This document shows positions 1 to 64,000 of a DNA stretch of 64,000 bases, one piece after another; within the stretch, counting starts at the first letter, position 1; each line of letters opens with the position of its first letter. The DNA lies in NCBI RefSeq assembly GCF_028882255.1, contig NZ_JARBUY010000002.1, forward strand, positions 694,342 to 758,341. The letters are read 5' to 3'. The notes under the pieces were generated by a model that saw only the letters and a list, made by a program, of their open reading frames with translations, ran no database searches and was not told where the DNA came from. The stretch is from Maribacter polysaccharolyticus. Its GTDB lineage: Bacteria; Bacteroidota; Bacteroidia; Flavobacteriales; Flavobacteriaceae. The position numbers and the translations under genes are program-made.

Positions 1-151
1 CCACCTCCGCATTGTCGCCTATGGATTGCTCGATTAATTTTTCCTGGGTTTTTTCCACTGCTTTTTTACAAGAATGGTTCAATCCAAAAATCGTAAGAAA
101 GGCGAATAGCGTGATGAGGGGTTTCGTTGCATTTACATATAAATTTTTCAT
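1..151 (-). CDS. Lipoprotein N-terminus, cut by window start
   Basis: The minus strand opens with an ATG at 151 and stays open to base 1, giving 50 residues. The protein starts MKNLYVNATKP, has a hydrophobic stretch and a lipobox ending at Cys28 (LNHSC), followed by a charged region (KKAVEKTQEKLIEQ). This is the layout of a Bacteroidota membrane-anchored lipoprotein. The rest lies outside the window, so the family cannot be named. Confidence 0.6.
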   Translation of the reverse strand, partial: MKNLYVNATKPLITLFAFLTIFGLNHSCKKAVEKTQEKLIEQSIGDNAEV

Positions 152-259
152 CGTATTATCTTTAAAATTAGTGTCAGGGTGTATCCTTTTAAAATTTCGA
201 TTCGTGTAGGCGTTTTGGTTTCAATTTGTTCATCATGTGACTTTAGGGGCGGTCATCGT

Positions 260-775
260 TTAATTCAACTTCGCAAACAATACCATATAATTATGTCCGG
301 CTTCCTTCGCACATTTTGGACAATAGGCATAGTGCACATAGTAATCGTTGACCTTTATGCCCGATTCGACGAATTTGTTGTCCATTTGTTTGATGAATTT
401 TGGAAGCTCTTTGTAGTCGACCTCGAATACCTTACCCATGAATGTACCGGTCAGGGAGGTGTTTTGGGCATCGGGAACTACATCGGTGACCGACAAATAG
501 AGTTCTGTTCTAAACGGATTCGGGTCTGTGAACAACAATAGAATTTCCTTCTTCTCAGGATGTAGCCTATGCGCATCTTCGGCCATCTTCATCATTTGTG
601 TTATTTTCTTATCTAACATGGGGGTAAATGGGATATGGAACAGGGTAGGGACCGATGCCTTTATAAATTTCTTGTTGTTCCAGTGGTGCGTTTTTCCATC
701 CCATTTTTCCGGATGGAAAAGAGGGCAACATTCTTTGGTAAGTTGTGTAGTGTCTTGGTCGATTATTGTTTCCAT
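260..775 (-). CDS. Conserved hypothetical protein (CCPxF / CPKCA motifs)
   Basis: A 171-residue soluble protein with no signal peptide from the start chosen here. It has an N-terminal CCPLFHPEKWDGK block, an internal KKFIK block and a C-terminal CPKCAKEAGHNY motif whose CxxC could bind metal. I recall this layout from a widespread, uncharacterised bacterial family whose members begin near METxIDQDT, which is why the ATG at 775 is preferred; it has AGGA a few bases upstream. The frame stays open to an ATG at 886, which would add 37 residues (MHGSMEYALRVK...), and that longer form cannot be excluded. An ATGAT-n4-GTCAT dyad lies upstream at 987-1000. No function is assigned. Confidence 0.75.
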   Translation of the reverse strand: METIIDQDTTQLTKECCPLFHPEKWDGKTHHWNNKKFIKASVPTLFHIPFTPMLDKKITQMMKMAEDAHRLHPEKKEILLLFTDPNPFRTELYLSVTDVVPDAQNTSLTGTFMGKVFEVDYKELPKFIKQMDNKFVESGIKVNDYYVHYAYCPKCAKEAGHNYMVLFAKLN

Positions 776-1043
776 GATTCCATTTTCCTTTGTTTTTTCG
801 GAAATTCCTTTATACGGATTTTTAGGGTCTTTTTTTTGTATAAAGGGCAACTTGACCCTTAGGGCGTATTCCATTGATCCGTGCATAAGGGTTTCATCGG
901 GCAGCTTATGAAATAAGACCGGTTATCCCGAAATACATCCATATCCCCTTGTAAAACAAAACTATTCCTGCTTGGTTGTTTTTGCAATGATGTAAGTCAT
1001 TGGGGTTGGGACAAGGAGAAGGGAATGGAGCTTTGGATCACGG
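776..1043. other. Intergenic stretch upstream of the CCP-motif gene
   Basis: This contains the possible N-terminal extension of the preceding gene (776-886) and one Crp/Fnr-like dyad at 987-1000. I see no other gene, terminator hairpin or repeat. Confidence 0.4.
987..1000. promoter_or_regulatory. Crp/Fnr-like dyad ATGATGTAAGTCAT
   Basis: The 14 bases form a dyad ATGAT-n4-GTCAT, with a T/G in place of C/G at one inner pair. They match the pattern ATGAYnnnnRTCAT found at four other places in the first 10.5 kb. The site would lie upstream of the minus-strand CCP-motif gene. Dyads of two 5-base arms and a 4-base spacer are typical of Crp/Fnr-family sites; the regulator itself is not in this window. 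Confidence 0.35.
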
Positions 1044-1190
1044 TCAAAAAACAATTTCAGCGTGTAGTTTTTTTCCGATTTCCTTAAGCGGGGGACCCAA
1101 GACAAATCGATCTTTATCGGAGTAATCGTTCAGAGCTGGGTGTACCTTCCGTTCTTTAAAGAGCCCAAGAATCTTAGATGGAATTTCCAT
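1044..1190 (-). CDS. Small ORF, 48 aa, unknown
   Basis: An ATG at 1190 opens a 48-codon frame ending in TGA at 1044-1046. The protein begins MEIPSKILGLFKERKVH and ends KKLHAEIVF; it is charged and has no signal peptide. It starts only 17 bases after the stop of the SDR gene on the same strand, so it could be the last gene of that operon. It could equally be a chance frame or the remnant of a longer gene. I do not recognise it. Confidence 0.25.
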   Translation of the reverse strand: MEIPSKILGLFKERKVHPALNDYSDKDRFVLGPPLKEIGKKLHAEIVF

Positions 1191-1207
1191 TGAAAGTTGG
1201 CGATGGA

Positions 1208-1969
1208 TCAAGAGGTTATCATGCCCCCATCGATGACGTAGGTGCTACCGGTAATGAACTTGCTCTCATTTGAAGCAAGGAATAATACCAAATCGGCAAT
1301 TTCTTCCACCTCGGCATAGCGGCCAAAGGGTACGCCTGCCTCAAAACCTTTTTTTGCTTTTTGGGCATTGTCGGGTGAAATTTCCTTTTCTATGGAGCGC
1401 ATCATTCTCGTATTGACGGGTCCTGGGTGTATGGTGTTTACCCGAATATTCCTTACTGCAGATTCCAGGGCGGCGACACGCATGATGCCAATGACCCCAT
1501 GTTTACTGGTCGTATAGGCACCCAAGCCCGAAAAACCCTTTAAACCTGCAACGGAAGAGGTGATGATCACACTGCCACCTTCACTCATTCTGGGAATGGC
1601 ATATTTACATCCTAACCAAACCCCTTTTAGGTTGATGGCGATCACGGAATCGAACATTTCTTCGGGATAATCCGCTATGGGTCTAAAAGGCCCTTCAATA
1701 CCTGCATTGGCAAACAGCACATCGATCTTTCCAAAGCGATCCATGGTTTGCTGAATGTAGCGTATGGTATCTGCCGATTTTGATACATCGGCAACGGCAT
1801 ACGCTACATTTTCGCTATTCAAATCGGTTACGGCTTTTCTTAAGGTGCTTTCGGTACGGCCTACAAGCATTACCTTGGCCCCTTCCTTTAAAAACGATCG
1901 GCATGTGGCAAGCCCTATTCCACCCGCACCACCGGTGATAATGGCAACCTTGTTTTTTAGTCGTTCCAT
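1208..1969 (-). CDS. SDR family NAD(P)-dependent oxidoreductase
   Basis: A classical short-chain dehydrogenase/reductase of 253 residues. The cofactor-binding TGGAGGIG motif is at residues 12-19, NAG at 88-90, and the catalytic Ser139, Tyr152 and Lys156 (YTTSK) are present. The C-terminus carries the usual proline-glycine motif (IHPGPVNT) and ends in IDGG, as in FabG-like members. The substrate cannot be told from sequence. It lies 13 bases downstream of the WG-repeat gene and 17 upstream of a small ORF, so it is probably co-transcribed with the DUF2267 and WG-repeat genes. Confidence 0.9.
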   Translation of the reverse strand: MERLKNKVAIITGGAGGIGLATCRSFLKEGAKVMLVGRTESTLRKAVTDLNSENVAYAVADVSKSADTIRYIQQTMDRFGKIDVLFANAGIEGPFRPIADYPEEMFDSVIAINLKGVWLGCKYAIPRMSEGGSVIITSSVAGLKGFSGLGAYTTSKHGVIGIMRVAALESAVRNIRVNTIHPGPVNTRMMRSIEKEISPDNAQKAKKGFEAGVPFGRYAEVEEIADLVLFLASNESKFITGSTYVIDGGMITS

Positions 1970-1982
1970 GGTCTTGGATTTA

Positions 1983-2624
1983 TTATAGATATTGATTCAA
2001 CTTTTTGATTTCCCACTTATTGTCGTCTCTCTTGAACATAAGTAAGTCATCATGAAGCAATTTGGCCCTTAATTCAGGGGTTTTGTACCTTCTTTTGTCG
2101 GTTAGGGCATGTTCCCGTTCATGTATGGGCCAAATAATTTCTCCATTAATGTCCAAAACCACTTCCGTAAAGATATAATCGACGATACTTAGTTTGATTT
2201 CGTTCTGCCCTTGCATTGCTTGCCGTACAAAGATGCCAATTGCGACTTTTTTATCGAATTCCGTAATATTCAAATACTCCGGTGCGATGACGGTTTCACC
2301 TTTTTTATCGATGAATCCATAGAAGGGTATGTCATTCACCTTTAACTCTTGGATCATACATCTTCCGTTCTTGAATTGTGGGTATGGAATTCCTAGAACA
2401 CCTTGTTTTTTGGTGTCGGCATTTTTGGTCCATACCAAGTCGTTCCTAAAGTCGATCACCAATTCGGCATTTTCATTTATAAAGCCCCATCGGTCCCCGA
2501 TACGCACGGCTGCCAAGCCTTCACTAAAAGGGGCGATCTCATCGTAGGAGACGTTTTCCGTTTGGGCGTTTGCCGCTATGGGAAAGACCAAGAGCAGCAT
2601 AAGGAAGGTTCTGATTATTTTCAT
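1983..2624 (-). CDS. Secreted WG-repeat protein
   Basis: The 213-residue product has a cleavable signal peptide (about residues 1-20, ending ANAQ) and two WG-type repeats: DRWGFINENAELVIDF near residues 43-58 and FYGFIDKKGETVIAPEY near 100-116. WG repeats form small beta units in periplasmic or surface proteins of unclear function. The C-terminal half (KLSIVDYIFTEVVLDINGEI...) contains a further weak unit. The gene is in the middle of the DUF2267/WG/SDR unit on the minus strand. Confidence 0.8.
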   Translation of the reverse strand: MKIIRTFLMLLLVFPIAANAQTENVSYDEIAPFSEGLAAVRIGDRWGFINENAELVIDFRNDLVWTKNADTKKQGVLGIPYPQFKNGRCMIQELKVNDIPFYGFIDKKGETVIAPEYLNITEFDKKVAIGIFVRQAMQGQNEIKLSIVDYIFTEVVLDINGEIIWPIHEREHALTDKRRYKTPELRAKLLHDDLLMFKRDDNKWEIKKLNQYL

Positions 2625-2646
2625 AGTGATGTTTTTAATTGAATTC

Positions 2647-3099
2647 CTAGAACATGATATTGGAATAGATCATGGTTTTCAGATCTTTGGGCAACCCGTC
2701 CCTTATATCTTCCATTTCACCTAGGGATATGTATTTTCGCAATAGGATAAAAGTGGTATCGATATACTGTTCGGCCACATCATCGCTATATTCAAAATCG
2801 TTGACGGCCGAAACGCCGTCATGTTTTCTGACCAAATCGATAAAATCGGCCATTTTTTTAATTTTTGGCCGTTCTTTTTTTATAGACCATCCGTTTACGT
2901 AAACCGCTTTTAAGAACATGGGGAATTGCGCGATGAGCTGCAACGATTCCTCAATAGGGATGATATCCCTAAGGGCATGTAAAATTGAAGATAATATTCT
3001 GCCCCCTTTATCGGTGTTTTCACCAAGGTTCATTTCCTTGGCATAATTTTTAAGGAAGGCATTGCCTTCCGCTGCATATTGATTGAAATTAAGTGCCAT
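2647..3099 (-). CDS. DUF2267 domain-containing protein
   Basis: A 150-residue soluble helical protein. The segment ILSSILHALRDIIPIEESL followed by LIAQFPMFLKAVYVNGW matches the hallmark of DUF2267, a family that often sits beside stress genes; its biochemical role is unknown. The gene leads a minus-strand unit (DUF2267, WG-repeat, SDR). A 24-bp perfect palindrome lies 48 bases upstream of the start, so regulation by a dimeric regulator is likely. Confidence 0.8.
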   Translation of the reverse strand: MALNFNQYAAEGNAFLKNYAKEMNLGENTDKGGRILSSILHALRDIIPIEESLQLIAQFPMFLKAVYVNGWSIKKERPKIKKMADFIDLVRKHDGVSAVNDFEYSDDVAEQYIDTTFILLRKYISLGEMEDIRDGLPKDLKTMIYSNIMF

Positions 3100-3146
3100 A
3101 ACTTTGCTTTTTAGGATTGCTTAAAGTTGGCAACTAATAGGGGAAC

Positions 3147-3170
3147 CGGAAATGACCTAGGTCATTTCCG
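3147..3170. promoter_or_regulatory. 24-bp perfect palindrome with ATGACCTAGGTCAT core
   Basis: All 24 bases read the same on both strands, centred on CCTAGG; the core follows the ATGAYnnnnRTCAT pattern. It lies between the DUF2267 start at 3099 and the deoD stop at 3211. The position suits an activator or repressor site for the DUF2267 operon. As RNA it could also fold into a hairpin downstream of deoD, but there is no T-run to make it a classical terminator. Confidence 0.55.
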
Positions 3171-3210
3171 TATGGATGTGGTCAGGGGGAATTAATTGGT
3201 TTTGTGGTGT

Positions 3211-3909
3211 TTAGGTGATGTTCAATGCAATCTCGACCATTTCGTTGAATGAGGATTCCCTTTCGACCGCTGTTGACTGTTCGCCGGTAACCAAGGAATC
3301 TGAAATGGTCAATATGGCCAAGGCCTTTACGTTGTGTTTAGCGGCAATGGTATAGAGTCCGGCTGCTTCCATCTCGACACATAAAACGCCATATTTGGCC
3401 CAAAGTTTATAATTGTCTTTGTCATCTTCATAAAATTCATCGGCAGAAAGCACATTGCCGGCCTTGATATCGATGCCTTTGTTTCGGGCATATAGGCATG
3501 CATTCATGAAGAGTTCGGAGTCGGCAGTGGGGGAGTAATCCGCATTTACAAAACGGGAATTGTTTATTCCTGAGGTAGTCGAAGCTGCCATGGCCAAAAC
3601 GATGTCCCGTACCTTTATGTCTTTTTGGTACGAACCTGCCGAACCTACCCTGATCAGGTTTTTGGCCCCAAACTCATTGATCAGTTCATGATAATAGATC
3701 ATGGCCGAGGGTATGCCCATACCGCTGCCTTGGACGGAAATCCTTTTCCCTTGATATATACCGGTATACCCTAACATACCGCGCACTTGGTTATAACACA
3801 CCGCATCCTCCAAATAGGTCTCTGCGATCCATTTGGCACGTAAGGGGTCTCCCGGCATTAATACTGTTTCCGCTATATCTCCTTTTTTAGCTTCGATGTG
3901 TACGCTCAT
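3211..3909 (-). CDS. deoD: Purine-nucleoside phosphorylase, DeoD type
   Basis: A 232-residue member of the hexameric PNP/uridine phosphorylase (NP-I) family. It cleaves purine (deoxy)nucleosides with phosphate to base plus (deoxy)ribose-1-phosphate. The N-terminal MSVHIEAKKGDIAETVLMPGDPLRA, the phosphate-site RVGSAGSY region, the VEMEAAGLY nucleoside-binding motif and the catalytic Asp in ISDSL all match E. coli-type DeoD. It follows deoC by 8 bases on the same strand, giving a deoxynucleoside salvage operon that feeds deoxyribose carbon into glycolysis. Confidence 0.95.
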   Translation of the reverse strand: MSVHIEAKKGDIAETVLMPGDPLRAKWIAETYLEDAVCYNQVRGMLGYTGIYQGKRISVQGSGMGIPSAMIYYHELINEFGAKNLIRVGSAGSYQKDIKVRDIVLAMAASTTSGINNSRFVNADYSPTADSELFMNACLYARNKGIDIKAGNVLSADEFYEDDKDNYKLWAKYGVLCVEMEAAGLYTIAAKHNVKALAILTISDSLVTGEQSTAVERESSFNEMVEIALNIT

Positions 3910-3917
3910 ACTTGGTA

Positions 3918-4562
3918 TTATTTGGTTGTTGCAATTGCTATCCCGGATGAGGTACCGATTCTTGAAACCCCCAAAGAAATATATTTCAGGGCGGTAACCC
4001 TATCCTTTACCCCTCCGGAAGCTTTGATTTTTGCTTTGTTGCCAACGACTTCCTTCATCAACTTTACATCTTCAAAGGTGGCACCACCCGTGCCAAAACC
4101 GGTAGAGGTCTTAACGTAATCCGCTTTTGCCTCAACGGCCAATTCACAAGCCTTTCTCTTTTCCTCTTGGGTCAAATAACAGGTTTCGATGATGACCTTT
4201 AGGACTTTGTCCCCAATGGCGTTTTTTATTTTGGATATTTCTTGTTTAACCAGTTCCAATTGACCGGATTTCAACCAGCCGACATTGATTACCATATCAA
4301 TTTCATCCGCTCCGTCCTTTATGGCGTCACCCGCCTCAAAAACTTTTGCAGCCGTACTCATGGCCCCTAACGGAAAACCGATGACCACGGCCAATTGGAC
4401 CGGGCTGTTCTTTAACCGATCCTTGGCCAATTTGGTATAACAACCATTTACACAGATCGCCTTGAATTTATGGTTTATGGCCTCTTGACACAGTTTTTCG
4501 ATGTCCGAAGGCTCGGCGGTTGCCTTTAATATGGTATGGTCTATATAATCTTGGATTTGCAT
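3918..4562 (-). CDS. deoC: Deoxyribose-phosphate aldolase
   Basis: A 214-residue class I aldolase that splits 2-deoxyribose-5-phosphate into acetaldehyde and glyceraldehyde-3-phosphate. The Schiff-base lysine is Lys151 in the YVKTSTGF motif; Lys180 (KASGG) and Asp89 (EIDMVIN) are the other expected active-site residues. The start at 4562 (MQIQDYIDHT) aligns with the start of short bacterial DeoC proteins. An in-frame ATG at 4595 would add 11 residues with no family support. The deoC-deoD unit diverges from the first universal stress gene, and a dyad at 4642-4655 lies between them. Confidence 0.93.
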   Translation of the reverse strand: MQIQDYIDHTILKATAEPSDIEKLCQEAINHKFKAICVNGCYTKLAKDRLKNSPVQLAVVIGFPLGAMSTAAKVFEAGDAIKDGADEIDMVINVGWLKSGQLELVKQEISKIKNAIGDKVLKVIIETCYLTQEEKRKACELAVEAKADYVKTSTGFGTGGATFEDVKLMKEVVGNKAKIKASGGVKDRVTALKYISLGVSRIGTSSGIAIATTK

Positions 4563-4641
4563 AGGAATCTGTAAATGGTTAACACTTTTACCCAATAGGG
4601 GTATTCAGGCCAAAGATACGAATACACTTAAGATGATTTTC

Positions 4642-4655
4642 ATGACAATGGTCAT
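4642..4655. promoter_or_regulatory. Crp/Fnr-like dyad ATGACAATGGTCAT
   Basis: The dyad ATGAC-n4-GTCAT lies in the 176-base gap between the divergent deoC gene and the first universal stress gene. It is 80 bases from the deoC start and 84 from the usp start, so it could serve either or both. It belongs to the same set as 987-1000, 3147-3170, 10376-10389 and 10433-10450. Confidence 0.45.
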
Positions 4656-4738
4656 TAAATATACCAAAGTGGGGGCTGATCGATATCATGGTCAATTCGT
4701 GATTTTGGCCATATTTTTATGATATTAATGGTTTCGTT

Positions 4739-5590
4739 ATGAAGACAATACTCATTCCTACCGATTTTTCAAAAAATGCATGGAATACCATTGCTTTTGC
4801 GATGGAGTTCTTGAAAGAAGAGCGTTGTACATTTTATTTCTTACATACGTATACCCCTGCATTCTATCGGATGGATTATATGCTAGGCGGTCCTGAATTC
4901 AGTGCAATACCCGATAAGGGGGTAGATGCTTCCATACAAGGGTTGGAAAAGACATTGGACGCCGTAAAGGTCGAATTCAACAATCCGAAACATATATATG
5001 AAACCATTTCCGCATTTAATGAACTGACCGATGAGATTATCGACCTCAGTAAGAAAAAAAATGTGGACCTGATCATAATGGGTACGCAGGGGGCAACAGG
5101 TGTAAAGGAGATTTTCTTAGGGACCAATACGGTGCATGTGCTCCGAAAGGCCAAAGTGCCTGTCCTTGTGATTCCTTCCGGGTATTCGTACCGGCGCATT
5201 CAACGGATCCTGTTGACGGCAGACTATATTTCCGATTACGACAGGAATCAATTATACATAGCCATTGAAATCGCAAAAATGTACGGAGCTGAAATTACCG
5301 TGTTGCATATTAAGGAAGAGTATGACCTAACGAAAGCCCAAGAAGGGAACAAAGCGCTTTTAGGTCTTTATCTGGCACAAATATCCCATGATTTCAAAGA
5401 AGAAAAGGGGACATATATGCCAGAGGCCATTATCGATTATTTAGATAAAAACAATTATGAGCTATTGGTGATGATGAGCAGAAAACATTCTTTTTTTGAA
5501 CGTATGATGAAAAGACAAAATGTGGATCACGTGGGTTTTCATGTTCAAATACCTTTCTTGGTCATTCCCGACGTCAAAAAAAAACAGTAA
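4739..5590 (+). CDS. Universal stress protein, two UspA domains
   Basis: The 283-residue cytoplasmic protein starts MKTILIPTDFSKNAWNT, a typical UspA beginning. The first domain carries the ATP-binding signature G-2x-G-9x-G-T (GTQGATG...LGTNT). The second domain (from about residue 150, LLTADYISDYDRN) keeps the fold but lacks a clean nucleotide signature (ELLVMMSRKHSFFE). Two-domain Usps are common in Bacteroidota. The gene is 12 bases upstream of a paralog and diverges from deoC. A Crp/Fnr-like dyad in the promoter region suggests control by redox or energy state; the exact role is unknown. Confidence 0.9.
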   Translation: MKTILIPTDFSKNAWNTIAFAMEFLKEERCTFYFLHTYTPAFYRMDYMLGGPEFSAIPDKGVDASIQGLEKTLDAVKVEFNNPKHIYETISAFNELTDEIIDLSKKKNVDLIIMGTQGATGVKEIFLGTNTVHVLRKAKVPVLVIPSGYSYRRIQRILLTADYISDYDRNQLYIAIEIAKMYGAEITVLHIKEEYDLTKAQEGNKALLGLYLAQISHDFKEEKGTYMPEAIIDYLDKNNYELLVMMSRKHSFFERMMKRQNVDHVGFHVQIPFLVIPDVKKKQ

Positions 5591-5602
5591 AAAAACGTAA
5601 AG

Positions 5603-6448
5603 ATGAAAACAGTTCTTTTGCCCACCGATTTTTCAGATGATGCCTGGAATGCCATTTTTACAGCCCTTAAAATGTTCGAGACCGCCGATTGCAATTTTGT
5701 GCTCTTAAATTCCTTTGAGCCTAAAATCACGAATTTGCTGGGGAATAAAAGCAAGGAAAGATTGGGGTTCATTTATGATTCCTTGTCCAAAAACTCAAAA
5801 GACCAATTAAAGAAAACCATCGATTACCTAAAGGTAAACCACGCACGTGACAATCATGTTTTTGAGTCTGTTTCCATATCCAGTAACCTGGAAAGTGCCA
5901 TTAAACAGATCGTCGGCCAAATGGATGTGGATTTTATTGTTATGGGTACTAAAGGGGCCACCGGGGCCAAAGAGGTATTTATGGGAAGTAATACCGTAAG
6001 GGTCATTAAGAAGGTTAGGAATCGTCCCATTATTGCGGTTCCCAGGGGTTATGACTTCAAGAATCTCAAGAAAGTGGTCTTTCCTACCGATTTTTCGCGA
6101 ACCTATGATAAACGGGAATTACGGCAATTGTTGGATTTGGTCGGTTTATGGAAAGCTGAAATAACCATTCTTCAAGTGACCCAAAAACATGAATTGAATG
6201 AAGATAAAACAGAACATAAAAAAAAGCTGTCGAGATACTTGAAAGGTGTGGACCATAGTTTCCATGAGGTCGGGATGGGGATCAATGTTGCGAAAGCCAT
6301 AACCGGATTCGCTGAAGAAAACGATGCGGATTTGATTGCCTTGATCCATTATGAACATACGTTTATGGAGAAATTGACCCGGGAACCGGTGATCAAGAAA
6401 ATGGGGTTCCATGCTACACTTCCAATCCTCATCTTACCAGATGTTTAG
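5603..6448 (+). CDS. Universal stress protein, two UspA domains (paralog)
   Basis: A 281-residue paralog of the preceding gene, with the same MKTVLLPTDFSDDAWN start and the same pattern. Domain one has a full nucleotide signature (GTKGATG...MGSNT), and domain two (VVFPTDFSRTYDKRE...) has IALIHYEHTFMEK in place of it. The 12-base gap indicates co-transcription. The pair probably arose by tandem duplication and may form heterodimers; this is inference. The gene precedes pta-ackA on the same strand by 169 bases. Confidence 0.9.
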   Translation: MKTVLLPTDFSDDAWNAIFTALKMFETADCNFVLLNSFEPKITNLLGNKSKERLGFIYDSLSKNSKDQLKKTIDYLKVNHARDNHVFESVSISSNLESAIKQIVGQMDVDFIVMGTKGATGAKEVFMGSNTVRVIKKVRNRPIIAVPRGYDFKNLKKVVFPTDFSRTYDKRELRQLLDLVGLWKAEITILQVTQKHELNEDKTEHKKKLSRYLKGVDHSFHEVGMGINVAKAITGFAEENDADLIALIHYEHTFMEKLTREPVIKKMGFHATLPILILPDV

Positions 6449-6617
6449 GATGGTAATATTAGGGATGCTTTCTTGTGGTTTTAGTTAAAATTGGCGTGTA
6501 TTTCTATAAAATTGTTTAAAATCCATTTAAATGTGCCCTACTTTAGTTAATAATATCCATAAATTTCGTCAAAGCCTAAGGAAGTGTTAAATTTGCGCAA
6601 AATTTATAATATTGCCG

Positions 6618-8723
6618 ATGAGCAAAGCGATTTATATTGCCACTACGGAGCCGAATAGTGGTAAATCAATAGTTTCCTTAGGCTTAATGCAAATGCTTTT
6701 GGGGAAAGCAGCAAAAGTAGGTTACTTTAGGCCTATAATCGAAGACTATCCTGAAGGGGTTAAAGACAATCATATTACGACAGTGATTTCCCATTTCAAT
6801 ATTCCAATGGAATATGGGGAGGCCTATGCGCTCACTCGGAGCGAGGTCAATGATAAGAACAACCAGAACAAGGAAGACGAAGTCTTGGATACGATCATAG
6901 AGAAGTTCAAGGCAATAGAGAAGCGTTTTGATTTCGTCTTGGTTGAGGGGACCGACTTTTCAAGTGAAGGTTCGATTACGGAATGGGACATAAATGTCCT
7001 AGTGGCCAAAAACCTTGGTATACCCACAATAATTTTAGGGAGTGGTGTAGGCAAGACCCTTGGGGAATTGGTGAATAACATTTACATGGCGTACGATTCT
7101 TTTAGGAATAAAGGCGTCGAAGTCCTCATGGTAGTGGCCAATAAGGTACAGCCAGAGAATATCGGTATCGTCAAGGAAGGTCTTGAAGCCCAATTGCCCG
7201 GGAATATATTGATCGGGGTAGTTCCAATGAACCCGGTTTTAAAGAATCCTACCATAAAGGAAATCGTAGAGGTATTGGACGGGAAAGTACTTTTCGGTGA
7301 AGAATACCTGAATAACCAAGCCGGTCATTTTGGTGTTGGGGCCATGCAGCTTAGAAATTATTTGACCCATCTTAAAAAAGACGGGCTGGTCATAACCCCC
7401 GGAGATAGGGCCGATATCATACTTGGTGCACTCCAGGCAAATCTTTCGGCGAATTATCCGAATGTTTCGGGGGTGATCCTTACCGGTAACCTTGTGCCCG
7501 AGGATTCCATAATCAAATTAATTGAAGGACTTTCGGATATCGTTCCCATCGTATCGGTTAGTCAAGGGACTTTTTCGATTACCAATAGGATCGGAGCCAT
7601 TCGACCACGGATTTACGCTGAGAACATACAGAAGATAACCGCTTCTATCAATGATTTTTCATATCATGTTCCCGAAGAGGAGCTCGCAGAGCGTTTGATT
7701 ACCTTTAAAGCTAAAGGGATTTCCCCAAGGATGTTCCAATACAATTTGCTGAACAGGGCCAAAGCCGACGTAAGGCATATCGTTCTTGCCGAAGGTATGG
7801 ACGAGCGTATTTTGCAGGCCACCAAGCTTTTGATAGATTCCAATGCGGTTAAGATCACCCTTTTGGGCGATCCGGTGAAGATTGAGGAAAAGGTTTCCCA
7901 AATGGACCTTGATTTGGATTTGAGTAAGGTCAATATTGAAGATCCTACCGCTTCCGAACATTTTGCGGAATATACCCAAGAGTTGTATGAGCTTAGAAAG
8001 CATAAGGGCGTTAATTTGGCCATGGCAGAGGATTTGATGGAAGATGTTTCCCATTTTGGTACGATGATGGTGCATAAAGGACATGCCGATGGTATGGTCT
8101 CGGGAGCCGTACATACCACAAAACAAACCATTCTCCCAGCCTTACAGATAATCAAGACGCGGCCGGATGTATCGGTGGTTTCCTCGGTATTTTTCATGTG
8201 TCTTGAAAACCGTGTTATGGTTTACGGCGATTGCGCCATCAATCCTAACCCGACTGCGGAACAATTGGCAGAGATCGCTATTTCTTCGGCAGTGACCAGT
8301 AAGGCCTTCGGGATCGAACCCAAAATAGCCATGCTTTCGTATTCCTCTGGTGATTCAGGGGTTGGGGAAGATGTGGAACGCGTTCGTACAGCCACCAAAT
8401 TGGCCAAAGAAAGAAATCCTGAATTGATTTTGGAAGGCCCTATACAATACGATGCTGCGGTAGATGCCAAAGTAGGGGAGGTGAAGTTGCCTGATTCCAA
8501 AGTAGCCGGTGAAGCGACCGTATTTATCTTTCCGGATTTAAATACCGGTAACAATACCTATAAGGCCGTACAGCGGGAAACAGGGGCCTTGGCCATCGGA
8601 CCGGTACTACAAGGACTTAATAAACCGGTAAACGATTTAAGTAGGGGATGTACCGTGGATGATATTTTCAATACGGTAATAATAACCGCCATTCAAGCAC
8701 AAGATCAAACCAGTAAAAAATAA
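6618..8723 (+). CDS. pta: Phosphate acetyltransferase
   Basis: A 701-residue long-form Pta that interconverts acetyl-CoA and acetyl phosphate. It has an N-terminal BioD/CobQ-like P-loop domain (IATTEPNSGKS), a central DRTGG domain (residues about 215-330) and the C-terminal catalytic PTA domain (from about 385, LAEGMDERIL; SYSSGDSGVGEDVERV). The start is the ATG at 6618 (MSKAIYIAT); an upstream TTG in frame only adds two residues. It is followed two bases later by ackA, the standard acetate/ATP overflow operon. Confidence 0.96.
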   Translation: MSKAIYIATTEPNSGKSIVSLGLMQMLLGKAAKVGYFRPIIEDYPEGVKDNHITTVISHFNIPMEYGEAYALTRSEVNDKNNQNKEDEVLDTIIEKFKAIEKRFDFVLVEGTDFSSEGSITEWDINVLVAKNLGIPTIILGSGVGKTLGELVNNIYMAYDSFRNKGVEVLMVVANKVQPENIGIVKEGLEAQLPGNILIGVVPMNPVLKNPTIKEIVEVLDGKVLFGEEYLNNQAGHFGVGAMQLRNYLTHLKKDGLVITPGDRADIILGALQANLSANYPNVSGVILTGNLVPEDSIIKLIEGLSDIVPIVSVSQGTFSITNRIGAIRPRIYAENIQKITASINDFSYHVPEEELAERLITFKAKGISPRMFQYNLLNRAKADVRHIVLAEGMDERILQATKLLIDSNAVKITLLGDPVKIEEKVSQMDLDLDLSKVNIEDPTASEHFAEYTQELYELRKHKGVNLAMAEDLMEDVSHFGTMMVHKGHADGMVSGAVHTTKQTILPALQIIKTRPDVSVVSSVFFMCLENRVMVYGDCAINPNPTAEQLAEIAISSAVTSKAFGIEPKIAMLSYSSGDSGVGEDVERVRTATKLAKERNPELILEGPIQYDAAVDAKVGEVKLPDSKVAGEATVFIFPDLNTGNNTYKAVQRETGALAIGPVLQGLNKPVNDLSRGCTVDDIFNTVIITAIQAQDQTSKK

Positions 8724-8725
8724 AA

Positions 8726-9913
8726 ATGAAAGTTTTAATATTGAATTCGGGAAGTTCGTCAATAAAATTCCAATTGATAGCGATGCCGGAAGAAAAAGTA
8801 ATCTGTTCTGGCCTTGTTGAAAGGATCGGATTGAACGATGCGGTTATCACTTATAAGACCGATGTGGATGAGTATTCGGAAACCCTGGCCATTGAAAACC
8901 ATCAAATAGGCCTTAAAATGGTCGCCTCATACATTATGGATCCCGAAAAAGGTGTCGTTAAGGAGGCTAGTGAAATTGAAGCCGTTGGCCATAGGGTGGT
9001 CCATGGTGGTGATGCCTTTTCGGATACCACTTTGGTTACCGGTGAAGTAAAGGAAAAAATCAAGGAATTCATGAATTTGGCCCCACTCCACAATCCCCAT
9101 AACTTAAAGGGAATCGATATTGCGGAGCAGATTTTTCCGGAAGCAAAGCAAATAGCCGTTTTTGATACGGCCTTTTTACAGACCATACCGGTCAAAGCCC
9201 GTAAATATGCCATCCCGAATAAATTCTATTCGGAGCACGGTATAAAAATGTATGGTTTTCACGGCACCAGTCATAAATATGTGAGTGAAAAAACTACGGA
9301 ATATTTAAACACCTCCTCTAGTAAGGTCATCTCTATACATTTAGGGAATGGTTGCAGTATGACTGCCTTGAAAGATGGAAAAAGTATCGACCATACTCTC
9401 GGATTCGCTCCCAGTAACGGACTCATTATGGGGTCACGTAGTGGGGACATAGATCACTCCCTTATCTTTTATTTGGTGAACGATCTTGGGTATGATTTGG
9501 AGACGGTCAATAAACTCCTTATCAATGAAAGTGGTATGTTGGGGCTTACGGGTTATAGCGATTTAAGGGATATTGAAGCCGAAGCCGAAAAAGGGAATAG
9601 CGATTGTAAATTGGCCCTTGACATGAATACCTACCGTATCAAGAAATATATAGGGGCTTATACCGCCGCTTTAAACGGTTTGGATGCCATAGTTTTTACA
9701 GCCGGTATCGGTGAGAATTCCAGTTATATAAGAGGCCAAGTATGTAAGGATATGGACTTTTTCGGTATTGAGTTGAATGAGGCTGAAAATGAAATCAGGT
9801 CAAAAGAGATCAGGGAAATCAATACGCCCGAATCCCGGGTCAAGATTTTGGTCATTCCAACCAATGAGGAACTTGAAATAGCCAAACAGAGTTATGAACT
9901 CTTGCATGCTTAA
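8726..9913 (+). CDS. ackA: Acetate kinase
   Basis: A 395-residue acetate kinase, which converts acetyl phosphate and ADP to acetate and ATP. Family signature 1 (LILNSGSSSIKF) is at the N-terminus and signature 2 (MYGFHGTSHKYV) near residue 173. The phosphate-binding HLGNGCS and adenosine-site FTAGIGENS motifs are intact and the length is normal. The gene starts two bases after the pta stop, so translation is coupled. The operon ends at the bidirectional terminator at 9943-9983. Confidence 0.97.
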   Translation: MKVLILNSGSSSIKFQLIAMPEEKVICSGLVERIGLNDAVITYKTDVDEYSETLAIENHQIGLKMVASYIMDPEKGVVKEASEIEAVGHRVVHGGDAFSDTTLVTGEVKEKIKEFMNLAPLHNPHNLKGIDIAEQIFPEAKQIAVFDTAFLQTIPVKARKYAIPNKFYSEHGIKMYGFHGTSHKYVSEKTTEYLNTSSSKVISIHLGNGCSMTALKDGKSIDHTLGFAPSNGLIMGSRSGDIDHSLIFYLVNDLGYDLETVNKLLINESGMLGLTGYSDLRDIEAEAEKGNSDCKLALDMNTYRIKKYIGAYTAALNGLDAIVFTAGIGENSSYIRGQVCKDMDFFGIELNEAENEIRSKEIREINTPESRVKILVIPTNEELEIAKQSYELLHA

Positions 9914-9942
9914 GTACTAAGCGCGCAATTTCCATAAAATCG

Positions 9943-9983
9943 AAATACCCCCAGGAGCCTTAATTGCTTTTGGGGGTATTTTT
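9943..9983. terminator. Bidirectional terminator between ackA and a convergent lipoprotein gene
   Basis: The arms AAATACCCCCA (9943-9953) and TGGGGGTATTT (9971-9981) pair perfectly around a 17-base loop, with T-rich sequence on the plus strand and the matching A-run on the other. The hairpin overlaps the 3' end of the convergent minus-strand gene and can serve both. Confidence 0.8.
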
Positions 9984-10325
9984 ATTGCTTCTTCCACGAT
10001 CGGCATTATGCGCTTCGTGATACCGTTTGATATTGTCTTCACGGTAATTCCTTACCCGTTCATAACGGTGCCGGTTCAAGTCCAAGTTTTGGTATCGTGG
10101 GGGAAGATTACGGTGTCTTACCCAAATGCCTCCATCAAGATACAGGTAGGCATGGCTTGATAGGTCGTAGTAAAAATTGAATTCGGGAAAATACACATAA
10201 CGGACCAACTCCAAGCGATTTGGATAAAACCACTTAGGGGGATGATAGTCCATTCCCGTGGTTATGACCAATGGGCCACAACCGAACATCAGCAGTAATC
10301 CTGCAACAATGATTGCCTTTTTCAT
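9960..10325 (-). CDS. Small lipoprotein, Tyr/Arg-rich
   Basis: The 121-residue product begins MKKAIIVAGLLLMFGCGP, a lipoprotein signal with Cys at residue 16. The middle (YVYFPEFNFYYDLSSHAYLYLDGGIWVRHRNLPPRY) resembles a beta motif seen in many short Bacteroidota envelope proteins, and the C-terminus is basic and polar (RYERVRNYREDNIKRYHE). An ATG two codons upstream is an alternative start. The gene is convergent with ackA. Its upstream side faces the YtxH gene across a gap holding two dyads. The function is unknown. Confidence 0.7.
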   Translation of the reverse strand: MKKAIIVAGLLLMFGCGPLVITTGMDYHPPKWFYPNRLELVRYVYFPEFNFYYDLSSHAYLYLDGGIWVRHRNLPPRYQNLDLNRHRYERVRNYREDNIKRYHEAHNADRGRSNKNTPKSN

Positions 10326-10375
10326 GATCATGTGTTTTTATAGGACAAAATAATCGGATCGATGGAAATAAAAGA

Positions 10376-10389
10376 ATGACCTTGGTCAT
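10376..10389. promoter_or_regulatory. Crp/Fnr-like dyad ATGACCTTGGTCAT
   Basis: The dyad ATGACC-n2-GGTCAT lies 51 bases upstream of the minus-strand lipoprotein gene and 126 upstream of the YtxH gene. It is nearly the same as the core of the 3147-3170 palindrome. Confidence 0.45.
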
Positions 10390-10432
10390 GGGCAAACCCG
10401 TTGTGGTCCGGAGACCTATTTTGGATGTTTGT

Positions 10433-10450
10433 GAATGATTTAAATCATTC
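10433..10450. promoter_or_regulatory. 18-bp perfect palindrome, Crp/Fnr-like
   Basis: GAATGATTTAAATCATTC is a perfect palindrome with the ATGAYnnnnRTCAT core. It is 65 bases upstream of the YtxH-domain gene, a usual place for an activator site. Confidence 0.45.
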
Positions 10451-10514
10451 CGAATGGTTTGCCTTAGCACTACCTTGGTATAAGAATTTAGTATTCACCT
10501 AAAATATTTATATC

Positions 10515-10844
10515 ATGACAAACGATAGTGGAAACATCATGTTGGCCTTACTGGCAGGAGCTGCTATAGGAGCAGGTTTCGGTATCCTTTATGCACCGGA
10601 CAAAGGCGTCAAAACCAGGGAAAAAATCAAAGAAAAAGCGTTGGATGCCAAAAACGAGATAACAGAACGCATATCACACGCCAAAGATGAGCTTACCAAG
10701 ACGGCTGAAGAAAAGAAAGTTGAGTTTGAACAAAAATTGGAAGATACCTTGTCCAATATGAGTTATAAGGCCGATGACATTATTGCGTCCTTGGAACGTA
10801 AATTGGAGGAATTGAAAAAGAAAAACGCACAACTTCAGAAATAG
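10515..10844 (+). CDS. YtxH domain-containing protein
   Basis: A 109-residue protein with one N-terminal membrane helix of the YtxH type (LALLAGAAIGAGFGILYAPDKG), followed by a long charged helix (KTREKIKEKALDAKNEIT...), as in general-stress protein YtxH. It leads a three-gene envelope-stress set with the holin-X-like and DUF6327 genes. Two dyads lie upstream. Confidence 0.88.
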   Translation: MTNDSGNIMLALLAGAAIGAGFGILYAPDKGVKTREKIKEKALDAKNEITERISHAKDELTKTAEEKKVEFEQKLEDTLSNMSYKADDIIASLERKLEELKKKNAQLQK

Positions 10845-10850
10845 GACCAT

Positions 10851-11195
10851 ATGGCAATTGATGATTTAAAGAAGGATCTAATTGAGGCCGATGCCGATAT
10901 TAGATCCTATCTAAAGCATAGTGAGGAGTATTTTAAACTTAAAGTCTTTAAGGCCTTGATGCGGGCCATAACTTCCTTTAGCCATTTTTTTGTATTAGGG
11001 GCCATTTTGTTAATGGGGATGTTTTTCATATCCATTGCCGTAAGTTATGTCATCGGTGATGCCATGGGGAATGCCCTATACGGTTTTCTTATTGTTGGTG
11101 GCTTCTATGTGATACTTGCTGTGTTGTGCTATATCTTTCGCGAAAGACTGGATCGCCCTTTACTCCGTAAATTTTCCAAATATTATTATGAATGA
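10851..11195 (+). CDS. Holin-X superfamily (phage-holin-like) membrane protein
   Basis: The 114-residue protein has an amphipathic N-terminal helix (DDLKKDLIEADADIRSYLKHSEEYFKLK) and two membrane helices (about residues 45-68 and 75-98), then a short basic tail. This matches the putative superfamily III holin-X proteins found next to YtxH genes in Bacteroidota; such proteins are host envelope proteins rather than phage genes. It starts 6 bases after the YtxH stop. Confidence 0.8.
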   Translation: MAIDDLKKDLIEADADIRSYLKHSEEYFKLKVFKALMRAITSFSHFFVLGAILLMGMFFISIAVSYVIGDAMGNALYGFLIVGGFYVILAVLCYIFRERLDRPLLRKFSKYYYE

Positions 11196-11297
11196 GGGGA
11201 ATGCGTTCGTGCAGATGATGGTAAGGAACCATTTTAGCGGTAAAATTCCAGTGGCTACCACGAGATGTATTTAAGAGATAAAAGCAAATTTGAACCC

Positions 11298-11525
11298 ATG
11301 AAAGAATTCAGCTCTTTTGATGAAATAGATAGGCAGTTGAAGGTATTGAGCCTTCAGCGCGAGATAAATTTACAGCAATTTAAATTGAACCTGAATCATT
11401 TTAAATCAGAATTGCATCCCACGCAACTGTTAGGTGGATTCAAAGGGATCATACAAAAAGCGGTGATTACATTTATATTACAGAAATTACGTAAAAGAAG
11501 GCAATCGAAACAGGACCGCGAATAG
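11298..11525 (+). CDS. DUF6327 family protein
   Basis: A 75-residue protein beginning MKEFSSFDEIDRQLKVLSLQ, a start pattern typical of DUF6327, with a following basic helix (ITFILQKLRKRRQSK). The start at 11298 is preferred because family members begin at this motif; an in-frame start at 11265 would add 11 residues. It is the third gene of the YtxH/holin-X set, 102 bases downstream of the second. The function is unknown. Confidence 0.7.
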   Translation: MKEFSSFDEIDRQLKVLSLQREINLQQFKLNLNHFKSELHPTQLLGGFKGIIQKAVITFILQKLRKRRQSKQDRE

Positions 11526-11637
11526 GCCCTGGAAATGCCCTTCCGTCCTTCTTACGGACCGATTATCCAAATTAAGTATTGACATTGTATCATTACAGCC
11601 GTATCTTTAGACCTCTGGCTAAATAAATGGTTGTTAC

Positions 11638-12417
11638 ATGAATATTGGTTTAGCGCTTTCCGGAGGTGGTGTTCGCGGTATTGCCCATATTGGCGTAATA
11701 AAAGCATTGGAGGAACATGGCATTTTTCCCAACTACATCGCAGGTACAAGTGCCGGTGCCATTGTAGGTGCGCTTTATGCAAATGGTAATTCTTGCCAAG
11801 AAATCCTTGATTTCTTTAAGTTGACTGACGTTTTCAGTATCAATAAGTTTGCCCTGGGCAAGCCCGGTATCATAGATACCGAGAAGCTTTATGATAGTTT
11901 TATGGGCATTTTGGGTACCGATGATTTTAGCGTGTTGAAAAAGCATCTTTATGTTACGGCAACCAATATCATAGACGGCACCCTACATGTTTTCAGTAAA
12001 GGGGAACTTATTCGGCCAATTTTGGCCTCGGCTGCTTTTCCTGCCATTTTTACCCCCATCCAAATAGGTGATGACCATTTTATTGATGGCGGAACCTTGA
12101 ATAATTTTCCGGTGGATTTGATTACCGAACTATGTGACAAAATAATTGGGGTGTACGTAAATCCTTTCGAGAAGAAAAGCATTAAGGATCTAAAACACTC
12201 GTTGAGTGTTTTGGATAGGGCTTATAAGATCAGGTCGGCCTATGATTCGATAATAAAGTTCAAGGACTGTGATATTGTTATCAGTCCGAAGGAATTAAAG
12301 AAGGTCGGTACGTTTACCGTAAGGGATATGGATGCGGTATTTAATTTGGGCTATGGAGCGGCCAAGGCAAAATTGACCGATGAAAAAGTCAAGGCTTTCC
12401 TAAACGAAACGACTTAA
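11638..12417 (+). CDS. Patatin-like phospholipase
   Basis: A 259-residue single-domain patatin. The oxyanion loop GGGVRG is at residues 9-14, the nucleophile Ser38 sits in GTSAG, and the dyad Asp150 is in DGGTLNNFP. Such enzymes are acyl hydrolases acting on lipids; there is no signal peptide, so it acts in the cytoplasm or at the inner membrane face. It is short and lacks the extra domains of secreted patatins. It stands alone between two intergenic regions. Confidence 0.9.
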   Translation: MNIGLALSGGGVRGIAHIGVIKALEEHGIFPNYIAGTSAGAIVGALYANGNSCQEILDFFKLTDVFSINKFALGKPGIIDTEKLYDSFMGILGTDDFSVLKKHLYVTATNIIDGTLHVFSKGELIRPILASAAFPAIFTPIQIGDDHFIDGGTLNNFPVDLITELCDKIIGVYVNPFEKKSIKDLKHSLSVLDRAYKIRSAYDSIIKFKDCDIVISPKELKKVGTFTVRDMDAVFNLGYGAAKAKLTDEKVKAFLNETT

Positions 12418-12940
12418 AGCGTTTATAAACCCCATAAGCACCCATGCCAACGTTCAGGATACCAAGAAGTAAGGCGCATAAAAGAGTGGGTATTTTCGAA
12501 AGGGCTATCATATCCCAATCCACTGGTTTTAGGTGCTTGACCCATACGGTTTAATTCTATAACCGTAATTTTCTTTTTTTTGGGTGATGAACCAAACTGT
12601 GTCGAAAAGTGGAAGATCGGCTCCTATTTCTATTTCTTTCCAAAATCCATTCCCCATTGGTCTTTGGGGCAAAAATGTGCTCTCAAGATATACTTTATAT
12701 TGGGGAAACCAATGGTGACAAGGTGGCGTAAAGGTTCCTTTATTGAATATTTTAAAGATGTCGGAATACTTATTAGGTTCCCTGATTCACTGCATTTAGG
12801 AAGGTGGGAACTTAAAAGGAATACTTCACGTAGGTCAGGAAAGGGTCTTTAATACTGATCTTTATCATTTTAATCGACGGTAAATGATGGTAGATTTAAG
12901 AAAGTGAAAAATGTATTGTTAATTTTAAAGACATAGCATC
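12418..12940. other. Intergenic stretch, 523 bases
   Basis: No convincing gene is present. A short minus-strand frame (12389-12511, 40 residues, one hydrophobic helix then YKRFKSF) overlaps the patatin 3' end and could code a tiny membrane protein, but nothing supports it. A plus-strand frame at 12580-12852 has an implausible composition. The last 70 bases are AT-rich and probably hold the promoter of the sigma-like gene. Confidence 0.35.
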
Positions 12941-13642
12941 ATGTTAGTAAAACAATTGGCCCAGCATAAAGAAGAGAACGATTTTGAACAATTTTATAAC
13001 AAAATAACGACATTGGAACCCGATTTAAGGAAATTCATGTCAAGGAGCTTAAAGGCCGCAGAGAACCAAGGTGCGATTGATAGGGGGTTTTATAAGGCGG
13101 AAGAACTTTTGGATGAGATATACCTCGAAATCTTTAAGGAATTTAAGGATTACATGGATGCGGATAAGATCAAGACCATCCTTTTTTCAAAGGCCATTCA
13201 AAAAATAGAGGAGAAAAAAATAATTGAGCAGGAAACTCCGGATTACGTGAGTACCGAAAAGATGCTCAAGGAAGAAATGAATGCCCTGAATGAGAACTTC
13301 ACCTCACAGGCCGACGGGGATTTGATACTCAATACAGAGCTCGATGATATCTCTTACAAACAATCCAGGGAATGGTCGGATAACATTATATTGGATTCCA
13401 CTTTGGAAGAACAATTGATCAAAAAAATGGATATGAGCGATACCCTACTACCGTCAATCGAACGCCGTAAGCTATTTGGGGTATTATTCAATACCATTCC
13501 CCCGAGAAGTAAAACGGTTTTGGAGCTATATGCCTTTGGTAATAGGGCCGAAAGCGAAATTTCCGAAATCCTGGAAGTTCCAGAAACCATTGTTAGCGGT
13601 ATTGTCGAAAAACTCAAGGAACGCTTTAGACTTCTAAAATGA
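12941..13642 (+). CDS. Divergent sigma-70-like protein
   Basis: The 233-residue cytoplasmic protein starts with a helical segment (DFEQFYNKITTLEPDLRKFMSRSLKAAENQ) that resembles sigma region 2. An acidic linker of about 90 residues follows. The C-terminus (PPRSKTVLELYAFGNRAESEISEILEVPETIVSG) reads as a region 4 helix-turn-helix. ECF sigma factors have a shorter linker, so this is an unusual member or a sigma-like regulator. No anti-sigma gene is adjacent. A strong terminator follows 47 bases downstream. Confidence 0.6.
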   Translation: MLVKQLAQHKEENDFEQFYNKITTLEPDLRKFMSRSLKAAENQGAIDRGFYKAEELLDEIYLEIFKEFKDYMDADKIKTILFSKAIQKIEEKKIIEQETPDYVSTEKMLKEEMNALNENFTSQADGDLILNTELDDISYKQSREWSDNIILDSTLEEQLIKKMDMSDTLLPSIERRKLFGVLFNTIPPRSKTVLELYAFGNRAESEISEILEVPETIVSGIVEKLKERFRLLK

Positions 13643-13689
13643 GTGGTTCCCTTGGGGTTTAAAGGACCAAGCCATAAAACCGAATCTGG

Positions 13690-13732
13690 AATTCAAAAAG
13701 GGAGGGGCCGCATCTCCCTTTTTGAATTTTTA
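13690..13732 (+). terminator. Rho-independent terminator of the sigma-like gene
   Basis: A perfect 15-bp stem (13690-13704 with 13714-13728) surrounds a 9-base loop and runs into TTTTTA. It is the clearest terminator in the first 20 kb. Confidence 0.87.
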
Positions 13733-13988
13733 TCCGCTTTCCAATGCAATCGATATCATCCATGTACTTTGTCATTTATCATTGTTTGCAAAGGTTATAA
13801 CACCTTGCGTAAACGAAAAAATAAGTGCTGCTTCCGTATGGTCTGGCGATGCCCAGAACAGTGAATGGGCCTAGGGCTCTTTGCCCTGCACGAATTTCTT
13901 GGGAAATGGTTACCTCTAAAAAAGAAATATATTAACTTGTCCCTATTCAAAATTTTTAAGACCGATTTGAAAATTAAAGTACCTTGTT
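13733..13988. other. Intergenic stretch after terminator
   Basis: I see no gene or repeat. The AT-rich segment 13915-13985 is the likely promoter region of the DUF4287 gene. Confidence 0.35.
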
Positions 13989-14531
13989 ATGGATAAAGCC
14001 TTACAATCAATGATCGATAATATGCCTGAAAAAACAGGGAAATCTTTAGAGGAATGGGTTGGAATCTTGAAAGGGAAATCGTTTTCAAAACATTCAGAAG
14101 CTGTAAATTACCTCAAATCGGAACATAACGTTACCCATGGTTATGCAAACACCATCGTAACACTTTCCAAAAACGATACTTCATCTGAAGACGATTTGGT
14201 AGCGACACAATACCAGGGAAAGGAAGTCCTTTTGCCTATTTACCATGCATTGATCGCTTATGTAAAAACCCTTGGGGAAGATGTGACGATAACGCCTAAA
14301 AAGGGGAGTGTAAGCATAATCCGAAAAAGGCAGTTCGTATTGATCAAGCCTGCAACCAAGACAAGGGTTGATTTAGGGTTGAAATTAAAGGACAAACCGA
14401 CTACCGATAGATTGGGGAACTCAGGGCCCTTTGGTACCATGTGTACGCACAGGGTTCAACTCACCGATGTGAAAGAAGTCGATGCCGAGTTAAAGCATTG
14501 GATAAAAGAAGCCTACTCAAAATCCATTTAA
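13989..14531 (+). CDS. DUF4287 + DUF5655 protein
   Basis: A 180-residue soluble protein. Residues 1-60 (MIDNMPEKTGKSLEEWVGILKGKSFSKHSEAVNYLKSEH) match DUF4287, a short helical domain. Residues about 75-178 (YQGKEVLLPIYHALIAYVKTLGEDVTITPKKGSVSI...) match DUF5655, a nuclease-fold-like domain of unknown function. The two domains are often fused. The gene is 63 bases upstream of an LD-carboxypeptidase gene, but a functional link is not evident. Confidence 0.85.
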   Translation: MDKALQSMIDNMPEKTGKSLEEWVGILKGKSFSKHSEAVNYLKSEHNVTHGYANTIVTLSKNDTSSEDDLVATQYQGKEVLLPIYHALIAYVKTLGEDVTITPKKGSVSIIRKRQFVLIKPATKTRVDLGLKLKDKPTTDRLGNSGPFGTMCTHRVQLTDVKEVDAELKHWIKEAYSKSI

Positions 14532-14594
14532 ACCGACTTGAATGGTATTTAGACTGCAATAAGCGCACTTTGGTGGAGACCAAACAAAATAATT

Positions 14595-15611
14595 ATGAAG
14601 AGAAGACCATTTTTAAAGACAGCGGCTATAGGGGCTACGGCAATTTTCGCTACCCCACATGTAGCGGCAAATCCTGCGTTAGGAGGTAAAAAGAACCGGA
14701 CGATCAAACCCAAAAGGCTTAGGCCGGGAGATGGTATTACATTGATCGCTCCGGGAGGGCCCGTAAACGACGAAAAGATAGCACTTGCCATAAAGAACAT
14801 TGAGGATTTGGGGCTTAAACCTAAATTGTCTAGAAATTTACGGGCCAAAAGAGGTTATATGGCCGGTACCGATACCCAAAGACTGCATGATTTCCACAAC
14901 GCCTTTGCCGATACGGAAACAAAGGCCATATGGTGTGTTAGGGGAGGGGACGGCTGTAATAGGTTGTTGCCTTCTATCGACTATGACTTGATTAAGGAAA
15001 ATCCAAAGGCATTGATCGGTTTCAGCGATATCACGGCACTCATCAATGCCATTTACAGGAAAACGGGATTGGTCGGCCTTCATGGTCCGATAGCGGCATG
15101 GGATTTTACCGATTTCAATACAAAGCACTTGAAAGCCGTTTTGTTTCATGGAGGGGCTGGACATACCGTATATGGAACTGAAAAAACGGAAACATTGGTA
15201 AATGGGAAAGTTACCGGAAAATTGATGGGGGGCAACCTTAGTTTGTTGTCTGCTTTATCGGGAACAGGTTTTGATAACGACTTTAAGGATAAAATCGTTT
15301 TTATCGAAGATGTTGGGGAAAAACCTCGTAAAGTGGATCGAATGTTGACCCAACTAAGACAAGCAAATGGTCTTGAAAGGGCGAAAGGGATTATTTTGGG
15401 TGAATTTGACGATTGTGAGCCGGGGGAAGGTGAGGATTCCCTTAGTTTGATTGAGGCATTGAAAGATAGGTTGTCGGGTTTGAATATTCCAATGGTATAT
15501 AACTTTCCATTTGGGCATGACAAAAATTTATGCACATTTCCCGTTGGTATCCAGGTAGCACTCGACGCTTCAAACAAAAGCATCACATTCAGGGAAGATA
15601 CCACCTTGTAA
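14595..15611 (+). CDS. LD-carboxypeptidase (S66 family), Tat-type signal
   Basis: A 338-residue S66 peptidase, the family that removes the terminal D-Ala from the L,D bond of muropeptide tetrapeptides in murein recycling. The N-terminus MKRRPFLKTAAIGATAIF is a twin-arginine signal with RRPFLK. The motifs IWCVRGGDGCNRLLP, IGFSDITAL (probable nucleophile serine), a GGNLSLL block, FIEDVGE (Glu of the triad) and a C-terminal NFPFGHD (His) are in family order. Export through Tat is unusual because the well-known LdcA enzymes are cytoplasmic. Confidence 0.88.
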   Translation: MKRRPFLKTAAIGATAIFATPHVAANPALGGKKNRTIKPKRLRPGDGITLIAPGGPVNDEKIALAIKNIEDLGLKPKLSRNLRAKRGYMAGTDTQRLHDFHNAFADTETKAIWCVRGGDGCNRLLPSIDYDLIKENPKALIGFSDITALINAIYRKTGLVGLHGPIAAWDFTDFNTKHLKAVLFHGGAGHTVYGTEKTETLVNGKVTGKLMGGNLSLLSALSGTGFDNDFKDKIVFIEDVGEKPRKVDRMLTQLRQANGLERAKGIILGEFDDCEPGEGEDSLSLIEALKDRLSGLNIPMVYNFPFGHDKNLCTFPVGIQVALDASNKSITFREDTTL

Positions 15612-15922
15612 TATTGCCTGAATCGTCCGATGGAAATTCCCCGGTATTGGCGGGTTTGTTCCGCAAGGCAACCATTTTGTTTTAGGAGCCAATGGTGCGA
15701 TTCAATATATTTGAATATCCATCGTAAAGGGCAGGTTTCTAAAGAAGACCAAACGTACGTTGGTTGCAATTCATGCGTTCCCTTTAAAACCGATCTATGA
15801 AGTAGTATAAGAAGACTTGACACACCTTATGGATTGATCAATCCATGATACTTGAAAGACTGAGGATAAAGGTTCGATGTATCAGCCGTTAACATAAATC
15901 TTATCAATTAAAACGAAAATAT
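15612..15922. other. Intergenic stretch, 311 bases
   Basis: It holds an 18-bp perfect palindrome (15829-15846) and otherwise nothing I can identify. The 3' part is the likely promoter region of the amidohydrolase gene. Confidence 0.4.
15829..15846. promoter_or_regulatory. 18-bp perfect palindrome upstream of amidohydrolase
   Basis: ATGGATTGATCAATCCAT is perfectly self-complementary and centred 86 bases upstream of the amidohydrolase start. It has no loop or T-run, so a regulator site is more likely than a terminator. It does not match the other dyads in the window. Confidence 0.4.
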
Positions 15923-17662
15923 ATGATATCTAGGCGAATTATGGTTTTTATTTTTTTCATGGCTTACTTTCCTCTTTTTGCCCAAACCTACATTACCCAC
16001 GTGACTGTAGTGGATGTGGAGGAACAAAGATTGGTGCCTGATCGAACTGTGGTAATCACAAATGGTCTGATATCGAAAATCGATAAAAGCAATAAGATAA
16101 ATATCCCTGATAATGCTACCATAATAAATGGTTCCAAGAAATATCTCATTCCGGGATTGGTCGATGCGCACATTCATTTCTTCCAAAATGGCGGAGTATA
16201 TACACGTCCTGATATCATCGATTTACAAAAATACACTAGTTATCGGCAAGAAATTGAGTTGGCCAAAGTGGACATGGAAACCAAATTGAAGCGATACCTT
16301 CAAAATGGGATCACCACGGTGATAGATGTAGGTGCCAGTTATAATTTACTCCGACAACGATACGATTTTACGGATAAAAATTATTCCCCGACGATATTCA
16401 TGACAGGGCCTTTGTTAACTACTTATGAGCCAAAAGTGTATGAAAATCTAGGGAATGACGAACCTTTTATTTTGACCAAATCCATAGCGGATGGCATAAA
16501 TGGGGTTAGACAACAGCTTCCTTATAACCCGGATTTCATAAAAATTTGGTATATCGCTGGGGCAGATGGATTGAGTATAGCGGAAAGCGCACGTAAAAAC
16601 CTTCCGATCGTTAAAGCCATTATAGAGGAAGCCCATAAAAACCATCTGAAAATAGCAGTACATGCGACACAACGGATTACCGCTCAATTGGCAGTTGAAA
16701 ATGGTGCGGACTTTTTAGTACATAGTGTTAAGGATGAAATTTTAAAGGAGGATTTTATTCAATTGATGAAAAAGAAGGGAACTGTTCTTTGTCCTACGTT
16801 GAAAGTCAATAGTGGGTATAAAAATACGTTTGGTCAAAATCTATCTTTGAGCAATTATGAATTACAAAAAGCCGATCCCTTTCAATTAGGCTCCTTGTTG
16901 GATTTAAAACATTTACCGGATACGGTGTTGGTTGGGAAATACAAAGAAAATGCCACCTCGGTAAAAAGTATTTCCAACCTAAACAATGATAGCGCGATAA
17001 GAATGGAAAATCTGAAAAAACTGTCAGATGCCGGGGTCTTGATCGCCACAGGCACTGATGCGGGTAATATAGGAACCTTGCACGCTTCTTCCTATTTGGC
17101 AGAACTGAAAGCAATGCATGAAAGTGGTATGAATAATTGGCAAATTATAAAAGCTTCGACAATCAATGGGGCTAAAATCCTAAATAAAGAAAAGGAATTT
17201 GGATCTATTGGGGTCGGCAAGAAGGCCAATCTCATCCTTTTGGATGCAAATCCAACCGAAAATATAGAAAACATTACCAAAATCAATACCATAATTAATA
17301 AAGGAGTGGGCTTTAAACCAAAAGACCTGCTCCAAGATTCACCGGCTGATTTGGCACAAAGACAATTGAATGCCTATAACTTCAGGAATATCGAAGCCTT
17401 TTTAGCGCCTTATGCCGATGATGTGGAGGTCTATGATTTTCCGGATCGATTAAGGTATAAGGGCAAGGAGACAATGAGAAAGGTATATGCGGAAAAATTC
17501 AAAAATACAACGAACTTACATTGTGAAGTAAAAGAAAGAATTGTGCAAGGTAATATCGTTATTGATAAGGAACGGGTCAGATCCGGAAATAAAATCAATG
17601 AAGCAGTGGCCATCTACCATATTGAGGACCATAAAATACAAAAGGTCTATTTTGTTCGATAG
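15923..17662 (+). CDS. Secreted amidohydrolase with C-terminal SnoaL-like domain
   Basis: The 579-residue protein has a signal peptide (about 1-21, PLFAQ) and an imidazolonepropionase-like amidohydrolase domain. Metal ligands are visible: HxH in DAHIH, His in IAVHATQ, His in FLVHSVKD and Asp in IATGTDAG. From about residue 475 (LAQRQLNAYNFRNIEAFLAPYADDVEVYDF) a SnoaL/NTF2-like fold begins and runs to the end. The full metal-ligand set suggests an active periplasmic cyclic amidase or prolidase-like enzyme. The substrate is unknown and the SnoaL fusion is unusual. Confidence 0.85.
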   Translation: MISRRIMVFIFFMAYFPLFAQTYITHVTVVDVEEQRLVPDRTVVITNGLISKIDKSNKINIPDNATIINGSKKYLIPGLVDAHIHFFQNGGVYTRPDIIDLQKYTSYRQEIELAKVDMETKLKRYLQNGITTVIDVGASYNLLRQRYDFTDKNYSPTIFMTGPLLTTYEPKVYENLGNDEPFILTKSIADGINGVRQQLPYNPDFIKIWYIAGADGLSIAESARKNLPIVKAIIEEAHKNHLKIAVHATQRITAQLAVENGADFLVHSVKDEILKEDFIQLMKKKGTVLCPTLKVNSGYKNTFGQNLSLSNYELQKADPFQLGSLLDLKHLPDTVLVGKYKENATSVKSISNLNNDSAIRMENLKKLSDAGVLIATGTDAGNIGTLHASSYLAELKAMHESGMNNWQIIKASTINGAKILNKEKEFGSIGVGKKANLILLDANPTENIENITKINTIINKGVGFKPKDLLQDSPADLAQRQLNAYNFRNIEAFLAPYADDVEVYDFPDRLRYKGKETMRKVYAEKFKNTTNLHCEVKERIVQGNIVIDKERVRSGNKINEAVAIYHIEDHKIQKVYFVR

Positions 17663-18193
17663 GAAGGAAAAAATCGTATGCTTAATAAATTTGTTGTAGA
17701 AAGGGAGAAGTTCGTGGCTTAAAAGCTAACACCCGATTATCACTTTGACCAAAATCGACGGCCGTCGAAAAGCGGGCATTCCAGATAACCTGTAATTCAT
17801 TTTGCAATTTTTATGCCTTTGTATTTTTTAGAATCGGGATCGGCCATGTTGGGGATAGGGTTGGTATTTTTATACTTGTATTTAAGTATATTTACAATAA
17901 AAACACTTTCTTTGTTCATAAATGCAGTATTTTTTTATATTTATAGAAAAAAATAAAGGATATTTTTCTTTGAATATATGTAATAATTATTTGTTTTCAA
18001 TAAATTGTACCATTATTATCAATAGTTTGGATATTTTGTAACGTAATTCTTTTAAATTGATAATTTTTACAATGAAAATGAATGATTTGGTTTTATTTCA
18101 TAAATTCGAAGCCGTGAAAAATGCGCGTTGTACAAGCACTTACTTTTTGACAATTCATTAACCTGTCCTGGAGTATTTCTGAAGTATTTGAGA
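17663..18193. other. AT-rich intergenic stretch, 531 bases
   Basis: Very AT-rich sequence without a convincing gene. A perfect 14-bp palindrome TCGACGGCCGTCGA is at 17755-17768. The frame upstream of the FGE gene stays open to a TTG at 18128, but the lipoprotein signal fits a start at 18194. Confidence 0.4.
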
Positions 18194-19207
18194 ATGAGAT
18201 TAGATGTAATAGTTGTTTTTTTAACCTTGTTGTTTTCTTTTTCATGCAAGGATGTTAAAAGTGATAAAGAGGTACTTGTTGCGGGAATGGTCTGGGTCCC
18301 TTCGGATACCTATTCCATGGGCTCTGATGACCAAAGGGCATATTCTCCGGAAACGCCATCCCATAAAGTCACTACCAAGGGGTTTTGGATTGATGAAACC
18401 GAGGTGACCAACCTACAGTATAAAGAATTTGTAGAAGCTACGGACTATATTACGGTAGCTGAACGGGAATTGGATTGGGAAGAATTGAAGCAACAACTAC
18501 CCCAAGATATGGTCAAACCACCTGATAGTTTACTGGTGCCGGGGTCCATTGTCTTTATCCAACCTAAAGAGCAGGTTAACCCAACAAATCCATCATTGTG
18601 GTTCAAATGGGTTGCAGGTGCCAATTGGCGGCATCCAGAGGGGCCTGAAAGTAATTTGGAGAATCGTTGGGACCACCCGGTCGTACACATTGCCTATGAA
18701 GATGCCGAGGCATATGCGGATTGGAAAGGGAAGCGTTTGCCTACGGAAGCTGAATGGGAACTGGCTGCACAATCGAACATCGGCACTGACCCATGGAGTA
18801 ATGTAGGCGAGAAAGTTTTGGCCAATACTTTCCAGGGAATTTTTCCTTATAAAAATTCCAATGAAGACGGTTTTTCGAAGACATCGCCAATAAAAAGCTT
18901 TCCCCCCAATGAATTGGGTATTTATGATATGATCGGTAATGTGTGGGAATGGACAACGGATTGGTATAATACCTCTTACTATAAAGAGCTTGATGCATCA
19001 AGAACAATGATGAATCCCGTTGGTGCATCTTCGTTTTACGACCCCGACGAGCCATATACCCCCAAAAAAGTGATAAAAGGGGGGTCATTCCTATGTGCTT
19101 CGAATTATTGTTCCAATTATAGGACCAGTGCCCGGATTGGCTCCGCTATTGATACTGGATTATCCCATGTGGGCTTTAGATGTGTAAAAAGTGAAATAAC
19201 CAATTAA
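18194..19207 (+). CDS. Formylglycine-generating enzyme family lipoprotein
   Basis: The 337-residue protein has a lipoprotein signal ending at Cys18 (LFSFSCKD) and an FGE-sulfatase (SUMF1) domain over most of its length (MVWVPSDTYSMGS, RLPTEAEWELAA, LGIYDMIGNVWEWTTDW). Unlike many FGE-fold lipoproteins such as GldJ and GldK, it keeps both cysteines of the copper site, Cys301 and Cys306 (GGSFLCASNYC), with the five-residue spacing of human FGE. It is therefore likely catalytic, converting a sulfatase cysteine to formylglycine. The sulfatase gene starts 14 bases downstream. The extracytoplasmic location is notable. Confidence 0.87.
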   Translation: MRLDVIVVFLTLLFSFSCKDVKSDKEVLVAGMVWVPSDTYSMGSDDQRAYSPETPSHKVTTKGFWIDETEVTNLQYKEFVEATDYITVAERELDWEELKQQLPQDMVKPPDSLLVPGSIVFIQPKEQVNPTNPSLWFKWVAGANWRHPEGPESNLENRWDHPVVHIAYEDAEAYADWKGKRLPTEAEWELAAQSNIGTDPWSNVGEKVLANTFQGIFPYKNSNEDGFSKTSPIKSFPPNELGIYDMIGNVWEWTTDWYNTSYYKELDASRTMMNPVGASSFYDPDEPYTPKKVIKGGSFLCASNYCSNYRTSARIGSAIDTGLSHVGFRCVKSEITN

Positions 19208-19221
19208 ATTTATATAACCCT

Positions 19222-21189
19222 ATGAAAGTTTCCCTTGATCCCATTAAATTTTTAGTGCTCTTTCTTTGTTTGTTTTCAAAGATCCAAGGGCAGGACAGGC
19301 CAAACATTATATTGATATTTCCAGATAACCTCGGTGTCGGTGAGGTAGGTACTTATGGTAGTGCGAGAGGTATAGAAACACCGAATATCGATCGTATTGG
19401 AAATGAAGGGATAAAACTGACCAATTTTAATGTTGAGTATTCCTGTGCTGTTTCCAGGATTGCATTGCTTACAGGAAGGTATGCCGTGCGTACCGGTAAA
19501 GGTGATGCTCGAAATGGGATGACACTTTGGGAAAAAACCATTCCGGAGAATTTGAAAACCGTTGGGTATTCAACGGCACTTTACGGTAAATGGCACATAG
19601 GCGGTGAAAATTGGGAAGGCCAAAGGGAACCTACCCACCAAGGGTTTGATGAATGGTATGGTATTCCTGGTACAAGTTACCCTGCCCAGTTCACCTCTTT
19701 TGAAAACTATGACTCCGATAAATTAGGGGAGCCTTATATCTGGGAAGGGAAATCGGGGGAAACCGGTAAAAAAGTGAAGCCCTATAATATGGAAACAAGG
19801 AAAACCATAGATCGGGAATGTGCCCTAAAGGGTGTGGAATTCATAAAAAAGAACGCTAAGAAAAAGAACCCTTTTTTCCTTTACTACCCAATGACCCAAA
19901 TTCATTTCCCGACCCTAACACATCCTGATAAAGAAGGAGCTACAGGGGCTGGTGATTTGGCAGATGCCATGGCCGATGTGGATTACAATGTTGGGTTGCT
20001 ATTGGCGGAGATAGAACGATTGGGGATCGAAGAAAATACCCTGGTAATATGGTGTACGGATAATGGTGCGGAATTAAGACGTCCGTGGAGGGGGACTTCA
20101 GGTCCATGGAGAGGTTATTACAATTCTTTATTGGAAGGAGGTATAAGAACCCCGTTCGTAGCTAAATGGCCAAAAAAGATCAAGCCCGGTCAAGTCTCGA
20201 ATCAATTAGTCCATGAAATCGATGTTTTTCCTACGCTTATGGCAGCAGCCGGAGTCACGGATTATTTAACGGACGATCGTGTTTTTGATGGTGTGAACCA
20301 GCTTCCTTTTCTTGAAGGTGAACAAGGGAAATCGAACAGGGAAAGTATTACTTTTGTGGCAAGGGAAGGAAATATGATGGCCGTAAAGTGGCATGATTGG
20401 AAACTTTGGTATTATTATAAAACCCCACTTGAAACCGAATCAAAAAATCTTGTACGCCTATTCGATCTTAACGTTGATCCAAGGGAAGAAATAGATGTGA
20501 AGGATTTCTATCCTTGGGTGATTCCGATCATGGACAGTATCGTGGCCGATTATGAATCATCGTTGATTACATACCCACGGGTGCCTTATTATATCAATGA
20601 TCCTTATACGCCGCCCAAACGCAATACGGGAAGTCCTGTGGTAACTTATACCCGGACCGATAGGGCCAAACTTGGGGAGCGTTCAGACGCATTGCCAAAT
20701 CCCAATTTCTCAGGAGCTTGGACAACAACGCCCATGATAAAACCGCTGCTTCGAAAAGAACCTAAACAGGAATTTGTCCCAACATTGGGTAGTGGTTGGG
20801 GTGATGAAATTACGATTGTCCAAAACGATGAGCTGTTGGAAGTCGAAAGAATATTCTATGAGCCCAACGATTTACAACCCCCTGTGCGTTATCGTTATGC
20901 CCTGGATGGATCGGAGACTAAGAATTTACCGCCTGTTGGGCGTACTTGGCCAGCCCCCGTTTCTACCACTAAATGGGAGGGTGATCGTATGGTCATTACT
21001 ACAAATTACCCGTTTAGACACCCTGGTACAGGGGAATGGATGACGGGTAAAACTGTCCAAACCTTATGGTTGGATAAAGGCAATCGTCCCCCCTGGGAAC
21101 CCCAATTGGTGGTAGAAACCACTAGGTTCGGGGTTTTAGGTGGAATTACATCGACGAATCGTACGGTATATACAAGAGGATTCCAATAG
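19222..21189 (+). CDS. Type I sulfatase (arylsulfatase family)
   Basis: The 655-residue exported enzyme (signal peptide to about residue 23) hydrolyses sulfate esters. Metal-site Asp35-Asn36 lie in FPDNLG. The nucleophile motif is Cys75-Ala-Val-Ser-Arg79 followed by LLTGR, so the third position is Val rather than the usual Pro. The second signature (YGKWHIGGE) and the CTDNGAE metal site are present. The C-terminal 150 residues (TPPKRNTGSPVVTYTR...) form an extra domain with a repeated THPYP-like beta character. It is paired with the FGE gene. The likely substrate is a sulfated marine glycan or aryl sulfate. Confidence 0.93.
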   Translation: MKVSLDPIKFLVLFLCLFSKIQGQDRPNIILIFPDNLGVGEVGTYGSARGIETPNIDRIGNEGIKLTNFNVEYSCAVSRIALLTGRYAVRTGKGDARNGMTLWEKTIPENLKTVGYSTALYGKWHIGGENWEGQREPTHQGFDEWYGIPGTSYPAQFTSFENYDSDKLGEPYIWEGKSGETGKKVKPYNMETRKTIDRECALKGVEFIKKNAKKKNPFFLYYPMTQIHFPTLTHPDKEGATGAGDLADAMADVDYNVGLLLAEIERLGIEENTLVIWCTDNGAELRRPWRGTSGPWRGYYNSLLEGGIRTPFVAKWPKKIKPGQVSNQLVHEIDVFPTLMAAAGVTDYLTDDRVFDGVNQLPFLEGEQGKSNRESITFVAREGNMMAVKWHDWKLWYYYKTPLETESKNLVRLFDLNVDPREEIDVKDFYPWVIPIMDSIVADYESSLITYPRVPYYINDPYTPPKRNTGSPVVTYTRTDRAKLGERSDALPNPNFSGAWTTTPMIKPLLRKEPKQEFVPTLGSGWGDEITIVQNDELLEVERIFYEPNDLQPPVRYRYALDGSETKNLPPVGRTWPAPVSTTKWEGDRMVITTNYPFRHPGTGEWMTGKTVQTLWLDKGNRPPWEPQLVVETTRFGVLGGITSTNRTVYTRGFQ

Positions 21190-21332
21190 TCGTAACCCGT
21201 TTAACGGATAAGCCGATTTGAGATCGAATGGGAGGGCAAAACGGAATCCGGATTTGCACGATAACCTCCTATTTTCTCAAATCAGCTTTGTTTGTAAATG
21301 CTATCTTGTATCTTTCCTTAAATAAACTATTC

Positions 21333-22460
21333 ATGAAAAGAACCGTTAAATTTTATTTCCTTTTTCTCCCATTGTTGGCCACGGCACAGGAACATGGTTT
21401 TTTTTCGAGAAATGATATGGGCGTTGATGAGCCGAGTTTCAGTTTCGGTACGGTAAAACAAAGAAGTGCCTCTATTAGTCTGGGTGACGTCAATAATGAC
21501 GGGAAACTTGATGCAGTCACCGCCAATGGTCGGCATTGGCCCGAAACCAACTTTGTCTTCTACAATTCAGGTAAAGGTTTTAATTCCATGCGTCGATTGG
21601 ATCCGCTAAGTTCAACCAGCTATGCGGCGGAATTGGTGGACTTGGATAATGATGGGGATTTGGATATTATCGAAATAAACGATGATGCACCACATGTCAT
21701 TTATACAAACGATGGTTTGGGACACTTCAAGTTTCATTCGGAAGTGGCCGAAAGCTCCAATGCCAGAAATGTGGCATTGGATGATCTTGACAATAATGGA
21801 TATGTCGATTTTATTATAACCAATAGAAGGCAGCAGAACGTGGTCTGTTATAACAATGGGGGATTAAGCTTCGATTGTAGTAAATTGGAAACCCAGCGGA
21901 ATTCCACGATTGATATAGCCATAAAAGATATGGACAATGATGGCCTGCCCGATTTGATCCTTGCCAACCGCGATAATATCCCAAATGAGATTTATATGAA
22001 TAAAGGTAACAGGCAATTTACTAAAAAACTTGACTTTGGGTCGGGAACCTTCGAAACCCGTTCTGTTGCCGTTGCCGATATGGACAATGATGGATATTTG
22101 GACATTGTAACCGGGAATATCAACAGTGCCAATATCATCTATTTTGGAAACGAGAATTTTGAATTCAAGGAAACCATGGCATTTGGTGTTGGGAATACCG
22201 ATACCTATAGTATCGCCCTGGCCGATTTCAACAAGGATGGTTTTATTGATATCGTAACGGCCAATTACCAGAAGCCCAATACGGTTTTCATGAGTATTGG
22301 GGGTGATTCTTTCGAGCAAATCAACTTGACGGATATGGCATCCAGGACATACGACGTGGTTGTGGGGGATATAGATGCTGATGGTTGGATGGATATTGCC
22401 ATAGCCAATTCCGATGCCCTTAACCTATACTATTTGAATGTTTTCAATAAAGATCGGTGA
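21333..22460 (+). CDS. FG-GAP/VCBS repeat protein, secreted
   Basis: The 375-residue protein has a signal peptide (MKRTVKFYFLFLPLLATAQ) and seven FG-GAP-type units, each with a calcium-binding D-x-[DN]-x-[DN]-G core (for example DVNNDGKLD, DLDNDGDLD, DMDNDGYLD, DFNKDGFID). It would fold as a seven-bladed propeller. There is no catalytic motif. The start at 21333 is chosen for the signal peptide; the frame extends upstream to a non-ATG codon. It lies between the sulfatase and CocE-like genes and may bind a ligand or a glycan. Confidence 0.88.
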   Translation: MKRTVKFYFLFLPLLATAQEHGFFSRNDMGVDEPSFSFGTVKQRSASISLGDVNNDGKLDAVTANGRHWPETNFVFYNSGKGFNSMRRLDPLSSTSYAAELVDLDNDGDLDIIEINDDAPHVIYTNDGLGHFKFHSEVAESSNARNVALDDLDNNGYVDFIITNRRQQNVVCYNNGGLSFDCSKLETQRNSTIDIAIKDMDNDGLPDLILANRDNIPNEIYMNKGNRQFTKKLDFGSGTFETRSVAVADMDNDGYLDIVTGNINSANIIYFGNENFEFKETMAFGVGNTDTYSIALADFNKDGFIDIVTANYQKPNTVFMSIGGDSFEQINLTDMASRTYDVVVGDIDADGWMDIAIANSDALNLYYLNVFNKDR

Positions 22461-22645
22461 ATTAAACCCCGAACAAGCATCTAAAGGTATTTTTTGAAAG
22501 TAAATAGCCCGATATTCCACTTTTCGCAGGAGGGTACGTAAGGTGGAAACTGTTATATTTATGACCGAATAATTCATGGTTCGTAAACAAATGGACCAAA
22601 CTGTCAACTTTGGGTAACACCAACCAAAAAACAACCAATATACCA

Positions 22646-24607
22646 ATGATGAAATTCTTAAAAAAAACCGGAGTACGATTACAGGCCGAAAGCGGGTTGT
22701 GTATACCCGATTCTGTCAAAACCTTGGGAAGGCGGAAACTATTGAACTTAATTGTAATTGCTTTTTTCTTTTTGGGTAATACCCTTATGGCTCAGGGCGA
22801 TGTTCTGAAAGAACTTCAGGAAATTGCCATCGTGGACCAAAAGGTAATGGTGCCGATGCGCGATGGTATTCGCTTGGCTACCGATATCTATCGTCCCAAA
22901 ACAGATCAGAAAGTCCCTATTATTTTTTCGCGTACGCCATATAATTTCAATTCATGGGGAGATGGGGAGCAAAAAACACGAACCGCCCAAAGAGCATTGG
23001 CGGTTGTTAAGAGGGGATATGCCTATGTGGTGCAGAATGAACGCGGAAGGTATTTTTCGGAAGGGGAATGGGATATTTTGGGAGTGCCGTTGACCGATGG
23101 CTATGATGCATTTACCTGGATGAAAAATCAATCTTGGTCCAATGGTAAGATCGGTACTTTAGGTTGTTCTTCGACTGCCGAATGGCAAATGGCAGTAGCC
23201 GCTTTGGACCATCCCTCCCATGCTGCTATGGTTCCCCAAGGTTTTGGGGCAGGTGTAGGTCGGGTCGGCACTATCAATGAACAAGGTAACTGGTACCGTG
23301 GAGGTGCGGAACAGATGTTGTTCTTTGCTTGGTTATATCGTGTTGAGCAAGATAAATTCAAACCGCGGATCCCCGAAGGGGCAACCCAGGAAGATTTAAT
23401 CAGGATTTCAAGATTTTACGATCTGGATCCTGAAAGTCCGCCGGTGGATATGGCTGAAGCTCTGAATCATTTACCGATTCAGGACATATTGAAGAATATA
23501 AATGGAAAACGTGAGATCTTTGATAAAATGATACGCCGTAAACCCAATGATGAAGCTTGGTTTAAAGGGGGTATTTATCATGACAATATGGAAATCGGGG
23601 TCCCTAGTTTTTGGTTTGCATCATGGTACGATGTTTCCATAACCCCAAATCTGGCTTTGTTCAATCATGTCAGGAATAATGCGAAGGATGCAACGGTTAG
23701 GGATAACCAATACTTGGTCATTGCTCCGACCTTGCATTGTGCTTATACCCGGGCAACTGAAAATACCATTGTTGGCGAACGAAGTGTCGGCGATGCCAGA
23801 CTTAATTATGATGAGCAGATTTATGCTTGGTTCGATTTATGGCTCAAAGGGGAGCAAAACGATTTTAAGGAGAAAACGCCTAGGGTGCAATATTATACCA
23901 TGGGAAGCAATAAATGGCAGGCATCGGAGACTTGGCCTCCTAAGGAAGCAAAATTGACAACGTATTATTTGAACAGTGAAGGTGGGGCCAATAGCTTTTT
24001 CGGAGATGGAAAGTTGACCACGTCAAAGGCGGGTTCCGATAATCCGGATGGTTTCACCTATGACCCGATGCTTCCCGTACCTTCGCATGGGGGGAATGTT
24101 TGTTGTACCGGGAATGCCGTTCAAGGAGGGGCTTTCGACCAGCAACAAATGGAGACTAGAAATGATATTTTGGTCTATACCACCGATGTGTTGCAAAAAG
24201 GTGTTGAGGTTTCCGGTTTTATCGAATCTTCATTATATGTATCTTCCGATGTAAAAGATACTGATTTTACCATTAAACTTATCGATGTCTATCCTGATGG
24301 GAGAGCTTACAATTTGGATGAAACCATTCAGCGTGTAAGATATCGTGAGGGTTATGATAAAGAAGTATTCATGGAAAAGGATAAAGTCTATAAGGTAGAT
24401 TTGACCCCTATGTCGACCAGCAATTATTTTGGGAAAGGACATCGTATACGTATTGAAATATCCAGTAGTAATTTCCCTCGTTTTGCACGTAATCTAAATA
24501 CTGGTGGTAATAATTATGACGAAAAGGAAGGTGTGATTGCCCATAATAAGGTGCACCATTCCTCAGACTACCCGTCACAAATACGATTGCCCATGATTTT
24601 CGATTAG
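22646..24607 (+). CDS. CocE/NonD family hydrolase (X-Pro dipeptidyl-peptidase-like)
   Basis: The 653-residue exported alpha/beta hydrolase has the CocE layout: [18 protein letters not shown] at the start, the elbow [12 protein letters not shown] with the presumed nucleophile serine, a helical cap, and a C-terminal jelly-roll ([30 protein letters not shown]). The hydrophobic signal stretch ([19 protein letters not shown]) begins about 30 residues in, which is long; the start could be internal. CocE-like enzymes act on esters or X-Pro peptides; the substrate here is unknown. Confidence 0.88.
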
Positions 24608-25173
24608 AAAAAAAAGGGGATTACTTTAGGATAGGGAATCAATTGAGCCGACTTGGATTGAATGTAATGCCGATTTGTTTTCGGGTCGATCGAAACGGTT
24701 CCTGTTCCACCTAAAGACTTTGCAATTCATAGGAATTGGAATATCGAAAAACGCTTCGGGGAAGATATCTACCCTGAAGCGTTTTTTATGGGCCCTTAGT
24801 CGACTTTTCCGTGGTTGTGTGGTGCCTTGTCATGCAGGTCCCTCTAAACTCCTTTTGGTCTCATTCAGAAGCTTACTGTGTGGGGGGTAGCAGTACTTTG
24901 TGATTGAAGCTCGTGTATTAACCGTTTAAAAAGGTCCGGTAGAAGGTAAAATATAGATCAGGGAAACATCACAAAAAGCTATACTAACCGTCAATTTTGC
25001 GCCTATTTCAATTGGGTCGCTTCTTTTGTGTTTCAATCGATTTAAATTATTGGATAGTAGTGGTTTGTGTTTTTGCAAATTGCGATAATTCATTACATTT
25101 AATGGGTGTAAAAGGTAAGAGGAGGGACAAATTTTTTTATAAGGAAATAGTGGGCGGATAAATAAGGATTTTC
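24608..25173. other. Intergenic stretch, 566 bases
   Basis: It holds one terminator (24747-24788) and, in its 3' half, AT-rich sequence that probably carries the promoter of the DUF6544-like gene. No gene was found. Confidence 0.4.
24747..24788 (+). terminator. Rho-independent terminator after the CocE-like gene
   Basis: AAAAACGCTTC (24747-24757) pairs with GAAGCGTTTTT (24776-24786), extended by GGG/CCC after one mismatch, and runs into a T-run. It ends the FGE-sulfatase-FG-GAP-CocE unit. Confidence 0.8.
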
Positions 25174-25998
25174 ATGGCATTTTCACGAAACAGCTTCGGC
25201 AAATTGGTCGATGCGGAAACCGCACGGATGTTGGATAAAGCGAGTGCCTCGTCCAAGGGGATGGTATCTGGACAAATGCTTTCGAACTTGCCGTCCATCA
25301 TTCAAAAATGGCTTTTGAATAGTGGTATCGTTGGTCGTGAACCGGTTCACAGTGTCTATTTGGAGCAAGATCTAAAGATGTTGCTAAAACCAAGTCAAAA
25401 GAAGTGGGCCAATGCCAAGGCAAAGCAGTATTTCACTGTTGAACCTCCAGCATTTAATTGGTCGGTGCGCATGAAAATGAATCCGTTGATGCCCGTGGTG
25501 GGAAGGGACAAATTTGAAAACGGACAAGGGGAAATGACGATTAAATTGTTTTCACGCTTTGCGCTCGCCGATGCCAAAAATAATGAAAAGCTGAATCAGG
25601 CTACCTTACAACGCTATTTGGCTGAAACGGTTTGGTTTCCTTCCGCAGCCCTAAGTCCGTATATCACATGGCAAAAAGTAGATGTCAATTCGGCAAAGGC
25701 GACCATGGAGTATTGCGGAACCAAAGGTTCGGGGGTATTCCACTTTGACGAAAATGGAACCTTCAAGAAATTCGTAGCGCTGCGGTATAAGGACGTAAAC
25801 GATGCGACACCTACGGAGTGGGTGGTTACGGCCATCAAAACGGAATTACGTAATGGCATAAAAATACCCGTTGGGTTGAAAGCGGATTGGAAATTGGATT
25901 CGTCCTATTGGACGTGGTTAAAATTAAAAATAACCGCCATTGATTATAATGTAAAAGGACTTCCGGAATGGCGGATAAGATCGGTCGATGTCCGATAA
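25174..25998 (+). CDS. DUF6544-like (DUF6920) family protein
   Basis: The 274-residue soluble protein has the features I associate with the DUF6544 family: a helical LPSIIQKWLLNSGIVG segment, an RM/Q-rich stretch, and the central hallmark YFTVEPPAFNWSVRM. Many family members carry N-terminal membrane helices, which are lacking here. No catalytic residues are known. The gene is monocistronic and precedes a thioredoxin-like lipoprotein gene by 74 bases. Confidence 0.75.
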   Translation: MAFSRNSFGKLVDAETARMLDKASASSKGMVSGQMLSNLPSIIQKWLLNSGIVGREPVHSVYLEQDLKMLLKPSQKKWANAKAKQYFTVEPPAFNWSVRMKMNPLMPVVGRDKFENGQGEMTIKLFSRFALADAKNNEKLNQATLQRYLAETVWFPSAALSPYITWQKVDVNSAKATMEYCGTKGSGVFHFDENGTFKKFVALRYKDVNDATPTEWVVTAIKTELRNGIKIPVGLKADWKLDSSYWTWLKLKITAIDYNVKGLPEWRIRSVDVR

Positions 25999-26072
25999 TT
26001 TTCGGGAATGGGCCATTGTAAATTGATGGGGAATGGGTATTTGAATACCTTTGTGGTATTAAATAGGAAAGT

Positions 26073-27263
26073 ATGGGAATTATCCTGAAAAGAAGTATCC
26101 TAGGTTTTATCGTCATGGCTTTTACTTTGTTGGCTTGTGATTCCCCGGCCTATATTTCCGGTAGATTGGAAGGTGCGGAAGGAAAGGACATAAAGCTGTA
26201 TCTGATCCAACCGGAAAACTTACGGGAGGTAGGGGCATCTTATTTCGGAAAGGTCCTGGATTCGGCGGTGGTTGGACCTGATGGTAATTTTGAATTCACT
26301 AATCCGCCACAGACCCAAGGCCCCGTGCTCTTGGAGTTGGCTTTGGGGCAATCCGGGAAATACCCCAATTATTTGAAAACCGATGATGTTGTCCGTTCCA
26401 ATTATATGCCTTTTTTATGGCAAGCGGGAGCGTTTTTGGAAATAACAGCTGATGGGGATGCATTTCAAAATAGTTTTTCGATAGAAAATCCTTCAGAGAA
26501 CAATAAGGCTTTATTGTACTTAAGGGATGTCGGCCAAAAAGCCTATAAAACTTATCTAGAAGGCAAACAATGGCAATTGGAGGAAGGGAGTCAATTGTTG
26601 GATAAGGAGCATGCGATTTTGCAATACCAGACCGAACTGATCAAGTTTGCGGATAGTAGCCAACTCCTAATGCCGGCACTGGTGGCATTTAGATGGGTTA
26701 GTCCGGAAGATGATTATGAACGTGTGCCTGAATTTTTGGTACGTCAATGCGAAAAATGGAAGGAAAAACAACCAGGTCATCCTTGGGTAAAACAACTGTG
26801 TGAACGGAGTGAGCCCGCTAATTTGCCGGTTTTGGTAGGGGACGGATTTCCAAATCTTACCTTGCCCACGATTACAAAGGATACCTTCGACCTAAAGGAT
26901 GTTTTGGGTGATAAACTCACGTTGATTGATTTGTGGGCATCTTGGTGTGCCCCTTGTCGCTTGGAAAACCGGGAGGTTTTAGTGCCCCTGTGGGATACAT
27001 ATCACGATAAGGGTTTACAGATTATCGCTTATGGTTTGGAAAGTAATGCTTCGGCCTGGAAAACGGCCATGGTAAGGGATGGGGCAGATCGATGGCTGCA
27101 AGCTTCTGATTTGGAGGGAGACGATGCGCCCTTCTTGAAAAAAATCCGTGTGCAGACCATTCCGGCCAATTTTATATTGGATGACCAAGGGGTGGTCGTC
27201 GCTAAAAATATCCACGGAAAAGCCTTAATGACTTGGGTGGAAAATTATCTGGGAAAGGAATAG
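26073..27263 (+). CDS. TlpA-like thioredoxin-domain lipoprotein
   Basis: The 396-residue lipoprotein (Cys22 in LLACDS) has an N-terminal beta domain of the DUF4369 type (YISGRLEGAEGKDIKLYLIQ), a helical middle, and a C-terminal thioredoxin fold with the active-site pair Cys292/Cys295 (WCAPC) and a cis-Pro (TIPANFILD). Such proteins act as periplasmic disulfide reductases or cytochrome maturation helpers in Bacteroidota. No partner gene lies next to it. Confidence 0.9.
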   Translation: MGIILKRSILGFIVMAFTLLACDSPAYISGRLEGAEGKDIKLYLIQPENLREVGASYFGKVLDSAVVGPDGNFEFTNPPQTQGPVLLELALGQSGKYPNYLKTDDVVRSNYMPFLWQAGAFLEITADGDAFQNSFSIENPSENNKALLYLRDVGQKAYKTYLEGKQWQLEEGSQLLDKEHAILQYQTELIKFADSSQLLMPALVAFRWVSPEDDYERVPEFLVRQCEKWKEKQPGHPWVKQLCERSEPANLPVLVGDGFPNLTLPTITKDTFDLKDVLGDKLTLIDLWASWCAPCRLENREVLVPLWDTYHDKGLQIIAYGLESNASAWKTAMVRDGADRWLQASDLEGDDAPFLKKIRVQTIPANFILDDQGVVVAKNIHGKALMTWVENYLGKE

Positions 27264-27368
27264 GATATTGCCTTCGATCGTCACGGGGCATTTAGGGGTT
27301 TTGGATTTATTCGCTTTAAAAATAGGACGGGTGCGTATCTATTTAAAGTGTCGTGGGGGTACGGACGG

Positions 27369-28097
27369 TTATATGCCTAAACTGGAAAAGAACTGTGCCT
27401 TATGGCTATCGCCAATAGGTATGCGAATCTCATCGATTACGATACGGTTTCGTTGAACGGAGCGAATAAAATCAACATTGACCACATAGGATTTATGTAC
27501 GCGGAGAAATTGGTTTGGGGGAAGTTTTTCCATCAAATCCTTAAAACTCAACAATGTCAATATGGTTTTATTCGAGTCTGCAATATGTATTTTTAAGTAA
27601 TCTTTCAGCCCTTGGATATATTTTATTTCATCAAGGTTTATTTTTACACTCTCATGTTCGGACTTGACAAAAATGAATTTTTGGTTTTCGATTACTGCTT
27701 CTCCATTCGAGGGAAAAACATTGGCTGAAATGGGTTGCTCTTTCAGGGACATAAGTTCTTTTACCCGGGAAACAGCTTTTATAAAACGATGGTAAGGAAT
27801 GGGTTTTACCAGATAATCCACGGCATTCAGTTCGAAACCTTCTACGGCATACTGTGAATAGGCTGTGGTAAATATGAAAAAAGGTCGGTTTTCCAGTGCA
27901 CTTATGAATTCCAATCCACTTAATTGTGGCATTTCAATGTCACAAAAAATAAGATCAACCTTTTGCTCTTTAATGACCGTAATGGCATCCAAAGGGTTGG
28001 TGAAGCTGCCTATTTCCTCAATAAATCCCAGTTTTTTACAATAGCCGGATAATACTTCTATGGCCAAGGGTTCGTCATCGATGATTATACAGTTCAT
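27369..28097 (-). CDS. LytTR response regulator
   Basis: The 242-residue protein has a receiver domain with Asp7-Asp8, phospho-acceptor Asp53 and Lys98, followed by a LytTR DNA-binding domain (FVKSEHESVKINLDEIKYIQGLKDYLKIH...RVHKSYVVNVDFI). It starts 2 bases after the stop of the kinase gene on the minus strand, so the pair forms one two-component system with DUF4907 upstream. Confidence 0.93.
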   Translation of the reverse strand: MNCIIIDDEPLAIEVLSGYCKKLGFIEEIGSFTNPLDAITVIKEQKVDLIFCDIEMPQLSGLEFISALENRPFFIFTTAYSQYAVEGFELNAVDYLVKPIPYHRFIKAVSRVKELMSLKEQPISANVFPSNGEAVIENQKFIFVKSEHESVKINLDEIKYIQGLKDYLKIHIADSNKTILTLLSFKDLMEKLPPNQFLRVHKSYVVNVDFIRSVQRNRIVIDEIRIPIGDSHKAQFFSSLGI

Positions 28098-28099
28098 GA

Positions 28100-29131
28100 T
28101 TAAAGATTTATTTTCAGATCAACATTATACGTCTCCCCATCGTCGGTTATCACTAATTCGTGGGAATTGGGATAGAGGTACTTAAGCCTGCTTTTTATAT
28201 TTTCGAGACCTAGACCACTGCTATTGGTTTTTGGTTTTTGGTTGCCTATACTGTTCACGACATTGAAATGTATGGAATCTTGTAGGATCAGAAAATTAAT
28301 TTGCACCTTCGTTTTTCCAAAATAATCGGTCCCGTATTTAAAGGCATTTTCAATAAATGATATAAACAATAGGGGTGGTACATATTTTTTATGATCGTCC
28401 CCTGTAATTTTTAAATTCACGTTCTCACTGTTCGCAAGCCGTAGCCGTTGTAAGGCCACATAGCTTTTAATGTATTCTATTTCCTTGTCTAGAGGTACTT
28501 TGTCCTTATCGGCTTCATAAAGCATATACCGCATTAATTCCGATAGGTTGATGATGGCCTCGGAGGTGTCGTTCGATTTTTTTACCGATAAGGAGTAAAT
28601 AGTATTCAGGGAGTTAAAAAGAAAATGGGGGTTCAATTGTGCCTTTAAAAACTGAAGCTCCGACTGTACCTTCTCTTTTTCTATCGATTTTCTTAGGTCT
28701 TCGTTCTTTTGCCACCCTGTATAGACCCTTAACATGGTTGAAAAAAGCAAAGGTACGCCAAAATTAATTATTGGCATCAGGGGCAATCGGAATCTCAGTA
28801 AGTCATTTTGGAATGGCTCTGGCGGTAGGGTGTTCAGATATTCCCCCTCTTGAAACGGGGGGTACAAATTATGCATCAATAAGATGACAAACCCCAATAG
28901 GGATAGCGTTACTAGGAGGAATGAAAGTCTTTTGCCGTTCAGTAAAAGATGGGGTACAAGAAAAAAATAATTGATGTAGAACAGCAGGGTTGCTGTCATT
29001 ATCTTGATAAGTAAACCGCTGGGTAACGGACGGGAAAGGGCGAAAAAAGGATATAGAAGCAAGCCATAAAGTGCAAACCATAAAAAAACGTGCACCAAGA
29101 CTTGTGGTATGTTCTTCTTTTGAAGGGTCAT
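28100..29131 (-). CDS. LytS-type histidine kinase (His_kinase family)
   Basis: A 343-residue membrane kinase with four membrane helices in the first 135 residues and a cytosolic kinase core. The phospho-acceptor is His169 in LNPHFLFNSLNTIYS; the N-box (FIENAFKYG) and G-box (GLGLENIKSRL) are intact. It overlaps the DUF4907 start unit by 4 bases (ATGA), showing tight translation coupling. The signal is unknown; DUF4907 might be a sensor partner. Confidence 0.92.
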   Translation of the reverse strand: MTLQKKNIPQVLVHVFLWFALYGLLLYPFFALSRPLPSGLLIKIMTATLLFYINYFFLVPHLLLNGKRLSFLLVTLSLLGFVILLMHNLYPPFQEGEYLNTLPPEPFQNDLLRFRLPLMPIINFGVPLLFSTMLRVYTGWQKNEDLRKSIEKEKVQSELQFLKAQLNPHFLFNSLNTIYSLSVKKSNDTSEAIINLSELMRYMLYEADKDKVPLDKEIEYIKSYVALQRLRLANSENVNLKITGDDHKKYVPPLLFISFIENAFKYGTDYFGKTKVQINFLILQDSIHFNVVNSIGNQKPKTNSSGLGLENIKSRLKYLYPNSHELVITDDGETYNVDLKINL

Positions 29132-29490
29132 TCAATGGATTTTTTTACTACGGGAATGTCAATTTCCAAATGTTCAAGATCTGAGAGTGATAGTCTGGGG
29201 TCCTCTCCGTTCAATATTTTGGAAATGACCATTTCAGCCGTTTTTTCAGCATCTTCAGCAGTAGTAAAAGGATGGTTACCTTGTATTGCGGGAATGTTGC
29301 CTTGTTGGATCAACACCTTATTGGCATGGTTTAAGATTCGATATCCAAAACCTTCCTCCACAGGATAAACTTCTGACCGTATGCCCTTTTTCTGGTCCGT
29401 ACAGCTTCCAAAGAAAAGGACACCACTTAATAGGCATACTATGATCCCTATAAAGGCCAATTTGTTTTTTAATGTGGTTTTCATATTCAT
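29128..29490 (-). CDS. DUF4907 lipoprotein
   Basis: The 120-residue lipoprotein (SP ending at FFGSC) carries a DUF4907 domain (YPVEEGFGYRILNHANKVLIQQGNIPAI...AEMVISKILNGE). The start at 29490 (MNMKTTLKN) fits the signal; an upstream in-frame start at 29550 would put 20 extra residues before it. Its stop overlaps the kinase start, so it may be an accessory sensor of that two-component system. Confidence 0.75.
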   Translation of the reverse strand: MNMKTTLKNKLAFIGIIVCLLSGVLFFGSCTDQKKGIRSEVYPVEEGFGYRILNHANKVLIQQGNIPAIQGNHPFTTAEDAEKTAEMVISKILNGEDPRLSLSDLEHLEIDIPVVKKSIE

Positions 29491-29500
29491 ATAATTTTGC

Positions 29501-29535
29501 AATGGGGCGATACTTACGAAAAGCACCGCCCCATT
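29501..29535 (-). promoter_or_regulatory. Hairpin in the leader of the DUF4907-kinase-regulator unit
   Basis: AATGGGGCG (29501-29509) pairs perfectly with CGCCCCATT (29527-29535) around a 17-base loop. It lies between the kelch gene stop and the DUF4907 start. No T-run follows on either strand, so it may be an attenuating structure or a weak terminator. Confidence 0.4.
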
Positions 29536-29576
29536 ACTAAACTTATTCAACTGTCACTCAGCAAATAATTTGCAAG

Positions 29577-30569
29577 CTAGTCCTCGTCATCATATTCGTC
29601 AAAGGGATACAACTCATAAAGGTCATCCAAATAAAGACTGCTCGTACGGCCTAGTCCGACAAATGCACGTGAGCCGTTAGAGAAGGCGATTGGGTCTTGT
29701 CTTGAAGTACCTTCAAAACTGGTTCTGGTTTCCCAAGTATCATCGCTTGGATCATATTTCCAAACTGTAGTCAATGTTCCTCCTGAAGTACCACAAGCGA
29801 TATATCCGTATCCATCTATGGTGAATCCTGCGGCATTACTTCTTGTGATGCTATAATCATCTTCTTCATCCAATGGCAATTTTTCGGTCCAGGATTCCGT
29901 AGAAGGGTCGAATACCCAGAAATCATCTACGTAAACACCGTTGGAAACCCCTGTTCCTAGATAAACAAGGTCATCTATGATAAAGTTTGTGGCAGACCTT
30001 CTTTTGTCTCCACCAAAGCCGACCATTTCGGTCCATGTGTCAGAGCTGGGGTCATATTTCCAAAAATCCTTACGGTCGTTTTCACCATCGTATCCTGTGC
30101 CGAAATATCCGTAACCATTAATGCCGAATGCTGTAGCACTACGTCTTGGGGATGATATGGAGGCAATTTGTGACCATGTGTTCGAGCTTGGGTTGTAGGC
30201 ATAAAAATCGGTCAATTCATCAAGACCGTCATATCCTGAACCAATATATCCCGTACCATCGACCTGGAAACCTGCGGCCGCATTTCTGGCACTTCCAGGG
30301 AAATCGGCTTTTTGAACCCAATAATCGCCATCGATATCATAAGACCAAAAAGAGGTAAGGTAATCGTCACCATCATAACCCGTACCCATATAACCTATAT
30401 CGCCGATGGTAAATCCGGCGACACCACTACGGGCTACGCCATCAAAAACAGATCTTTCTATCCAGTTTCCTTCATAGTCATCATCATCACTCGAACAACT
30501 AGATAGCGTAAATAATACAACGCCCATCATGGCTATATGTTTAAAGTGGTATTGCAGTAAGTTTTTCAT
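29577..30569 (-). CDS. Kelch-repeat lipoprotein
   Basis: The 330-residue lipoprotein (Cys25, LSSCSSDDDD) has about six kelch units, each with a GYxGTGYDG-like core and a Tyr-Asp-Pro-x-x-x-x-Trp stretch (WKYDPSSDTWTEM, WVFDPSTESWTEK). It would form a beta-propeller on the outer or inner membrane surface. A catalytic motif is absent. It is transcribed with the DUF4907/kinase/regulator genes or just before them; a hairpin separates the two. Two 19-bp direct repeats lie upstream of its start. Confidence 0.85.
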   Translation of the reverse strand: MKNLLQYHFKHIAMMGVVLFTLSSCSSDDDDYEGNWIERSVFDGVARSGVAGFTIGDIGYMGTGYDGDDYLTSFWSYDIDGDYWVQKADFPGSARNAAAGFQVDGTGYIGSGYDGLDELTDFYAYNPSSNTWSQIASISSPRRSATAFGINGYGYFGTGYDGENDRKDFWKYDPSSDTWTEMVGFGGDKRRSATNFIIDDLVYLGTGVSNGVYVDDFWVFDPSTESWTEKLPLDEEDDYSITRSNAAGFTIDGYGYIACGTSGGTLTTVWKYDPSDDTWETRTSFEGTSRQDPIAFSNGSRAFVGLGRTSSLYLDDLYELYPFDEYDDED

Positions 30570-30580
30570 AATGTCTTTTT

Positions 30581-30618
30581 GTTTTCCTTCTCTTTAATGG
30601 TTTTCCTACTCTTTAATT
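30581..30618 (-). repeat. Two tandem 19-bp direct repeats upstream of the kelch gene
   Basis: The units 30581-30599 and 30600-30618 (plus-strand core GTTTTCCT[TA]CTCTTTAAT) differ at two positions and sit end to end, 12 bases upstream of the kelch start. They could be a cooperative operator or slipped-strand repeats in the leader. Confidence 0.5.
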
Positions 30619-30835
30619 AAAATTTTGTTCAAAACTAGCGCAGTATACCTATGATTGAAACTGAAATAGATGAATGCGCTCTTTTAACGTATGAACCATG
30701 TAATTTAGTCGACGAAATCGATAACATGTTTAATCGTCTAAATTACTGTATTGGTCTAATAACTATCGGGTTTGGTCTATTGTGGTTTTTGTCTTACTAT
30801 AGTGGTTATACTTTTGCGACCAAATTAATTTTTTT

Positions 30836-32134
30836 ATGAAGAATATCCTATTACTAATTTGTTGCCTTGTTTTGTTCGCTTCCTGTAGCGACGATTCGAT
30901 CAACGATTCTGATTTTCTGGCCGGGGAAACTTTCACCGATAGCAATGTGCGTGTACTGCTGCTTGATAGTCTTACGGTGAAGTTGTCTACCATGAAATTT
31001 GACAGTATCGTGACTTCCGATGGTAGTAGGATGTTGGTGGGGGAATACACCGATCCCGTATTTGGAACGATAAAGAGTTCAAGCTTTATAGAAATGGTGC
31101 CTTCTTCGTATGATATTGATGAGGATGCTTATTATGACAGTATCGTTTTCATACTCCGTTACGACAATTATTATTATAACGATACCATAGCCGAAAATAC
31201 TTACCATATCAAGGAATTGAGTGAGGCTTTGAGTCCTGATTCGGAAGATGATTATTTTTATAACACCAGTAGTGTTGATTATTATGAAGATGACCTGGGG
31301 TCGATCACCGTTGCCCCCAGACCTATAGGGAGGGACTCGATATACATTAAGTTAGACGATACCTTTGGGTTGGATTTGTTCCAAAAACTGCAGGATGAGG
31401 ACTTGACCGATTATGATGAATTTGTCGATTACTTTAAAGGTTTTGTCATTCAGCCCGATGACACTGCCAATGGCACCGTTTTGGGATTCTCGTTGTCCTC
31501 CGATATGCGCCTTTATTATAGTATAGCAGGGGAAACGGATACTGAGGATTATTATACCTCTTTTACGATAAATACCACTAGTTCTCCGGTTCCTTTTTTC
31601 AATCAGATTTCCGCGGCCGATCCCATTTCCTATCTATCGGGCTTAACCGATAATGAGGTCAATCTCTATAGCGAGGATGCGCAAGATCAAAGTTTTGTGC
31701 AGTCGGGTATAGGAATAACCACTAGGATAGAGATCCCGTATTTAAAATCGCTGGGCGATATCCAAGGGCAGGGTACCTTACTCAGTGCAACATTGCGTAT
31801 AAAACCCCAGGCGAACTCTTATAACGATTATTTGATGCTTCAGGATACCCTAGGGGTTTATGTGGTCGATCAAAACAATGATCTATCGTACCAAACATCC
31901 ATGGAGGCCATTTTAAATACGGATAACGAAGAATTCGATGATATCTATTATGAAGTGTCTTTAAGTAGTTATTTGGAAGACATATTGGAGACCGATTTGG
32001 ATAATACGGATGCCTTGATCCTGTTACCTAGCGACTACACTTCCAAAGTGGACCGAGTGATCTTGGATGCGAATTTGGACTCGGAGAGCCCACAACTAGA
32101 AATAATATATGCCATTTACGATGAAGATGAATAA
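30836..32134 (+). CDS. DUF4270 lipoprotein
   Basis: The 432-residue lipoprotein (Cys17, LFASCSDD) is typical of DUF4270, a Bacteroidota outer-membrane lipoprotein family with beta-rich N- and C-terminal halves (VRVLLLDSLTVKLSTMKFDSI; LKSLGDIQGQGTLLSATLRI). The role is unknown. Its end overlaps the next gene, which codes an outer-membrane barrel, suggesting the two act together. The upstream region holds an imperfect dyad at about 30704-30743. Confidence 0.88.
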   Translation: MKNILLLICCLVLFASCSDDSINDSDFLAGETFTDSNVRVLLLDSLTVKLSTMKFDSIVTSDGSRMLVGEYTDPVFGTIKSSSFIEMVPSSYDIDEDAYYDSIVFILRYDNYYYNDTIAENTYHIKELSEALSPDSEDDYFYNTSSVDYYEDDLGSITVAPRPIGRDSIYIKLDDTFGLDLFQKLQDEDLTDYDEFVDYFKGFVIQPDDTANGTVLGFSLSSDMRLYYSIAGETDTEDYYTSFTINTTSSPVPFFNQISAADPISYLSGLTDNEVNLYSEDAQDQSFVQSGIGITTRIEIPYLKSLGDIQGQGTLLSATLRIKPQANSYNDYLMLQDTLGVYVVDQNNDLSYQTSMEAILNTDNEEFDDIYYEVSLSSYLEDILETDLDNTDALILLPSDYTSKVDRVILDANLDSESPQLEIIYAIYDEDE

Positions 32135-33374
32135 AACCCCTTACTTTATACTCGCTGTCATTCTTTTGGCATTAAATTCCATAACGGCCCAATCCGAGGC
32201 GTTGACAAGTTCTCCCTATTCTTTATATGGGTTAGGGGTCATCAACCAGTCCAGTATCGGTTTTACCAATGGTTTGGGATATACCGGTATAGGTATAGGT
32301 ACAGATACCCAAATCAACAATTTGAATGCCGCAAATTATGGTTTGATACCCGCAAATTCATTTTACTATGATGTCGGAATACGAGGGGGGTACAATACCT
32401 ATAGTAGCTCAACCGATAACGAATCCAAAACAACCTTGAACTTTGCCGACTTGGCCGTGGCATTCCGTATTACGGAAGGACTGGGGATGGGTATTACCAT
32501 GGTACCTTATACCGATGTAGGTTATACTTTGGTAGGTTTGGAAACGAATATTGAAGGTTCGACCGAAACTTTTGAAAGTAATGTTTCAGGTCTTGGTGGA
32601 CTTAGTGACCTTAAATTGAACATAGGTTACGCAGTTACCGATATCTTACGGTTCGGTCTAAGTACTTCGTTTTTGTTCGGTAACATAGAGGAACAAGAGT
32701 ATTTTGTGATAAGTAGTAGTGCTCTAAGTACTTCGGAGGAAACCAATTATTCAGGTTTTAGAGTCGGACTTGGAATGCAATTCGATATTACGGATAAAAT
32801 CACCATGGGAAGTACAATGCAACTTCCTTCAAGTTTAAAAGGTAATCTTACCCGTACGGTAGTAAAGTATTTGGATGGTTCGGAAATAACCGTTGAGGAT
32901 GACGAAAGTGATACGGTCGATGATTTTGATATGCCCTTGGAAGTAGGGATCGGTTTCAGTGCTAGGGTAATGGAGTCATTGACATTGAGTGCGGATTATA
33001 AAAAGAACTATTGGAGTAAGACCGGACAGGAAGAAAATCTGGGCAAGTATGAAGACCAGGATATTGTGTCCTTTGGAGCCGAATATGTGAATAACCCCAC
33101 TAGTTTTAAATATGCCGATCGTATCCGCTACCGTGCAGGATTCAATTATGACAACGGATATTTGGCCGTCAACGGCATAAAGGTAGATAGCTATAATATT
33201 ACCGCGGGTATAGGCTTGCCCATTGGCCAAGGCCTACGATCTTTGATGAACCTCTCGTACAGTTATGGTGCAAAAGGGCAGATAGAAAATATACTCGTAA
33301 AGGAAAACTATCATTTACTTACCTTGAATTTGAGCTTCGCCGATCTTTGGTTCCAAAAACGATTGATCAATTGA
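32121..33374 (+). CDS. Outer-membrane beta-barrel protein (FadL/OmpP1-like)
   Basis: A 417-residue protein with a signal peptide (ILAVILLALNSITAQ) and a barrel of about 14 strands beginning after SSPYSLYGLGVINQ. The YGLG/GLGMGI motifs and the C-terminal aromatic strand (LTLNLSFADLWFQ) fit a FadL/OmpP1-like channel. The gene overlaps the DUF4270 3' end by 14 bases, so translation is coupled. The start could also be the ATG at 32109 or 32127. Confidence 0.8.
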   Translation: MKMNKTPYFILAVILLALNSITAQSEALTSSPYSLYGLGVINQSSIGFTNGLGYTGIGIGTDTQINNLNAANYGLIPANSFYYDVGIRGGYNTYSSSTDNESKTTLNFADLAVAFRITEGLGMGITMVPYTDVGYTLVGLETNIEGSTETFESNVSGLGGLSDLKLNIGYAVTDILRFGLSTSFLFGNIEEQEYFVISSSALSTSEETNYSGFRVGLGMQFDITDKITMGSTMQLPSSLKGNLTRTVVKYLDGSEITVEDDESDTVDDFDMPLEVGIGFSARVMESLTLSADYKKNYWSKTGQEENLGKYEDQDIVSFGAEYVNNPTSFKYADRIRYRAGFNYDNGYLAVNGIKVDSYNITAGIGLPIGQGLRSLMNLSYSYGAKGQIENILVKENYHLLTLNLSFADLWFQKRLIN

Positions 33375-33494
33375 TGGTATTTTTTAAGCAGTAGGCTATT
33401 TAAAATAGTGTTAATTACAAATATCAAATTAAACCTATTGTAAAAAGCTGGGTCAAAATGACATTAAAAAGCTAATAATTAAAATTCCATTATT

Positions 33495-34055
33495 ATGAAA
33501 AAGGCAATTATTTTAATGTTAGGAGTTGTACTGTCAACAGCTTTTATAAACGAAGCAAATGCACAAAGAAGAACCAGTAAGGTAGCCACTACTTCCAAGG
33601 TCGTAAGGGTGCCGAGAACCAAGGTGACCTATAAAAAACCTAGGGCTAAGGTACTTGCGGTTCGGACAATACCGAATAAGAGAACGATCGTTTCGACAAG
33701 AGGTGAAAAATACTTTTTCTCGAACAATAGGTATTATAGGTATTACAATGGTAGGTATATTCACGTTGCCCCTCGGGTTGGCTTGCGAATAGGCATCTTA
33801 CCTCCAGGTTTTAGAACCATTGTATTCGCCGGAAGGAGTTATTTTTATTTCGATGGGGTATATTATGAGCCCAGCGGTGATGAATACGAAGTGGTTTACC
33901 CTGAACTAGGCACTGTAATCTATGAGTTGCCCGATAACTATGAGAAGGTAGAGTATGATGGCGATTTACTGTATGAAGCCAATGGGGTGCTGTATGAAAA
34001 AGTTCAAGTGGATGGTACCAGGGCTTATGAAGTCGTGGGTATCATAGAGGACTAG
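33495..34055 (+). CDS. DUF6515 family protein, secreted
   Basis: The 186-residue protein has a signal peptide (1-23), a basic segment (KVATTSKVVRVPRTKVTYKKPR) and the DUF6515 tail in which Tyr-rich beta units repeat (YFFSNNRYYRYYNGRYIHV; YFYFDGVYYEPSG; LLYEANGVLYEKV). DUF6515 is an uncharacterised periplasmic or surface family of Bacteroidota. A terminator follows. Confidence 0.85.
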   Translation: MKKAIILMLGVVLSTAFINEANAQRRTSKVATTSKVVRVPRTKVTYKKPRAKVLAVRTIPNKRTIVSTRGEKYFFSNNRYYRYYNGRYIHVAPRVGLRIGILPPGFRTIVFAGRSYFYFDGVYYEPSGDEYEVVYPELGTVIYELPDNYEKVEYDGDLLYEANGVLYEKVQVDGTRAYEVVGIIED

Positions 34056-34089
34056 AAAAAAACTGGAATACGTCGAGTATCAGTATAAA

Positions 34090-34143
34090 AAAAAGCAGGG
34101 TAAGGGTTTGGGTCGATTGGCCCTGGTCGTTACCCTGTTTTTT
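34090..34143 (+). terminator. Rho-independent terminator after DUF6515 gene
   Basis: CAGGGTAA (34096-34103) pairs with TTACCCTG (34130-34137), extended by A/T pairs on the outside, and ends in six T. Confidence 0.75.
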
Positions 34144-34208
34144 CGATTTATGTAGGCGGGAAGGTAACTGTCCAATTATAATTTTGTTCGGAATTGGATT
34201 TAATAAAA

Positions 34209-34757
34209 ATGGGAATGTATAAAAAGTGGTTGCTCCTGGTTTTCCTTTGTATTGGCATAGCCTCCTATGCCCAGCAAAACGATTTTGAAAAGATCGGTTC
34301 CACGAATTTCAAAAGGCTGTACCGTTTGAACGATTCCATGTTCCGGTCCGAGCAGCCCAGTAAAAAAGGGTTTAAAGAACTCCAATCGCTTGGGGTTAAA
34401 ACCGTCCTTAATTTAAGGCGACAGAAAAAGGACGATAGGAAAGTCGTGGGTACCGAATTACAGGTGGTGAATTTACCATTGAAAGCGGCAGAACTTGATG
34501 AAACTAAAATAATAACGGTTTTAAAGGCCATCGGGGTAGCCGAAAGTCCGGTATTGATTCACTGTTGGCATGGATCGGATCGTACGGGGGCCATTGCGGC
34601 AGCGTACCGGATGGTATTTGAAAAGTGGCCTAAGGAAAAGGCCATTGCCGAATTCAGGTACAGGGATTTTGGGTATCATGAAAAAATGTACCCTAATCTG
34701 GTAACGTTGTTGTTGAATTTGGATATAGTGCGGATCCAAAAAGAAATAGGCATATAG
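34209..34757 (+). CDS. Secreted dual-specificity/tyrosine phosphatase-like protein
   Basis: The 182-residue product has a signal peptide (MYKKWLLLVFLCIGIASYAQ) and a single cysteine-phosphatase fold with the P-loop HCWHGSDRTG (Cys119 and Arg125 from the start at 34209). The WPD-like loop is not obvious. Such periplasmic phosphatases act on small phosphorylated compounds or inositol phosphates as often as on proteins. The start at 34209 is chosen as the first ATG after a non-ATG frame opening; a second ATG is at 34215. Confidence 0.82.
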   Translation: MGMYKKWLLLVFLCIGIASYAQQNDFEKIGSTNFKRLYRLNDSMFRSEQPSKKGFKELQSLGVKTVLNLRRQKKDDRKVVGTELQVVNLPLKAAELDETKIITVLKAIGVAESPVLIHCWHGSDRTGAIAAAYRMVFEKWPKEKAIAEFRYRDFGYHEKMYPNLVTLLLNLDIVRIQKEIGI

Positions 34758-34799
34758 TCCCATCCCCTTTGGATCTGGGTTGAACCATTTAAGATGAAA

Positions 34800-35531
34800 T
34801 CAATCCAAGCTGTTTTTAGCGATATAGGCCAAAAATTCCGGTTTATAATTTTCCGAAACGGTAATCCGTTGATCTCCGATAATGATTTGACTCCGTTCTA
34901 TGACATCGATGGCCTCTAAGGAAACAATAAATGAACGGTGTATGCGCATGAACTTATCAGGAGGAAGTTCTTCCTGGAGGCTTTTAAGGCTCATCAGGGT
35001 CAATATGGGTCTTGGCCGGTCTTTGAGCCAAATCTTGATATAGTCCTTTAAACCTTCAAAATAAAGAACATTATCCAAGTAGATCTTCAATTGTTTATAG
35101 TCCGATTTAACGAATAGGAATTCTTTGTCTTTGGTAGCGGCCTTCTGTGTTTTGCCCCTGACCAAGGCAAACCAGTCTTTGGCTTTGTTTGCGGCCGATA
35201 AAAATTCGGCATAATCAAAGGGTTTCAACAAATAATCCAAAGCCTCGACTTTAAAACCTTCCAACGCATATTCTGAAAATGCCGTGGTGAAGATGACACG
35301 GGTTTTTTTGGAAATCAACTTGGAAAGATCTATCCCTGTAAGATCGGGCATCTGAATGTCCAGGAAAATCAAATCGACCGGCTCATTTTCCATAAAGGTC
35401 AGTGCCTCCAGGGCACTTTCACATTTTTCCTTAAGGACTAAAAAGGGGGTTTTCAATACATAGCCTTCTATAAGTTGTAAGGCCATGGGTTCATCATCTA
35501 CAACGATACAGCTAATGGGATTGGGCTTCAT
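34800..35531 (-). CDS. LytTR response regulator of exporter operon
   Basis: The 243-residue regulator has Asp58 as phospho-acceptor and a LytTR domain (FVKSDYKQLKIYLDNVLYFEGLKDYIKI...HRSFIVSLEAIDVI). It is the last gene of a six-gene minus-strand operon. It starts 6 bases after the kinase stop. It is a paralog of the 27369 and 57386 regulators. Confidence 0.93.
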   Translation of the reverse strand: MKPNPISCIVVDDEPMALQLIEGYVLKTPFLVLKEKCESALEALTFMENEPVDLIFLDIQMPDLTGIDLSKLISKKTRVIFTTAFSEYALEGFKVEALDYLLKPFDYAEFLSAANKAKDWFALVRGKTQKAATKDKEFLFVKSDYKQLKIYLDNVLYFEGLKDYIKIWLKDRPRPILTLMSLKSLQEELPPDKFMRIHRSFIVSLEAIDVIERSQIIIGDQRITVSENYKPEFLAYIAKNSLD

Positions 35532-35537
35532 TTACGA

Positions 35538-36578
35538 TCAAGTTTCTAAGGTCAGAATGGCTATAAAGATACCATCTTCCACCTTATAAACGAAATGATG
35601 CTGATCGGGATATAATAATCGTAACCGTTTTTCCAAATTTTCCAAACCTATTCCTGAGCCACTTTTATCATTGGTGTTCTTCGGTAAATTGGGATTGGTG
35701 GCGGTAAAGGTCAATTTGGTCGCTTCAATCTCCAATTTAAAGTCCAGGTTCGAGGGTCTGCCTGCAGATACACCGTGCTTAAAGGCATTCTCTACCAAGG
35801 TAATGAACAGAAGGGGTACTACTTTTATATTGGGGACCATTTTGGGGAACGAGTAGGATATTTTGATCTTATCCGTAAACCGTAGTTTCATGAGTTCAAT
35901 ATATTGGGTCATGAAATCCAGTTCTTTTTGTAAGGGTACTTTTTCGGTTTCGGTATCGTATAACAGGTACCGCATGAGTTTACCCAAGCTGTGAATGGTT
36001 TTTTTGGCACTTACCGGATTGAGGTCTACCAGCGAATAAATATTGTTCAGCGCATTGAAGAAGAAATGGGGTTGCAATTGATATTTTAGATGTTGGATCT
36101 CGGATTGCAATTGGACGTTCTTTGCCTCCTTGCGTTCGGTCTCGGTCTTTTTCCATCTTTCGGTGGTCTTTAAGGCGATGGAGAAAGCGAGGGGGACAAG
36201 GGAGGCGAAAAAGTCAAGATACCAGAATATCTTTCTTGGGGGCTTGTTCTCAGGATTATCAATCAGGATGAAAATGTTGGAAAGAAAACCCCTCAGTTCG
36301 TGGTTCGCCCAAACCAAGACTGTGATCAATACGATATTGATGATAAAAAAGAGAACTATCCTTTTGCCAAAAAAGAATCTATCAATCAAAAAGAGGTAAT
36401 TGATGTAGAAAATGAAGGCATAAAAAAACAAAGGAACCCAAGTGTGTATCAATGATCGGGTCACTACTTGGGAATTTTGGTTTTGTCCTTGCGACAACAA
36501 ATAGGGCATGCTGAACAATAGCAACCATGCCAGAACATGCAACAAGGGAAATAAATATTTTTTACGGTTCAATTCCAT
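35538..36578 (-). CDS. LytS-type histidine kinase of exporter operon
   Basis: The 346-residue membrane kinase has four N-terminal helices and the core with His171 (LQPHFFFNALNNIYSL), the N-box (LVENAFKHG) and G-box (GIGLENLEKRL). It follows the permease gene by 10 bases in the export operon. It may sense the exported substrate or the export state. Confidence 0.92.
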   Translation of the reverse strand: MELNRKKYLFPLLHVLAWLLLFSMPYLLSQGQNQNSQVVTRSLIHTWVPLFFYAFIFYINYLFLIDRFFFGKRIVLFFIINIVLITVLVWANHELRGFLSNIFILIDNPENKPPRKIFWYLDFFASLVPLAFSIALKTTERWKKTETERKEAKNVQLQSEIQHLKYQLQPHFFFNALNNIYSLVDLNPVSAKKTIHSLGKLMRYLLYDTETEKVPLQKELDFMTQYIELMKLRFTDKIKISYSFPKMVPNIKVVPLLFITLVENAFKHGVSAGRPSNLDFKLEIEATKLTFTATNPNLPKNTNDKSGSGIGLENLEKRLRLLYPDQHHFVYKVEDGIFIAILTLET

Positions 36579-36588
36579 CTTTTCTTAT

Positions 36589-37809
36589 TTACTCATAGCG
36601 CAAAGCCGTGATCGGATCTAATGCCGCTGCTTTCTTTGCAGGATACCATCCAAAGAATATACCTGTAACGGCACAAACGGCGAACGATATGATAATCGAA
36701 TACATAGCGACACTGGTGGGCCAATGTAAGAATTTCTCGATAAAAATCGTAGATCCTAGCCCTAAGGTTACACCTATAAGTCCACCGGTGATACTGATTA
36801 AAATGGCTTCGATCAAAAACTGCATCAAGATATCGGAACCTTTGCCGCCAACGGCCATTCGCAAACCGATTTCCTTAGTGCGTTCTTTTACCGATACGTA
36901 CATGATATTCATGATGCCTATACCGCCGATCAATAACGAGATACCGGCTACGGCCACTAAGAGTACGGTCAACATTTCGCTGGTAGAACTGAATGTTGAA
37001 ATCAATTCTTCCATAGAACGTACCGTAAAATCATCATTTTCATTATCCAATAATTTGTGTCGGGAGCGTAATATTTCGGTAACTTGTGTTACGGCTTCCG
37101 GGGCATCGTCTTCACTTGTTGCCGATGCCATGATTTGGTTTAAATAGTCAATGGCCAAAATACGCTTTTGAACGGTAGAAAAAGGTGCTATGACCACGTC
37201 ATCCTGATCTTGGCCAAAGGTGTTTTCCCCTTTTTCTTCCAATACCCCGATAACTTTAAACGGAATACTGTTAAAGCGGACCAGTTTGCCAATAGGGTCT
37301 TCGCCATCCGGGAATACATTGTCGACAACCGTCTGACCTAATAAAACAACCTTGGAAGCGGCTTGTACTTCGGCATCGGTAAACATACTTCCACTTTGAA
37401 GGCCGACCACTTTAATGTCCAGGTATTCGGGATTTACACCAAAAATGGTAGATGGCCAGTTATTGGCTCCGTTGATTACTTGTCCACTGCCATTTACAAC
37501 AGGTGTAATGTAATTTAATAAGGTAGTTTTCCCTTTTATCTCCTCGTAATCTTTATAGGTCAATGTTTGCACATCGCCACCACTTCCTCTTGCTGGACCT
37601 CTATCATCTTCCCCGGGTCTAATGGTAATCATATTCGATCCCATGCTCGAGATGGTACTCCGTATGCTTTGCTTTGAACCTTCCCCTATGGCCAACATGG
37701 CAATTACGGCTGCTACTCCTATGATGATGCCCAACATGGTGAGAAGGGTTCTGATCTTGTTGAGGACAATGGCCTTAAAGGCAATTTTAAATAAATTCAA
37801 TAGTCTCAT
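36589..37809 (-). CDS. MacB-like ABC transporter permease
   Basis: The 406-residue protein has one N-terminal helix, a periplasmic MacB_PCD domain (residues about 50-270) and a C-terminal FtsX core with three helices. This is the topology of MacB-type mechanotransmission permeases. It starts 2 bases after the ATPase stop and works with the membrane-fusion and TolC-like proteins of the operon to push substrates from the periplasm across the outer membrane. Confidence 0.93.
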   Translation of the reverse strand: MRLLNLFKIAFKAIVLNKIRTLLTMLGIIIGVAAVIAMLAIGEGSKQSIRSTISSMGSNMITIRPGEDDRGPARGSGGDVQTLTYKDYEEIKGKTTLLNYITPVVNGSGQVINGANNWPSTIFGVNPEYLDIKVVGLQSGSMFTDAEVQAASKVVLLGQTVVDNVFPDGEDPIGKLVRFNSIPFKVIGVLEEKGENTFGQDQDDVVIAPFSTVQKRILAIDYLNQIMASATSEDDAPEAVTQVTEILRSRHKLLDNENDDFTVRSMEELISTFSSTSEMLTVLLVAVAGISLLIGGIGIMNIMYVSVKERTKEIGLRMAVGGKGSDILMQFLIEAILISITGGLIGVTLGLGSTIFIEKFLHWPTSVAMYSIIISFAVCAVTGIFFGWYPAKKAAALDPITALRYE

Positions 37810-37811
37810 AA

Positions 37812-38555
37812 TTAATGGTCTTCTACAGGTAATGAGGCTAATTCAGTAGCCGCTGATTGAATATCTTTATTGAGGTAGTCCTTAATGATGTTGCCATCTT
37901 TCAAGACAATGGTTCTACTGCTAAAGGTCGCAATGTCTGGCTCGTGGGTCACGAAGGTAATCGTGATACCCTTTTCATTCAACTCTTGGAATAAGGACAT
38001 GATTTCGTAAGAAGTGCGAGTGTCCAGGTTTCCGGTTGCTTCATCCGCTAAGATCATAACTGGGTTGTTGACCAAAGACCTTGCAATGGCCACCCTTTGC
38101 TGTTGCCCCCCGGAAAGCTGTGAAGGGGTGTGGTCCATACGGTCGCCCAAACCTACCATTTCCAAAGCCTTAAAGGCTCGTTCTTTACGTTCGTCGGTAG
38201 AAACCTTACTGTTGTATAGCAGGGGTAATTCTACATTTTCCAATGCAGATGTCCGTGCCAGTAAATTATAGGATTGAAAAATGAACCCTATTTTTTCATT
38301 TCTAATTGTTGCCAATTGATTTCTGTTCAAATCTTTTACGCTAACCCCATCAATTTGGTATAATCCCGATGTTGGCTGATCTAAACACCCTAAAATATTA
38401 AGCATGGTACTTTTTCCCGAACCACTAGATCCCATGATGGTAACGAACTCCCCTTCGGAAATGGTAAACGAAATACCCTTTAACGCATGGACAATCTCGT
38501 TACCCATCGTAAACTCCCGTTTTAAATTCTCTATTTTTATGATATCCTTATTCAT
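37812..38555 (-). CDS. ABC transporter ATP-binding protein (MacB/LolD-type)
   Basis: The 247-residue ATPase carries Walker A (GSSGSGKST), the signature LSGGQQQRVAIARSL, Walker B (ILADEATGNLD) and the H-loop. The LolD/MacB subclass is supported by LAIANEK-like Q-loop sequences and by the adjacent permease. It starts 6 bases after the fusion-protein stop. Confidence 0.95.
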   Translation of the reverse strand: MNKDIIKIENLKREFTMGNEIVHALKGISFTISEGEFVTIMGSSGSGKSTMLNILGCLDQPTSGLYQIDGVSVKDLNRNQLATIRNEKIGFIFQSYNLLARTSALENVELPLLYNSKVSTDERKERAFKALEMVGLGDRMDHTPSQLSGGQQQRVAIARSLVNNPVMILADEATGNLDTRTSYEIMSLFQELNEKGITITFVTHEPDIATFSSRTIVLKDGNIIKDYLNKDIQSAATELASLPVEDH

Positions 38556-38561
38556 GCTCGC

Positions 38562-39782
38562 TTACTTTTTTTTACTCGATCCTGGTCGCTTAGGCATAAA
38601 CGGACTCTCATCAGGTCCTCCACTGGCTTGTTCGATAGGATTTTCCGATTTAAGGCTGTATACCAATTTGTCACCCTCTTCGACACCGTCCAATAGCTGT
38701 ACATTGACGCCGTTACTGGCACCAAGGGTTACTTCTTTAGGGGAAATGGCCCCATTGTCCTCTAAAACCCACACTTGTGTTGTTCCTTCTTCATCTGGCA
38801 TAGGCCCTCCTTTTGGAGGTTCGAATCCTATATTGTGTTGCTCGTTGTAGGCCATTAGAATCGGTGGGGTTGGTTTAAAATTAATGGCTTTGGCCTCTGT
38901 GGTCAAGACATCCTTGAGCTCTAAGGTATAGATTGAAATGGTGGCCGTAAGACCTGGTTTAAGCTTAAGATCGGGATTGTCTGCCTTTATCACCACCGTA
39001 TAGGTAATGACATTGGATGTTTCCGTATAATCCAAACGAACTTGTGTTACGGTACCTTCAAAAGTTTCCCCTAAATAGGCATCCACGGTGAAAGTCACCC
39101 TTTGACCTTCTTTGACACCGCCTATATCGGCTTCATCCACATCGGCCTCAACCTGCATTTCCTTTAAATCCTGGGCAATGGTAAAAAGGGTAGGAGTGCT
39201 ATAACTTGCTGCCACCGTTTGGCCTTCATCGATATCCCTAGACAATACGACGCCATTAATGGGGGAGTAGATGTTCGCATAACCCAAGTTGGTCTTTGCT
39301 TCTTGCAAGTCTGATAACCGTTGGGTAACCGTACCTTTGGCTGTTTCATAATTGTAGAGGGCGTCATCATAATCCGATTTGCTAATGACTTTATTTTCAT
39401 ACAATGTTTTTTGCCGTTCAAAAATGGTCTGCATGTAGTTTCTTTGACTAATGGCATTGTCATAGGATGCCTGTGCCTGCATTAGGGCAGCCCTTAGATT
39501 CGTTTTATCCAGTTCCGCGATCAATTGACCTTCCTTGACGATACTGTTGTAGTCCACATAGATTTTTTTGACCACCCCGGAAACCTGCGTACCGACATCT
39601 ACTTGATTGGTGGGTTCTATGGTGCCGGTGGCCGTTACCATGGTGGTTACATCCCCTTTTTTGACTGTAAGGGTCTGTGCCTCAATGACGGCGTCGTCAT
39701 CGCTCTTTAAAAAGCTGTACCCAATTAAGGCAATTATCAATACAGCTATACCGCCTATTATTAATTTCTTTTTGTTTTTCAT
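38562..39782 (-). CDS. Periplasmic adaptor (HlyD/MacA-like)
   Basis: The 406-residue adaptor has an N-terminal membrane anchor, a lipoyl-like half (GTIEPTNQVDVGTQVSG), a coiled-coil hairpin (about residues 90-180) and a beta-barrel domain. It bridges the MacB-like permease and TolC. It starts 4 bases after the TolC-like gene stop. The C-terminus is unusually Pro/Gly/Ser rich (SGGPDESPFMPKRPGSSKKK). Confidence 0.93.
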   Translation of the reverse strand: MKNKKKLIIGGIAVLIIALIGYSFLKSDDDAVIEAQTLTVKKGDVTTMVTATGTIEPTNQVDVGTQVSGVVKKIYVDYNSIVKEGQLIAELDKTNLRAALMQAQASYDNAISQRNYMQTIFERQKTLYENKVISKSDYDDALYNYETAKGTVTQRLSDLQEAKTNLGYANIYSPINGVVLSRDIDEGQTVAASYSTPTLFTIAQDLKEMQVEADVDEADIGGVKEGQRVTFTVDAYLGETFEGTVTQVRLDYTETSNVITYTVVIKADNPDLKLKPGLTATISIYTLELKDVLTTEAKAINFKPTPPILMAYNEQHNIGFEPPKGGPMPDEEGTTQVWVLEDNGAISPKEVTLGASNGVNVQLLDGVEEGDKLVYSLKSENPIEQASGGPDESPFMPKRPGSSKKK

Positions 39783-39786
39783 TTGA

Positions 39787-41109
39787 TTAAAGTTTAATGT
39801 CGTTTCCTTGATAAAATTGTAATAATTGGGTGTAAAGCAGGCTAAGGTATTTGGCCTGTAAATAATTCTGTTCCGCGTTGGTATACGTATTTTGGCTCAC
39901 TACAAGGTCGGTGGTACTCAATGCCCCTAACTCATATTGTTTTTGGGCCAATCGGTACGATTCCCCTGCGGCGTTCTTCGCCACTTCCGCTGCCGACATT
40001 TGGCCTTGTGCCGCAAGGGCATTTTGCCAAGCCGACTCTATTTTTTGATAAAGATCTTTTTCTTCTTGGGCGAGATCCAGTTTTGCGATTTCAATATCTA
40101 TTTTGGCGTTTTCAACATCCGTTTTAGTTTGGTTTCTGTTGAAAATAGGCACGCTTAACGAGAGTCCGACCCTTTGGTTGAAGTTTAGATCCAACTGATC
40201 TGAAAAATTATAATCCTGTGTAGACGTATATCCCGAGCCAAGGCTTCCCGATAGGGAAAGGGTAGGTAAATACCCTCCTTTGGCAATATCGAGTTCCTTT
40301 TCGAAAACCGAAACATTTACCTTACCCGCATTGATTTCCGGTAGGTTCTCTAGGGCCTTTTCATAGACTAAATTCAAATCGGGGACCAATTCCTTTCCAT
40401 TGCCGTCAACTTCCGCTATTTGGAACGAGGTACCGATCGGAAGCTCCAAGAGCTGTTTAAGGGTCAATAGCTGTGTGGCATAATCATTTTTGGCAGTTAT
40501 GAGGTTATAGGCGTTGGTAGCCGTATTCGATTGGGCGTCGGTATAATCCTTCATGGCTATGGAACCTGCATCCAAGCGGGCCTTGGCCTGCTCCTCTTCT
40601 TTTTGGGAAGCGATGAGGTTGTTTTCGGCTATGGTTATGTTTTCTTTACCGTAAAGTAATTGGATATAACTTTCGGTAATGCTCAAGATGATATTGTTTT
40701 TGGCTTCTTCTTCATATAAGGAATATTGGTCGACCAATAATTTGTTTTGTTTTATTTCATTGGAAATCTGATTGCCTTGAAAAAGGGTAACCGAGGAATT
40801 GAGTCCCAAACTGGTAGCATTGATCTGTTGTGAAACAAAATCACTGGTTATCGGGTCAATCGAATTACCATTGGTAAAGTTTTGTGAAGCAGAACCGTAA
40901 AGATTCGGTAATCGGGCCGATTTAGCTTCCTTAAAGTCCTGAAGCGTACCGTTCTTTTCCAAAACAGCTTGTTTTACGGTAATATTATGTTCTAAGGCGT
41001 ATGAGATACATTCATCCAGGGTCCAAATTTTATCCACGGGTTCGATAGATTGCTGTCCCTGTGTAAATTGGACGATAAGTGCAAGCAGAATAATTATTGA
41101 TTTTTTCAT
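39787..41109 (-). CDS. TolC-family outer-membrane efflux protein
   Basis: The 440-residue protein has a signal peptide (MKKSIIILLALIVQFTQGQ) and two duplicated TolC-type helix-barrel halves. It provides the outer-membrane channel for the operon. The start at 41109 fits the signal; the frame is open 11 codons further. It is the first gene of the operon, which reads TolC, adaptor, ATPase, permease, kinase, regulator. Confidence 0.92.
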   Translation of the reverse strand: MKKSIIILLALIVQFTQGQQSIEPVDKIWTLDECISYALEHNITVKQAVLEKNGTLQDFKEAKSARLPNLYGSASQNFTNGNSIDPITSDFVSQQINATSLGLNSSVTLFQGNQISNEIKQNKLLVDQYSLYEEEAKNNIILSITESYIQLLYGKENITIAENNLIASQKEEEQAKARLDAGSIAMKDYTDAQSNTATNAYNLITAKNDYATQLLTLKQLLELPIGTSFQIAEVDGNGKELVPDLNLVYEKALENLPEINAGKVNVSVFEKELDIAKGGYLPTLSLSGSLGSGYTSTQDYNFSDQLDLNFNQRVGLSLSVPIFNRNQTKTDVENAKIDIEIAKLDLAQEEKDLYQKIESAWQNALAAQGQMSAAEVAKNAAGESYRLAQKQYELGALSTTDLVVSQNTYTNAEQNYLQAKYLSLLYTQLLQFYQGNDIKL

Positions 41110-41369
41110 GTTGTATCCTGATTTTATTGAAATACGGTCCAAAGATGTAAATTAATGTAGGCCGTTACCATCGAAATAGATAAAGCAAGGGATTGACTAG
41201 ATTAAAACGAAGATTTTATCGATTGGATTTTACAGGTGATCGTAAATGGGACGGGAAATAAACGTGTATTCCCTATGTGCATTCGTCAAATTTGTACGGC
41301 TCGTAGATGTGATTTACGGTTTTATTGATTTGATTTCTTTTTTGGGGATTTTTTATGGTTTTTTGGTTC

Positions 41370-42656
41370 ATGATGATAAAAAAACGGGTTATTGGGGCAT
41401 CAAAGCAAACAGTAGGGCCCAGGCCATGGGTAAAGACCCTTAAAAATTCGAGGTTCCTTCTTATGGGGATACTGTTAGTGGTTGGTGTCCAATCGTGCGG
41501 TCATGAAAGTAATGGGGATACTGTGGACGAGGTAATCGATGGGGGTGATGGTGATATAGTGGACGGTAATTTACCCGATATTACCGGTTTTCCCATCGTC
41601 GATACCGGTCAAACCGATTTCTATGATAATTCAACGGTAATGTCGCCCCCTTCATCCGGGGATGATTTTTACGGGCAAGATGCGGCATATGATGGCAACC
41701 AGCCTTCATATACAAGTAATGGTGACGGTACGGTTACCGATAATGTTACCGGTCTCATGTGGCAAAATTCATGGGATCACAATGGGGATGGTACCATTGA
41801 CTACGATGATAAGCTTACCTATGATGGGCTCCTGGCCTTGATTGAAGCGGGGTATGCCTATGCGGGGTATACAGACTGGCGTTTGCCCAGTATAAAGGAA
41901 TTGTACTCCTTGATCTTGTTCAGTGGCATGGATATTAGCGGATATGAAGGGGCAGCTACCGATGGTTTAACCCCATTTATCAATACCGATTATTTTGAAT
42001 TTGCGTATGGCGATCTCGACGCTGGTGAACGTTTGATCGATGTGCAATGTGCTTCAAAAAATCGATATGTCGGTGGTTCGATGGAAATGGTTTTCGGGGT
42101 CAACTTTGCGGATGGACGTATAAAAGGGTATGGTACGACCAATTCCGGAGAGGAAAAGGCATTCAATTACCTTATGGTAAGGGGAAATGATACGTATGGG
42201 GAGAATGAGTTCACCGATAATGGTGACGGTACCATTACCGATGCCGCCACAGGGTTGATGTGGATGCAGGATGACAATGGGGAAGGCCTTTATTGGAAAG
42301 AGGCGTTAAGTTATGCGGCGCACTATGAATTTGCCGGGTACTCCGATTGGCGCTTGCCGAACGTTAAGGAGCTTCAGGGTATCGTGGACTATACACGGTC
42401 TCCGGAAACTACCGGTTCAGCGGCTATCGATCCGCTTTTCAATAGTGACCAAATTACCAATGAAGCTGGTGAGGAAGATTATCCCTACTATTGGAGTGGT
42501 ACCACACATGCCAATTGGACCACCTCAGGGAATAATGGGGCGTGGGGGGCATATGTCGCTTTTGGAAGGGCCATGGGGTATATAACGGGGTGGACGGATG
42601 TTCACGGAGCCGGGGCGCAACGCAGCGACCCCAAAAACGGTGATCCCAGTGATTAA
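41370..42656 (+). CDS. DUF1566 lipoprotein, truncated by an in-frame stop
   Basis: The 428-residue product has a long N-terminus, a lipobox-like VGVQSC and two DUF1566 (Lcl C-terminal-like) units, each with a TGLMWQ or TGLMWM core and a GYTDWRLPS or GYSDWRLPN motif. The frame is closed by TAA at 42654-42656, but the next 25 codons read on (PTGNGPQGDAIRVYNYVRL...) and match the end of the paralog just downstream, where the stop corresponds to a Tyr codon. A nonsense change, read-through or sequencing error is likely. DUF1566 proteins are surface proteins of unknown function. The exact start is uncertain. Confidence 0.75.
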   Translation: MMIKKRVIGASKQTVGPRPWVKTLKNSRFLLMGILLVVGVQSCGHESNGDTVDEVIDGGDGDIVDGNLPDITGFPIVDTGQTDFYDNSTVMSPPSSGDDFYGQDAAYDGNQPSYTSNGDGTVTDNVTGLMWQNSWDHNGDGTIDYDDKLTYDGLLALIEAGYAYAGYTDWRLPSIKELYSLILFSGMDISGYEGAATDGLTPFINTDYFEFAYGDLDAGERLIDVQCASKNRYVGGSMEMVFGVNFADGRIKGYGTTNSGEEKAFNYLMVRGNDTYGENEFTDNGDGTITDAATGLMWMQDDNGEGLYWKEALSYAAHYEFAGYSDWRLPNVKELQGIVDYTRSPETTGSAAIDPLFNSDQITNEAGEEDYPYYWSGTTHANWTTSGNNGAWGAYVAFGRAMGYITGWTDVHGAGAQRSDPKNGDPSD

Positions 42657-42731
42657 CCGACCGGTAACGGACCCCAGGGCGACGCTATCAGGGTCTACAA
42701 TTATGTAAGATTGGTAAGGGATATAAATTAA
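42657..42731 (+). pseudogene. Detached C-terminal coding segment of the DUF1566 gene
   Basis: These 24 codons plus a stop remain in frame with the preceding gene and align with the last residues of the 42738 paralog (GPQGDAIRIYNYVRLVRNVN). They are not translated unless the TAA at 42654 is read through. Confidence 0.6.
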
Positions 42732-42737
42732 GGTACT

Positions 42738-44057
42738 ATGAATCGATTCTATATTAAAATTTGTGTAGGTATTTGGGTTGTTTTACCCATTTGGGGTTTT
42801 TCACAAAACTACCCCATCGTTGGTACGGGCCAAACTGTTTTTTACGATGATCAAAACGAAATTGCAGCTCCCTCTAAAGGGGAGCCTTTTTACGGGCAGG
42901 ATGCAAACTTCCCCGGAAATGTTCCTTCCTATATCAATAATGGTGATGGTACGGTTACCGATAATGTAACCGGACTTATGTGGCAACAGACTTTCGATCA
43001 TAATGGTGATGGTAAGATCAATGTCAAGGATAAACTAACCTATAAAGAAATCATTGAAAAATTTGGGGACGGTGGCGTTACTTTCGCCGGATATGATGAC
43101 TGGCGATTGCCGACCATCAAGGAAATGTATTCCTTGATTTTATTCAGTGGTAGGGATATCTCACCACAGAGCAACGCTGCAGAAGGCCATACCCCTTTTA
43201 TTGCCAATGACATTTTTGAATTTGCCTATGGCGATTTGGAGGAGGGGGAAAGGTTGATAGATATGCAATGTGCCACGACTACGGTATATGTGAGTGATGA
43301 AGTGTCGCCTACCGTGTTCGGGGTGAATTTCGCCGATGGGCGAATAAAGGGGTACGGTCTGGGCATACCGGGTAGAGGGGCCAAGACGTTTAATTATTTG
43401 CTTGTGCGCGGCAATACCTCCTATGGGGAAAACCACTTTGTCGATACTAAAGATGGTACGATTACCGATGGGGCGACCGGACTCATGTGGATGCAGAACG
43501 ACAATGGGGAAGGATTGAATTGGCAAGAGGCCCTAAAGTATGCCGATAATGCGGATTTTGCCGGCTATTCCGATTGGCGTTTGCCCAATGCCAAGGAATT
43601 ACAAAGTATAGTAGACTATTCACGCTCACCGGCTACCACAAAATCGGCAGCTATAGCCCCTCTTTTTAACTGTACGCAGATTACGAACGAGGACGGAGAG
43701 GTAGATTACCCCTGGTATTGGAGTAGCACTACACATGCACGTGAAGGTAAAAACGGTGGCACGGCCGCAGTTTATGTTGCTTTTGGAAAATCATTGGGTA
43801 ATATGCCTGCACGACCTTCAAGGGGGATGCCCGGGATAAAAAGTAGGGAAGGGGCAAGGCCCGTTGGTCTACCTGAGCAAGGTGAGCGGAGGGGTAGTGA
43901 AAGTGAATCCCCTAATTGGGTCGATATCCATGGCGCTGGTAGCCAAAGGAGCGATCCAAAATCAGGAAATCCCGATCATTACAAGAATGGTCGAGGCCCA
44001 CAGGGAGATGCCATAAGAATATATAATTATGTGCGATTGGTGCGGAATGTAAATTAA
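42738..44057 (+). CDS. DUF1566 protein, secreted
   Basis: The 439-residue paralog of the preceding protein has a signal peptide (VLPIWGFSQ) and the same two DUF1566 units (TGLMWQQTFDHNGDG, DWRLPTIKEMYSLILFSG; TGLMWMQNDNGEGLNWQEALKYA). It has an extra low-complexity stretch rich in Arg, Gly and Glu at about residues 355-395 (PSRGMPGIKSREGARP) before the conserved end. It lies 6 bases after the remnant end of the first paralog, so both belong to one unit. Confidence 0.85.
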   Translation: MNRFYIKICVGIWVVLPIWGFSQNYPIVGTGQTVFYDDQNEIAAPSKGEPFYGQDANFPGNVPSYINNGDGTVTDNVTGLMWQQTFDHNGDGKINVKDKLTYKEIIEKFGDGGVTFAGYDDWRLPTIKEMYSLILFSGRDISPQSNAAEGHTPFIANDIFEFAYGDLEEGERLIDMQCATTTVYVSDEVSPTVFGVNFADGRIKGYGLGIPGRGAKTFNYLLVRGNTSYGENHFVDTKDGTITDGATGLMWMQNDNGEGLNWQEALKYADNADFAGYSDWRLPNAKELQSIVDYSRSPATTKSAAIAPLFNCTQITNEDGEVDYPWYWSSTTHAREGKNGGTAAVYVAFGKSLGNMPARPSRGMPGIKSREGARPVGLPEQGERRGSESESPNWVDIHGAGSQRSDPKSGNPDHYKNGRGPQGDAIRIYNYVRLVRNVN

Positions 44058-44097
44058 CCCCTTAGGGTTGGATAATCCCTGTTGGGCCCTTAAGGTC

Positions 44098-44136
44098 AAA
44101 GCACGTTTGTTGTTAAGCAACTTACGTGCTTTTTTA
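44098..44136 (+). terminator. Rho-independent terminator after the DUF1566 pair
   Basis: AAAGCACGT (44098-44106) pairs with ACGTGCTTT (44124-44132), then a T-run. The stem resembles those at 46267 and 47001. Confidence 0.75.
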
Positions 44137-44416
44137 TTTGGACAAAAAGTAATCGACCGGTAAAACGGGCAAAGCTGTTGGTCGATTTTGAATTTAAGGG
44201 GCATTGGGTGTTGGGCTTTATACCCGATCCCCCTGGGAAAAGATGGGGTGATGGCGATTGGGAACCATGGGCCGACCACGGATCGACGTATGCCTTAGGG
44301 AAAATAAGTAGGGGTGCCATTGCCTATGATATTTATTTAATCCCCCACTATAATAAGGGTTTATGGTCCTTGTGATTAAGGGCTTTTTGGGTCCCAACAG
44401 GTAATATCACAAGTTT

Positions 44417-44479
44417 GTAGATGAAATCATCCCGTTTGTTGATTTTGCTTTTAACAGCCCCGAAACATCTGTTACTTTG
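44417..44479 (+). promoter_or_regulatory. LytTR-type operator and promoter, copy 1
   Basis: The half-site GTAGAT (44417) is followed 21 bases later by GTTGAT (44438), with GATGAAATC between. The second half-site runs into TTTTG, and a -7 element TTACTTTG is at 44472-44479. The ATG of the first Spy-like gene is 22 bases further on. Two 9-bp direct repeats 21 bp apart are the known layout of LytTR regulators such as AgrA. Confidence 0.6.
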
Positions 44480-44500
44480 ACGTGTAAATAGTAAAACAAA

Positions 44501-44917
44501 ATGCAAAAGGCTAAAGACGTAATAGGGGTAAAGATCTTGAATGGTGTCCGGTGGCTTTTTGTTGTAACATCGGTAATGGCAGTGTTGTCCTGCGGACAAA
44601 AAAAAACGCAGGGGCAAAGAGGATTCGAACAGGTTCCGCCACCAATGCCGACAACGGAACAAATAGAAAAGAATATAAGTGATTTAGTGGCCGAAATATC
44701 GTTGAGCAATGAACAGGAAGTTGAGTTGTTGGAAATTTATTCGGAACACTATAAACAAGTTGGGGATCGTCTGAAATTCGGTCGTCCGGATAGAAGGGAA
44801 ATGGAAGCCTTGAGAAACGGATTGGAAAACCAAATAAAAGGACTGTTGACAAAAGAACAACTTGAATCATACACGGCTTACAAAAAGAAGATTGAGTCGC
44901 TTGGCTTAAAAGAATGA
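44501..44917 (+). CDS. Spy/LTxxQ-like lipoprotein, paralog 1
   Basis: The 138-residue protein has a lipoprotein signal (AVLSCGQKK), a VPPPMPTTEQI segment and a helical domain (DLVAEISLSNEQEVELLEIYSEHYKQV...RPDRREMEALRNGLENQIKGLLTKEQLESYTAYKKK) with an LTxxQ-like motif. It resembles small periplasmic helical proteins such as Spy and CpxP. It is the first of four paralogs in 2.3 kb. A promoter of the LytTR-operator type precedes it. Confidence 0.75.
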   Translation: MQKAKDVIGVKILNGVRWLFVVTSVMAVLSCGQKKTQGQRGFEQVPPPMPTTEQIEKNISDLVAEISLSNEQEVELLEIYSEHYKQVGDRLKFGRPDRREMEALRNGLENQIKGLLTKEQLESYTAYKKKIESLGLKE

Positions 44918-44968
44918 CCGATTTTAATATTAACCATTGGTCTATAAATTGGAATAAACAAGAAAATC

Positions 44969-45358
44969 ATGAAAACAACATTTAGAAAGATTACGGGCGT
45001 TGCACTTTTGTTAGGTGCATTATTATTATCAGGAACCACTTTTGCCCAACGGGGAGGACAAGGCGGGGGACAACAAGGACCACCTCCGATGCCGACCGAT
45101 GATGAGATCGTGGAAATGGTGAGTGAATTGGCCGATGGTATTTCATTGGATGAACTACAGGAAGCTGGAATATTGCAATTGTATCAGGACCATTTTGAAG
45201 AAGTGGAAAGTAAAATGAAATCAGGTAGACCAGATCGTGAGGAGATGGAGGCCTTGAAGAGCGACTTAGAGGATGGTGTGAATGCCCTTTTGAACGAGGA
45301 ACAACAGGAATTGTATAAAACATACCTGAAAAACAAACAGAAAAATGACCGAAGATAA
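44969..45358 (+). CDS. Spy/LTxxQ-like secreted protein, paralog 2
   Basis: The 129-residue protein has a cleavable signal peptide (LLLSGTTFAQ) and the sequence QRGGQGGGQQGPPPMPTDDEIVEMV, followed by the same helical domain (DHFEEVESKMKSGRPDREEMEALKSDLEDG) and LNEEQQELYKTY. It is closely related to the third paralog. It follows the first by 51 bases and probably shares its transcript. Confidence 0.8.
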   Translation: MKTTFRKITGVALLLGALLLSGTTFAQRGGQGGGQQGPPPMPTDDEIVEMVSELADGISLDELQEAGILQLYQDHFEEVESKMKSGRPDREEMEALKSDLEDGVNALLNEEQQELYKTYLKNKQKNDRR

Positions 45359-45521
45359 CTTCGGTCGGGCAAGGGAAGCTAGGATTTTTTGGAACGGGAA
45401 AAAGGATGGGGACATATAGGCGGAAAATATGGTTGACGAATCCGGGAACCATGGATAAAAGTTCGGGAAGTACTTGCCCAACAATTGAAAAGTTTAATAA
45501 GAACAAATAAAAAACAATAAA

Positions 45522-45911
45522 ATGAAAACAACAGTAAGAAAGATTACCAATGCAGCACTTTTACTATGTGCTTTGATGATTACAGGAACCACTTTTGCCC
45601 AAAGAGGTGGACAAGGCGGGGGACAACAAGGACCACCTCCTATGCCTTCCGATGATGAGATCGTGGAAATGGTAAGTGATCTGGCCGATGAGATTTCATT
45701 GGATGAGGGACAAGAAGCCGAAATTTTGGAATTGTACCAGGCACATTTTGAGGAAATGGAAAGTAAAATGGAATCCGGTAGGCCCGATCGTGACGAGATG
45801 GAGGCATTAATGAGCGATTTCGAGGAAGATGTGAATGCCGTTTTGACCGATGAACAACAGAAACTGTATAAAAAATACCTCAAAAACAATAGACCTCAAG
45901 GCAGGAACTAA
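45522..45911 (+). CDS. Spy/LTxxQ-like secreted protein, paralog 3
   Basis: The 129-residue protein is nearly the same length and sequence as paralog 2: signal peptide to TTFAQ, QGPPPMPSDDEIVEMVSDLADEISLDEGQEAEILELYQAHFEEMESKMESG, and LTDEQQKLYKKY. The 163-base gap upstream holds only weak half-site-like sequence (GTTGACGAATC at 45432). Confidence 0.8.
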   Translation: MKTTVRKITNAALLLCALMITGTTFAQRGGQGGGQQGPPPMPSDDEIVEMVSDLADEISLDEGQEAEILELYQAHFEEMESKMESGRPDRDEMEALMSDFEEDVNAVLTDEQQKLYKKYLKNNRPQGRN

Positions 45912-45960
45912 AGGTGCCTTGAAACAATGTTAAGGAATCAATACCCGAATAGTGGCAATT

Positions 45961-46185
45961 ATGGAACATGGAAGATGGAATGAAAGGATTGGGCTATCGG
46001 GTATTTCAATGATATTTCTGCTCTTACTTCATTTGCCTATGGGCTGTAGTGAGGATGAAAAGGAAAATTCCGATAAGCTACAAATAGCTATAGGTCGGGA
46101 TGGAATATCCGATCAAGCGGCTGTCGTTTTTGAAGCAGCCAAAGATAGGAGGAGTCCAGTTAATGATGATACGGGGAATGAATAA
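45961..46185 (+). CDS. Small lipoprotein, 74 aa
   Basis: The product MEHGRWNERIGLSGISMIF... has a hydrophobic stretch and a lipobox-like LPMGC, followed by an acidic, polar tail (SEDEKENSDKLQIAIG). The ATG at 45961 is preferred to the GTG at 45952. It follows paralog 3 by 49 bases and ends before a terminator. No homology is recognised. Confidence 0.45.
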   Translation: MEHGRWNERIGLSGISMIFLLLLHLPMGCSEDEKENSDKLQIAIGRDGISDQAAVVFEAAKDRRSPVNDDTGNE

Positions 46186-46232
46186 AAATATAAGCATGGC
46201 AATACCTATAAATTGATTGCGTATGGTAGAAA

Positions 46233-46277
46233 AATAGTTGTTTGGTTGAGTTAGTTTAGTTAAAGGCACGTTGGTTT
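46233..46277 (+). repeat. 45-bp duplicated segment, copy A
   Basis: This is 42/45 identical to 46971-47015; the first 32 bases are the same. It runs into the left arm of a terminator in both places. It marks duplication of a gene-plus-terminator unit. Confidence 0.7.
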
Positions 46278-46302
46278 CGAAAGAACCAGCGTGTTTTTTT
46301 TT
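46264..46302 (+). terminator. Rho-independent terminator after the small lipoprotein gene
   Basis: CACGTTGGTT (46267-46276) pairs with AACCAGCGTG (46284-46293) with one G-U pair and runs into a nine-base T-run. Confidence 0.75.
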
Positions 46303-46339
46303 GTTCTAAAAACCCTGCATCCATGAAGTATCCATATTC

Positions 46340-46402
46340 GTAGATAAAATCTTCCAATTCGTTGATTTTGCTTTTTTTCGATGGCAAACTTCAGTTACTT
46401 AG
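46340..46402 (+). promoter_or_regulatory. LytTR-type operator and promoter, copy 2
   Basis: GTAGAT at 46340 and GTTGAT at 46361 are 21 bp apart with GATAAAATC between; TTTTG follows and TTACTTAG is at 46395-46402, the same offset (34 bases from the second half-site) as in copy 1. The ATG of Spy-like paralog 4 is 25 bases beyond. Confidence 0.6.
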
Positions 46403-46426
46403 AGTCAATATTAAAAAGCAATAGGT

Positions 46427-46810
46427 ATGAAATCCTTTATGGGAAAAATGGGAAGATCAATGCTGGTCTTACTGGTGGTCACCTCGGTAGCATGCCGGCA
46501 ACAAAAGGGGCAAGAAGGTAGACAACAAGGACCTCCGCCAATGCCAAACGATGCTGAAATAGTTGAAATGGTAGGGGAGTTGTCCAAGAGCATCTCACTC
46601 GACGAAAGTCAGGAAACTCGAGTATTGGAGCTGTACCAGGAGCATTTTAAGGAAATGGAAAGTAAAATGGAATCCGGTAGGCCCGATCGGGATGAAATGG
46701 AAGCTCTAAAGAGCAAGTTCGAGAATGCCGTGAATGCGGTTTTGACCGAGGAACAACAAGGTTTGTTCAAGGATTACCAAAAGAACATTCGAAGAAAAGA
46801 ACGAAGATAG
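46427..46810 (+). CDS. Spy/LTxxQ-like lipoprotein, paralog 4
   Basis: The 127-residue protein has a lipobox ending at Cys23 (VTSVACRQ), QQGPPPMPNDAEIVEMVGELSKSISLDESQETRVLELYQEHFKEMESKMESG, then RPDRDEMEALKSKFENAVNAVLTEEQQGLFKDY. It keeps all features of paralogs 2 and 3 but is a lipoprotein like paralog 1. It has its own promoter of the LytTR type. Confidence 0.8.
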   Translation: MKSFMGKMGRSMLVLLVVTSVACRQQKGQEGRQQGPPPMPNDAEIVEMVGELSKSISLDESQETRVLELYQEHFKEMESKMESGRPDRDEMEALKSKFENAVNAVLTEEQQGLFKDYQKNIRRKERR

Positions 46811-46970
46811 CCTTTTCGGATTTTGAGGAAGGCAATATTAAAAGGGCCGGTATTTATATGCCGATGTCATTGACATAAGCTTAAAGACGTTCAGACAATC
46901 GAAAGTACGGAACGTTAGAAGAATTTAATAAGATTGATAATTAATTTTAATTGTGTGCCTATGGTTGAAT

Positions 46971-47015
46971 AATAGTTGTTTGGTTGAGTTAGTTTAGTTA
47001 AAAGCACGCCGGTTT
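46971..47015 (+). repeat. 45-bp duplicated segment, copy B
   Basis: See copy A at 46233-46277. Three substitutions at the terminator stem differ from it. Confidence 0.7.
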
Positions 47016-47039
47016 TATTAGAACTGGCGTGCTTTTTTT
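47000..47039 (+). terminator. Rho-independent terminator after Spy-like paralog 4
   Basis: AAAGCACGCCGGTT (47001-47014) pairs with AACTGGCGTGCTTT (47022-47035) with one G-U pair; the T-run follows to 47039. Confidence 0.8.
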
Positions 47040-47077
47040 GTATCCGAAATCGAAGGATGTTGTCGATTCCTGAATTG

Positions 47078-47140
47078 GTTGATGAAATCCCCCAGTTTGT
47101 TGATTATAATTTAACCTTAACATAACCTTTCGTTAATTGG
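47078..47140 (+). promoter_or_regulatory. LytTR-type operator and promoter, copy 3
   Basis: GTTGAT at 47078 and GTTGAT at 47099 are 21 bp apart with GATGAAATC between. A -7-like TTAATTGG is at 47133-47140, again 34 bases from the second half-site. The VTC gene starts 19 bases beyond. Confidence 0.6.
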
Positions 47141-47158
47141 TCTATTATTTAAAAGACC

Positions 47159-47896
47159 ATGAATCAGATAATCAACGCTTTTGACAGTATTTCCCTCGAA
47201 GAGATGAATAACGTTGCTTTGATGAAAAGGACCGATACAAAATTCATTGTGCATAAAAAAGAATTGATTTCGGTTTTAAAGAAAATCATTCAAGATTACA
47301 AAGTCCTCGAGATAAAGGGTAATAGGATCATGACCTATGCCTCGCTTTACTTTGATACCCCTGCCAAGAAATTCTATTATGACCATCATAACGGAAAGGT
47401 GAATAGGACTAAGGTCAGGATGCGTAAATATGTGGAATCGGATATTTGTTTTCTAGAGGTAAAACAAAAAGACGGTAGGGGGAAAACAAAAAAGACCAGG
47501 ACCTCGATAAATGATTTTGAAATGGATTTATCCGATACGTCTATTGATTTTATCCAGAATGTAACCCATGAATCCTATGATCTGGAACCCATTATCTGGA
47601 ATAAATTCAATCGGATCACCCTTGTGAATAAAACGGCCAAGGAGCGTTTGACCATAGACTTGAACGTTTCCTTCAAAATAAACAACACCTTCAAGACCTA
47701 TGATAATTTGGTGATTATCGAAGTGAAACAGGAACGGTTCAATAGAACCTCTCCGGTAGTCAGACAGTTGAAAGAGCATCAGACAAACCCTTACGGCCTT
47801 AGTAAGTACTGTATCGGAATGATCAGTGTTTACGAGGATTTAAAGTACAATCGATTTAAGAGAAAAATATTAAAAATAAATAAGATAACAGCTTAA
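47159..47896 (+). CDS. VTC-domain protein (polyphosphate polymerase fold)
   Basis: The 245-residue soluble protein has the VTC/CYTH-like tunnel signature: KRTDTKFIV, SLYFDT, HHNGKVNRTKVRMRKY, FLEVKQK, LTIDLNVSF and IIEVKQE near residues 22, 61, 75, 100, 160 and 182. The basic tunnel residues (Lys, Arg) and acidic metal ligands in alternating strands are kept. In yeast the Vtc4 domain makes polyphosphate from ATP. In bacteria such proteins are found next to DUF4956 and CotH genes, with unproven activity. It starts a five-gene run with DUF4956, DUF2490-like, Cthe_2159-like and CotH genes. Confidence 0.85.
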   Translation: MNQIINAFDSISLEEMNNVALMKRTDTKFIVHKKELISVLKKIIQDYKVLEIKGNRIMTYASLYFDTPAKKFYYDHHNGKVNRTKVRMRKYVESDICFLEVKQKDGRGKTKKTRTSINDFEMDLSDTSIDFIQNVTHESYDLEPIIWNKFNRITLVNKTAKERLTIDLNVSFKINNTFKTYDNLVIIEVKQERFNRTSPVVRQLKEHQTNPYGLSKYCIGMISVYEDLKYNRFKRKILKINKITA

Positions 47897-47902
47897 CGAC
47901 CT

Positions 47903-48505
47903 ATGGAATTTTTAGATATCCCCCTTTTTGACGATGATTTTTTTAAAATGATGTTCAGGTTTGTCCTAAACTTCACCTTCTTGACCGTGATCATTCGTTT
48001 TGTGTATTATCCTTTTTCCAAACGAAAGGATTATGTTTTTACCTATTACCTGATAAGTCTTATCGTATTTTTTCTCTGTTTCACCTTGAAAAAATATAAT
48101 CTCGATATAGGAATGGCCCTTGGGTTGTTCGCCATCTTCGGAATTATACGTTATAGGACCGATCCCATCGATATTAAGGAAATGACCTATTTGTTCGTGG
48201 TTATCGGGGTATCGGTGATCAATTCTTTGGCGAACAAGAAAATGAGCTATTCCGAGATCATAGCCGCCAACGTACTCATCATAGTCGTTTTAGTCGCCAT
48301 AGAGCGATATTGGGCCTTAAAACAGGAAGAATCCAAATCGATCATCTACGAAAATATCGAGAATATCAAACCTGAGAATTATGGGGTGCTCAAAAGCGAT
48401 CTTGAACAGCGGACAGGGCTGTCGATCAACAAAATCAATATCGGTAAGATAGATTTTTTAAAGGACACTGCGGAAGTGACCATATTCTATTTTAAGAACA
48501 GCTAA
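47903..48505 (+). CDS. DUF4956 membrane protein
   Basis: A 200-residue protein with about four membrane helices (first 125 residues) and a cytoplasmic C-terminal alpha/beta domain (SIIYENIENIKPENYGVLKSDLEQRTGLSINKINIGKIDFLKDTAEVTIFYF). This is the DUF4956 layout. The family occurs beside VTC-domain genes. It starts 6 bases after the VTC stop. Confidence 0.85.
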   Translation: MEFLDIPLFDDDFFKMMFRFVLNFTFLTVIIRFVYYPFSKRKDYVFTYYLISLIVFFLCFTLKKYNLDIGMALGLFAIFGIIRYRTDPIDIKEMTYLFVVIGVSVINSLANKKMSYSEIIAANVLIIVVLVAIERYWALKQEESKSIIYENIENIKPENYGVLKSDLEQRTGLSINKINIGKIDFLKDTAEVTIFYFKNS

Positions 48506-48523
48506 CGAACAAAAATATACCCT

Positions 48524-49240
48524 ATGGAATTGATACATAGTAAAAACCTCCAATATGTTGCCTTGATAGTTGCTCTAATGATAGGGGTTTCCGGTTTTTC
48601 CCAAACGGAGGATACCGATGATCTTCAAAGTTGGACGGCAATAAGTCTCAAATATAAATTGAATAAAAAATGGTCTTTCGAATTGGAGGAGCAATTGCGA
48701 TTGGATGCGAATATTTCGGAAGTGAGCGAATATTTCACCGAGATCGATGCGGAATACTCCATTTCAAAAAGCTTTGATATCGGAGGTGGATTGCGGTATG
48801 TACGGGAGAATGATAATGAAGGCAATGTTCAAGGGTATGAAAACCACCTGAGGTTTCATATAGATGCCTCATACAAACATAAGATAAATGCATTTTCACT
48901 TAAATACAGATTGCGCTATCAGAACAAGAATGAATTGGGTGTGGATGCTTCCGAAGGTGATTATGCGAAACAGAATATTCGTTTCAAAACTTCTGTTGGA
49001 TACGATTTTAAGAACTGGAAGTTGGATCCTGAATTCTCCGCTGAAATATTCAATCACTTTGAAGAAGGTGAGGACAATGGCTTCAGTAAATACAGATTGA
49101 CCTTAGGCACTGATTATAAAATAAAAAAGTATGGCAAAATCGGCCTTTTTTATAGAATGGAAAAGGAATTGAATGTCGATTTGCCCGAAACGGCCCATAT
49201 TATCGGGTTAAAATACGCTTATACTATTAAAAACAAGTAA
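48524..49240 (+). CDS. DUF2490-like outer-membrane barrel protein
   Basis: The 238-residue protein has a signal peptide (ends GFSQ) and a regular pattern of amphipathic beta-strands (WTAISLKYKLNKKWSFELEEQLRLD; RFHIDASYKHKINAFSLKYRLRYQNK; GKIGLFYRMEKELNV), matching DUF2490. A porin-like or barrel role is likely. It lies between DUF4956 and the beta-helix gene and may form the outer-membrane exit for them. Confidence 0.75.
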   Translation: MELIHSKNLQYVALIVALMIGVSGFSQTEDTDDLQSWTAISLKYKLNKKWSFELEEQLRLDANISEVSEYFTEIDAEYSISKSFDIGGGLRYVRENDNEGNVQGYENHLRFHIDASYKHKINAFSLKYRLRYQNKNELGVDASEGDYAKQNIRFKTSVGYDFKNWKLDPEFSAEIFNHFEEGEDNGFSKYRLTLGTDYKIKKYGKIGLFYRMEKELNVDLPETAHIIGLKYAYTIKNK

Positions 49241-49241
49241 A

Positions 49242-50975
49242 ATGAAAGTAAGAAATCTAAACATACCATCCCTTTTAGGCATGTTGTTGTTCGCAACACT
49301 CACCTTTCAAGGTTGTTCCGATGATGAAGACACTGTTTATGATACCGATTCCACTTATTCGGAGAGTACGGAGGATACTGCTACCGATGACGACATTACG
49401 ATTGCGGAAGTAGGGGAGACCCATGAAGAAGATAGCGACTATGTGTGGGACGCTTCCAGCGTGGTTTATATTACCTTGAACGGTTCTTCGATTACCGTTG
49501 ATGGTGATGGGGCGACGGTTGATGGTAGCGAGGTGACGATAGGCTCGGCCGGTAATTATGAAATTACAGGGACCTTATCCGATGGTCAGATTACCGTGGA
49601 TACCGACGATGAAGAAACCGTACGTCTTATTTTGAACAGCGTTGATATAACCAACACTTCAGGTTCCCCTATAAACATTGCCAGTTCGGAAAAAACAATC
49701 GTTATACTCTCCGAGAATACGATCAACGAATTGACCGATACGAACAACTATGTTTATGATGAGGATGAAGATGAGCCCAATGCCACACTTTTCAGTGACG
49801 ATGACCTCACCATATACGGGGAGGGTGCCCTCATCGTCAATGCAAATTACAATGATGGTATTGCCAGTAAGGACGGTTTGGTGATCGCGAGTGGTAACCT
49901 AACGGTGAATGCCGTGGATGACGGTATTCGTGGTAAGGATTATTTATATGTAAAAGATGGGTACATCGTGGTAAATGCAGAAGGTGATGGGTTGATATCG
50001 GACAATGATGAAGATACGAACACCGGATGGGTACTTATCGATGGGGGTGCCTTCGTGATCACGGCCGATGGGGATGGTATTTTTGCCGAATCGGTGGTGG
50101 AGATTACCTACGGTGATTTCACTATAGTGACCGGTGGGGGCCATACAAGCTCATTAGGTACCGATGATTCGGCCAAAGGAATTAAGTCCGGCGGGAATAT
50201 CCTTATCGAAGACGGTATTTTCGATATCGATTCTGCAGATGATAATTTACATGCAAGTTATGATATTACCATTACTACGGGAACCTTTACCTTGGCTACC
50301 GGGGATGATTCCATCCATGCGGATGACGCGGTGGAAATCGATGGGGGGACATTTGATATCACCGATGCCGTAGAGGGTATTGAAGCACCCGATATTATCA
50401 TCAGTGATGGGGAAATATATATCAATAGCAGTGATGATGCCATTAATGCAGCAGGCAATACAAACAATTTCCTTTATATAAATGGGGGGTATATCGTTAT
50501 TACCAGTAGTGGTGATGGCTTGGACGCCAACGGCGATATAGAAATGACAGGCGGTACGGTAATTGTCAACGGCCCAACTTCCCAAAGTAATAGTCCGATA
50601 GATTACGATGGTACCTTTTATCTGAATGGGGGCTTCCTGGTCGCCTCTGGCTATGGATCTAATATGGATGAGGCAGGAAGTAATGTATCGGACCAAAATT
50701 CCTTACTCGTGAAATTATCGTCGACACAATCGGCCGGAAAGCTATTTCATATCGAGAATGGTTCCGGAGAGGAAATTTTAACCTTTGCCCCGGAAAAAGC
50801 CTATAAGTCGATCGTGTTCTCTTCATCCGAATTAAGTACCGGAAGCTATACGATTTATTTGGGAGGAAGCTCAACAGGGACGGTAACCGATGGGGTCTAT
50901 GAAGGTGGAACCTATACCCCGGGAACCCAATATGATACTTTTAGCGTATCGGGTACGGTGACAACAGTCGATTAA
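49242..50975 (+). CDS. Cthe_2159-like (DUF4353) beta-helix carbohydrate-binding lipoprotein
   Basis: The 577-residue lipoprotein (Cys25, LTFQGCSDDED) is acidic and has a long run of Asp/Gly-rich beta units (for example GNYEITGTLSDGQITVDTDDE; GDGIFAESVVEITYGDFTIVTGGG). This matches the Cthe_2159 family, whose founding member binds acidic pectin-type sugars with a right-handed parallel beta-helix and calcium. The binding target here is unknown. It is 2 bases after the preceding stop and directly upstream of the CotH gene. Confidence 0.85.
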   Translation: MKVRNLNIPSLLGMLLFATLTFQGCSDDEDTVYDTDSTYSESTEDTATDDDITIAEVGETHEEDSDYVWDASSVVYITLNGSSITVDGDGATVDGSEVTIGSAGNYEITGTLSDGQITVDTDDEETVRLILNSVDITNTSGSPINIASSEKTIVILSENTINELTDTNNYVYDEDEDEPNATLFSDDDLTIYGEGALIVNANYNDGIASKDGLVIASGNLTVNAVDDGIRGKDYLYVKDGYIVVNAEGDGLISDNDEDTNTGWVLIDGGAFVITADGDGIFAESVVEITYGDFTIVTGGGHTSSLGTDDSAKGIKSGGNILIEDGIFDIDSADDNLHASYDITITTGTFTLATGDDSIHADDAVEIDGGTFDITDAVEGIEAPDIIISDGEIYINSSDDAINAAGNTNNFLYINGGYIVITSSGDGLDANGDIEMTGGTVIVNGPTSQSNSPIDYDGTFYLNGGFLVASGYGSNMDEAGSNVSDQNSLLVKLSSTQSAGKLFHIENGSGEEILTFAPEKAYKSIVFSSSELSTGSYTIYLGGSSTGTVTDGVYEGGTYTPGTQYDTFSVSGTVTTVD

Positions 50976-51001
50976 AATATTAACCGATAAATACTCAATC
51001 C

Positions 51002-52444
51002 ATGAAAAAATCAGTTTTTAGAATGCCAACCCTGGTCGGTGTCACGCTAATGGGATCCTTACTGTTCTTGAATTGTTCGGATAATGATTCCGCTACCTAT
51101 GGCGATAGTACGGGCTCTTCGGATTCCGATACCACCGTAGTTATCGATGATACGGATTTTGATCCGGTCGATTGGACGACCGAGACGCATAGCAACGATG
51201 TGGATCCTAATTTCGATGAGGTTTTTGATGATACGGAAGTAAAGCGATTCGATTTTGTTATTTCAGAAGAGAACTGGGCAGCTATGTTGGCCGATATGAC
51301 CGACATGTATGGGACCTTTGGCCGTTCAAGTGGTGGACTATCCGATTTTTCCGATGAGGATCCCATATTCGTGCCGGGATCGGTTTTCTATAACGGTATC
51401 GAATGGTATAAAGTGGGCTTGCGGTTCAAAGGAAATTCCAGTCTCCAAAGTGCTTGGCAATCCGGGGTCCTTAAATTGGCCTTTAAAATGGATTTTGATG
51501 AGTATGAGGATGATTATCCCCAGATAAAAAACCAACGCTTTTACGGGTTTAAAAAGTTTAGCTTAAAGAATAACTATAATGACAGCTCTTTTTTAAGGGA
51601 AAAAGTAGCCGCCGAAGTGTTTGAAAATTCCGGATTGGCGGTTTCCCATACCGGTTTTTATACGCTTTATGTAGATCATGGGGACGGCCCCGAGTATTTC
51701 GGATTGTACACTTTGGTCGAGGAAGTCGATAATACGGTTATAGATACCCAATTCACCAGTGATGACGGTAACCTATATAAACCCGAGGATTATGGGGCAA
51801 GTTTTGAGGAAGGTACATTTAATGAGGATGGATTTGTAAAAAAGACCAATGAGGATGAGGCCGATTGGAGTGATGTCGAAAGCGTGTTTACCGCCTTGCA
51901 TTCCGCTACAAGAACCACGGATCCCGAAGCATGGCGTACAGGTTTGGAAGCCGTTTTCGATGTGGATACTTTTTTGAATTATTTGGCTGTAAATACGGTC
52001 ATCCAAAACTGGGATACCTATGGTAGAATGGAACATAATTATTATCTGTACAATAATCCGGACAATAGTTTACTGACCTGGATTCCTTGGGATAACAACG
52101 AAGCCCTTCAAGAGGGGAATATGGGGGGTTCCTTGAGTTTGGATTTTTCAGATCTTTCCAGTAGTTCCGACTGGCCATTGATTGGGTATTTGTATGAAGA
52201 TGAGGTGTATAAGGCCAAGTATGATGCTTATGTCGAGGCGGTTATAGGAGGCCCTTTTGAAACCACTTATATCCAAGGGGTTTACGATACTTATTCCAGT
52301 TTGGTGGAACCTTATGCGACTTCGGAAGAAAGCGGATACACCTTTTTAAACAGTAGTAGTTCGTTTTATTCCGCTATTTCAACACTTAAATCCCATGCCT
52401 CAAGTCGGGCATCGGCAGTAAGCAGCTATCTGTCGAAACAATAG
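51002..52444 (+). CDS. CotH-kinase family lipoprotein
   Basis: The 480-residue lipoprotein (Cys25, FLNCSDND) has the CotH kinase fold. The motif sequence RFKGNSSLQSAW is followed by KKFSLKNNYNDSSFLREKVAAEVF (catalytic Lys region), YFGLYTLVEEVD, and the NTVIQNWDTYGRMEHNYYLYNN...TWIPWDNNEAL stretch in which the two metal or base Asp residues lie. CotH enzymes are secreted protein kinases in spore coats; here it is probably periplasmic or surface-exposed. It closes the VTC run. Confidence 0.85.
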   Translation: MKKSVFRMPTLVGVTLMGSLLFLNCSDNDSATYGDSTGSSDSDTTVVIDDTDFDPVDWTTETHSNDVDPNFDEVFDDTEVKRFDFVISEENWAAMLADMTDMYGTFGRSSGGLSDFSDEDPIFVPGSVFYNGIEWYKVGLRFKGNSSLQSAWQSGVLKLAFKMDFDEYEDDYPQIKNQRFYGFKKFSLKNNYNDSSFLREKVAAEVFENSGLAVSHTGFYTLYVDHGDGPEYFGLYTLVEEVDNTVIDTQFTSDDGNLYKPEDYGASFEEGTFNEDGFVKKTNEDEADWSDVESVFTALHSATRTTDPEAWRTGLEAVFDVDTFLNYLAVNTVIQNWDTYGRMEHNYYLYNNPDNSLLTWIPWDNNEALQEGNMGGSLSLDFSDLSSSSDWPLIGYLYEDEVYKAKYDAYVEAVIGGPFETTYIQGVYDTYSSLVEPYATSEESGYTFLNSSSSFYSAISTLKSHASSRASAVSSYLSKQ

Positions 52445-52489
52445 TTCAAATGGCAAGAAAACTGTAATTTTGAAGGTTTTAAAATAATG

Positions 52490-52522
52490 GGCAGCTTTAA
52501 ACTTTTTGGGTTTAAAGCTGTC
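52490..52522 (+). promoter_or_regulatory. 13-bp stem hairpin between CotH and PepSY genes
   Basis: CAGCTTTAAAC (52492-52502) pairs with GTTTAAAGCTG (52510-52520), extended by GG/TC pairs, around a 7-base loop. No T-run follows, so it is either a weak terminator or an mRNA structure separating the VTC-CotH run from the redox genes. Confidence 0.5.
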
Positions 52523-52547
52523 TAAGGTATAGGTTAAAAATAAAGAT

Positions 52548-53066
52548 ATGAAACGTACGAAATCAATAAGCTTTTATATGCGGATTTTTCATCGCTATTT
52601 AGGTTTTTTCTTGGCAGGGATTATGGCGGTTTACGCCTTTAGTGGCATTATTCTCATATTTCGGGAAACCGATTTTTTGAAAAGTGAGAAAAGGGTTGAG
52701 AAGAAAATAGCGGTCGGGCTGACTTCCGAAACATTGGGTAGGGCTTTGCATATGAAAAAATTACAAGTTGCCAAGGAAGAAGGTAATGTGCTGTATTTCA
52801 ATGACGGAACCTATAACAGCGTGACGGGAGATGTAAAATACACCTCAAATGATCTGCCGGCGGTAATCATGAAACTCAATCAATTACATAAGGCAAGCAC
52901 CAACCAGCCCTTGTTTTGGTTGAACATCTTTTTTGGAGTATCATTGTTCTTCTTCGTCGTTTCTTCATTCTTAATGTTCAAACCGAAAAACAAAACCTTA
53001 AAAGAAGGGGTTTATGTCTCCGTGGTTGGGGTCGCATTAACGATTTTATTGGTGTTTTTGTCATAA
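52548..53066 (+). CDS. PepSY-associated membrane protein
   Basis: The 172-residue protein has an N-terminal membrane helix (FHRYLGFFLAGIMAVYAFSGIILIF), a periplasmic PepSY-like middle (residues about 60-115) and a further membrane segment, as in PepSY-associated TM proteins that take part in iron reduction or siderophore handling. It stands just before the ferredoxin and ferric-reductase-like genes. His15 and His114 may be heme or metal ligands, which is inference. Confidence 0.8.
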   Translation: MKRTKSISFYMRIFHRYLGFFLAGIMAVYAFSGIILIFRETDFLKSEKRVEKKIAVGLTSETLGRALHMKKLQVAKEEGNVLYFNDGTYNSVTGDVKYTSNDLPAVIMKLNQLHKASTNQPLFWLNIFFGVSLFFFVVSSFLMFKPKNKTLKEGVYVSVVGVALTILLVFLS

Positions 53067-53463
53067 ATAAAAGGAGGTAGGATTTATAGGTATAAAACCG
53101 AAATAGCCCTTAATTCAGTTGCAGGCTGTTTTGTTTTTTTACTGTGCCATTCAGTGATCGATCGGTTCTTGGATCGAAGATCGCTTTATGGTTTTTTTTT
53201 GTTTTTGAAATGTGATCCGGAACGTATGTTGATTTACTAAGGCGAAGGGTCTTAGTGTCTTTCCTTGCCCTTGTTCAAAGGTGGTTTTTCTTAAATGTCA
53301 TTCCCGTGGTATCCCTTGGTATTCCCTTCATTTCCAATTCCCCATTTTTTTTGTAGTTGTGATATGCCATTTGGTTGATAAAGTCTTTTTGCCCGTCGAT
53401 TCCAGTTTCAAATAATAGGGATGTGCTGTTACTTTGATAAGGAAATAGTAATAGATCTTGATT
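53067..53463. other. Intergenic stretch, 397 bases
   Basis: It holds a LytTR-type promoter (53374-53436) and no recognisable gene. Confidence 0.5.
53374..53436 (+). promoter_or_regulatory. LytTR-type operator and promoter, copy 4
   Basis: GTTGAT at 53374 and GTCGAT at 53395 are 21 bp apart with GATAAAGTC between. A perfect TTACTTTG is at 53429-53436, 34 bases from the second half-site. The ferredoxin ATG is 28 bases further on. It is about 6.3 kb from copy 3 yet keeps the same spacing. Confidence 0.6.
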
Positions 53464-53679
53464 ATGGCAATAGAAAGTATTAACGGATGCATAGGTTGTG
53501 AGGAGTGCATTAAAAGCTGCCCGACCGATGTTATTCGACTGGATCAAAAAACAAAGAAGGCGATAATTACCTTTCCGGAGGACTGTCAAATATGTCATTT
53601 GTGCCGGTTGTATTGTCCGGTCGATGCCATAACGATCACGCCGGAGAAATCAATTCCTGTAATCGTATCATGGGGCTAG
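53464..53679 (+). CDS. 2[4Fe-4S] ferredoxin-like protein
   Basis: A 71-residue protein with two full CxxCxxCxxxC(P) motifs at Cys9/12/15/19 and Cys41/44/47/51, which bind two [4Fe-4S] clusters. The layout resembles the AprB-type small iron-sulfur subunit that partners an AprA-like flavoprotein; such a flavoprotein gene is two genes downstream. No signal peptide, so it is cytosolic. The ATG at 53464 is preferred to an upstream TTG. Confidence 0.9.
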   Translation: MAIESINGCIGCEECIKSCPTDVIRLDQKTKKAIITFPEDCQICHLCRLYCPVDAITITPEKSIPVIVSWG

Positions 53680-53681
53680 TT

Positions 53682-54326
53682 ATGAAAAAAGAAAGAAAAA
53701 TTTATCAGTATTTGCCGCTCGTTTTGGCGTTTATCGTGTTGCCATTGCTACTATGGTTTTTAAGCGATTTTCCCGAAAGGTCCTTGCAAATGAATGCCCT
53801 TTCCCTATTGACCATTTTGGCCTTTAGTTTATTGTTGGCACAATTCTTTTTGTCAAGGACGAATAGGGACATGGTTAAAAAAGTGAAAATGTCCAATGTT
53901 CTTAAAATACACAAGTTCATCGGTTATGTATTTATCGGCATTATCATGTTGCATCCTTTCTTTATACTGGTACCTAAATTTTTGGATGATGCCGTATCCC
54001 CAAAAGATGCCTTTATAAGAGTTATCACCAGCTTCGATAATATCGGACTTGTTTTGGGCCTAGTGGCCTATTCGGCAATGTTGGTGATCATGATAACCTC
54101 GTTTTTCCGTTTTAAACTGCATATGAAATACAGGACCTGGAGAACCTTCCATGCCTATTTGACCACGATTTTCATCGTTGCTGCCATCTGGCATGCCATT
54201 ACCTTGGGGCGCCATAGCAATGGCGCATTCACTTTGTTCTATGTGATTACCGGGGCAAGTGGAATCTTTTTTCTAATACGGATGTATGTGTTGAAACCTT
54301 CTAAAAAACCGATTAAAAATGTCTAG
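53682..54326 (+). CDS. Ferric-reductase-like transmembrane protein, bis-heme
   Basis: The 214-residue membrane protein has about six helices. His77 and His91, and His157 and His171, lie 14 residues apart on two helices: the bis-heme ligand layout of the FRD/NADPH-oxidase transmembrane family. It lacks the FAD/NAD domains, so electrons must come from elsewhere. The start at 53682 follows the ferredoxin stop by 2 bases. It probably moves electrons across the inner membrane to the exported flavoprotein encoded next. Confidence 0.88.
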   Translation: MKKERKIYQYLPLVLAFIVLPLLLWFLSDFPERSLQMNALSLLTILAFSLLLAQFFLSRTNRDMVKKVKMSNVLKIHKFIGYVFIGIIMLHPFFILVPKFLDDAVSPKDAFIRVITSFDNIGLVLGLVAYSAMLVIMITSFFRFKLHMKYRTWRTFHAYLTTIFIVAAIWHAITLGRHSNGAFTLFYVITGASGIFFLIRMYVLKPSKKPIKNV

Positions 54327-56118
54327 TTCTAAAGAAAATGGTAAGATTTCCCGACGAAGTTTTATAGCCCTTGCTGGCGGAGCGGCGGGTGCAATGGCAT
54401 TGGCCTCAATGGGTATGCCTATGGGTTGGGCCGAGAATAACCCCGAGATCGATGTTGATGCCTTGGGTCTTGATAAGTTCAATACCGACGTACTGGTCAT
54501 AGGAAGTGGAATGGCAGGTTTGTTCGCGGCCGTAAAAGCCCACGATGCCGGGGCTAAGGTAATGATGGTTTCCAAAGGTCGACTTGGTTCTTCGGGCCAG
54601 ACACCTTTTGCGAAAGGGATATTCGCTTTTGATCCGGAAAAGGAAGAATTGAGTATTGATGAATTCGTTGCCAAAATTTCCCGTTCGGCCATGGGAAGTA
54701 ATAATGAGGCATATACCCGGCAAATGGCAGAACATTCATTGGATCGGGTAAACGAACTCAAGTCGTGGGGCTTCTTCGATTCGGCAATCTATAACAAGAG
54801 TTTCAGTAAGCCCATAAATGAGCGTAACATACCCGTTCATGAACGTATAGTGGTGACCCATCTGATCAAGGAGGATGAAAAAATAGTGGGTGCGGCAGGC
54901 TTTAGTGTAGATGAACAAAAGGTATTGATTTACGAAGCCAAGAGCGTTATCCTTTGTACTGGGGCCGGCGGATTTAAACCCAATGGTTTCCCTATTGGGG
55001 ACCTTACCCATGATGGTACGATAATGGCCTATGATATAGGGGCTAAGGTTACAGGTAAGGAGTGGAACGATGGCCACCCCGGTAGGGCTGAAAATCCCGC
55101 CGCATGTTATGATGGGTGGGGCGATATGTTTGAAAACAAACCCAGTACCGTCAGTGTTGAAGTACACCATGACCTTGGGGTCGACCTAAACTATATGGTC
55201 TATGCCAGTGGTAACTCGGTAACCATGGGACGTCCTGGAGAAGGGGATATGAATGCCGTTTCGGGCGGACCTTTTACCCCTGAAGAATTTAAAAGGCAGG
55301 AAACCGGAAGGAGACCCGGGCCCCAATCGGATGAAGGTAGGCCGCCCAGAGGGGAAGGTAAACCACCAGGTGGAGGGAAACCCCCAAAAGATGGAGGAGG
55401 TGGGCCTCCGGGTATGAGTGGCACTCCAGTAGGGGGGTCATCGGCAGGAATGGCCATACACAAATCAGAGGGATTGGTGCCGATCAATGAACGATGCGAA
55501 TCGAATATCCCTGGTCTTTATGCGGCCGGTGATGCATTGGGCTCCTATATGTCGGGAGGTATTTATACCCAAATCGGTTCGTCCTTGGCCGGATCCGCAG
55601 TCCAAGGTGGCGTTGCTGGGGAAGCTGCGGCCAAATACAGTAAAACGGTCGGATCGGTTTCCATCTCGGATGCTAAGATCAAAGATGTTGAAGAAGAGAT
55701 CTTGGCACCATTGAAAAGGGAAGCCGGGTATAGTCCGGCATGGGTAACCCAGACCCTACAGGGGATCATGATCCCCAATTTTATCCTTTATGTAAAAAAG
55801 GAAAATTTAATGAAAGGGGCCTTGGCCTATATTGAGGAATTGAGAGATCAGCACATGGGTCATTTGAGGGCGGCCAATTTGCATGATTTGCGATTGGCCC
55901 ATGAGACCCGCAATATGATCGTAAGTGCCGAAATGAAATTGAGGGCGTCCTTGATGCGTAAAGAGAGCAGATGTAGTCATTACCGTTTGGATTATCCGGA
56001 AATGGATGATGAAAACTGGAGGGCTTGGATCAATATTTATAAAGGGGAAGATGGTACCATGCAGCTTGAAAAACAGCCGTTCGGCCAATGGCCGAACCAA
56101 GGTGCCGAAATTGTTTAA
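54319..56118 (+). CDS. Tat-exported FAD-binding oxidoreductase (fumarate-reductase/AprA-like)
   Basis: The 599-residue flavoprotein has a Tat signal (ISRRSFIALAGGAAGAMA), an N-terminal FAD-binding GxGxxG (VIGSGMAGLFAA, residues 60-71), an ENPAACYDG-type capping region and the second FAD motif GLYAAGDALGSYMSGG (399-414). The C-terminus (RKESRCSHYRLDYPEMDDENW) is of the fumarate-reductase family. A 37-residue Pro/Gly-rich stretch (331-367, for example RPPRGEGKPPGGGKPP) interrupts the domain. Its gene overlaps the preceding one by 8 bases. With the ferredoxin and bis-heme protein, it may reduce an extracytoplasmic acceptor that is not known. Confidence 0.87.
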   Translation: MSSSKENGKISRRSFIALAGGAAGAMALASMGMPMGWAENNPEIDVDALGLDKFNTDVLVIGSGMAGLFAAVKAHDAGAKVMMVSKGRLGSSGQTPFAKGIFAFDPEKEELSIDEFVAKISRSAMGSNNEAYTRQMAEHSLDRVNELKSWGFFDSAIYNKSFSKPINERNIPVHERIVVTHLIKEDEKIVGAAGFSVDEQKVLIYEAKSVILCTGAGGFKPNGFPIGDLTHDGTIMAYDIGAKVTGKEWNDGHPGRAENPAACYDGWGDMFENKPSTVSVEVHHDLGVDLNYMVYASGNSVTMGRPGEGDMNAVSGGPFTPEEFKRQETGRRPGPQSDEGRPPRGEGKPPGGGKPPKDGGGGPPGMSGTPVGGSSAGMAIHKSEGLVPINERCESNIPGLYAAGDALGSYMSGGIYTQIGSSLAGSAVQGGVAGEAAAKYSKTVGSVSISDAKIKDVEEEILAPLKREAGYSPAWVTQTLQGIMIPNFILYVKKENLMKGALAYIEELRDQHMGHLRAANLHDLRLAHETRNMIVSAEMKLRASLMRKESRCSHYRLDYPEMDDENWRAWINIYKGEDGTMQLEKQPFGQWPNQGAEIV

Positions 56119-56267
56119 AGGCTGGGAGGTCGGTACCTTTTGATAGGGGTTCCGACGATAACCCCAAAACACAAATAGCAGTAATAGAAGTAAGCTAGGA
56201 AATAATTCTGATTTCAATTTATATAGCCTATAGGAAATCATTATATTCGAATAACAGTACATCATAC

Positions 56268-57389
56268 ATGAGCGATAGTCATCAAAACAAGGCATTAATA
56301 AAAAGAATCAGCCTTCTCGAACCTTTTGTTATTTTTATCTTTTGGTTCGTTTTGTTCGCCTCACCCTTATTGTTCGGTCAATTTGGGGAGAATATAGACT
56401 GGACCCATGTCTTTGAGGTTTGGAAAAGCCATATACCGCTACTTGCGATGTTCTTGGTGCATCGGTTTTTACTGATGCCTTTATTGTTCTTTAAGGGCAA
56501 AAAGATCTTCTATTTTGGTTTTGTCGTAATTTTGCTAATCGCGGGTACGGCTATCATCTATGCGATTGAGAGGCCAAATCCCCAAGGATTGCCTCCTCCA
56601 CCGGTAAGAAGTGAAAGGCCGATGGGAGATTTGCCGGATCGGGGTTTTGAGGGTAATATGCCGCCTCGGGAACATAACGTAGGAAATACGAAGGGGCCAA
56701 TACCTTCCTATGCCAATTTTTTGATGTTGTCGATACTTCTCATGGGTTTTGATGCAGGATTGCAGATATCCATGCGGTGGGCCAACTTGGAACAGGAAAA
56801 ATTCAGACTGCAAAAGGAAAATGTGGAAAATCAATTGGCTTTTTTAAGAAATCAGATCAGTCCCCACTTCTTTATGAATACGCTCAATAACATCCATGCT
56901 TTGGTGGATATCGACGCGGATGAGGCAAAGGATTCGATCATCAAACTTTCCAATTTAATGCGACATCTACTCTATGATTCCGAGGAAAAGCAAACGACAA
57001 TAAGTAAAGAGGTCGGTTTTATCAAGAGTTATATTGAACTCATGCGCTTGCGGTTTACCGATAAAGTGGTGATCGATGTGGATATCCCCACAGTGATCCC
57101 CGATAAATCAATTCCGCCATTATTGTTTACGTCATTGTTGGAAAATGCTTTTAAGCACGGTATAAGTTATGATAAGGAATCGTTCATTCATGTAGAAATA
57201 TCCTTTACAGAGAACCGATTGACGTTCGGAATTGAAAATAGCAATCATTCCAAAAAAGCGGATGGTCATTCGGGAATTGGAATAGAGAATATTAGAAAAC
57301 GTTTGGATCTACTGTATGATAAGGCATATAGCCTCGATATCGTGGATGATGGCGGTAGATTTATGGTAACCTTAAAAATCCCTTTATGA
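56268..57389 (+). CDS. LytS-type histidine kinase with Pro-rich loop
   Basis: The 373-residue kinase has four membrane helices in residues 15-165. Between the third and fourth there is a 45-residue extracytoplasmic loop rich in Pro, Arg and Gly (101-146, PQGLPPPPVRSERPMGDLPD). The kinase core has His200 (ISPHFFMNTLNNIHAL), the N-box (LLENAFKHG) and the G-box (GIGIENIRKRL). The other two LytS-type kinases in the window lack this loop. Its stop overlaps the regulator start (ATGA). Confidence 0.92.
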   Translation: MSDSHQNKALIKRISLLEPFVIFIFWFVLFASPLLFGQFGENIDWTHVFEVWKSHIPLLAMFLVHRFLLMPLLFFKGKKIFYFGFVVILLIAGTAIIYAIERPNPQGLPPPPVRSERPMGDLPDRGFEGNMPPREHNVGNTKGPIPSYANFLMLSILLMGFDAGLQISMRWANLEQEKFRLQKENVENQLAFLRNQISPHFFMNTLNNIHALVDIDADEAKDSIIKLSNLMRHLLYDSEEKQTTISKEVGFIKSYIELMRLRFTDKVVIDVDIPTVIPDKSIPPLLFTSLLENAFKHGISYDKESFIHVEISFTENRLTFGIENSNHSKKADGHSGIGIENIRKRLDLLYDKAYSLDIVDDGGRFMVTLKIPL

Positions 57390-58102
57390 TTCGTTGTATC
57401 GCCATAGATGATGAGCCCTTGGCCTTAAAGCAAATTGCCAATTATATAGAAAAAACCCCTTTTCTTTCTTTGGAAAACCAGTTTGAGAGCGCCATACAGG
57501 CGATTTCATTCCTTGAGGAAAATGAGGTCGACTTGATGTTCGTTGATATCAATATGCCCGATTTGAACGGGTTGGATTTTGTGAAGTCGTTGAGCAATGC
57601 ACCTAAGGTGATCTTTACCACGGCCTATAGCGAGTATGCTATTGAGGGCTTTCGGGTCGATGCCATCGATTACCTGTTGAAACCTATTGGGTATAGCGAA
57701 TTCTTAAAGGCGGCCGTTAAGGCCAAGGAAAGGTTGCAGCCTAAAATCGAGGAGAATACGGAGGTTCATGGCAACGATAAGTTTTTGTTCATTAAATCGG
57801 AATACAAAATATTGCGGATAAATCTGTCCGATATTCGATTTATTGAAGGCATGCGCGAATATTTACGTATCCATTTGCAATCGGAAAAACCGATCATGAC
57901 CTTAATGAGTATGAAGAAGATGGAGCAATTTCTTTCCCCAGACCATTTTATGAGGGTACATCGCTCCTATATCGTTAATCTGGACAAGATCTCCACCGTG
58001 GAGCGAAATCGGATCGTTTTTGATAAAAACATCTATATTCCCATAAGTGAGCAGTATAAGCTGAAGTTCCAAAAATACTTGGACGACAATTTTTTGGTTT
58101 AA
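57386..58102 (+). CDS. LytTR response regulator
   Basis: The 238-residue regulator has Asp8-Asp9, phospho-acceptor Asp54 and a LytTR domain (FIKSEYKILRINLSDIRFIEGMREYLRIH...VHRSYIVNLDKI). It overlaps the kinase by 4 bases. It is the best candidate for binding the four GTNGAT/21-bp operators at 44417, 46340, 47078 and 53374, which is inference. Confidence 0.93.
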   Translation: MIRCIAIDDEPLALKQIANYIEKTPFLSLENQFESAIQAISFLEENEVDLMFVDINMPDLNGLDFVKSLSNAPKVIFTTAYSEYAIEGFRVDAIDYLLKPIGYSEFLKAAVKAKERLQPKIEENTEVHGNDKFLFIKSEYKILRINLSDIRFIEGMREYLRIHLQSEKPIMTLMSMKKMEQFLSPDHFMRVHRSYIVNLDKISTVERNRIVFDKNIYIPISEQYKLKFQKYLDDNFLV

Positions 58103-58406
58103 GGAGTGCGTATTGCCGATTTGCGGGGAACATTGGGTTCCGGATTGTCGACCGGGGACTCATGAATGCTTCAATTCATTGTGTTGTGGACATAGGTCTT
58201 CATCCATGGTCAAATTAGGTGTCCGTTCCAAGGAGTATCCCAAAAAAAACCTTACCATTACCGTTAATATTTTTGTTTATGAAGTAACTTGATTATGGGG
58301 GGAATTGTTTTGATAGAGGGAATAAAAAACAATTGCAACTCATAATACTTTCTTAAAACTACGGTAAAAAACATACTACATAGTATATGTTTTTTACATT
58401 TGGGGT
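58103..58406. other. Intergenic stretch, 304 bases
   Basis: It holds the TetR operator (58366-58395). The remainder is AT-rich with no gene seen. Confidence 0.45.
58366..58395. promoter_or_regulatory. TetR operator, upstream of the regulator gene
   Basis: AACATAC, a six-base spacer and GTATATGTT form an imperfect inverted repeat flanked by A-runs and T-runs. The same half-site occurs at 59021-59047 just upstream of the next gene, so this is probably the site for autoregulation by the TetR protein. Confidence 0.65.
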
Positions 58407-59009
58407 ATGGATCAACGGCAAAAGTCGGAACATACCCGTCAATCGATCATCAACGAATCGTTCAAACTGTTCTATGAAAATGGTTTTCGGACAACGAGCG
58501 TGGATAAGATCATGAAGGCTACCCAATTGACCAAAGGTGCTTTTTACCACCATTTCAAGAATAAGGAGGAATTGGGACTTGCAGTAATCTCCCAGAAATT
58601 ACAAAAGAGGGTTTATGAAAGTATGATCGCTCCTTTATACGGGCCAGGATCTCCAATGGAAATACTGAATACCGTATTTATTGGGCGTTTGAAGACGTTT
58701 ACGGTATATGAGAAGCAACACGGCTGCCCTACCAATAATTTTATCAATGAAATCGGTGACCAGGAATTGGCCTATCAAAATGCTTTGAAGCGAATTGTTG
58801 AGGAGTGGAAGTCTGCCTTGGTATATGTATTGGAGCGCGGGAAAACGGAGGGGGCCATTAAAGAAAGTATATGTAGTAAATCGGTAGCGGTTTATTTAAT
58901 AAGTGCCTTTGAAGGTATCCGGGGACTTCGGAAAATATATGATAATGATTTGATCCTGGATGAATATATTGCCGGACTTTCATTGTATATAGATCAAATA
59001 AAGGCGTAA
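58407..59009 (+). CDS. TetR/AcrR family transcriptional regulator
   Basis: The 200-residue regulator has an N-terminal TetR helix-turn-helix (IINESFKLFYENGFRTTSVDKIMKATQLTKGAFYHHFKNKEEL, residues 15-57) and a helical ligand domain with two Cys residues (GCPTNNFIN, SICSKS) that might sense reactive compounds. It has an operator just upstream of its start and another just downstream of its end, so it probably represses its own gene and the downstream cluster. Confidence 0.95.
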   Translation: MDQRQKSEHTRQSIINESFKLFYENGFRTTSVDKIMKATQLTKGAFYHHFKNKEELGLAVISQKLQKRVYESMIAPLYGPGSPMEILNTVFIGRLKTFTVYEKQHGCPTNNFINEIGDQELAYQNALKRIVEEWKSALVYVLERGKTEGAIKESICSKSVAVYLISAFEGIRGLRKIYDNDLILDEYIAGLSLYIDQIKA

Positions 59010-59020
59010 TTTTTTTACAA

Positions 59021-59047
59021 AAAAAACATACTAAAAGGTATGTTTTT
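59021..59047. promoter_or_regulatory. TetR operator, upstream of the HAD gene
   Basis: AAAAAACATAC, a six-base spacer and GTATGTTTTT form an inverted repeat with perfect arms. It lies 18 bases upstream of the HAD hydrolase ATG, so it would block the HAD-led transcript. Confidence 0.7.
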
Positions 59048-59064
59048 AAAATAAAATTTGGAAC

Positions 59065-59853
59065 ATGGAAAATAACAGAAGGGATTTTATTAAAAAGTCC
59101 GTTGCACTAGGTGCACTCGGGGCAACATTACCGCAATTCGGTTTTTCAGCCGTCAAATCGAATCAGGAAGTCCCACCAAGGCCAAAAGTCTTGTTTTTTG
59201 ATGTAAATGAAACGTTACTGGACCTTACCGCCATGAAGGCCAGTGTGGGCCAAGCGTTGAACGGCAGAAGTGATTTATTGCCCCTATGGTTCACCACCAT
59301 GCTACACTATTCTTTGGTTTCCACGGTTGGTGGACAGTATAACGATTTCGGGGTTATCGGGGTTGCTGCACTGCAAATGGTAGCGAAAAACCATGGAATC
59401 GATTTATCGGAAAATGCCGCCAAAGAAGCCATATTGGGACCCTTACGTTCATTACCCGCCCATCCGGAAGTGAAAGGGGCTTTGGAAAACTTGAAAACAG
59501 CCGGTTATTCCTTGGTGTCGTTTACGAATTCATCGAACATAGGGGTCGAGACACAATTCAAAAATGCGGGTTTAACCGATTATTTTGACCAAAGGTTAAG
59601 TGTTGAGGATGTCGGGAAATTCAAACCCCATACCCATGCCTATGAATGGGCTGCCCGAAAAATGGGGGTAAAACCCAATGAATGCCTTATGGTTGCTGCA
59701 CATGGATGGGATATCGCAGGTGCGCTTTGGGCCAATTGGAGAGCGGCCTTCGTTCAGCGACCCGGGGCACAATTATATCCCTTGGCGCCGATGCCTGAAA
59801 TCAATGAAGAAAATTTGCAGCAGATTGCAGCTCGTTTGATAAACTTAAAATAA
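59065..59853 (+). CDS. HAD-type II dehalogenase-like hydrolase, Tat signal
   Basis: The 262-residue enzyme has a Tat-like N-terminus (NRRDFIKKSVALGALGATLPQFGFSA) and a HAD core beginning FFDVNETLLDL, with the nucleophile Asp followed by Val-Asn. The Thr/Ser motif is in VSFTNSSN, the Lys in FKPH, and the acidic motif in AAHGWDIAGAL. It belongs with L-2-haloacid-dehalogenase-like proteins that are common next to TetR genes. The substrate is unknown. The export signal is unusual for a dehalogenase. Confidence 0.87.
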   Translation: MENNRRDFIKKSVALGALGATLPQFGFSAVKSNQEVPPRPKVLFFDVNETLLDLTAMKASVGQALNGRSDLLPLWFTTMLHYSLVSTVGGQYNDFGVIGVAALQMVAKNHGIDLSENAAKEAILGPLRSLPAHPEVKGALENLKTAGYSLVSFTNSSNIGVETQFKNAGLTDYFDQRLSVEDVGKFKPHTHAYEWAARKMGVKPNECLMVAAHGWDIAGALWANWRAAFVQRPGAQLYPLAPMPEINEENLQQIAARLINLK

Positions 59854-59858
59854 ATCCT

Positions 59859-60257
59859 TTGAAAATCAGTATCGATCGTTCAATCAATGTCATCTCCATT
59901 GTGGCCATGACCTATTTTGCCATCCCAAAATTACTGGGAATGCCTCAAAGTATTGCGGGGTTCGAACAATTTGAAAAAGCGATTCACGTGGATGCGGATT
60001 TTTTTAGAATGGTTACGGGTATTTCAGAATTGGGTTTGGCTGCTTTATTGCTGGTTTTTGCTATCGGTAAGCATAGGATTATCGGAAAAATGGCATTTTC
60101 AATGTTACTGATGGTCATGTTGACTGCTTTGGGAATGGAGTTTTTTGCCCGGCCCAAACCGGTACCCATGCTCGTGGCAATAGCCCTTGTTCTTTCCTTT
60201 TTCTCGGTTTACAGGTTACAGTCCATAAAATCTAATCCAAAAATTGCACAAGTATGA
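59859..60257 (+). CDS. DoxX-like membrane protein (TTG start)
   Basis: The 132-residue membrane protein has four helices and the DoxX-like pattern PKLLGMPQSIAGFEQF. The only start that keeps the first helix whole is the TTG at 59859, 5 bases after the HAD stop; the first ATG would remove half of that helix. It overlaps the SDR gene by 4 bases. DoxX proteins interact with superoxide or quinone pools; this one probably takes part in the redox or detoxification unit. Confidence 0.82.
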   Translation: MKISIDRSINVISIVAMTYFAIPKLLGMPQSIAGFEQFEKAIHVDADFFRMVTGISELGLAALLLVFAIGKHRIIGKMAFSMLLMVMLTALGMEFFARPKPVPMLVAIALVLSFFSVYRLQSIKSNPKIAQV

Positions 60258-60988
60258 TATTGGAAAACAAAATCGTTATCGTTACAGGAGCTTCAAGGGG
60301 TATCGGAAGGGAAATCGCCCTCCTCTTGGCAGAAAATGGGGCAAAGGTCGTTGTAAACCACTCCAATAGTGAAGCGGGTGCCAAAGAGACCGTGGCAGCC
60401 ATTGTTGACAAAGGGGGAACCGCCTTTAGTATAAAAGCCGATGTAAGCAACCGGGCAGAAGTGACCCACTTGTTCGATGAGACCATAGCGCGATACGGGA
60501 AAGTTGACGTGCTGATAAATAATGCAGGGGTAATGGTTTCCAAAGCCATAAGGGAGAATACCCAGGAAGATTTCGATAAACAATTCGATGTGAACGTAAG
60601 GGGGGTGTTCAACACCCTTCAGGAAGCCGACGGTAAATTGGCCGATAACGGGAATATCATAAACGTATCCTCGAGTACGGTTAAACTCATGTTTCCCACT
60701 TACGGACTTTATTCGGCATCAAAAGCAGCGGTTGAGCAAATGACACGCGTGTTCTCAAAGGAAATAGGGAGGGGTGTTTCGGTCAATGCAATTGCCCCGG
60801 GAGCTACCGAAACCGAATTGTTCTTAAAAGGTAAGACACAGGAATTTATAGATAAGCTGAGTGGTATGAACGCATTTAATCGTTTGGCCAAACCTTTGGA
60901 TATTGCAAAGGTGGTATTGTTTTTGGCCAGCGATGATTCAAAATGGATTTCGGGTCAGGTAATAGGCGCCAATGGGGCTTTGGTATAA
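60254..60988 (+). CDS. SDR family oxidoreductase
   Basis: A 244-residue FabG-like enzyme with TGASRGIG at residues 11-18, NNAG at 89-92 and the catalytic Ser140, Tyr153 and Lys157 (YSASK). The C-terminus ends in GANGALV. It overlaps the DoxX gene by 4 bases and is co-transcribed with the TetR-controlled cluster. Confidence 0.93.
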   Translation: MILENKIVIVTGASRGIGREIALLLAENGAKVVVNHSNSEAGAKETVAAIVDKGGTAFSIKADVSNRAEVTHLFDETIARYGKVDVLINNAGVMVSKAIRENTQEDFDKQFDVNVRGVFNTLQEADGKLADNGNIINVSSSTVKLMFPTYGLYSASKAAVEQMTRVFSKEIGRGVSVNAIAPGATETELFLKGKTQEFIDKLSGMNAFNRLAKPLDIAKVVLFLASDDSKWISGQVIGANGALV

Positions 60989-61029
60989 ATTGGCAATTAA
61001 GTGTTGAATGATAAAAAACAAAGATTGAA

Positions 61030-62025
61030 ATGAAAAATAAGCTTGTATTATTTGTATTGCTTATCGGTTTTATGGGGTACTCACAAAATGGCAAGACCCC
61101 ATGGTTGGATGTTATGTTGAGCAACTACGAATATCCTTATCCCGTGGATTATATAACCATAAATGCCCAGCAACAAGAATTGAAAATGGCCTATATGGAT
61201 GTTAAGCCCGAAAAGGCCAACGGCAAGACCATTATGCTATTGCATGGGAAGAACTTCAATGGCGCCTATTGGGAAACGACCATCAATGGGTTGACGGCCG
61301 ATGGGTACCGTGTAATTGTACCCGATCAGATCGGTTTTGGAAAATCATCCAAGCCCGATAATTATCAATATTCCTTTCAGGCATTGGCAAAGAACACCAA
61401 AGCCATTTTAGATACCTTGAAAGTGACGAAAACGGCAGTTTTGGGACATTCCATGGGTGGGATGTTGGCAACCCGATTTGCTTTGATGTATCCCGAAACC
61501 ACGGAAAAACTTATTTTGGAGAACCCTATCGGACTCGAAGATTGGAAATTGGTAGTGCCCTACCAAACAATCGATCAATGGTATGCGGCGGAGTTGCAAA
61601 AGACCGCTGAAAAAATCAAAGCGTACCAATTGAAGTACTACTACGATGGGAAATGGAAGAGCGAATACGATCAATGGGTCGAATTGTTGGCGGGTTGGAC
61701 CCTGAATTCCGATTACCCAAAAGTTGCCTGGAACGCGGCATTGACCTATGATATGATCTTTAACCAGCCGGTGCTTTATGAATTCGAGCACATTACGTGT
61801 CCTACCTTATTGATTATCGGCACCCGGGACAGGACAGCTTTGGGAAAAGCTTTTGTACCTGAAGAAGTAAGGCAAACCATGGGGCTGTACAATAAATTGG
61901 GGAAAGCAACACAGCAAAGTATCCCGAACAGTGAATTGGTTGAAATACCGAATATCGGCCATTTGCCCCATATTGAAAGTTTTCAGGCTTTTATAACACC
62001 TTTAAAATCATTTTTAACGAAATAA
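61030..62025 (+). CDS. Alpha/beta hydrolase, secreted
   Basis: The 331-residue hydrolase has a signal peptide ([13 protein letters not shown]) and the alpha/beta fold with the nucleophile Ser141 in GHSMGG, HGKNF as the oxyanion region and Asp/His near the end ([23 protein letters not shown]). The substrate is not known; esters or haloperoxidase-like reactions are possible. It starts 41 bases after the SDR stop. Confidence 0.9.
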
Positions 62026-62049
62026 ACCAACTCAAAAAAAACAATATCC

Positions 62050-62883
62050 ATGAAAATTAAACAGTTATCGTTGATCATCTTCGGATGCCTTTTGGTGTCT
62101 TGCAATAATGGCAAAAAAACCAAGTCTGTCTCCCCCGAAAAAACAACAGAGGCCCTTACTTCACCTACATTCGAGAATCAAGGCCATCAGTTGGTATACG
62201 ATATGGTACAGAAGGTCGGTGATTATAAAAGTTTACGCAAGTTAAAGGATGTGGTATATACCTATACCTACCAAACCCCGGATGGTAAGTCCGACGTTTC
62301 CACCGAAAAATACCTTTTTAATGGCGAATTGTCCTATGGGGCGTATCACCGACACGAAAGGACGCTTCCCGATTTTGAAGGATTGATCGAGCAGGGATAT
62401 GATGGTAGTACGTATTGGTTAAAACACAATGGGGTGGCTTTACAGGATGAAAAGCTCTTAAAAAGGGTAGCCTTTAATAGACCTACCAATTTTTATTGGT
62501 TTACCATGATGCAAAAATTATTGGATCCAGGGGTCAACTATGAATACGTAAAGGAAGAAACCATTGATGGGACGGGCTATAATGTCGTAAAGATTTCCTT
62601 TACCTCCGAAGGGGACAAACCCACCGACATTTATCAACTTTATATCAATGCAAAAACGGGGTTGGTTGACCAGTTCCTCTTCACGGTAGCTGATTTTGGG
62701 GTTATGGAGACTCCCAATTTGATGAAGCTTCAATATGAGGAAGTGGATGGGTTGTTGTTGCCGACAAAACGCTTATACAAGAAATCGACTTGGAATGCCG
62801 ATGTAAGCGATGCCCCATGGATAAAGGTTACTTGGTCGGATATTAAGTTCGATAATGGTTTGACAATAGAAGATTTCAAGTAA
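62050..62883 (+). CDS. Conserved lipoprotein (DUF6503-like)
   Basis: The 277-residue lipoprotein (Cys18, LLVSCNNG) has a beta-rich C-terminal half (DIYQLYINAKTGLVDQFLFTVADFGVMETPNLMKLQYEEVDGLLLPTKRLYKKS) that reminds me of the DUF6503 family; this is not certain. It may bind a small molecule or report substrate. It starts 24 bases after the hydrolase stop. Confidence 0.6.
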   Translation: MKIKQLSLIIFGCLLVSCNNGKKTKSVSPEKTTEALTSPTFENQGHQLVYDMVQKVGDYKSLRKLKDVVYTYTYQTPDGKSDVSTEKYLFNGELSYGAYHRHERTLPDFEGLIEQGYDGSTYWLKHNGVALQDEKLLKRVAFNRPTNFYWFTMMQKLLDPGVNYEYVKEETIDGTGYNVVKISFTSEGDKPTDIYQLYINAKTGLVDQFLFTVADFGVMETPNLMKLQYEEVDGLLLPTKRLYKKSTWNADVSDAPWIKVTWSDIKFDNGLTIEDFK

Positions 62884-62884
62884 T

Positions 62885-63550
62885 ATGTTGGAAAATAAGG
62901 AAACAACAAGTCTCAAATCCCTTTTGGAAGCGAAAAAGGCAGATTTTGAACTGAATGCCGATGCGCATAAAAAAACGGTCTATAAAGAGGGTATTGATGC
63001 CGTACGTAAAAGTGGTGTCGTCGGGAAAGCAAAGCAAGTAGGGGAGGAGGCACCCGATTTTGTCCTGAAAAATGCCTTGGGCAATAATGTGGCATTAAAG
63101 GATTACCTGAAAAAGGGGAAAGTGGTTTTGACCTGGTATCGAGGAGGTTGGTGTCCGTATTGCAATATAACCTTACAGAAATTGCTGCAGGAAGTACCTA
63201 ATTTTAAAGCGAATGGGGCACATTTACTCGCCCTTACGCCAGAGTTGCCCGATCGATCGATGGATACGGCTGAAAAACATGGACTTCAATTCGAGGTGTT
63301 AAGTGATGTTGGGAATGAAGTTGCCAAATTATATGGCATCGTTTTTAAACTTACGGATGAGGTAGCGGATATTTATGATAAATCATTCGGAATGGGTAAC
63401 TACAATGGCGATAATTCCCAAGAACTGCCTTTGGCCGCTACCTACATCATAGATGGGGAAGGGAAGATTCAATATGCTTTTTTGGATGCTGATTATCGCA
63501 ATAGGGCAGAACCTGCGGAACTCGTCCGTTTTTTAAAGGACCTTAAATAA
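62885..63550 (+). CDS. Peroxiredoxin-like family protein
   Basis: The 221-residue thioredoxin-fold protein has the CPYC motif (Cys90/Cys93 in YRGGWCPYCN) typical of peroxiredoxin-like (AhpC/TSA) members, and lacks a signal peptide. It starts 1 base after the lipoprotein stop, so translation is coupled. It probably reduces peroxides or organic oxidants in the cytosol. Confidence 0.9.
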   Translation: MLENKETTSLKSLLEAKKADFELNADAHKKTVYKEGIDAVRKSGVVGKAKQVGEEAPDFVLKNALGNNVALKDYLKKGKVVLTWYRGGWCPYCNITLQKLLQEVPNFKANGAHLLALTPELPDRSMDTAEKHGLQFEVLSDVGNEVAKLYGIVFKLTDEVADIYDKSFGMGNYNGDNSQELPLAATYIIDGEGKIQYAFLDADYRNRAEPAELVRFLKDLK

Positions 63551-63650
63551 GGGCTGGGACGGTCCGATGTGGTCTTCCCGTATTGTAAATTCCACTTCCG
63601 TTGGAATCTTTAAATGATTTAGTTCGTAACCTATTTTAAGATATAAATTC

Positions 63651-64000
63651 ATGAATTCTAAAACCGCTTATTTATTGGTCAGGGTAGCCGTAGGGGTGAG
63701 TATGTTCGGTCACGGATTGGTTCGTCTTCCGAAATTGGGCTTGTTCAGTGATTGGATGCTGAAATCGTTTGAAAAATCGATGCTTCCAGAGCTATTGGTG
63801 TTGCCATTTAGTTATTTTTTGCCAGTTGCTGAATTGATATTGGGGATATTCCTGGTATTGGGATTGTTTACCCGCTTAGCTTCGATAGGTTCCGCGATCC
63901 TGATGATCATGCTCATTTTCGGCTCTACGCTGATTGAAAATTGGGGAGCTTTGACACCCCAGTTCATTCATTTGGCATTTCTTGTTTATGTCCTTCAAGA
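63651..64000 (+). CDS. DoxX family protein, cut by window end
   Basis: 116 residues are visible from the ATG at 63651 (MNSKTAYLLVRVAVGVSMFGHGLVRLPKL). The visible part has the first three DoxX helices and the FSYFLPVAELILGIFLVLGLFTRLASIGS motif. It is a second DoxX gene in the same cluster, separated from the peroxiredoxin gene by 100 bases. The 3' end is missing. Confidence 0.85.
   Translation, partial: MNSKTAYLLVRVAVGVSMFGHGLVRLPKLGLFSDWMLKSFEKSMLPELLVLPFSYFLPVAELILGIFLVLGLFTRLASIGSAILMIMLIFGSTLIENWGALTPQFIHLAFLVYVLQ

Follow-up and report, generated by a model that had tools for sequence, protein, structure and literature searches.

The 64,000-nucleotide stretch of Maribacter polysaccharolyticus DNA analysed here (the window) carries a block of + strand genes, and all of those named in the original prediction are present as complete open reading frames. 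Pfam matches were obtained for VTC, DUF4956, DUF2490, Cthe_2159, CotH, Ferric_reduct, His_kinase and LytTR, and most gene labels held up in Pfam, except that the four Spy-like proteins and PepSY_TM stayed below the Pfam cut-offs. The Spy-like genes encode lipoprotein 1 (44501..44917), secreted protein 2 with a GQQGPPPMP segment (44969..45358), secreted protein 3 (45522..45911) and lipoprotein 4 (46427..46810); their best E values against the LTXXQ and Metal_resist profiles, all sub-cut-off, range from 0.0006 to 0.05. They are preceded by the genes of two DUF1566/Lcl_C secreted proteins of 433 and 439 aa (41355..44057; Pfam Lcl_C, 132 and 140 bits), which give weak, sub-threshold matches to adhesin models. 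Judged by the conservation of their neighbourhood, these two genes appear to belong to the block, and the predicted boundaries of 44501-58102 were too narrow. Adjoining the Lcl genes on the - strand, a second LytTR pair with a MacB-ABC-HlyD-TolC efflux operon (34800..41142) is a possible further module.

The Spy-like genes are followed by those for a VTC-domain polyphosphate polymerase-like protein (47159..47896; Pfam VTC, 112 bits), a DUF4956 membrane protein (47903..48505; 183 bits), a DUF2490 protein of outer-membrane barrel-like type (48524..49240; 96 bits), a beta-helix lipoprotein of the Cthe_2159 family, named as carbohydrate-binding in Pfam (49242..50975; 324 bits), and a CotH kinase-family lipoprotein (51002..52444; Pfam CotH, PF08757, 235 bits). 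VTC, DUF4956 and CotH each have one match in the genome. An alignment of 18 VTC rows contains 43 invariant positions, 19 of them K, R or E, and a search for PDB relatives of the VTC protein by sequence gave none at E ≤ 1. In CotH, D338 and D364 are invariant in 18 rows, and in the alignment with the solved CotH 5jd9, D338 falls on the Asp of QNFD. PMC7821199 describes D228 of Bacillus subtilis CotH as catalytic and D228Q as inactive; with the numbering mapped by inference, D338 would be the counterpart of D228. The co-occurrence of VTC, DUF4956 and CotH, which the original prediction gave as known, is already in print: PMC7112168 presents VTC-type polymerase, DUF4956 and CotH as accessory genes that go with Gram-positive Pel clusters. 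No Pel genes were seen here.

A PepSY_TM-like membrane protein (52548..53066; 25.7 bits against a cut-off of 28.8) is encoded 5' of three redox genes. The 71-aa 2x[4Fe-4S] ferredoxin (53464..53679; Fer4_21 among its Pfam matches) has no visible signal peptide, and its eight Cys are invariant in 38/38 rows. The ferric-reductase-type bis-heme membrane protein (FRD; 53682..54326; PF01794, Ferric_reduct 51 bits) starts at 53682, because the ferredoxin occupies 53464-53679; the mechanical ORF list sets the start too far upstream, at 53592. Its H77, H91, H157 and H171 are invariant in 61/61 rows. It had no NCBIfam match at E ≤ 0.01, hence no match to an MsrQ model, and its identification as MsrQ was rejected. 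The third gene encodes a Tat-signal flavoprotein with a Pro/Gly-rich insert (54319..56118; FAD_binding_2 and Succ_DH_flav_C), which would be the catalytic subunit. Its structure model (mean pLDDT 73, pTM 0.79) has the AprA/FrdA fold, and R12 and R13 are conserved at 90% or above across 49 rows. In Sdh and Frd, the Arg of the HGxNRLGxNS motif binds the dicarboxylate; in an alignment with Sdh1 this position corresponds to T417/Q418, both invariant in 49 rows. The block closes with a LytS-type histidine kinase with a Pro-rich extracytoplasmic loop (56268..57389; Pfam His_kinase), as had been predicted, and a LytTR response regulator (57386..58102; Pfam Response_reg and LytTR).

What links these genes is a putative tandem operator with a 21-bp period, located by pattern search on the + strand 5' of Spy1 (44417..44444), Spy4 (46340..46367), VTC (47078..47105) and ferredoxin (53374..53401). 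A GTTA(C/A)TT promoter-like element lies at a fixed 27 nt from the operator in 4/4 promoters. LytTR proteins act on tandem direct repeats with a period of about 21 bp at promoters, and the four sites have this layout. The 4.76-Mb genome contains exactly these four sites at ≤3 mismatches and none in the reversed control. The chance expectation within the window is 0.01 versus four observed, a figure that is not independent, the pattern having been derived from the same four sites; the independent support therefore consists of the absence of any other genomic site and the recurrence in other genera. The predicted shared promoters were confirmed, and sharpened to four operators with one spacing; the predicted single regulon was supported.

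With a weight-matrix threshold of 16 bits, our choice, 17 of the 26 Bacteroidota-type loci (our grouping of 25 Bacteroidota loci and one from Calditrichota, L086) gave 39 operator matches in all, three being training sites; shuffles gave none. All matches in these loci lie on the flavoprotein's strand, mostly 5' of VTC, CotH, Spy, Lcl and ferredoxin genes. Operators of the same kind precede VTC in seven loci (L052, L053, L059, L060, L061, L072 and L078) and Lcl genes in three (L060, L064 and L078); none was found in front of the two Lcl genes of this genome or of its efflux operon. There were likewise no operators in 54 other flavoprotein loci and 16 other DUF4956 loci, and 12 further loci yielded one, 5' of an EF-hand gene in L140, where the response regulator is 79% identical. 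The operator is present in 13/13 loci whose response regulator shares 60% identity or more, and also in 4/13 Bacteroidota-type loci with no close response regulator in view (L055, L060, L073 and L091). Independent-pair sign tests on the tree, for response regulator with operator and for VTC with CotH, gave no significance, the pairs being too few. From the co-occurrence, the LytTR protein is the presumed binder of the operators, and the sites together argue strongly for several modules under one regulon.

Is this set of genes a fixed system? To describe its distribution we used a census of the best 80 of 144 flavoprotein relatives (61-85% identity; many records are metagenome bins), with genes called by a longest-ORF script, by which small genes are missed or mis-started. 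Among these best 80 of 144, ferredoxin occurs in 76/80 loci, FRD in 75/80 and both beside the flavoprotein in 74/80, across many phyla, in the order Fdx-FRD-Flavo (69 loci) or FRD-Fdx-Flavo (5 loci); a Tat motif RRx[FLMVI] lies within the first 120 aa of 74/80 called flavoprotein ORFs. Ferredoxin, FRD and flavoprotein form the core, a nearly obligate triad. The FRDs of the five FRD-first loci measure 457-505 aa, and the sole one scanned with Pfam (L105) carries FAD_binding_8 and NAD_binding_1, which we count for outward electron flow. With moderate confidence, we suggest that the triad acts in the reductase direction and is fed across the membrane. Among the matches listed, we found no description of it in literature titles and abstract openings, a search that covers subscription papers thinly.

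Around this core, again among the best 80 of 144 loci, 42/80 contain a Spy-like, EF-hand or GPPPEA secreted protein, 20/80 the Lcl family and 9/80 an HlyD with pump; PepSY is a neighbour in 3/80 only and was rejected as a core component. The GPPPEA family had nothing above the Pfam cut-off and a weak structure model (pTM 0.48). At least one of CotH, Lcl, Spy, c18 and EF-hand is found in 49/80 loci and none in 31/80, so that CotH, the Spy-like and Lcl proteins and VTC-DUF4956-DUF2490 look like optional, recurrent satellites, with the proviso that 22/80 loci run into contig ends. CotH accompanies the redox core as well as VTC. Sensor kinases recur too: 14/19 LytTR-type kinases in 26 loci pass a Pro-rich test (6 P in 20 aa, our choice), and 23 OmpR-type kinases cluster near the triad in 18 loci. 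By eye, 8/23 of the latter are BaeS-like; seven were scanned, and in 7/7 the BaeS model is the best NCBIfam match (336-467 bits, below cut-offs) and the sensor domain bears Pro. Some loci from proteobacteria and desulfobacteria have BaeS-like kinases, GPPPEA proteins or efflux pumps close to the triad.

Within the genus the modules separate: G005 and G009 retain CotH, redox and LytTR genes with no DUF4956 match, and G008 retains VTC-DUF4956-DUF2490 without the flavoprotein. A single fixed 13.6-kb operon was rejected on these grounds. Close relatives seldom carry the triad (3/349 family genomes). In 395 phylum genomes we found the flavoprotein in 4, a close CotH in 12 and both in 3, against an expectation of 0.12; in every case the two genes share a contig and lie a few kb apart. 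The same parts recur, reshuffled, in many distant bacteria. The outcome named beforehand as refuting (a gene order confined to this genome, or parts that never occur jointly) did not arise, in that the parts recur jointly; they do not form one fixed system, and their order varies.

Our preferred reading, to which we give about an even chance, is that the whole is a LytTR-controlled envelope-stress regulon, with the triad as periplasmic reductase and a surface CotH/VTC module. The stress reading is suggested because Spy-like, EF-hand and GPPPEA proteins, pumps and BaeS-like kinases recur near the triad, and the envelope location of the gene products, as predicted, is supported. Envelope damage or a toxic compound would be the signal that the Pro-rich-loop kinase senses, whereupon the response regulator would turn on the Spy-like periplasmic chaperones, the triad, CotH and the VTC-DUF4956-DUF2490 cassette. 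The flavoprotein would be exported by Tat, carrying the ferredoxin along as a hitch-hiker, and electrons would pass from the cytosolic side over the two FRD hemes to the flavoprotein. The triad may then reduce an oxidised or toxic periplasmic target, much as MsrQ feeds MsrP, the repairer of Spy in Escherichia coli, while CotH, as a surface kinase, would together with the VTC-DUF4956-DUF2490 cassette modify or build a surface layer. For the joint role of CotH and VTC-DUF4956, no solution was found in the literature among the matches listed.

A bolder version, which we hold to be improbable, combines an external CotH kinase fed by polyphosphate with a new periplasmic reductase class. Here VTC would make polyphosphate, DUF4956 would pass it across the inner membrane and DUF2490 across the outer one, and surface CotH, where ATP is absent, would draw on it in phosphorylating Cthe_2159, Spy or Lcl proteins. 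The Fdx-FRD-flavoprotein reductase would act on a common target bound via Pro-rich segments, which recur in unrelated parts, namely the flavoprotein insert, the sensor loops and the Spy and GPPPEA proteins. Pro-rich proteins bind polyphenols, and polyphenols or quinones are for this reason candidate targets.

The triad could instead be respiratory, acting on an external small molecule as terminal reductase (or dehydrogenase), with the surface proteins handling the same compound. Extracytoplasmic flavoprotein reductases of the fumarate/urocanate type provide a parallel, and the AprA/FrdA fold, the NAD/FAD-binding domains of the long FRD in L105, an additional FRD gene of FNR type in L121 and a TRAP-type binding protein-like gene 5' of the triad in L105 (both by eye) would fit, as would the presence of 14 Thermodesulfobacteriota and 5 Campylobacterota hosts and the sulfatase genes in 8/80 loci (both for the best 80 of 144). 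However, the dicarboxylate Arg is replaced by the invariant T417/Q418, and the commonest satellites are Spy-like/GPPPEA proteins, CotH, Lcl and two-component genes; we consider this reading possible, though rather doubtful. Somewhat less credible to us is a surface polymer or adhesion system, in which VTC-DUF4956-CotH-Cthe_2159 and the lectin-like Lcl proteins build or modify a biofilm matrix and redox is secondary. The Pel-associated set (PMC7112168), the carbohydrate-binding family name of Cthe_2159 and the sub-threshold adhesin matches of the Lcl proteins speak for it, but the same operator stands on the redox triad, and 67/80 loci (best 80 of 144) have no VTC near the triad, a count in which divergent VTCs (L150, L151) can be missed.

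Metal (copper) homeostasis, with FRD and flavoprotein reducing a metal that Spy-like and His/Met proteins bind, is in our judgement unlikely. The Spy-like proteins are weakly similar to Metal_resist, and in L140 and L142, which lack the triad, a close CotH homologue adjoins SCO1/SenC, YHYH and EF-hand genes; against this, in a search that covered SCO1 and YHYH, two SCO1 queries had no BLAST match in the 80 triad loci and YHYH occurs in 3/80 (best 80 of 144). On these two counts copper was rejected as the main theme. That unrelated modules merely share one island is very improbable and already disfavoured: the modules are separable within the genus and the parts occur in differing orders elsewhere, yet the common operator is exclusive to these four promoters in the genome, in other genera these genes, variously ordered, again come with this kind of operator, and flavoprotein and close CotH meet far more often than the 0.12 expected.

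If the envelope-stress reading is right, the triad would be a further reductase for envelope protection, with a membrane electron line of its own, in many phyla. Bacteroidota would gain an envelope-stress regulon whose operator can be read, so that sequence searches could reveal more targets, and CotH and VTC-DUF4956 would be placed under a defined switch, making their function directly testable and opening to test how a kinase outside the cell obtains phosphate.

Among known systems, MsrPQ pairs a Tat-exported MsrP with a membrane partner of heme b type. PMC12503329 reports that MsrPQ reduces Met-O in Spy and that BaeSR induces Spy. The present locus shares with MsrPQ a ferric-reductase-type membrane protein, a Tat-signal catalytic protein and two-component control, with the Spy-like proteins as candidate Spy partners, but its catalytic protein is an AprA/FrdA-type flavoprotein with a ferredoxin, whereas MsrP is a molybdopterin protein of the sulfite-oxidase type; its FRD lacks an NCBIfam match at the threshold given above, and CotH, VTC and Lcl are added. 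AprAB, SdhAB, FrdAB and PAPS reductase have the same fold, FAD_binding_2 and Succ_DH_flav_C domains and ferredoxin partner, but not the Tat signal, FRD anchor and Pro-rich insert, and the Sdh/Frd catalytic Arg is missing here. As in the Pel-cluster accessory set, CotH, a VTC-type polymerase and DUF4956 stand together; unlike that set, as PMC7112168 describes it, they come with a DUF2490 barrel-like protein, Cthe_2159 and a LytTR control common with the redox triad. The BaeSR regulon, finally, with its Spy-type chaperone, efflux pump and sensor kinase, resembles our locus and its candidate Spy-type proteins, and BaeS-like kinases occur in seven scanned triad loci; in Bacteroidota, by contrast, a LytTR pair takes BaeSR's place.

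The cluster at 44501-58102 appears to be one regulon, and this reading is strongly supported. At four promoters we find GTWGATRAARTCNNYYNRYYYGTYGATT, in which a GTNGATN half-site occurs twice with a 21-bp period; LytTR direct repeats have the same layout as these half-site pairs. With up to three mismatches, exactly four such sites occur genome-wide, before Spy1, Spy4, VTC and ferredoxin, and the reversed pattern, used as a control, had no match in the genome; the pattern was derived from these window sites, and the informative part is the absence of further ones. A GTTA(C/A)TT element begins 27 nt past the operator in all four promoters. The original prediction of a single regulon behind shared promoters is strongly supported by a common operator found nowhere else in the genome.

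Does the operator accompany the cluster in other genomes? A looser pattern applied to 12 genus genomes gave eight sites, all within the cluster region (four in the window genome, three in genome G010 and one in G007), and none in the nine other genomes, including the flavoprotein-bearing G005 and G009 and seven without flavoprotein; its reversed control matched once, in G011. A weight matrix built on seven sites (four from the window, three from loci L052/L053) gave 39 matches, every one on the strand of the flavoprotein, in 17 of the 26 Bacteroidota-type loci (531 kb); shuffled sequence gave none. Most matches precede a VTC, CotH, Spy, Lcl or ferredoxin gene by ~30-85 bp or, where the ferredoxin was uncalled, FRD by 180-270 bp; a few fall within genes or at a greater distance from a called start, and one, in L055, is at a contig end. 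The hosts are Maribacter, Lutibacter, Aureibaculum, Labilibaculum, Ancylomarina and others. All 13 Bacteroidota-type loci whose response regulator shares 60% identity or more with the window's have sites, as do four of the other 13 (L055, L060, L073, L091), where the regulator may lie beyond the fetched flank. The matrix found no sites in 16 other DUF4956 loci or in the 54 flavoprotein loci not of Bacteroidota type, and in 12 further loci a single match, before an EF-hand gene in L140, a locus with a response regulator 79% identical to the window's. We infer from this co-occurrence that the operator is probably bound by the LytTR protein of the cluster.

All genes of the predicted block are there in full, and their proposed interpretation was borne out only in part. 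The ferredoxin is present at the corrected coordinates 53464-53679, and the FRD thus starts at 53682; the Spy-like and PepSY ORFs exist, with family assignments below Pfam cut-offs. VTC, DUF4956 and CotH have a single match apiece in the 4.76-Mb genome. Of 14 control genomes, three had matches to both VTC and DUF4956 and the rest to neither; CotH matched in two of the three and in Bacillus subtilis. A MacB-ABC-HlyD-TolC efflux operon with another LytTR pair adjoins the cluster (34800-41142, minus strand). The same genome holds a second DUF1566/Lcl gene pair (L153, G000:C19, 8422-10974, minus strand), around which 20 kb show no match to any other cluster part. In relatives, L053:8300-8962 and L054:8228-8935, between PepSY and ferredoxin, encode a protein whose N-terminal stretch resembles a signal and whose C-terminal stretch resembles a membrane helix; Pfam gave no match for the L053 protein, and no counterpart was seen in the window gap 53067-53463.

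Six flavoprotein orthologues, searched against species genomes, yielded 144 relatives, of which the best 80 loci (61-85% identical) were retained. These come from Bacteroidota, Thermodesulfobacteriota, Pseudomonadota, Campylobacterota, Spirochaetota, Calditrichota, Planctomycetota and others, and many belong to metagenome bins. The flavoprotein is patchy, since only three of 349 family and five of 12 genus genomes have it. A profile search of stop-to-stop frames placed ferredoxin beside it in 76 of the 80 loci, FRD in 75 and both, which with the flavoprotein make up the core triad, in 74; a partner is missing in L070, L079, L100, L108, L110 and L111, and a contig end lies at or close to the start of L079 and L111. 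The order is Fdx-FRD-Flavo in 69 loci and FRD-Fdx-Flavo in five, hosted by Vibrio, Alginatibacterium, Microbulbifer and Aliiglaciecola.

Within fetched flanks of up to 10 kb (shorter in 22 of the 80 loci), we found CotH in 22-23 loci, Lcl/DUF1566 in 20, Spy-like genes in 16, VTC in 13, DUF4956 in 12, DUF2490 in 11, Cthe_2159 in seven and PepSY in three. A small secreted GPPPEA...C...C family, with no Pfam match above cut-off, accounts for 23 ORFs in 22 loci (one is L094:8352-8624); its two Cys are invariant in 21 aligned rows, and outside Bacteroidota it apparently takes the place of the Spy-like genes. CotH, Lcl, Spy, GPPPEA and EF-hand genes are all absent from 31 loci. HlyD with a MacB, RND or ABC pump occurs in nine; pumps like the window's 34800-41142 operon lie near the triad in L058, L063, L086, L094 and L150. 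Sulfatase-family genes were seen near the flavoprotein in eight loci, including L107, L113 and L121, and directly downstream of it in L107 and L121. Of the proposed co-conservation, joint occurrence recurs, but order varies from lineage to lineage. On the flavoprotein tree CotH presence requires 11 changes and VTC eight, and no independent-pair test was significant.

Among 395 phylum genomes, flavoprotein occurs in four and close CotH in 12, with both in three (0.12 expected by chance), each time a few kb apart on the same contig. Where the flavoprotein is lacking, the neighbours of close CotH are YHYH, SCO1, EF-hand and LytTR-type genes in L140 (with Lcl as well) and L142, efflux genes in L141, an EF-hand gene in L143 and VTC-DUF4956-DUF2490 in L146-L148; L144 and L145 show no recognised part except a distant kinase match. 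The DUF4956 profile scores strongly in 14 of 18 fetched DUF4956 loci, including the Maribacter flavoprotein loci L023 and L025. These 14 hold VTC in 13 (the exception, L033, is a 3.2-kb contig), DUF2490 in 12 and CotH in 11, the last by a profile trained partly on L021 and L028. In the iron stimulon table of B. thetaiotaomicron, the DUF4956 and DUF2490 pair BT3498-99 is entered with -7.6 and a second value of 0.175 (PMC10434189).

Stretches with six Pro in 20 aa mark 14 of 19 LytTR-type kinases and 17 of 26 flavoproteins in the Bacteroidota-type loci, against two of 246 other ORFs; they occur in two of 17 Spy-like and two of 21 Lcl proteins, and in no CotH, VTC, DUF4956, DUF2490, FRD, ferredoxin or EF-hand family c26 protein there. 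PPP is present in nine of these 17 Spy-like proteins, against three of the 246. In the 54 other loci, with a background of 46/681, such stretches mark 44 of 54 flavoproteins, all four EF-hand family c28 proteins, seven of 22 OmpR-type kinases and one of eight GPPPEA proteins, four of which have PPP. By eye, the flavoprotein insert is Gly/Pro-rich in 80/80, and it is disordered in the predicted model. Seven OmpR-type kinases near the triad, chosen for a BaeS-like start, have Pro-bearing sensor domains and BaeS as best NCBIfam match, below cut-offs; E. coli BaeS has a shorter such stretch.

That the triad acts as a reductase is moderately supported. Invariant residues are four His of FRD, in two pairs spaced 14 (61/61 rows), and eight Cys of the ferredoxin (38/38 rows). 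In the five FRD-first loci (L105, L118, L128, L130, L131) FRD spans 457-505 aa, and that of L105, the one scanned, contains FAD_binding_8 and NAD_binding_1, which argues for electrons from the cytosol. APS reductase is the top scorer for the flavoprotein profile, followed by Sdh1 and PAPS reductase, and the flavoprotein's predicted model (mean pLDDT 73) also matches these proteins. A dicarboxylate is an unlikely substrate, because T417/Q418, invariant in 49 rows, stand in place of the substrate Arg of Sdh/Frd. Of the 80 flavoproteins, 74 carry a Tat motif; the six misses are mostly mis-called or truncated starts, and L084 has SGRQF at the position.

CotH retains the catalytic Asp D338, and D364 is invariant too. 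An acid-rich stretch after the lipobox Cys marks surface lipoproteins, and CotH, with such a stretch, looks like one. The regulator pair would most likely induce the Spy-like chaperones, the triad and the CotH/VTC cassette jointly, and VTC-DUF4956-DUF2490 would form a series from cytosol through inner to outer membrane; a kinase fed by polyphosphate is speculative. Passages on Gram-positive sets list CotH, a polymerase and DUF4956, accompanied by DUF4832 or a cyclase/phosphodiesterase, and mention no DUF2490, unlike the window's cassette (PMC7112168), which fits an outer-membrane role for DUF2490. The nearest working analogue of the window's regulon is MsrPQ with Spy and BaeSR: MsrPQ reduces Met-O residues of the Spy chaperone, and BaeSR induces Spy (PMC12503329).
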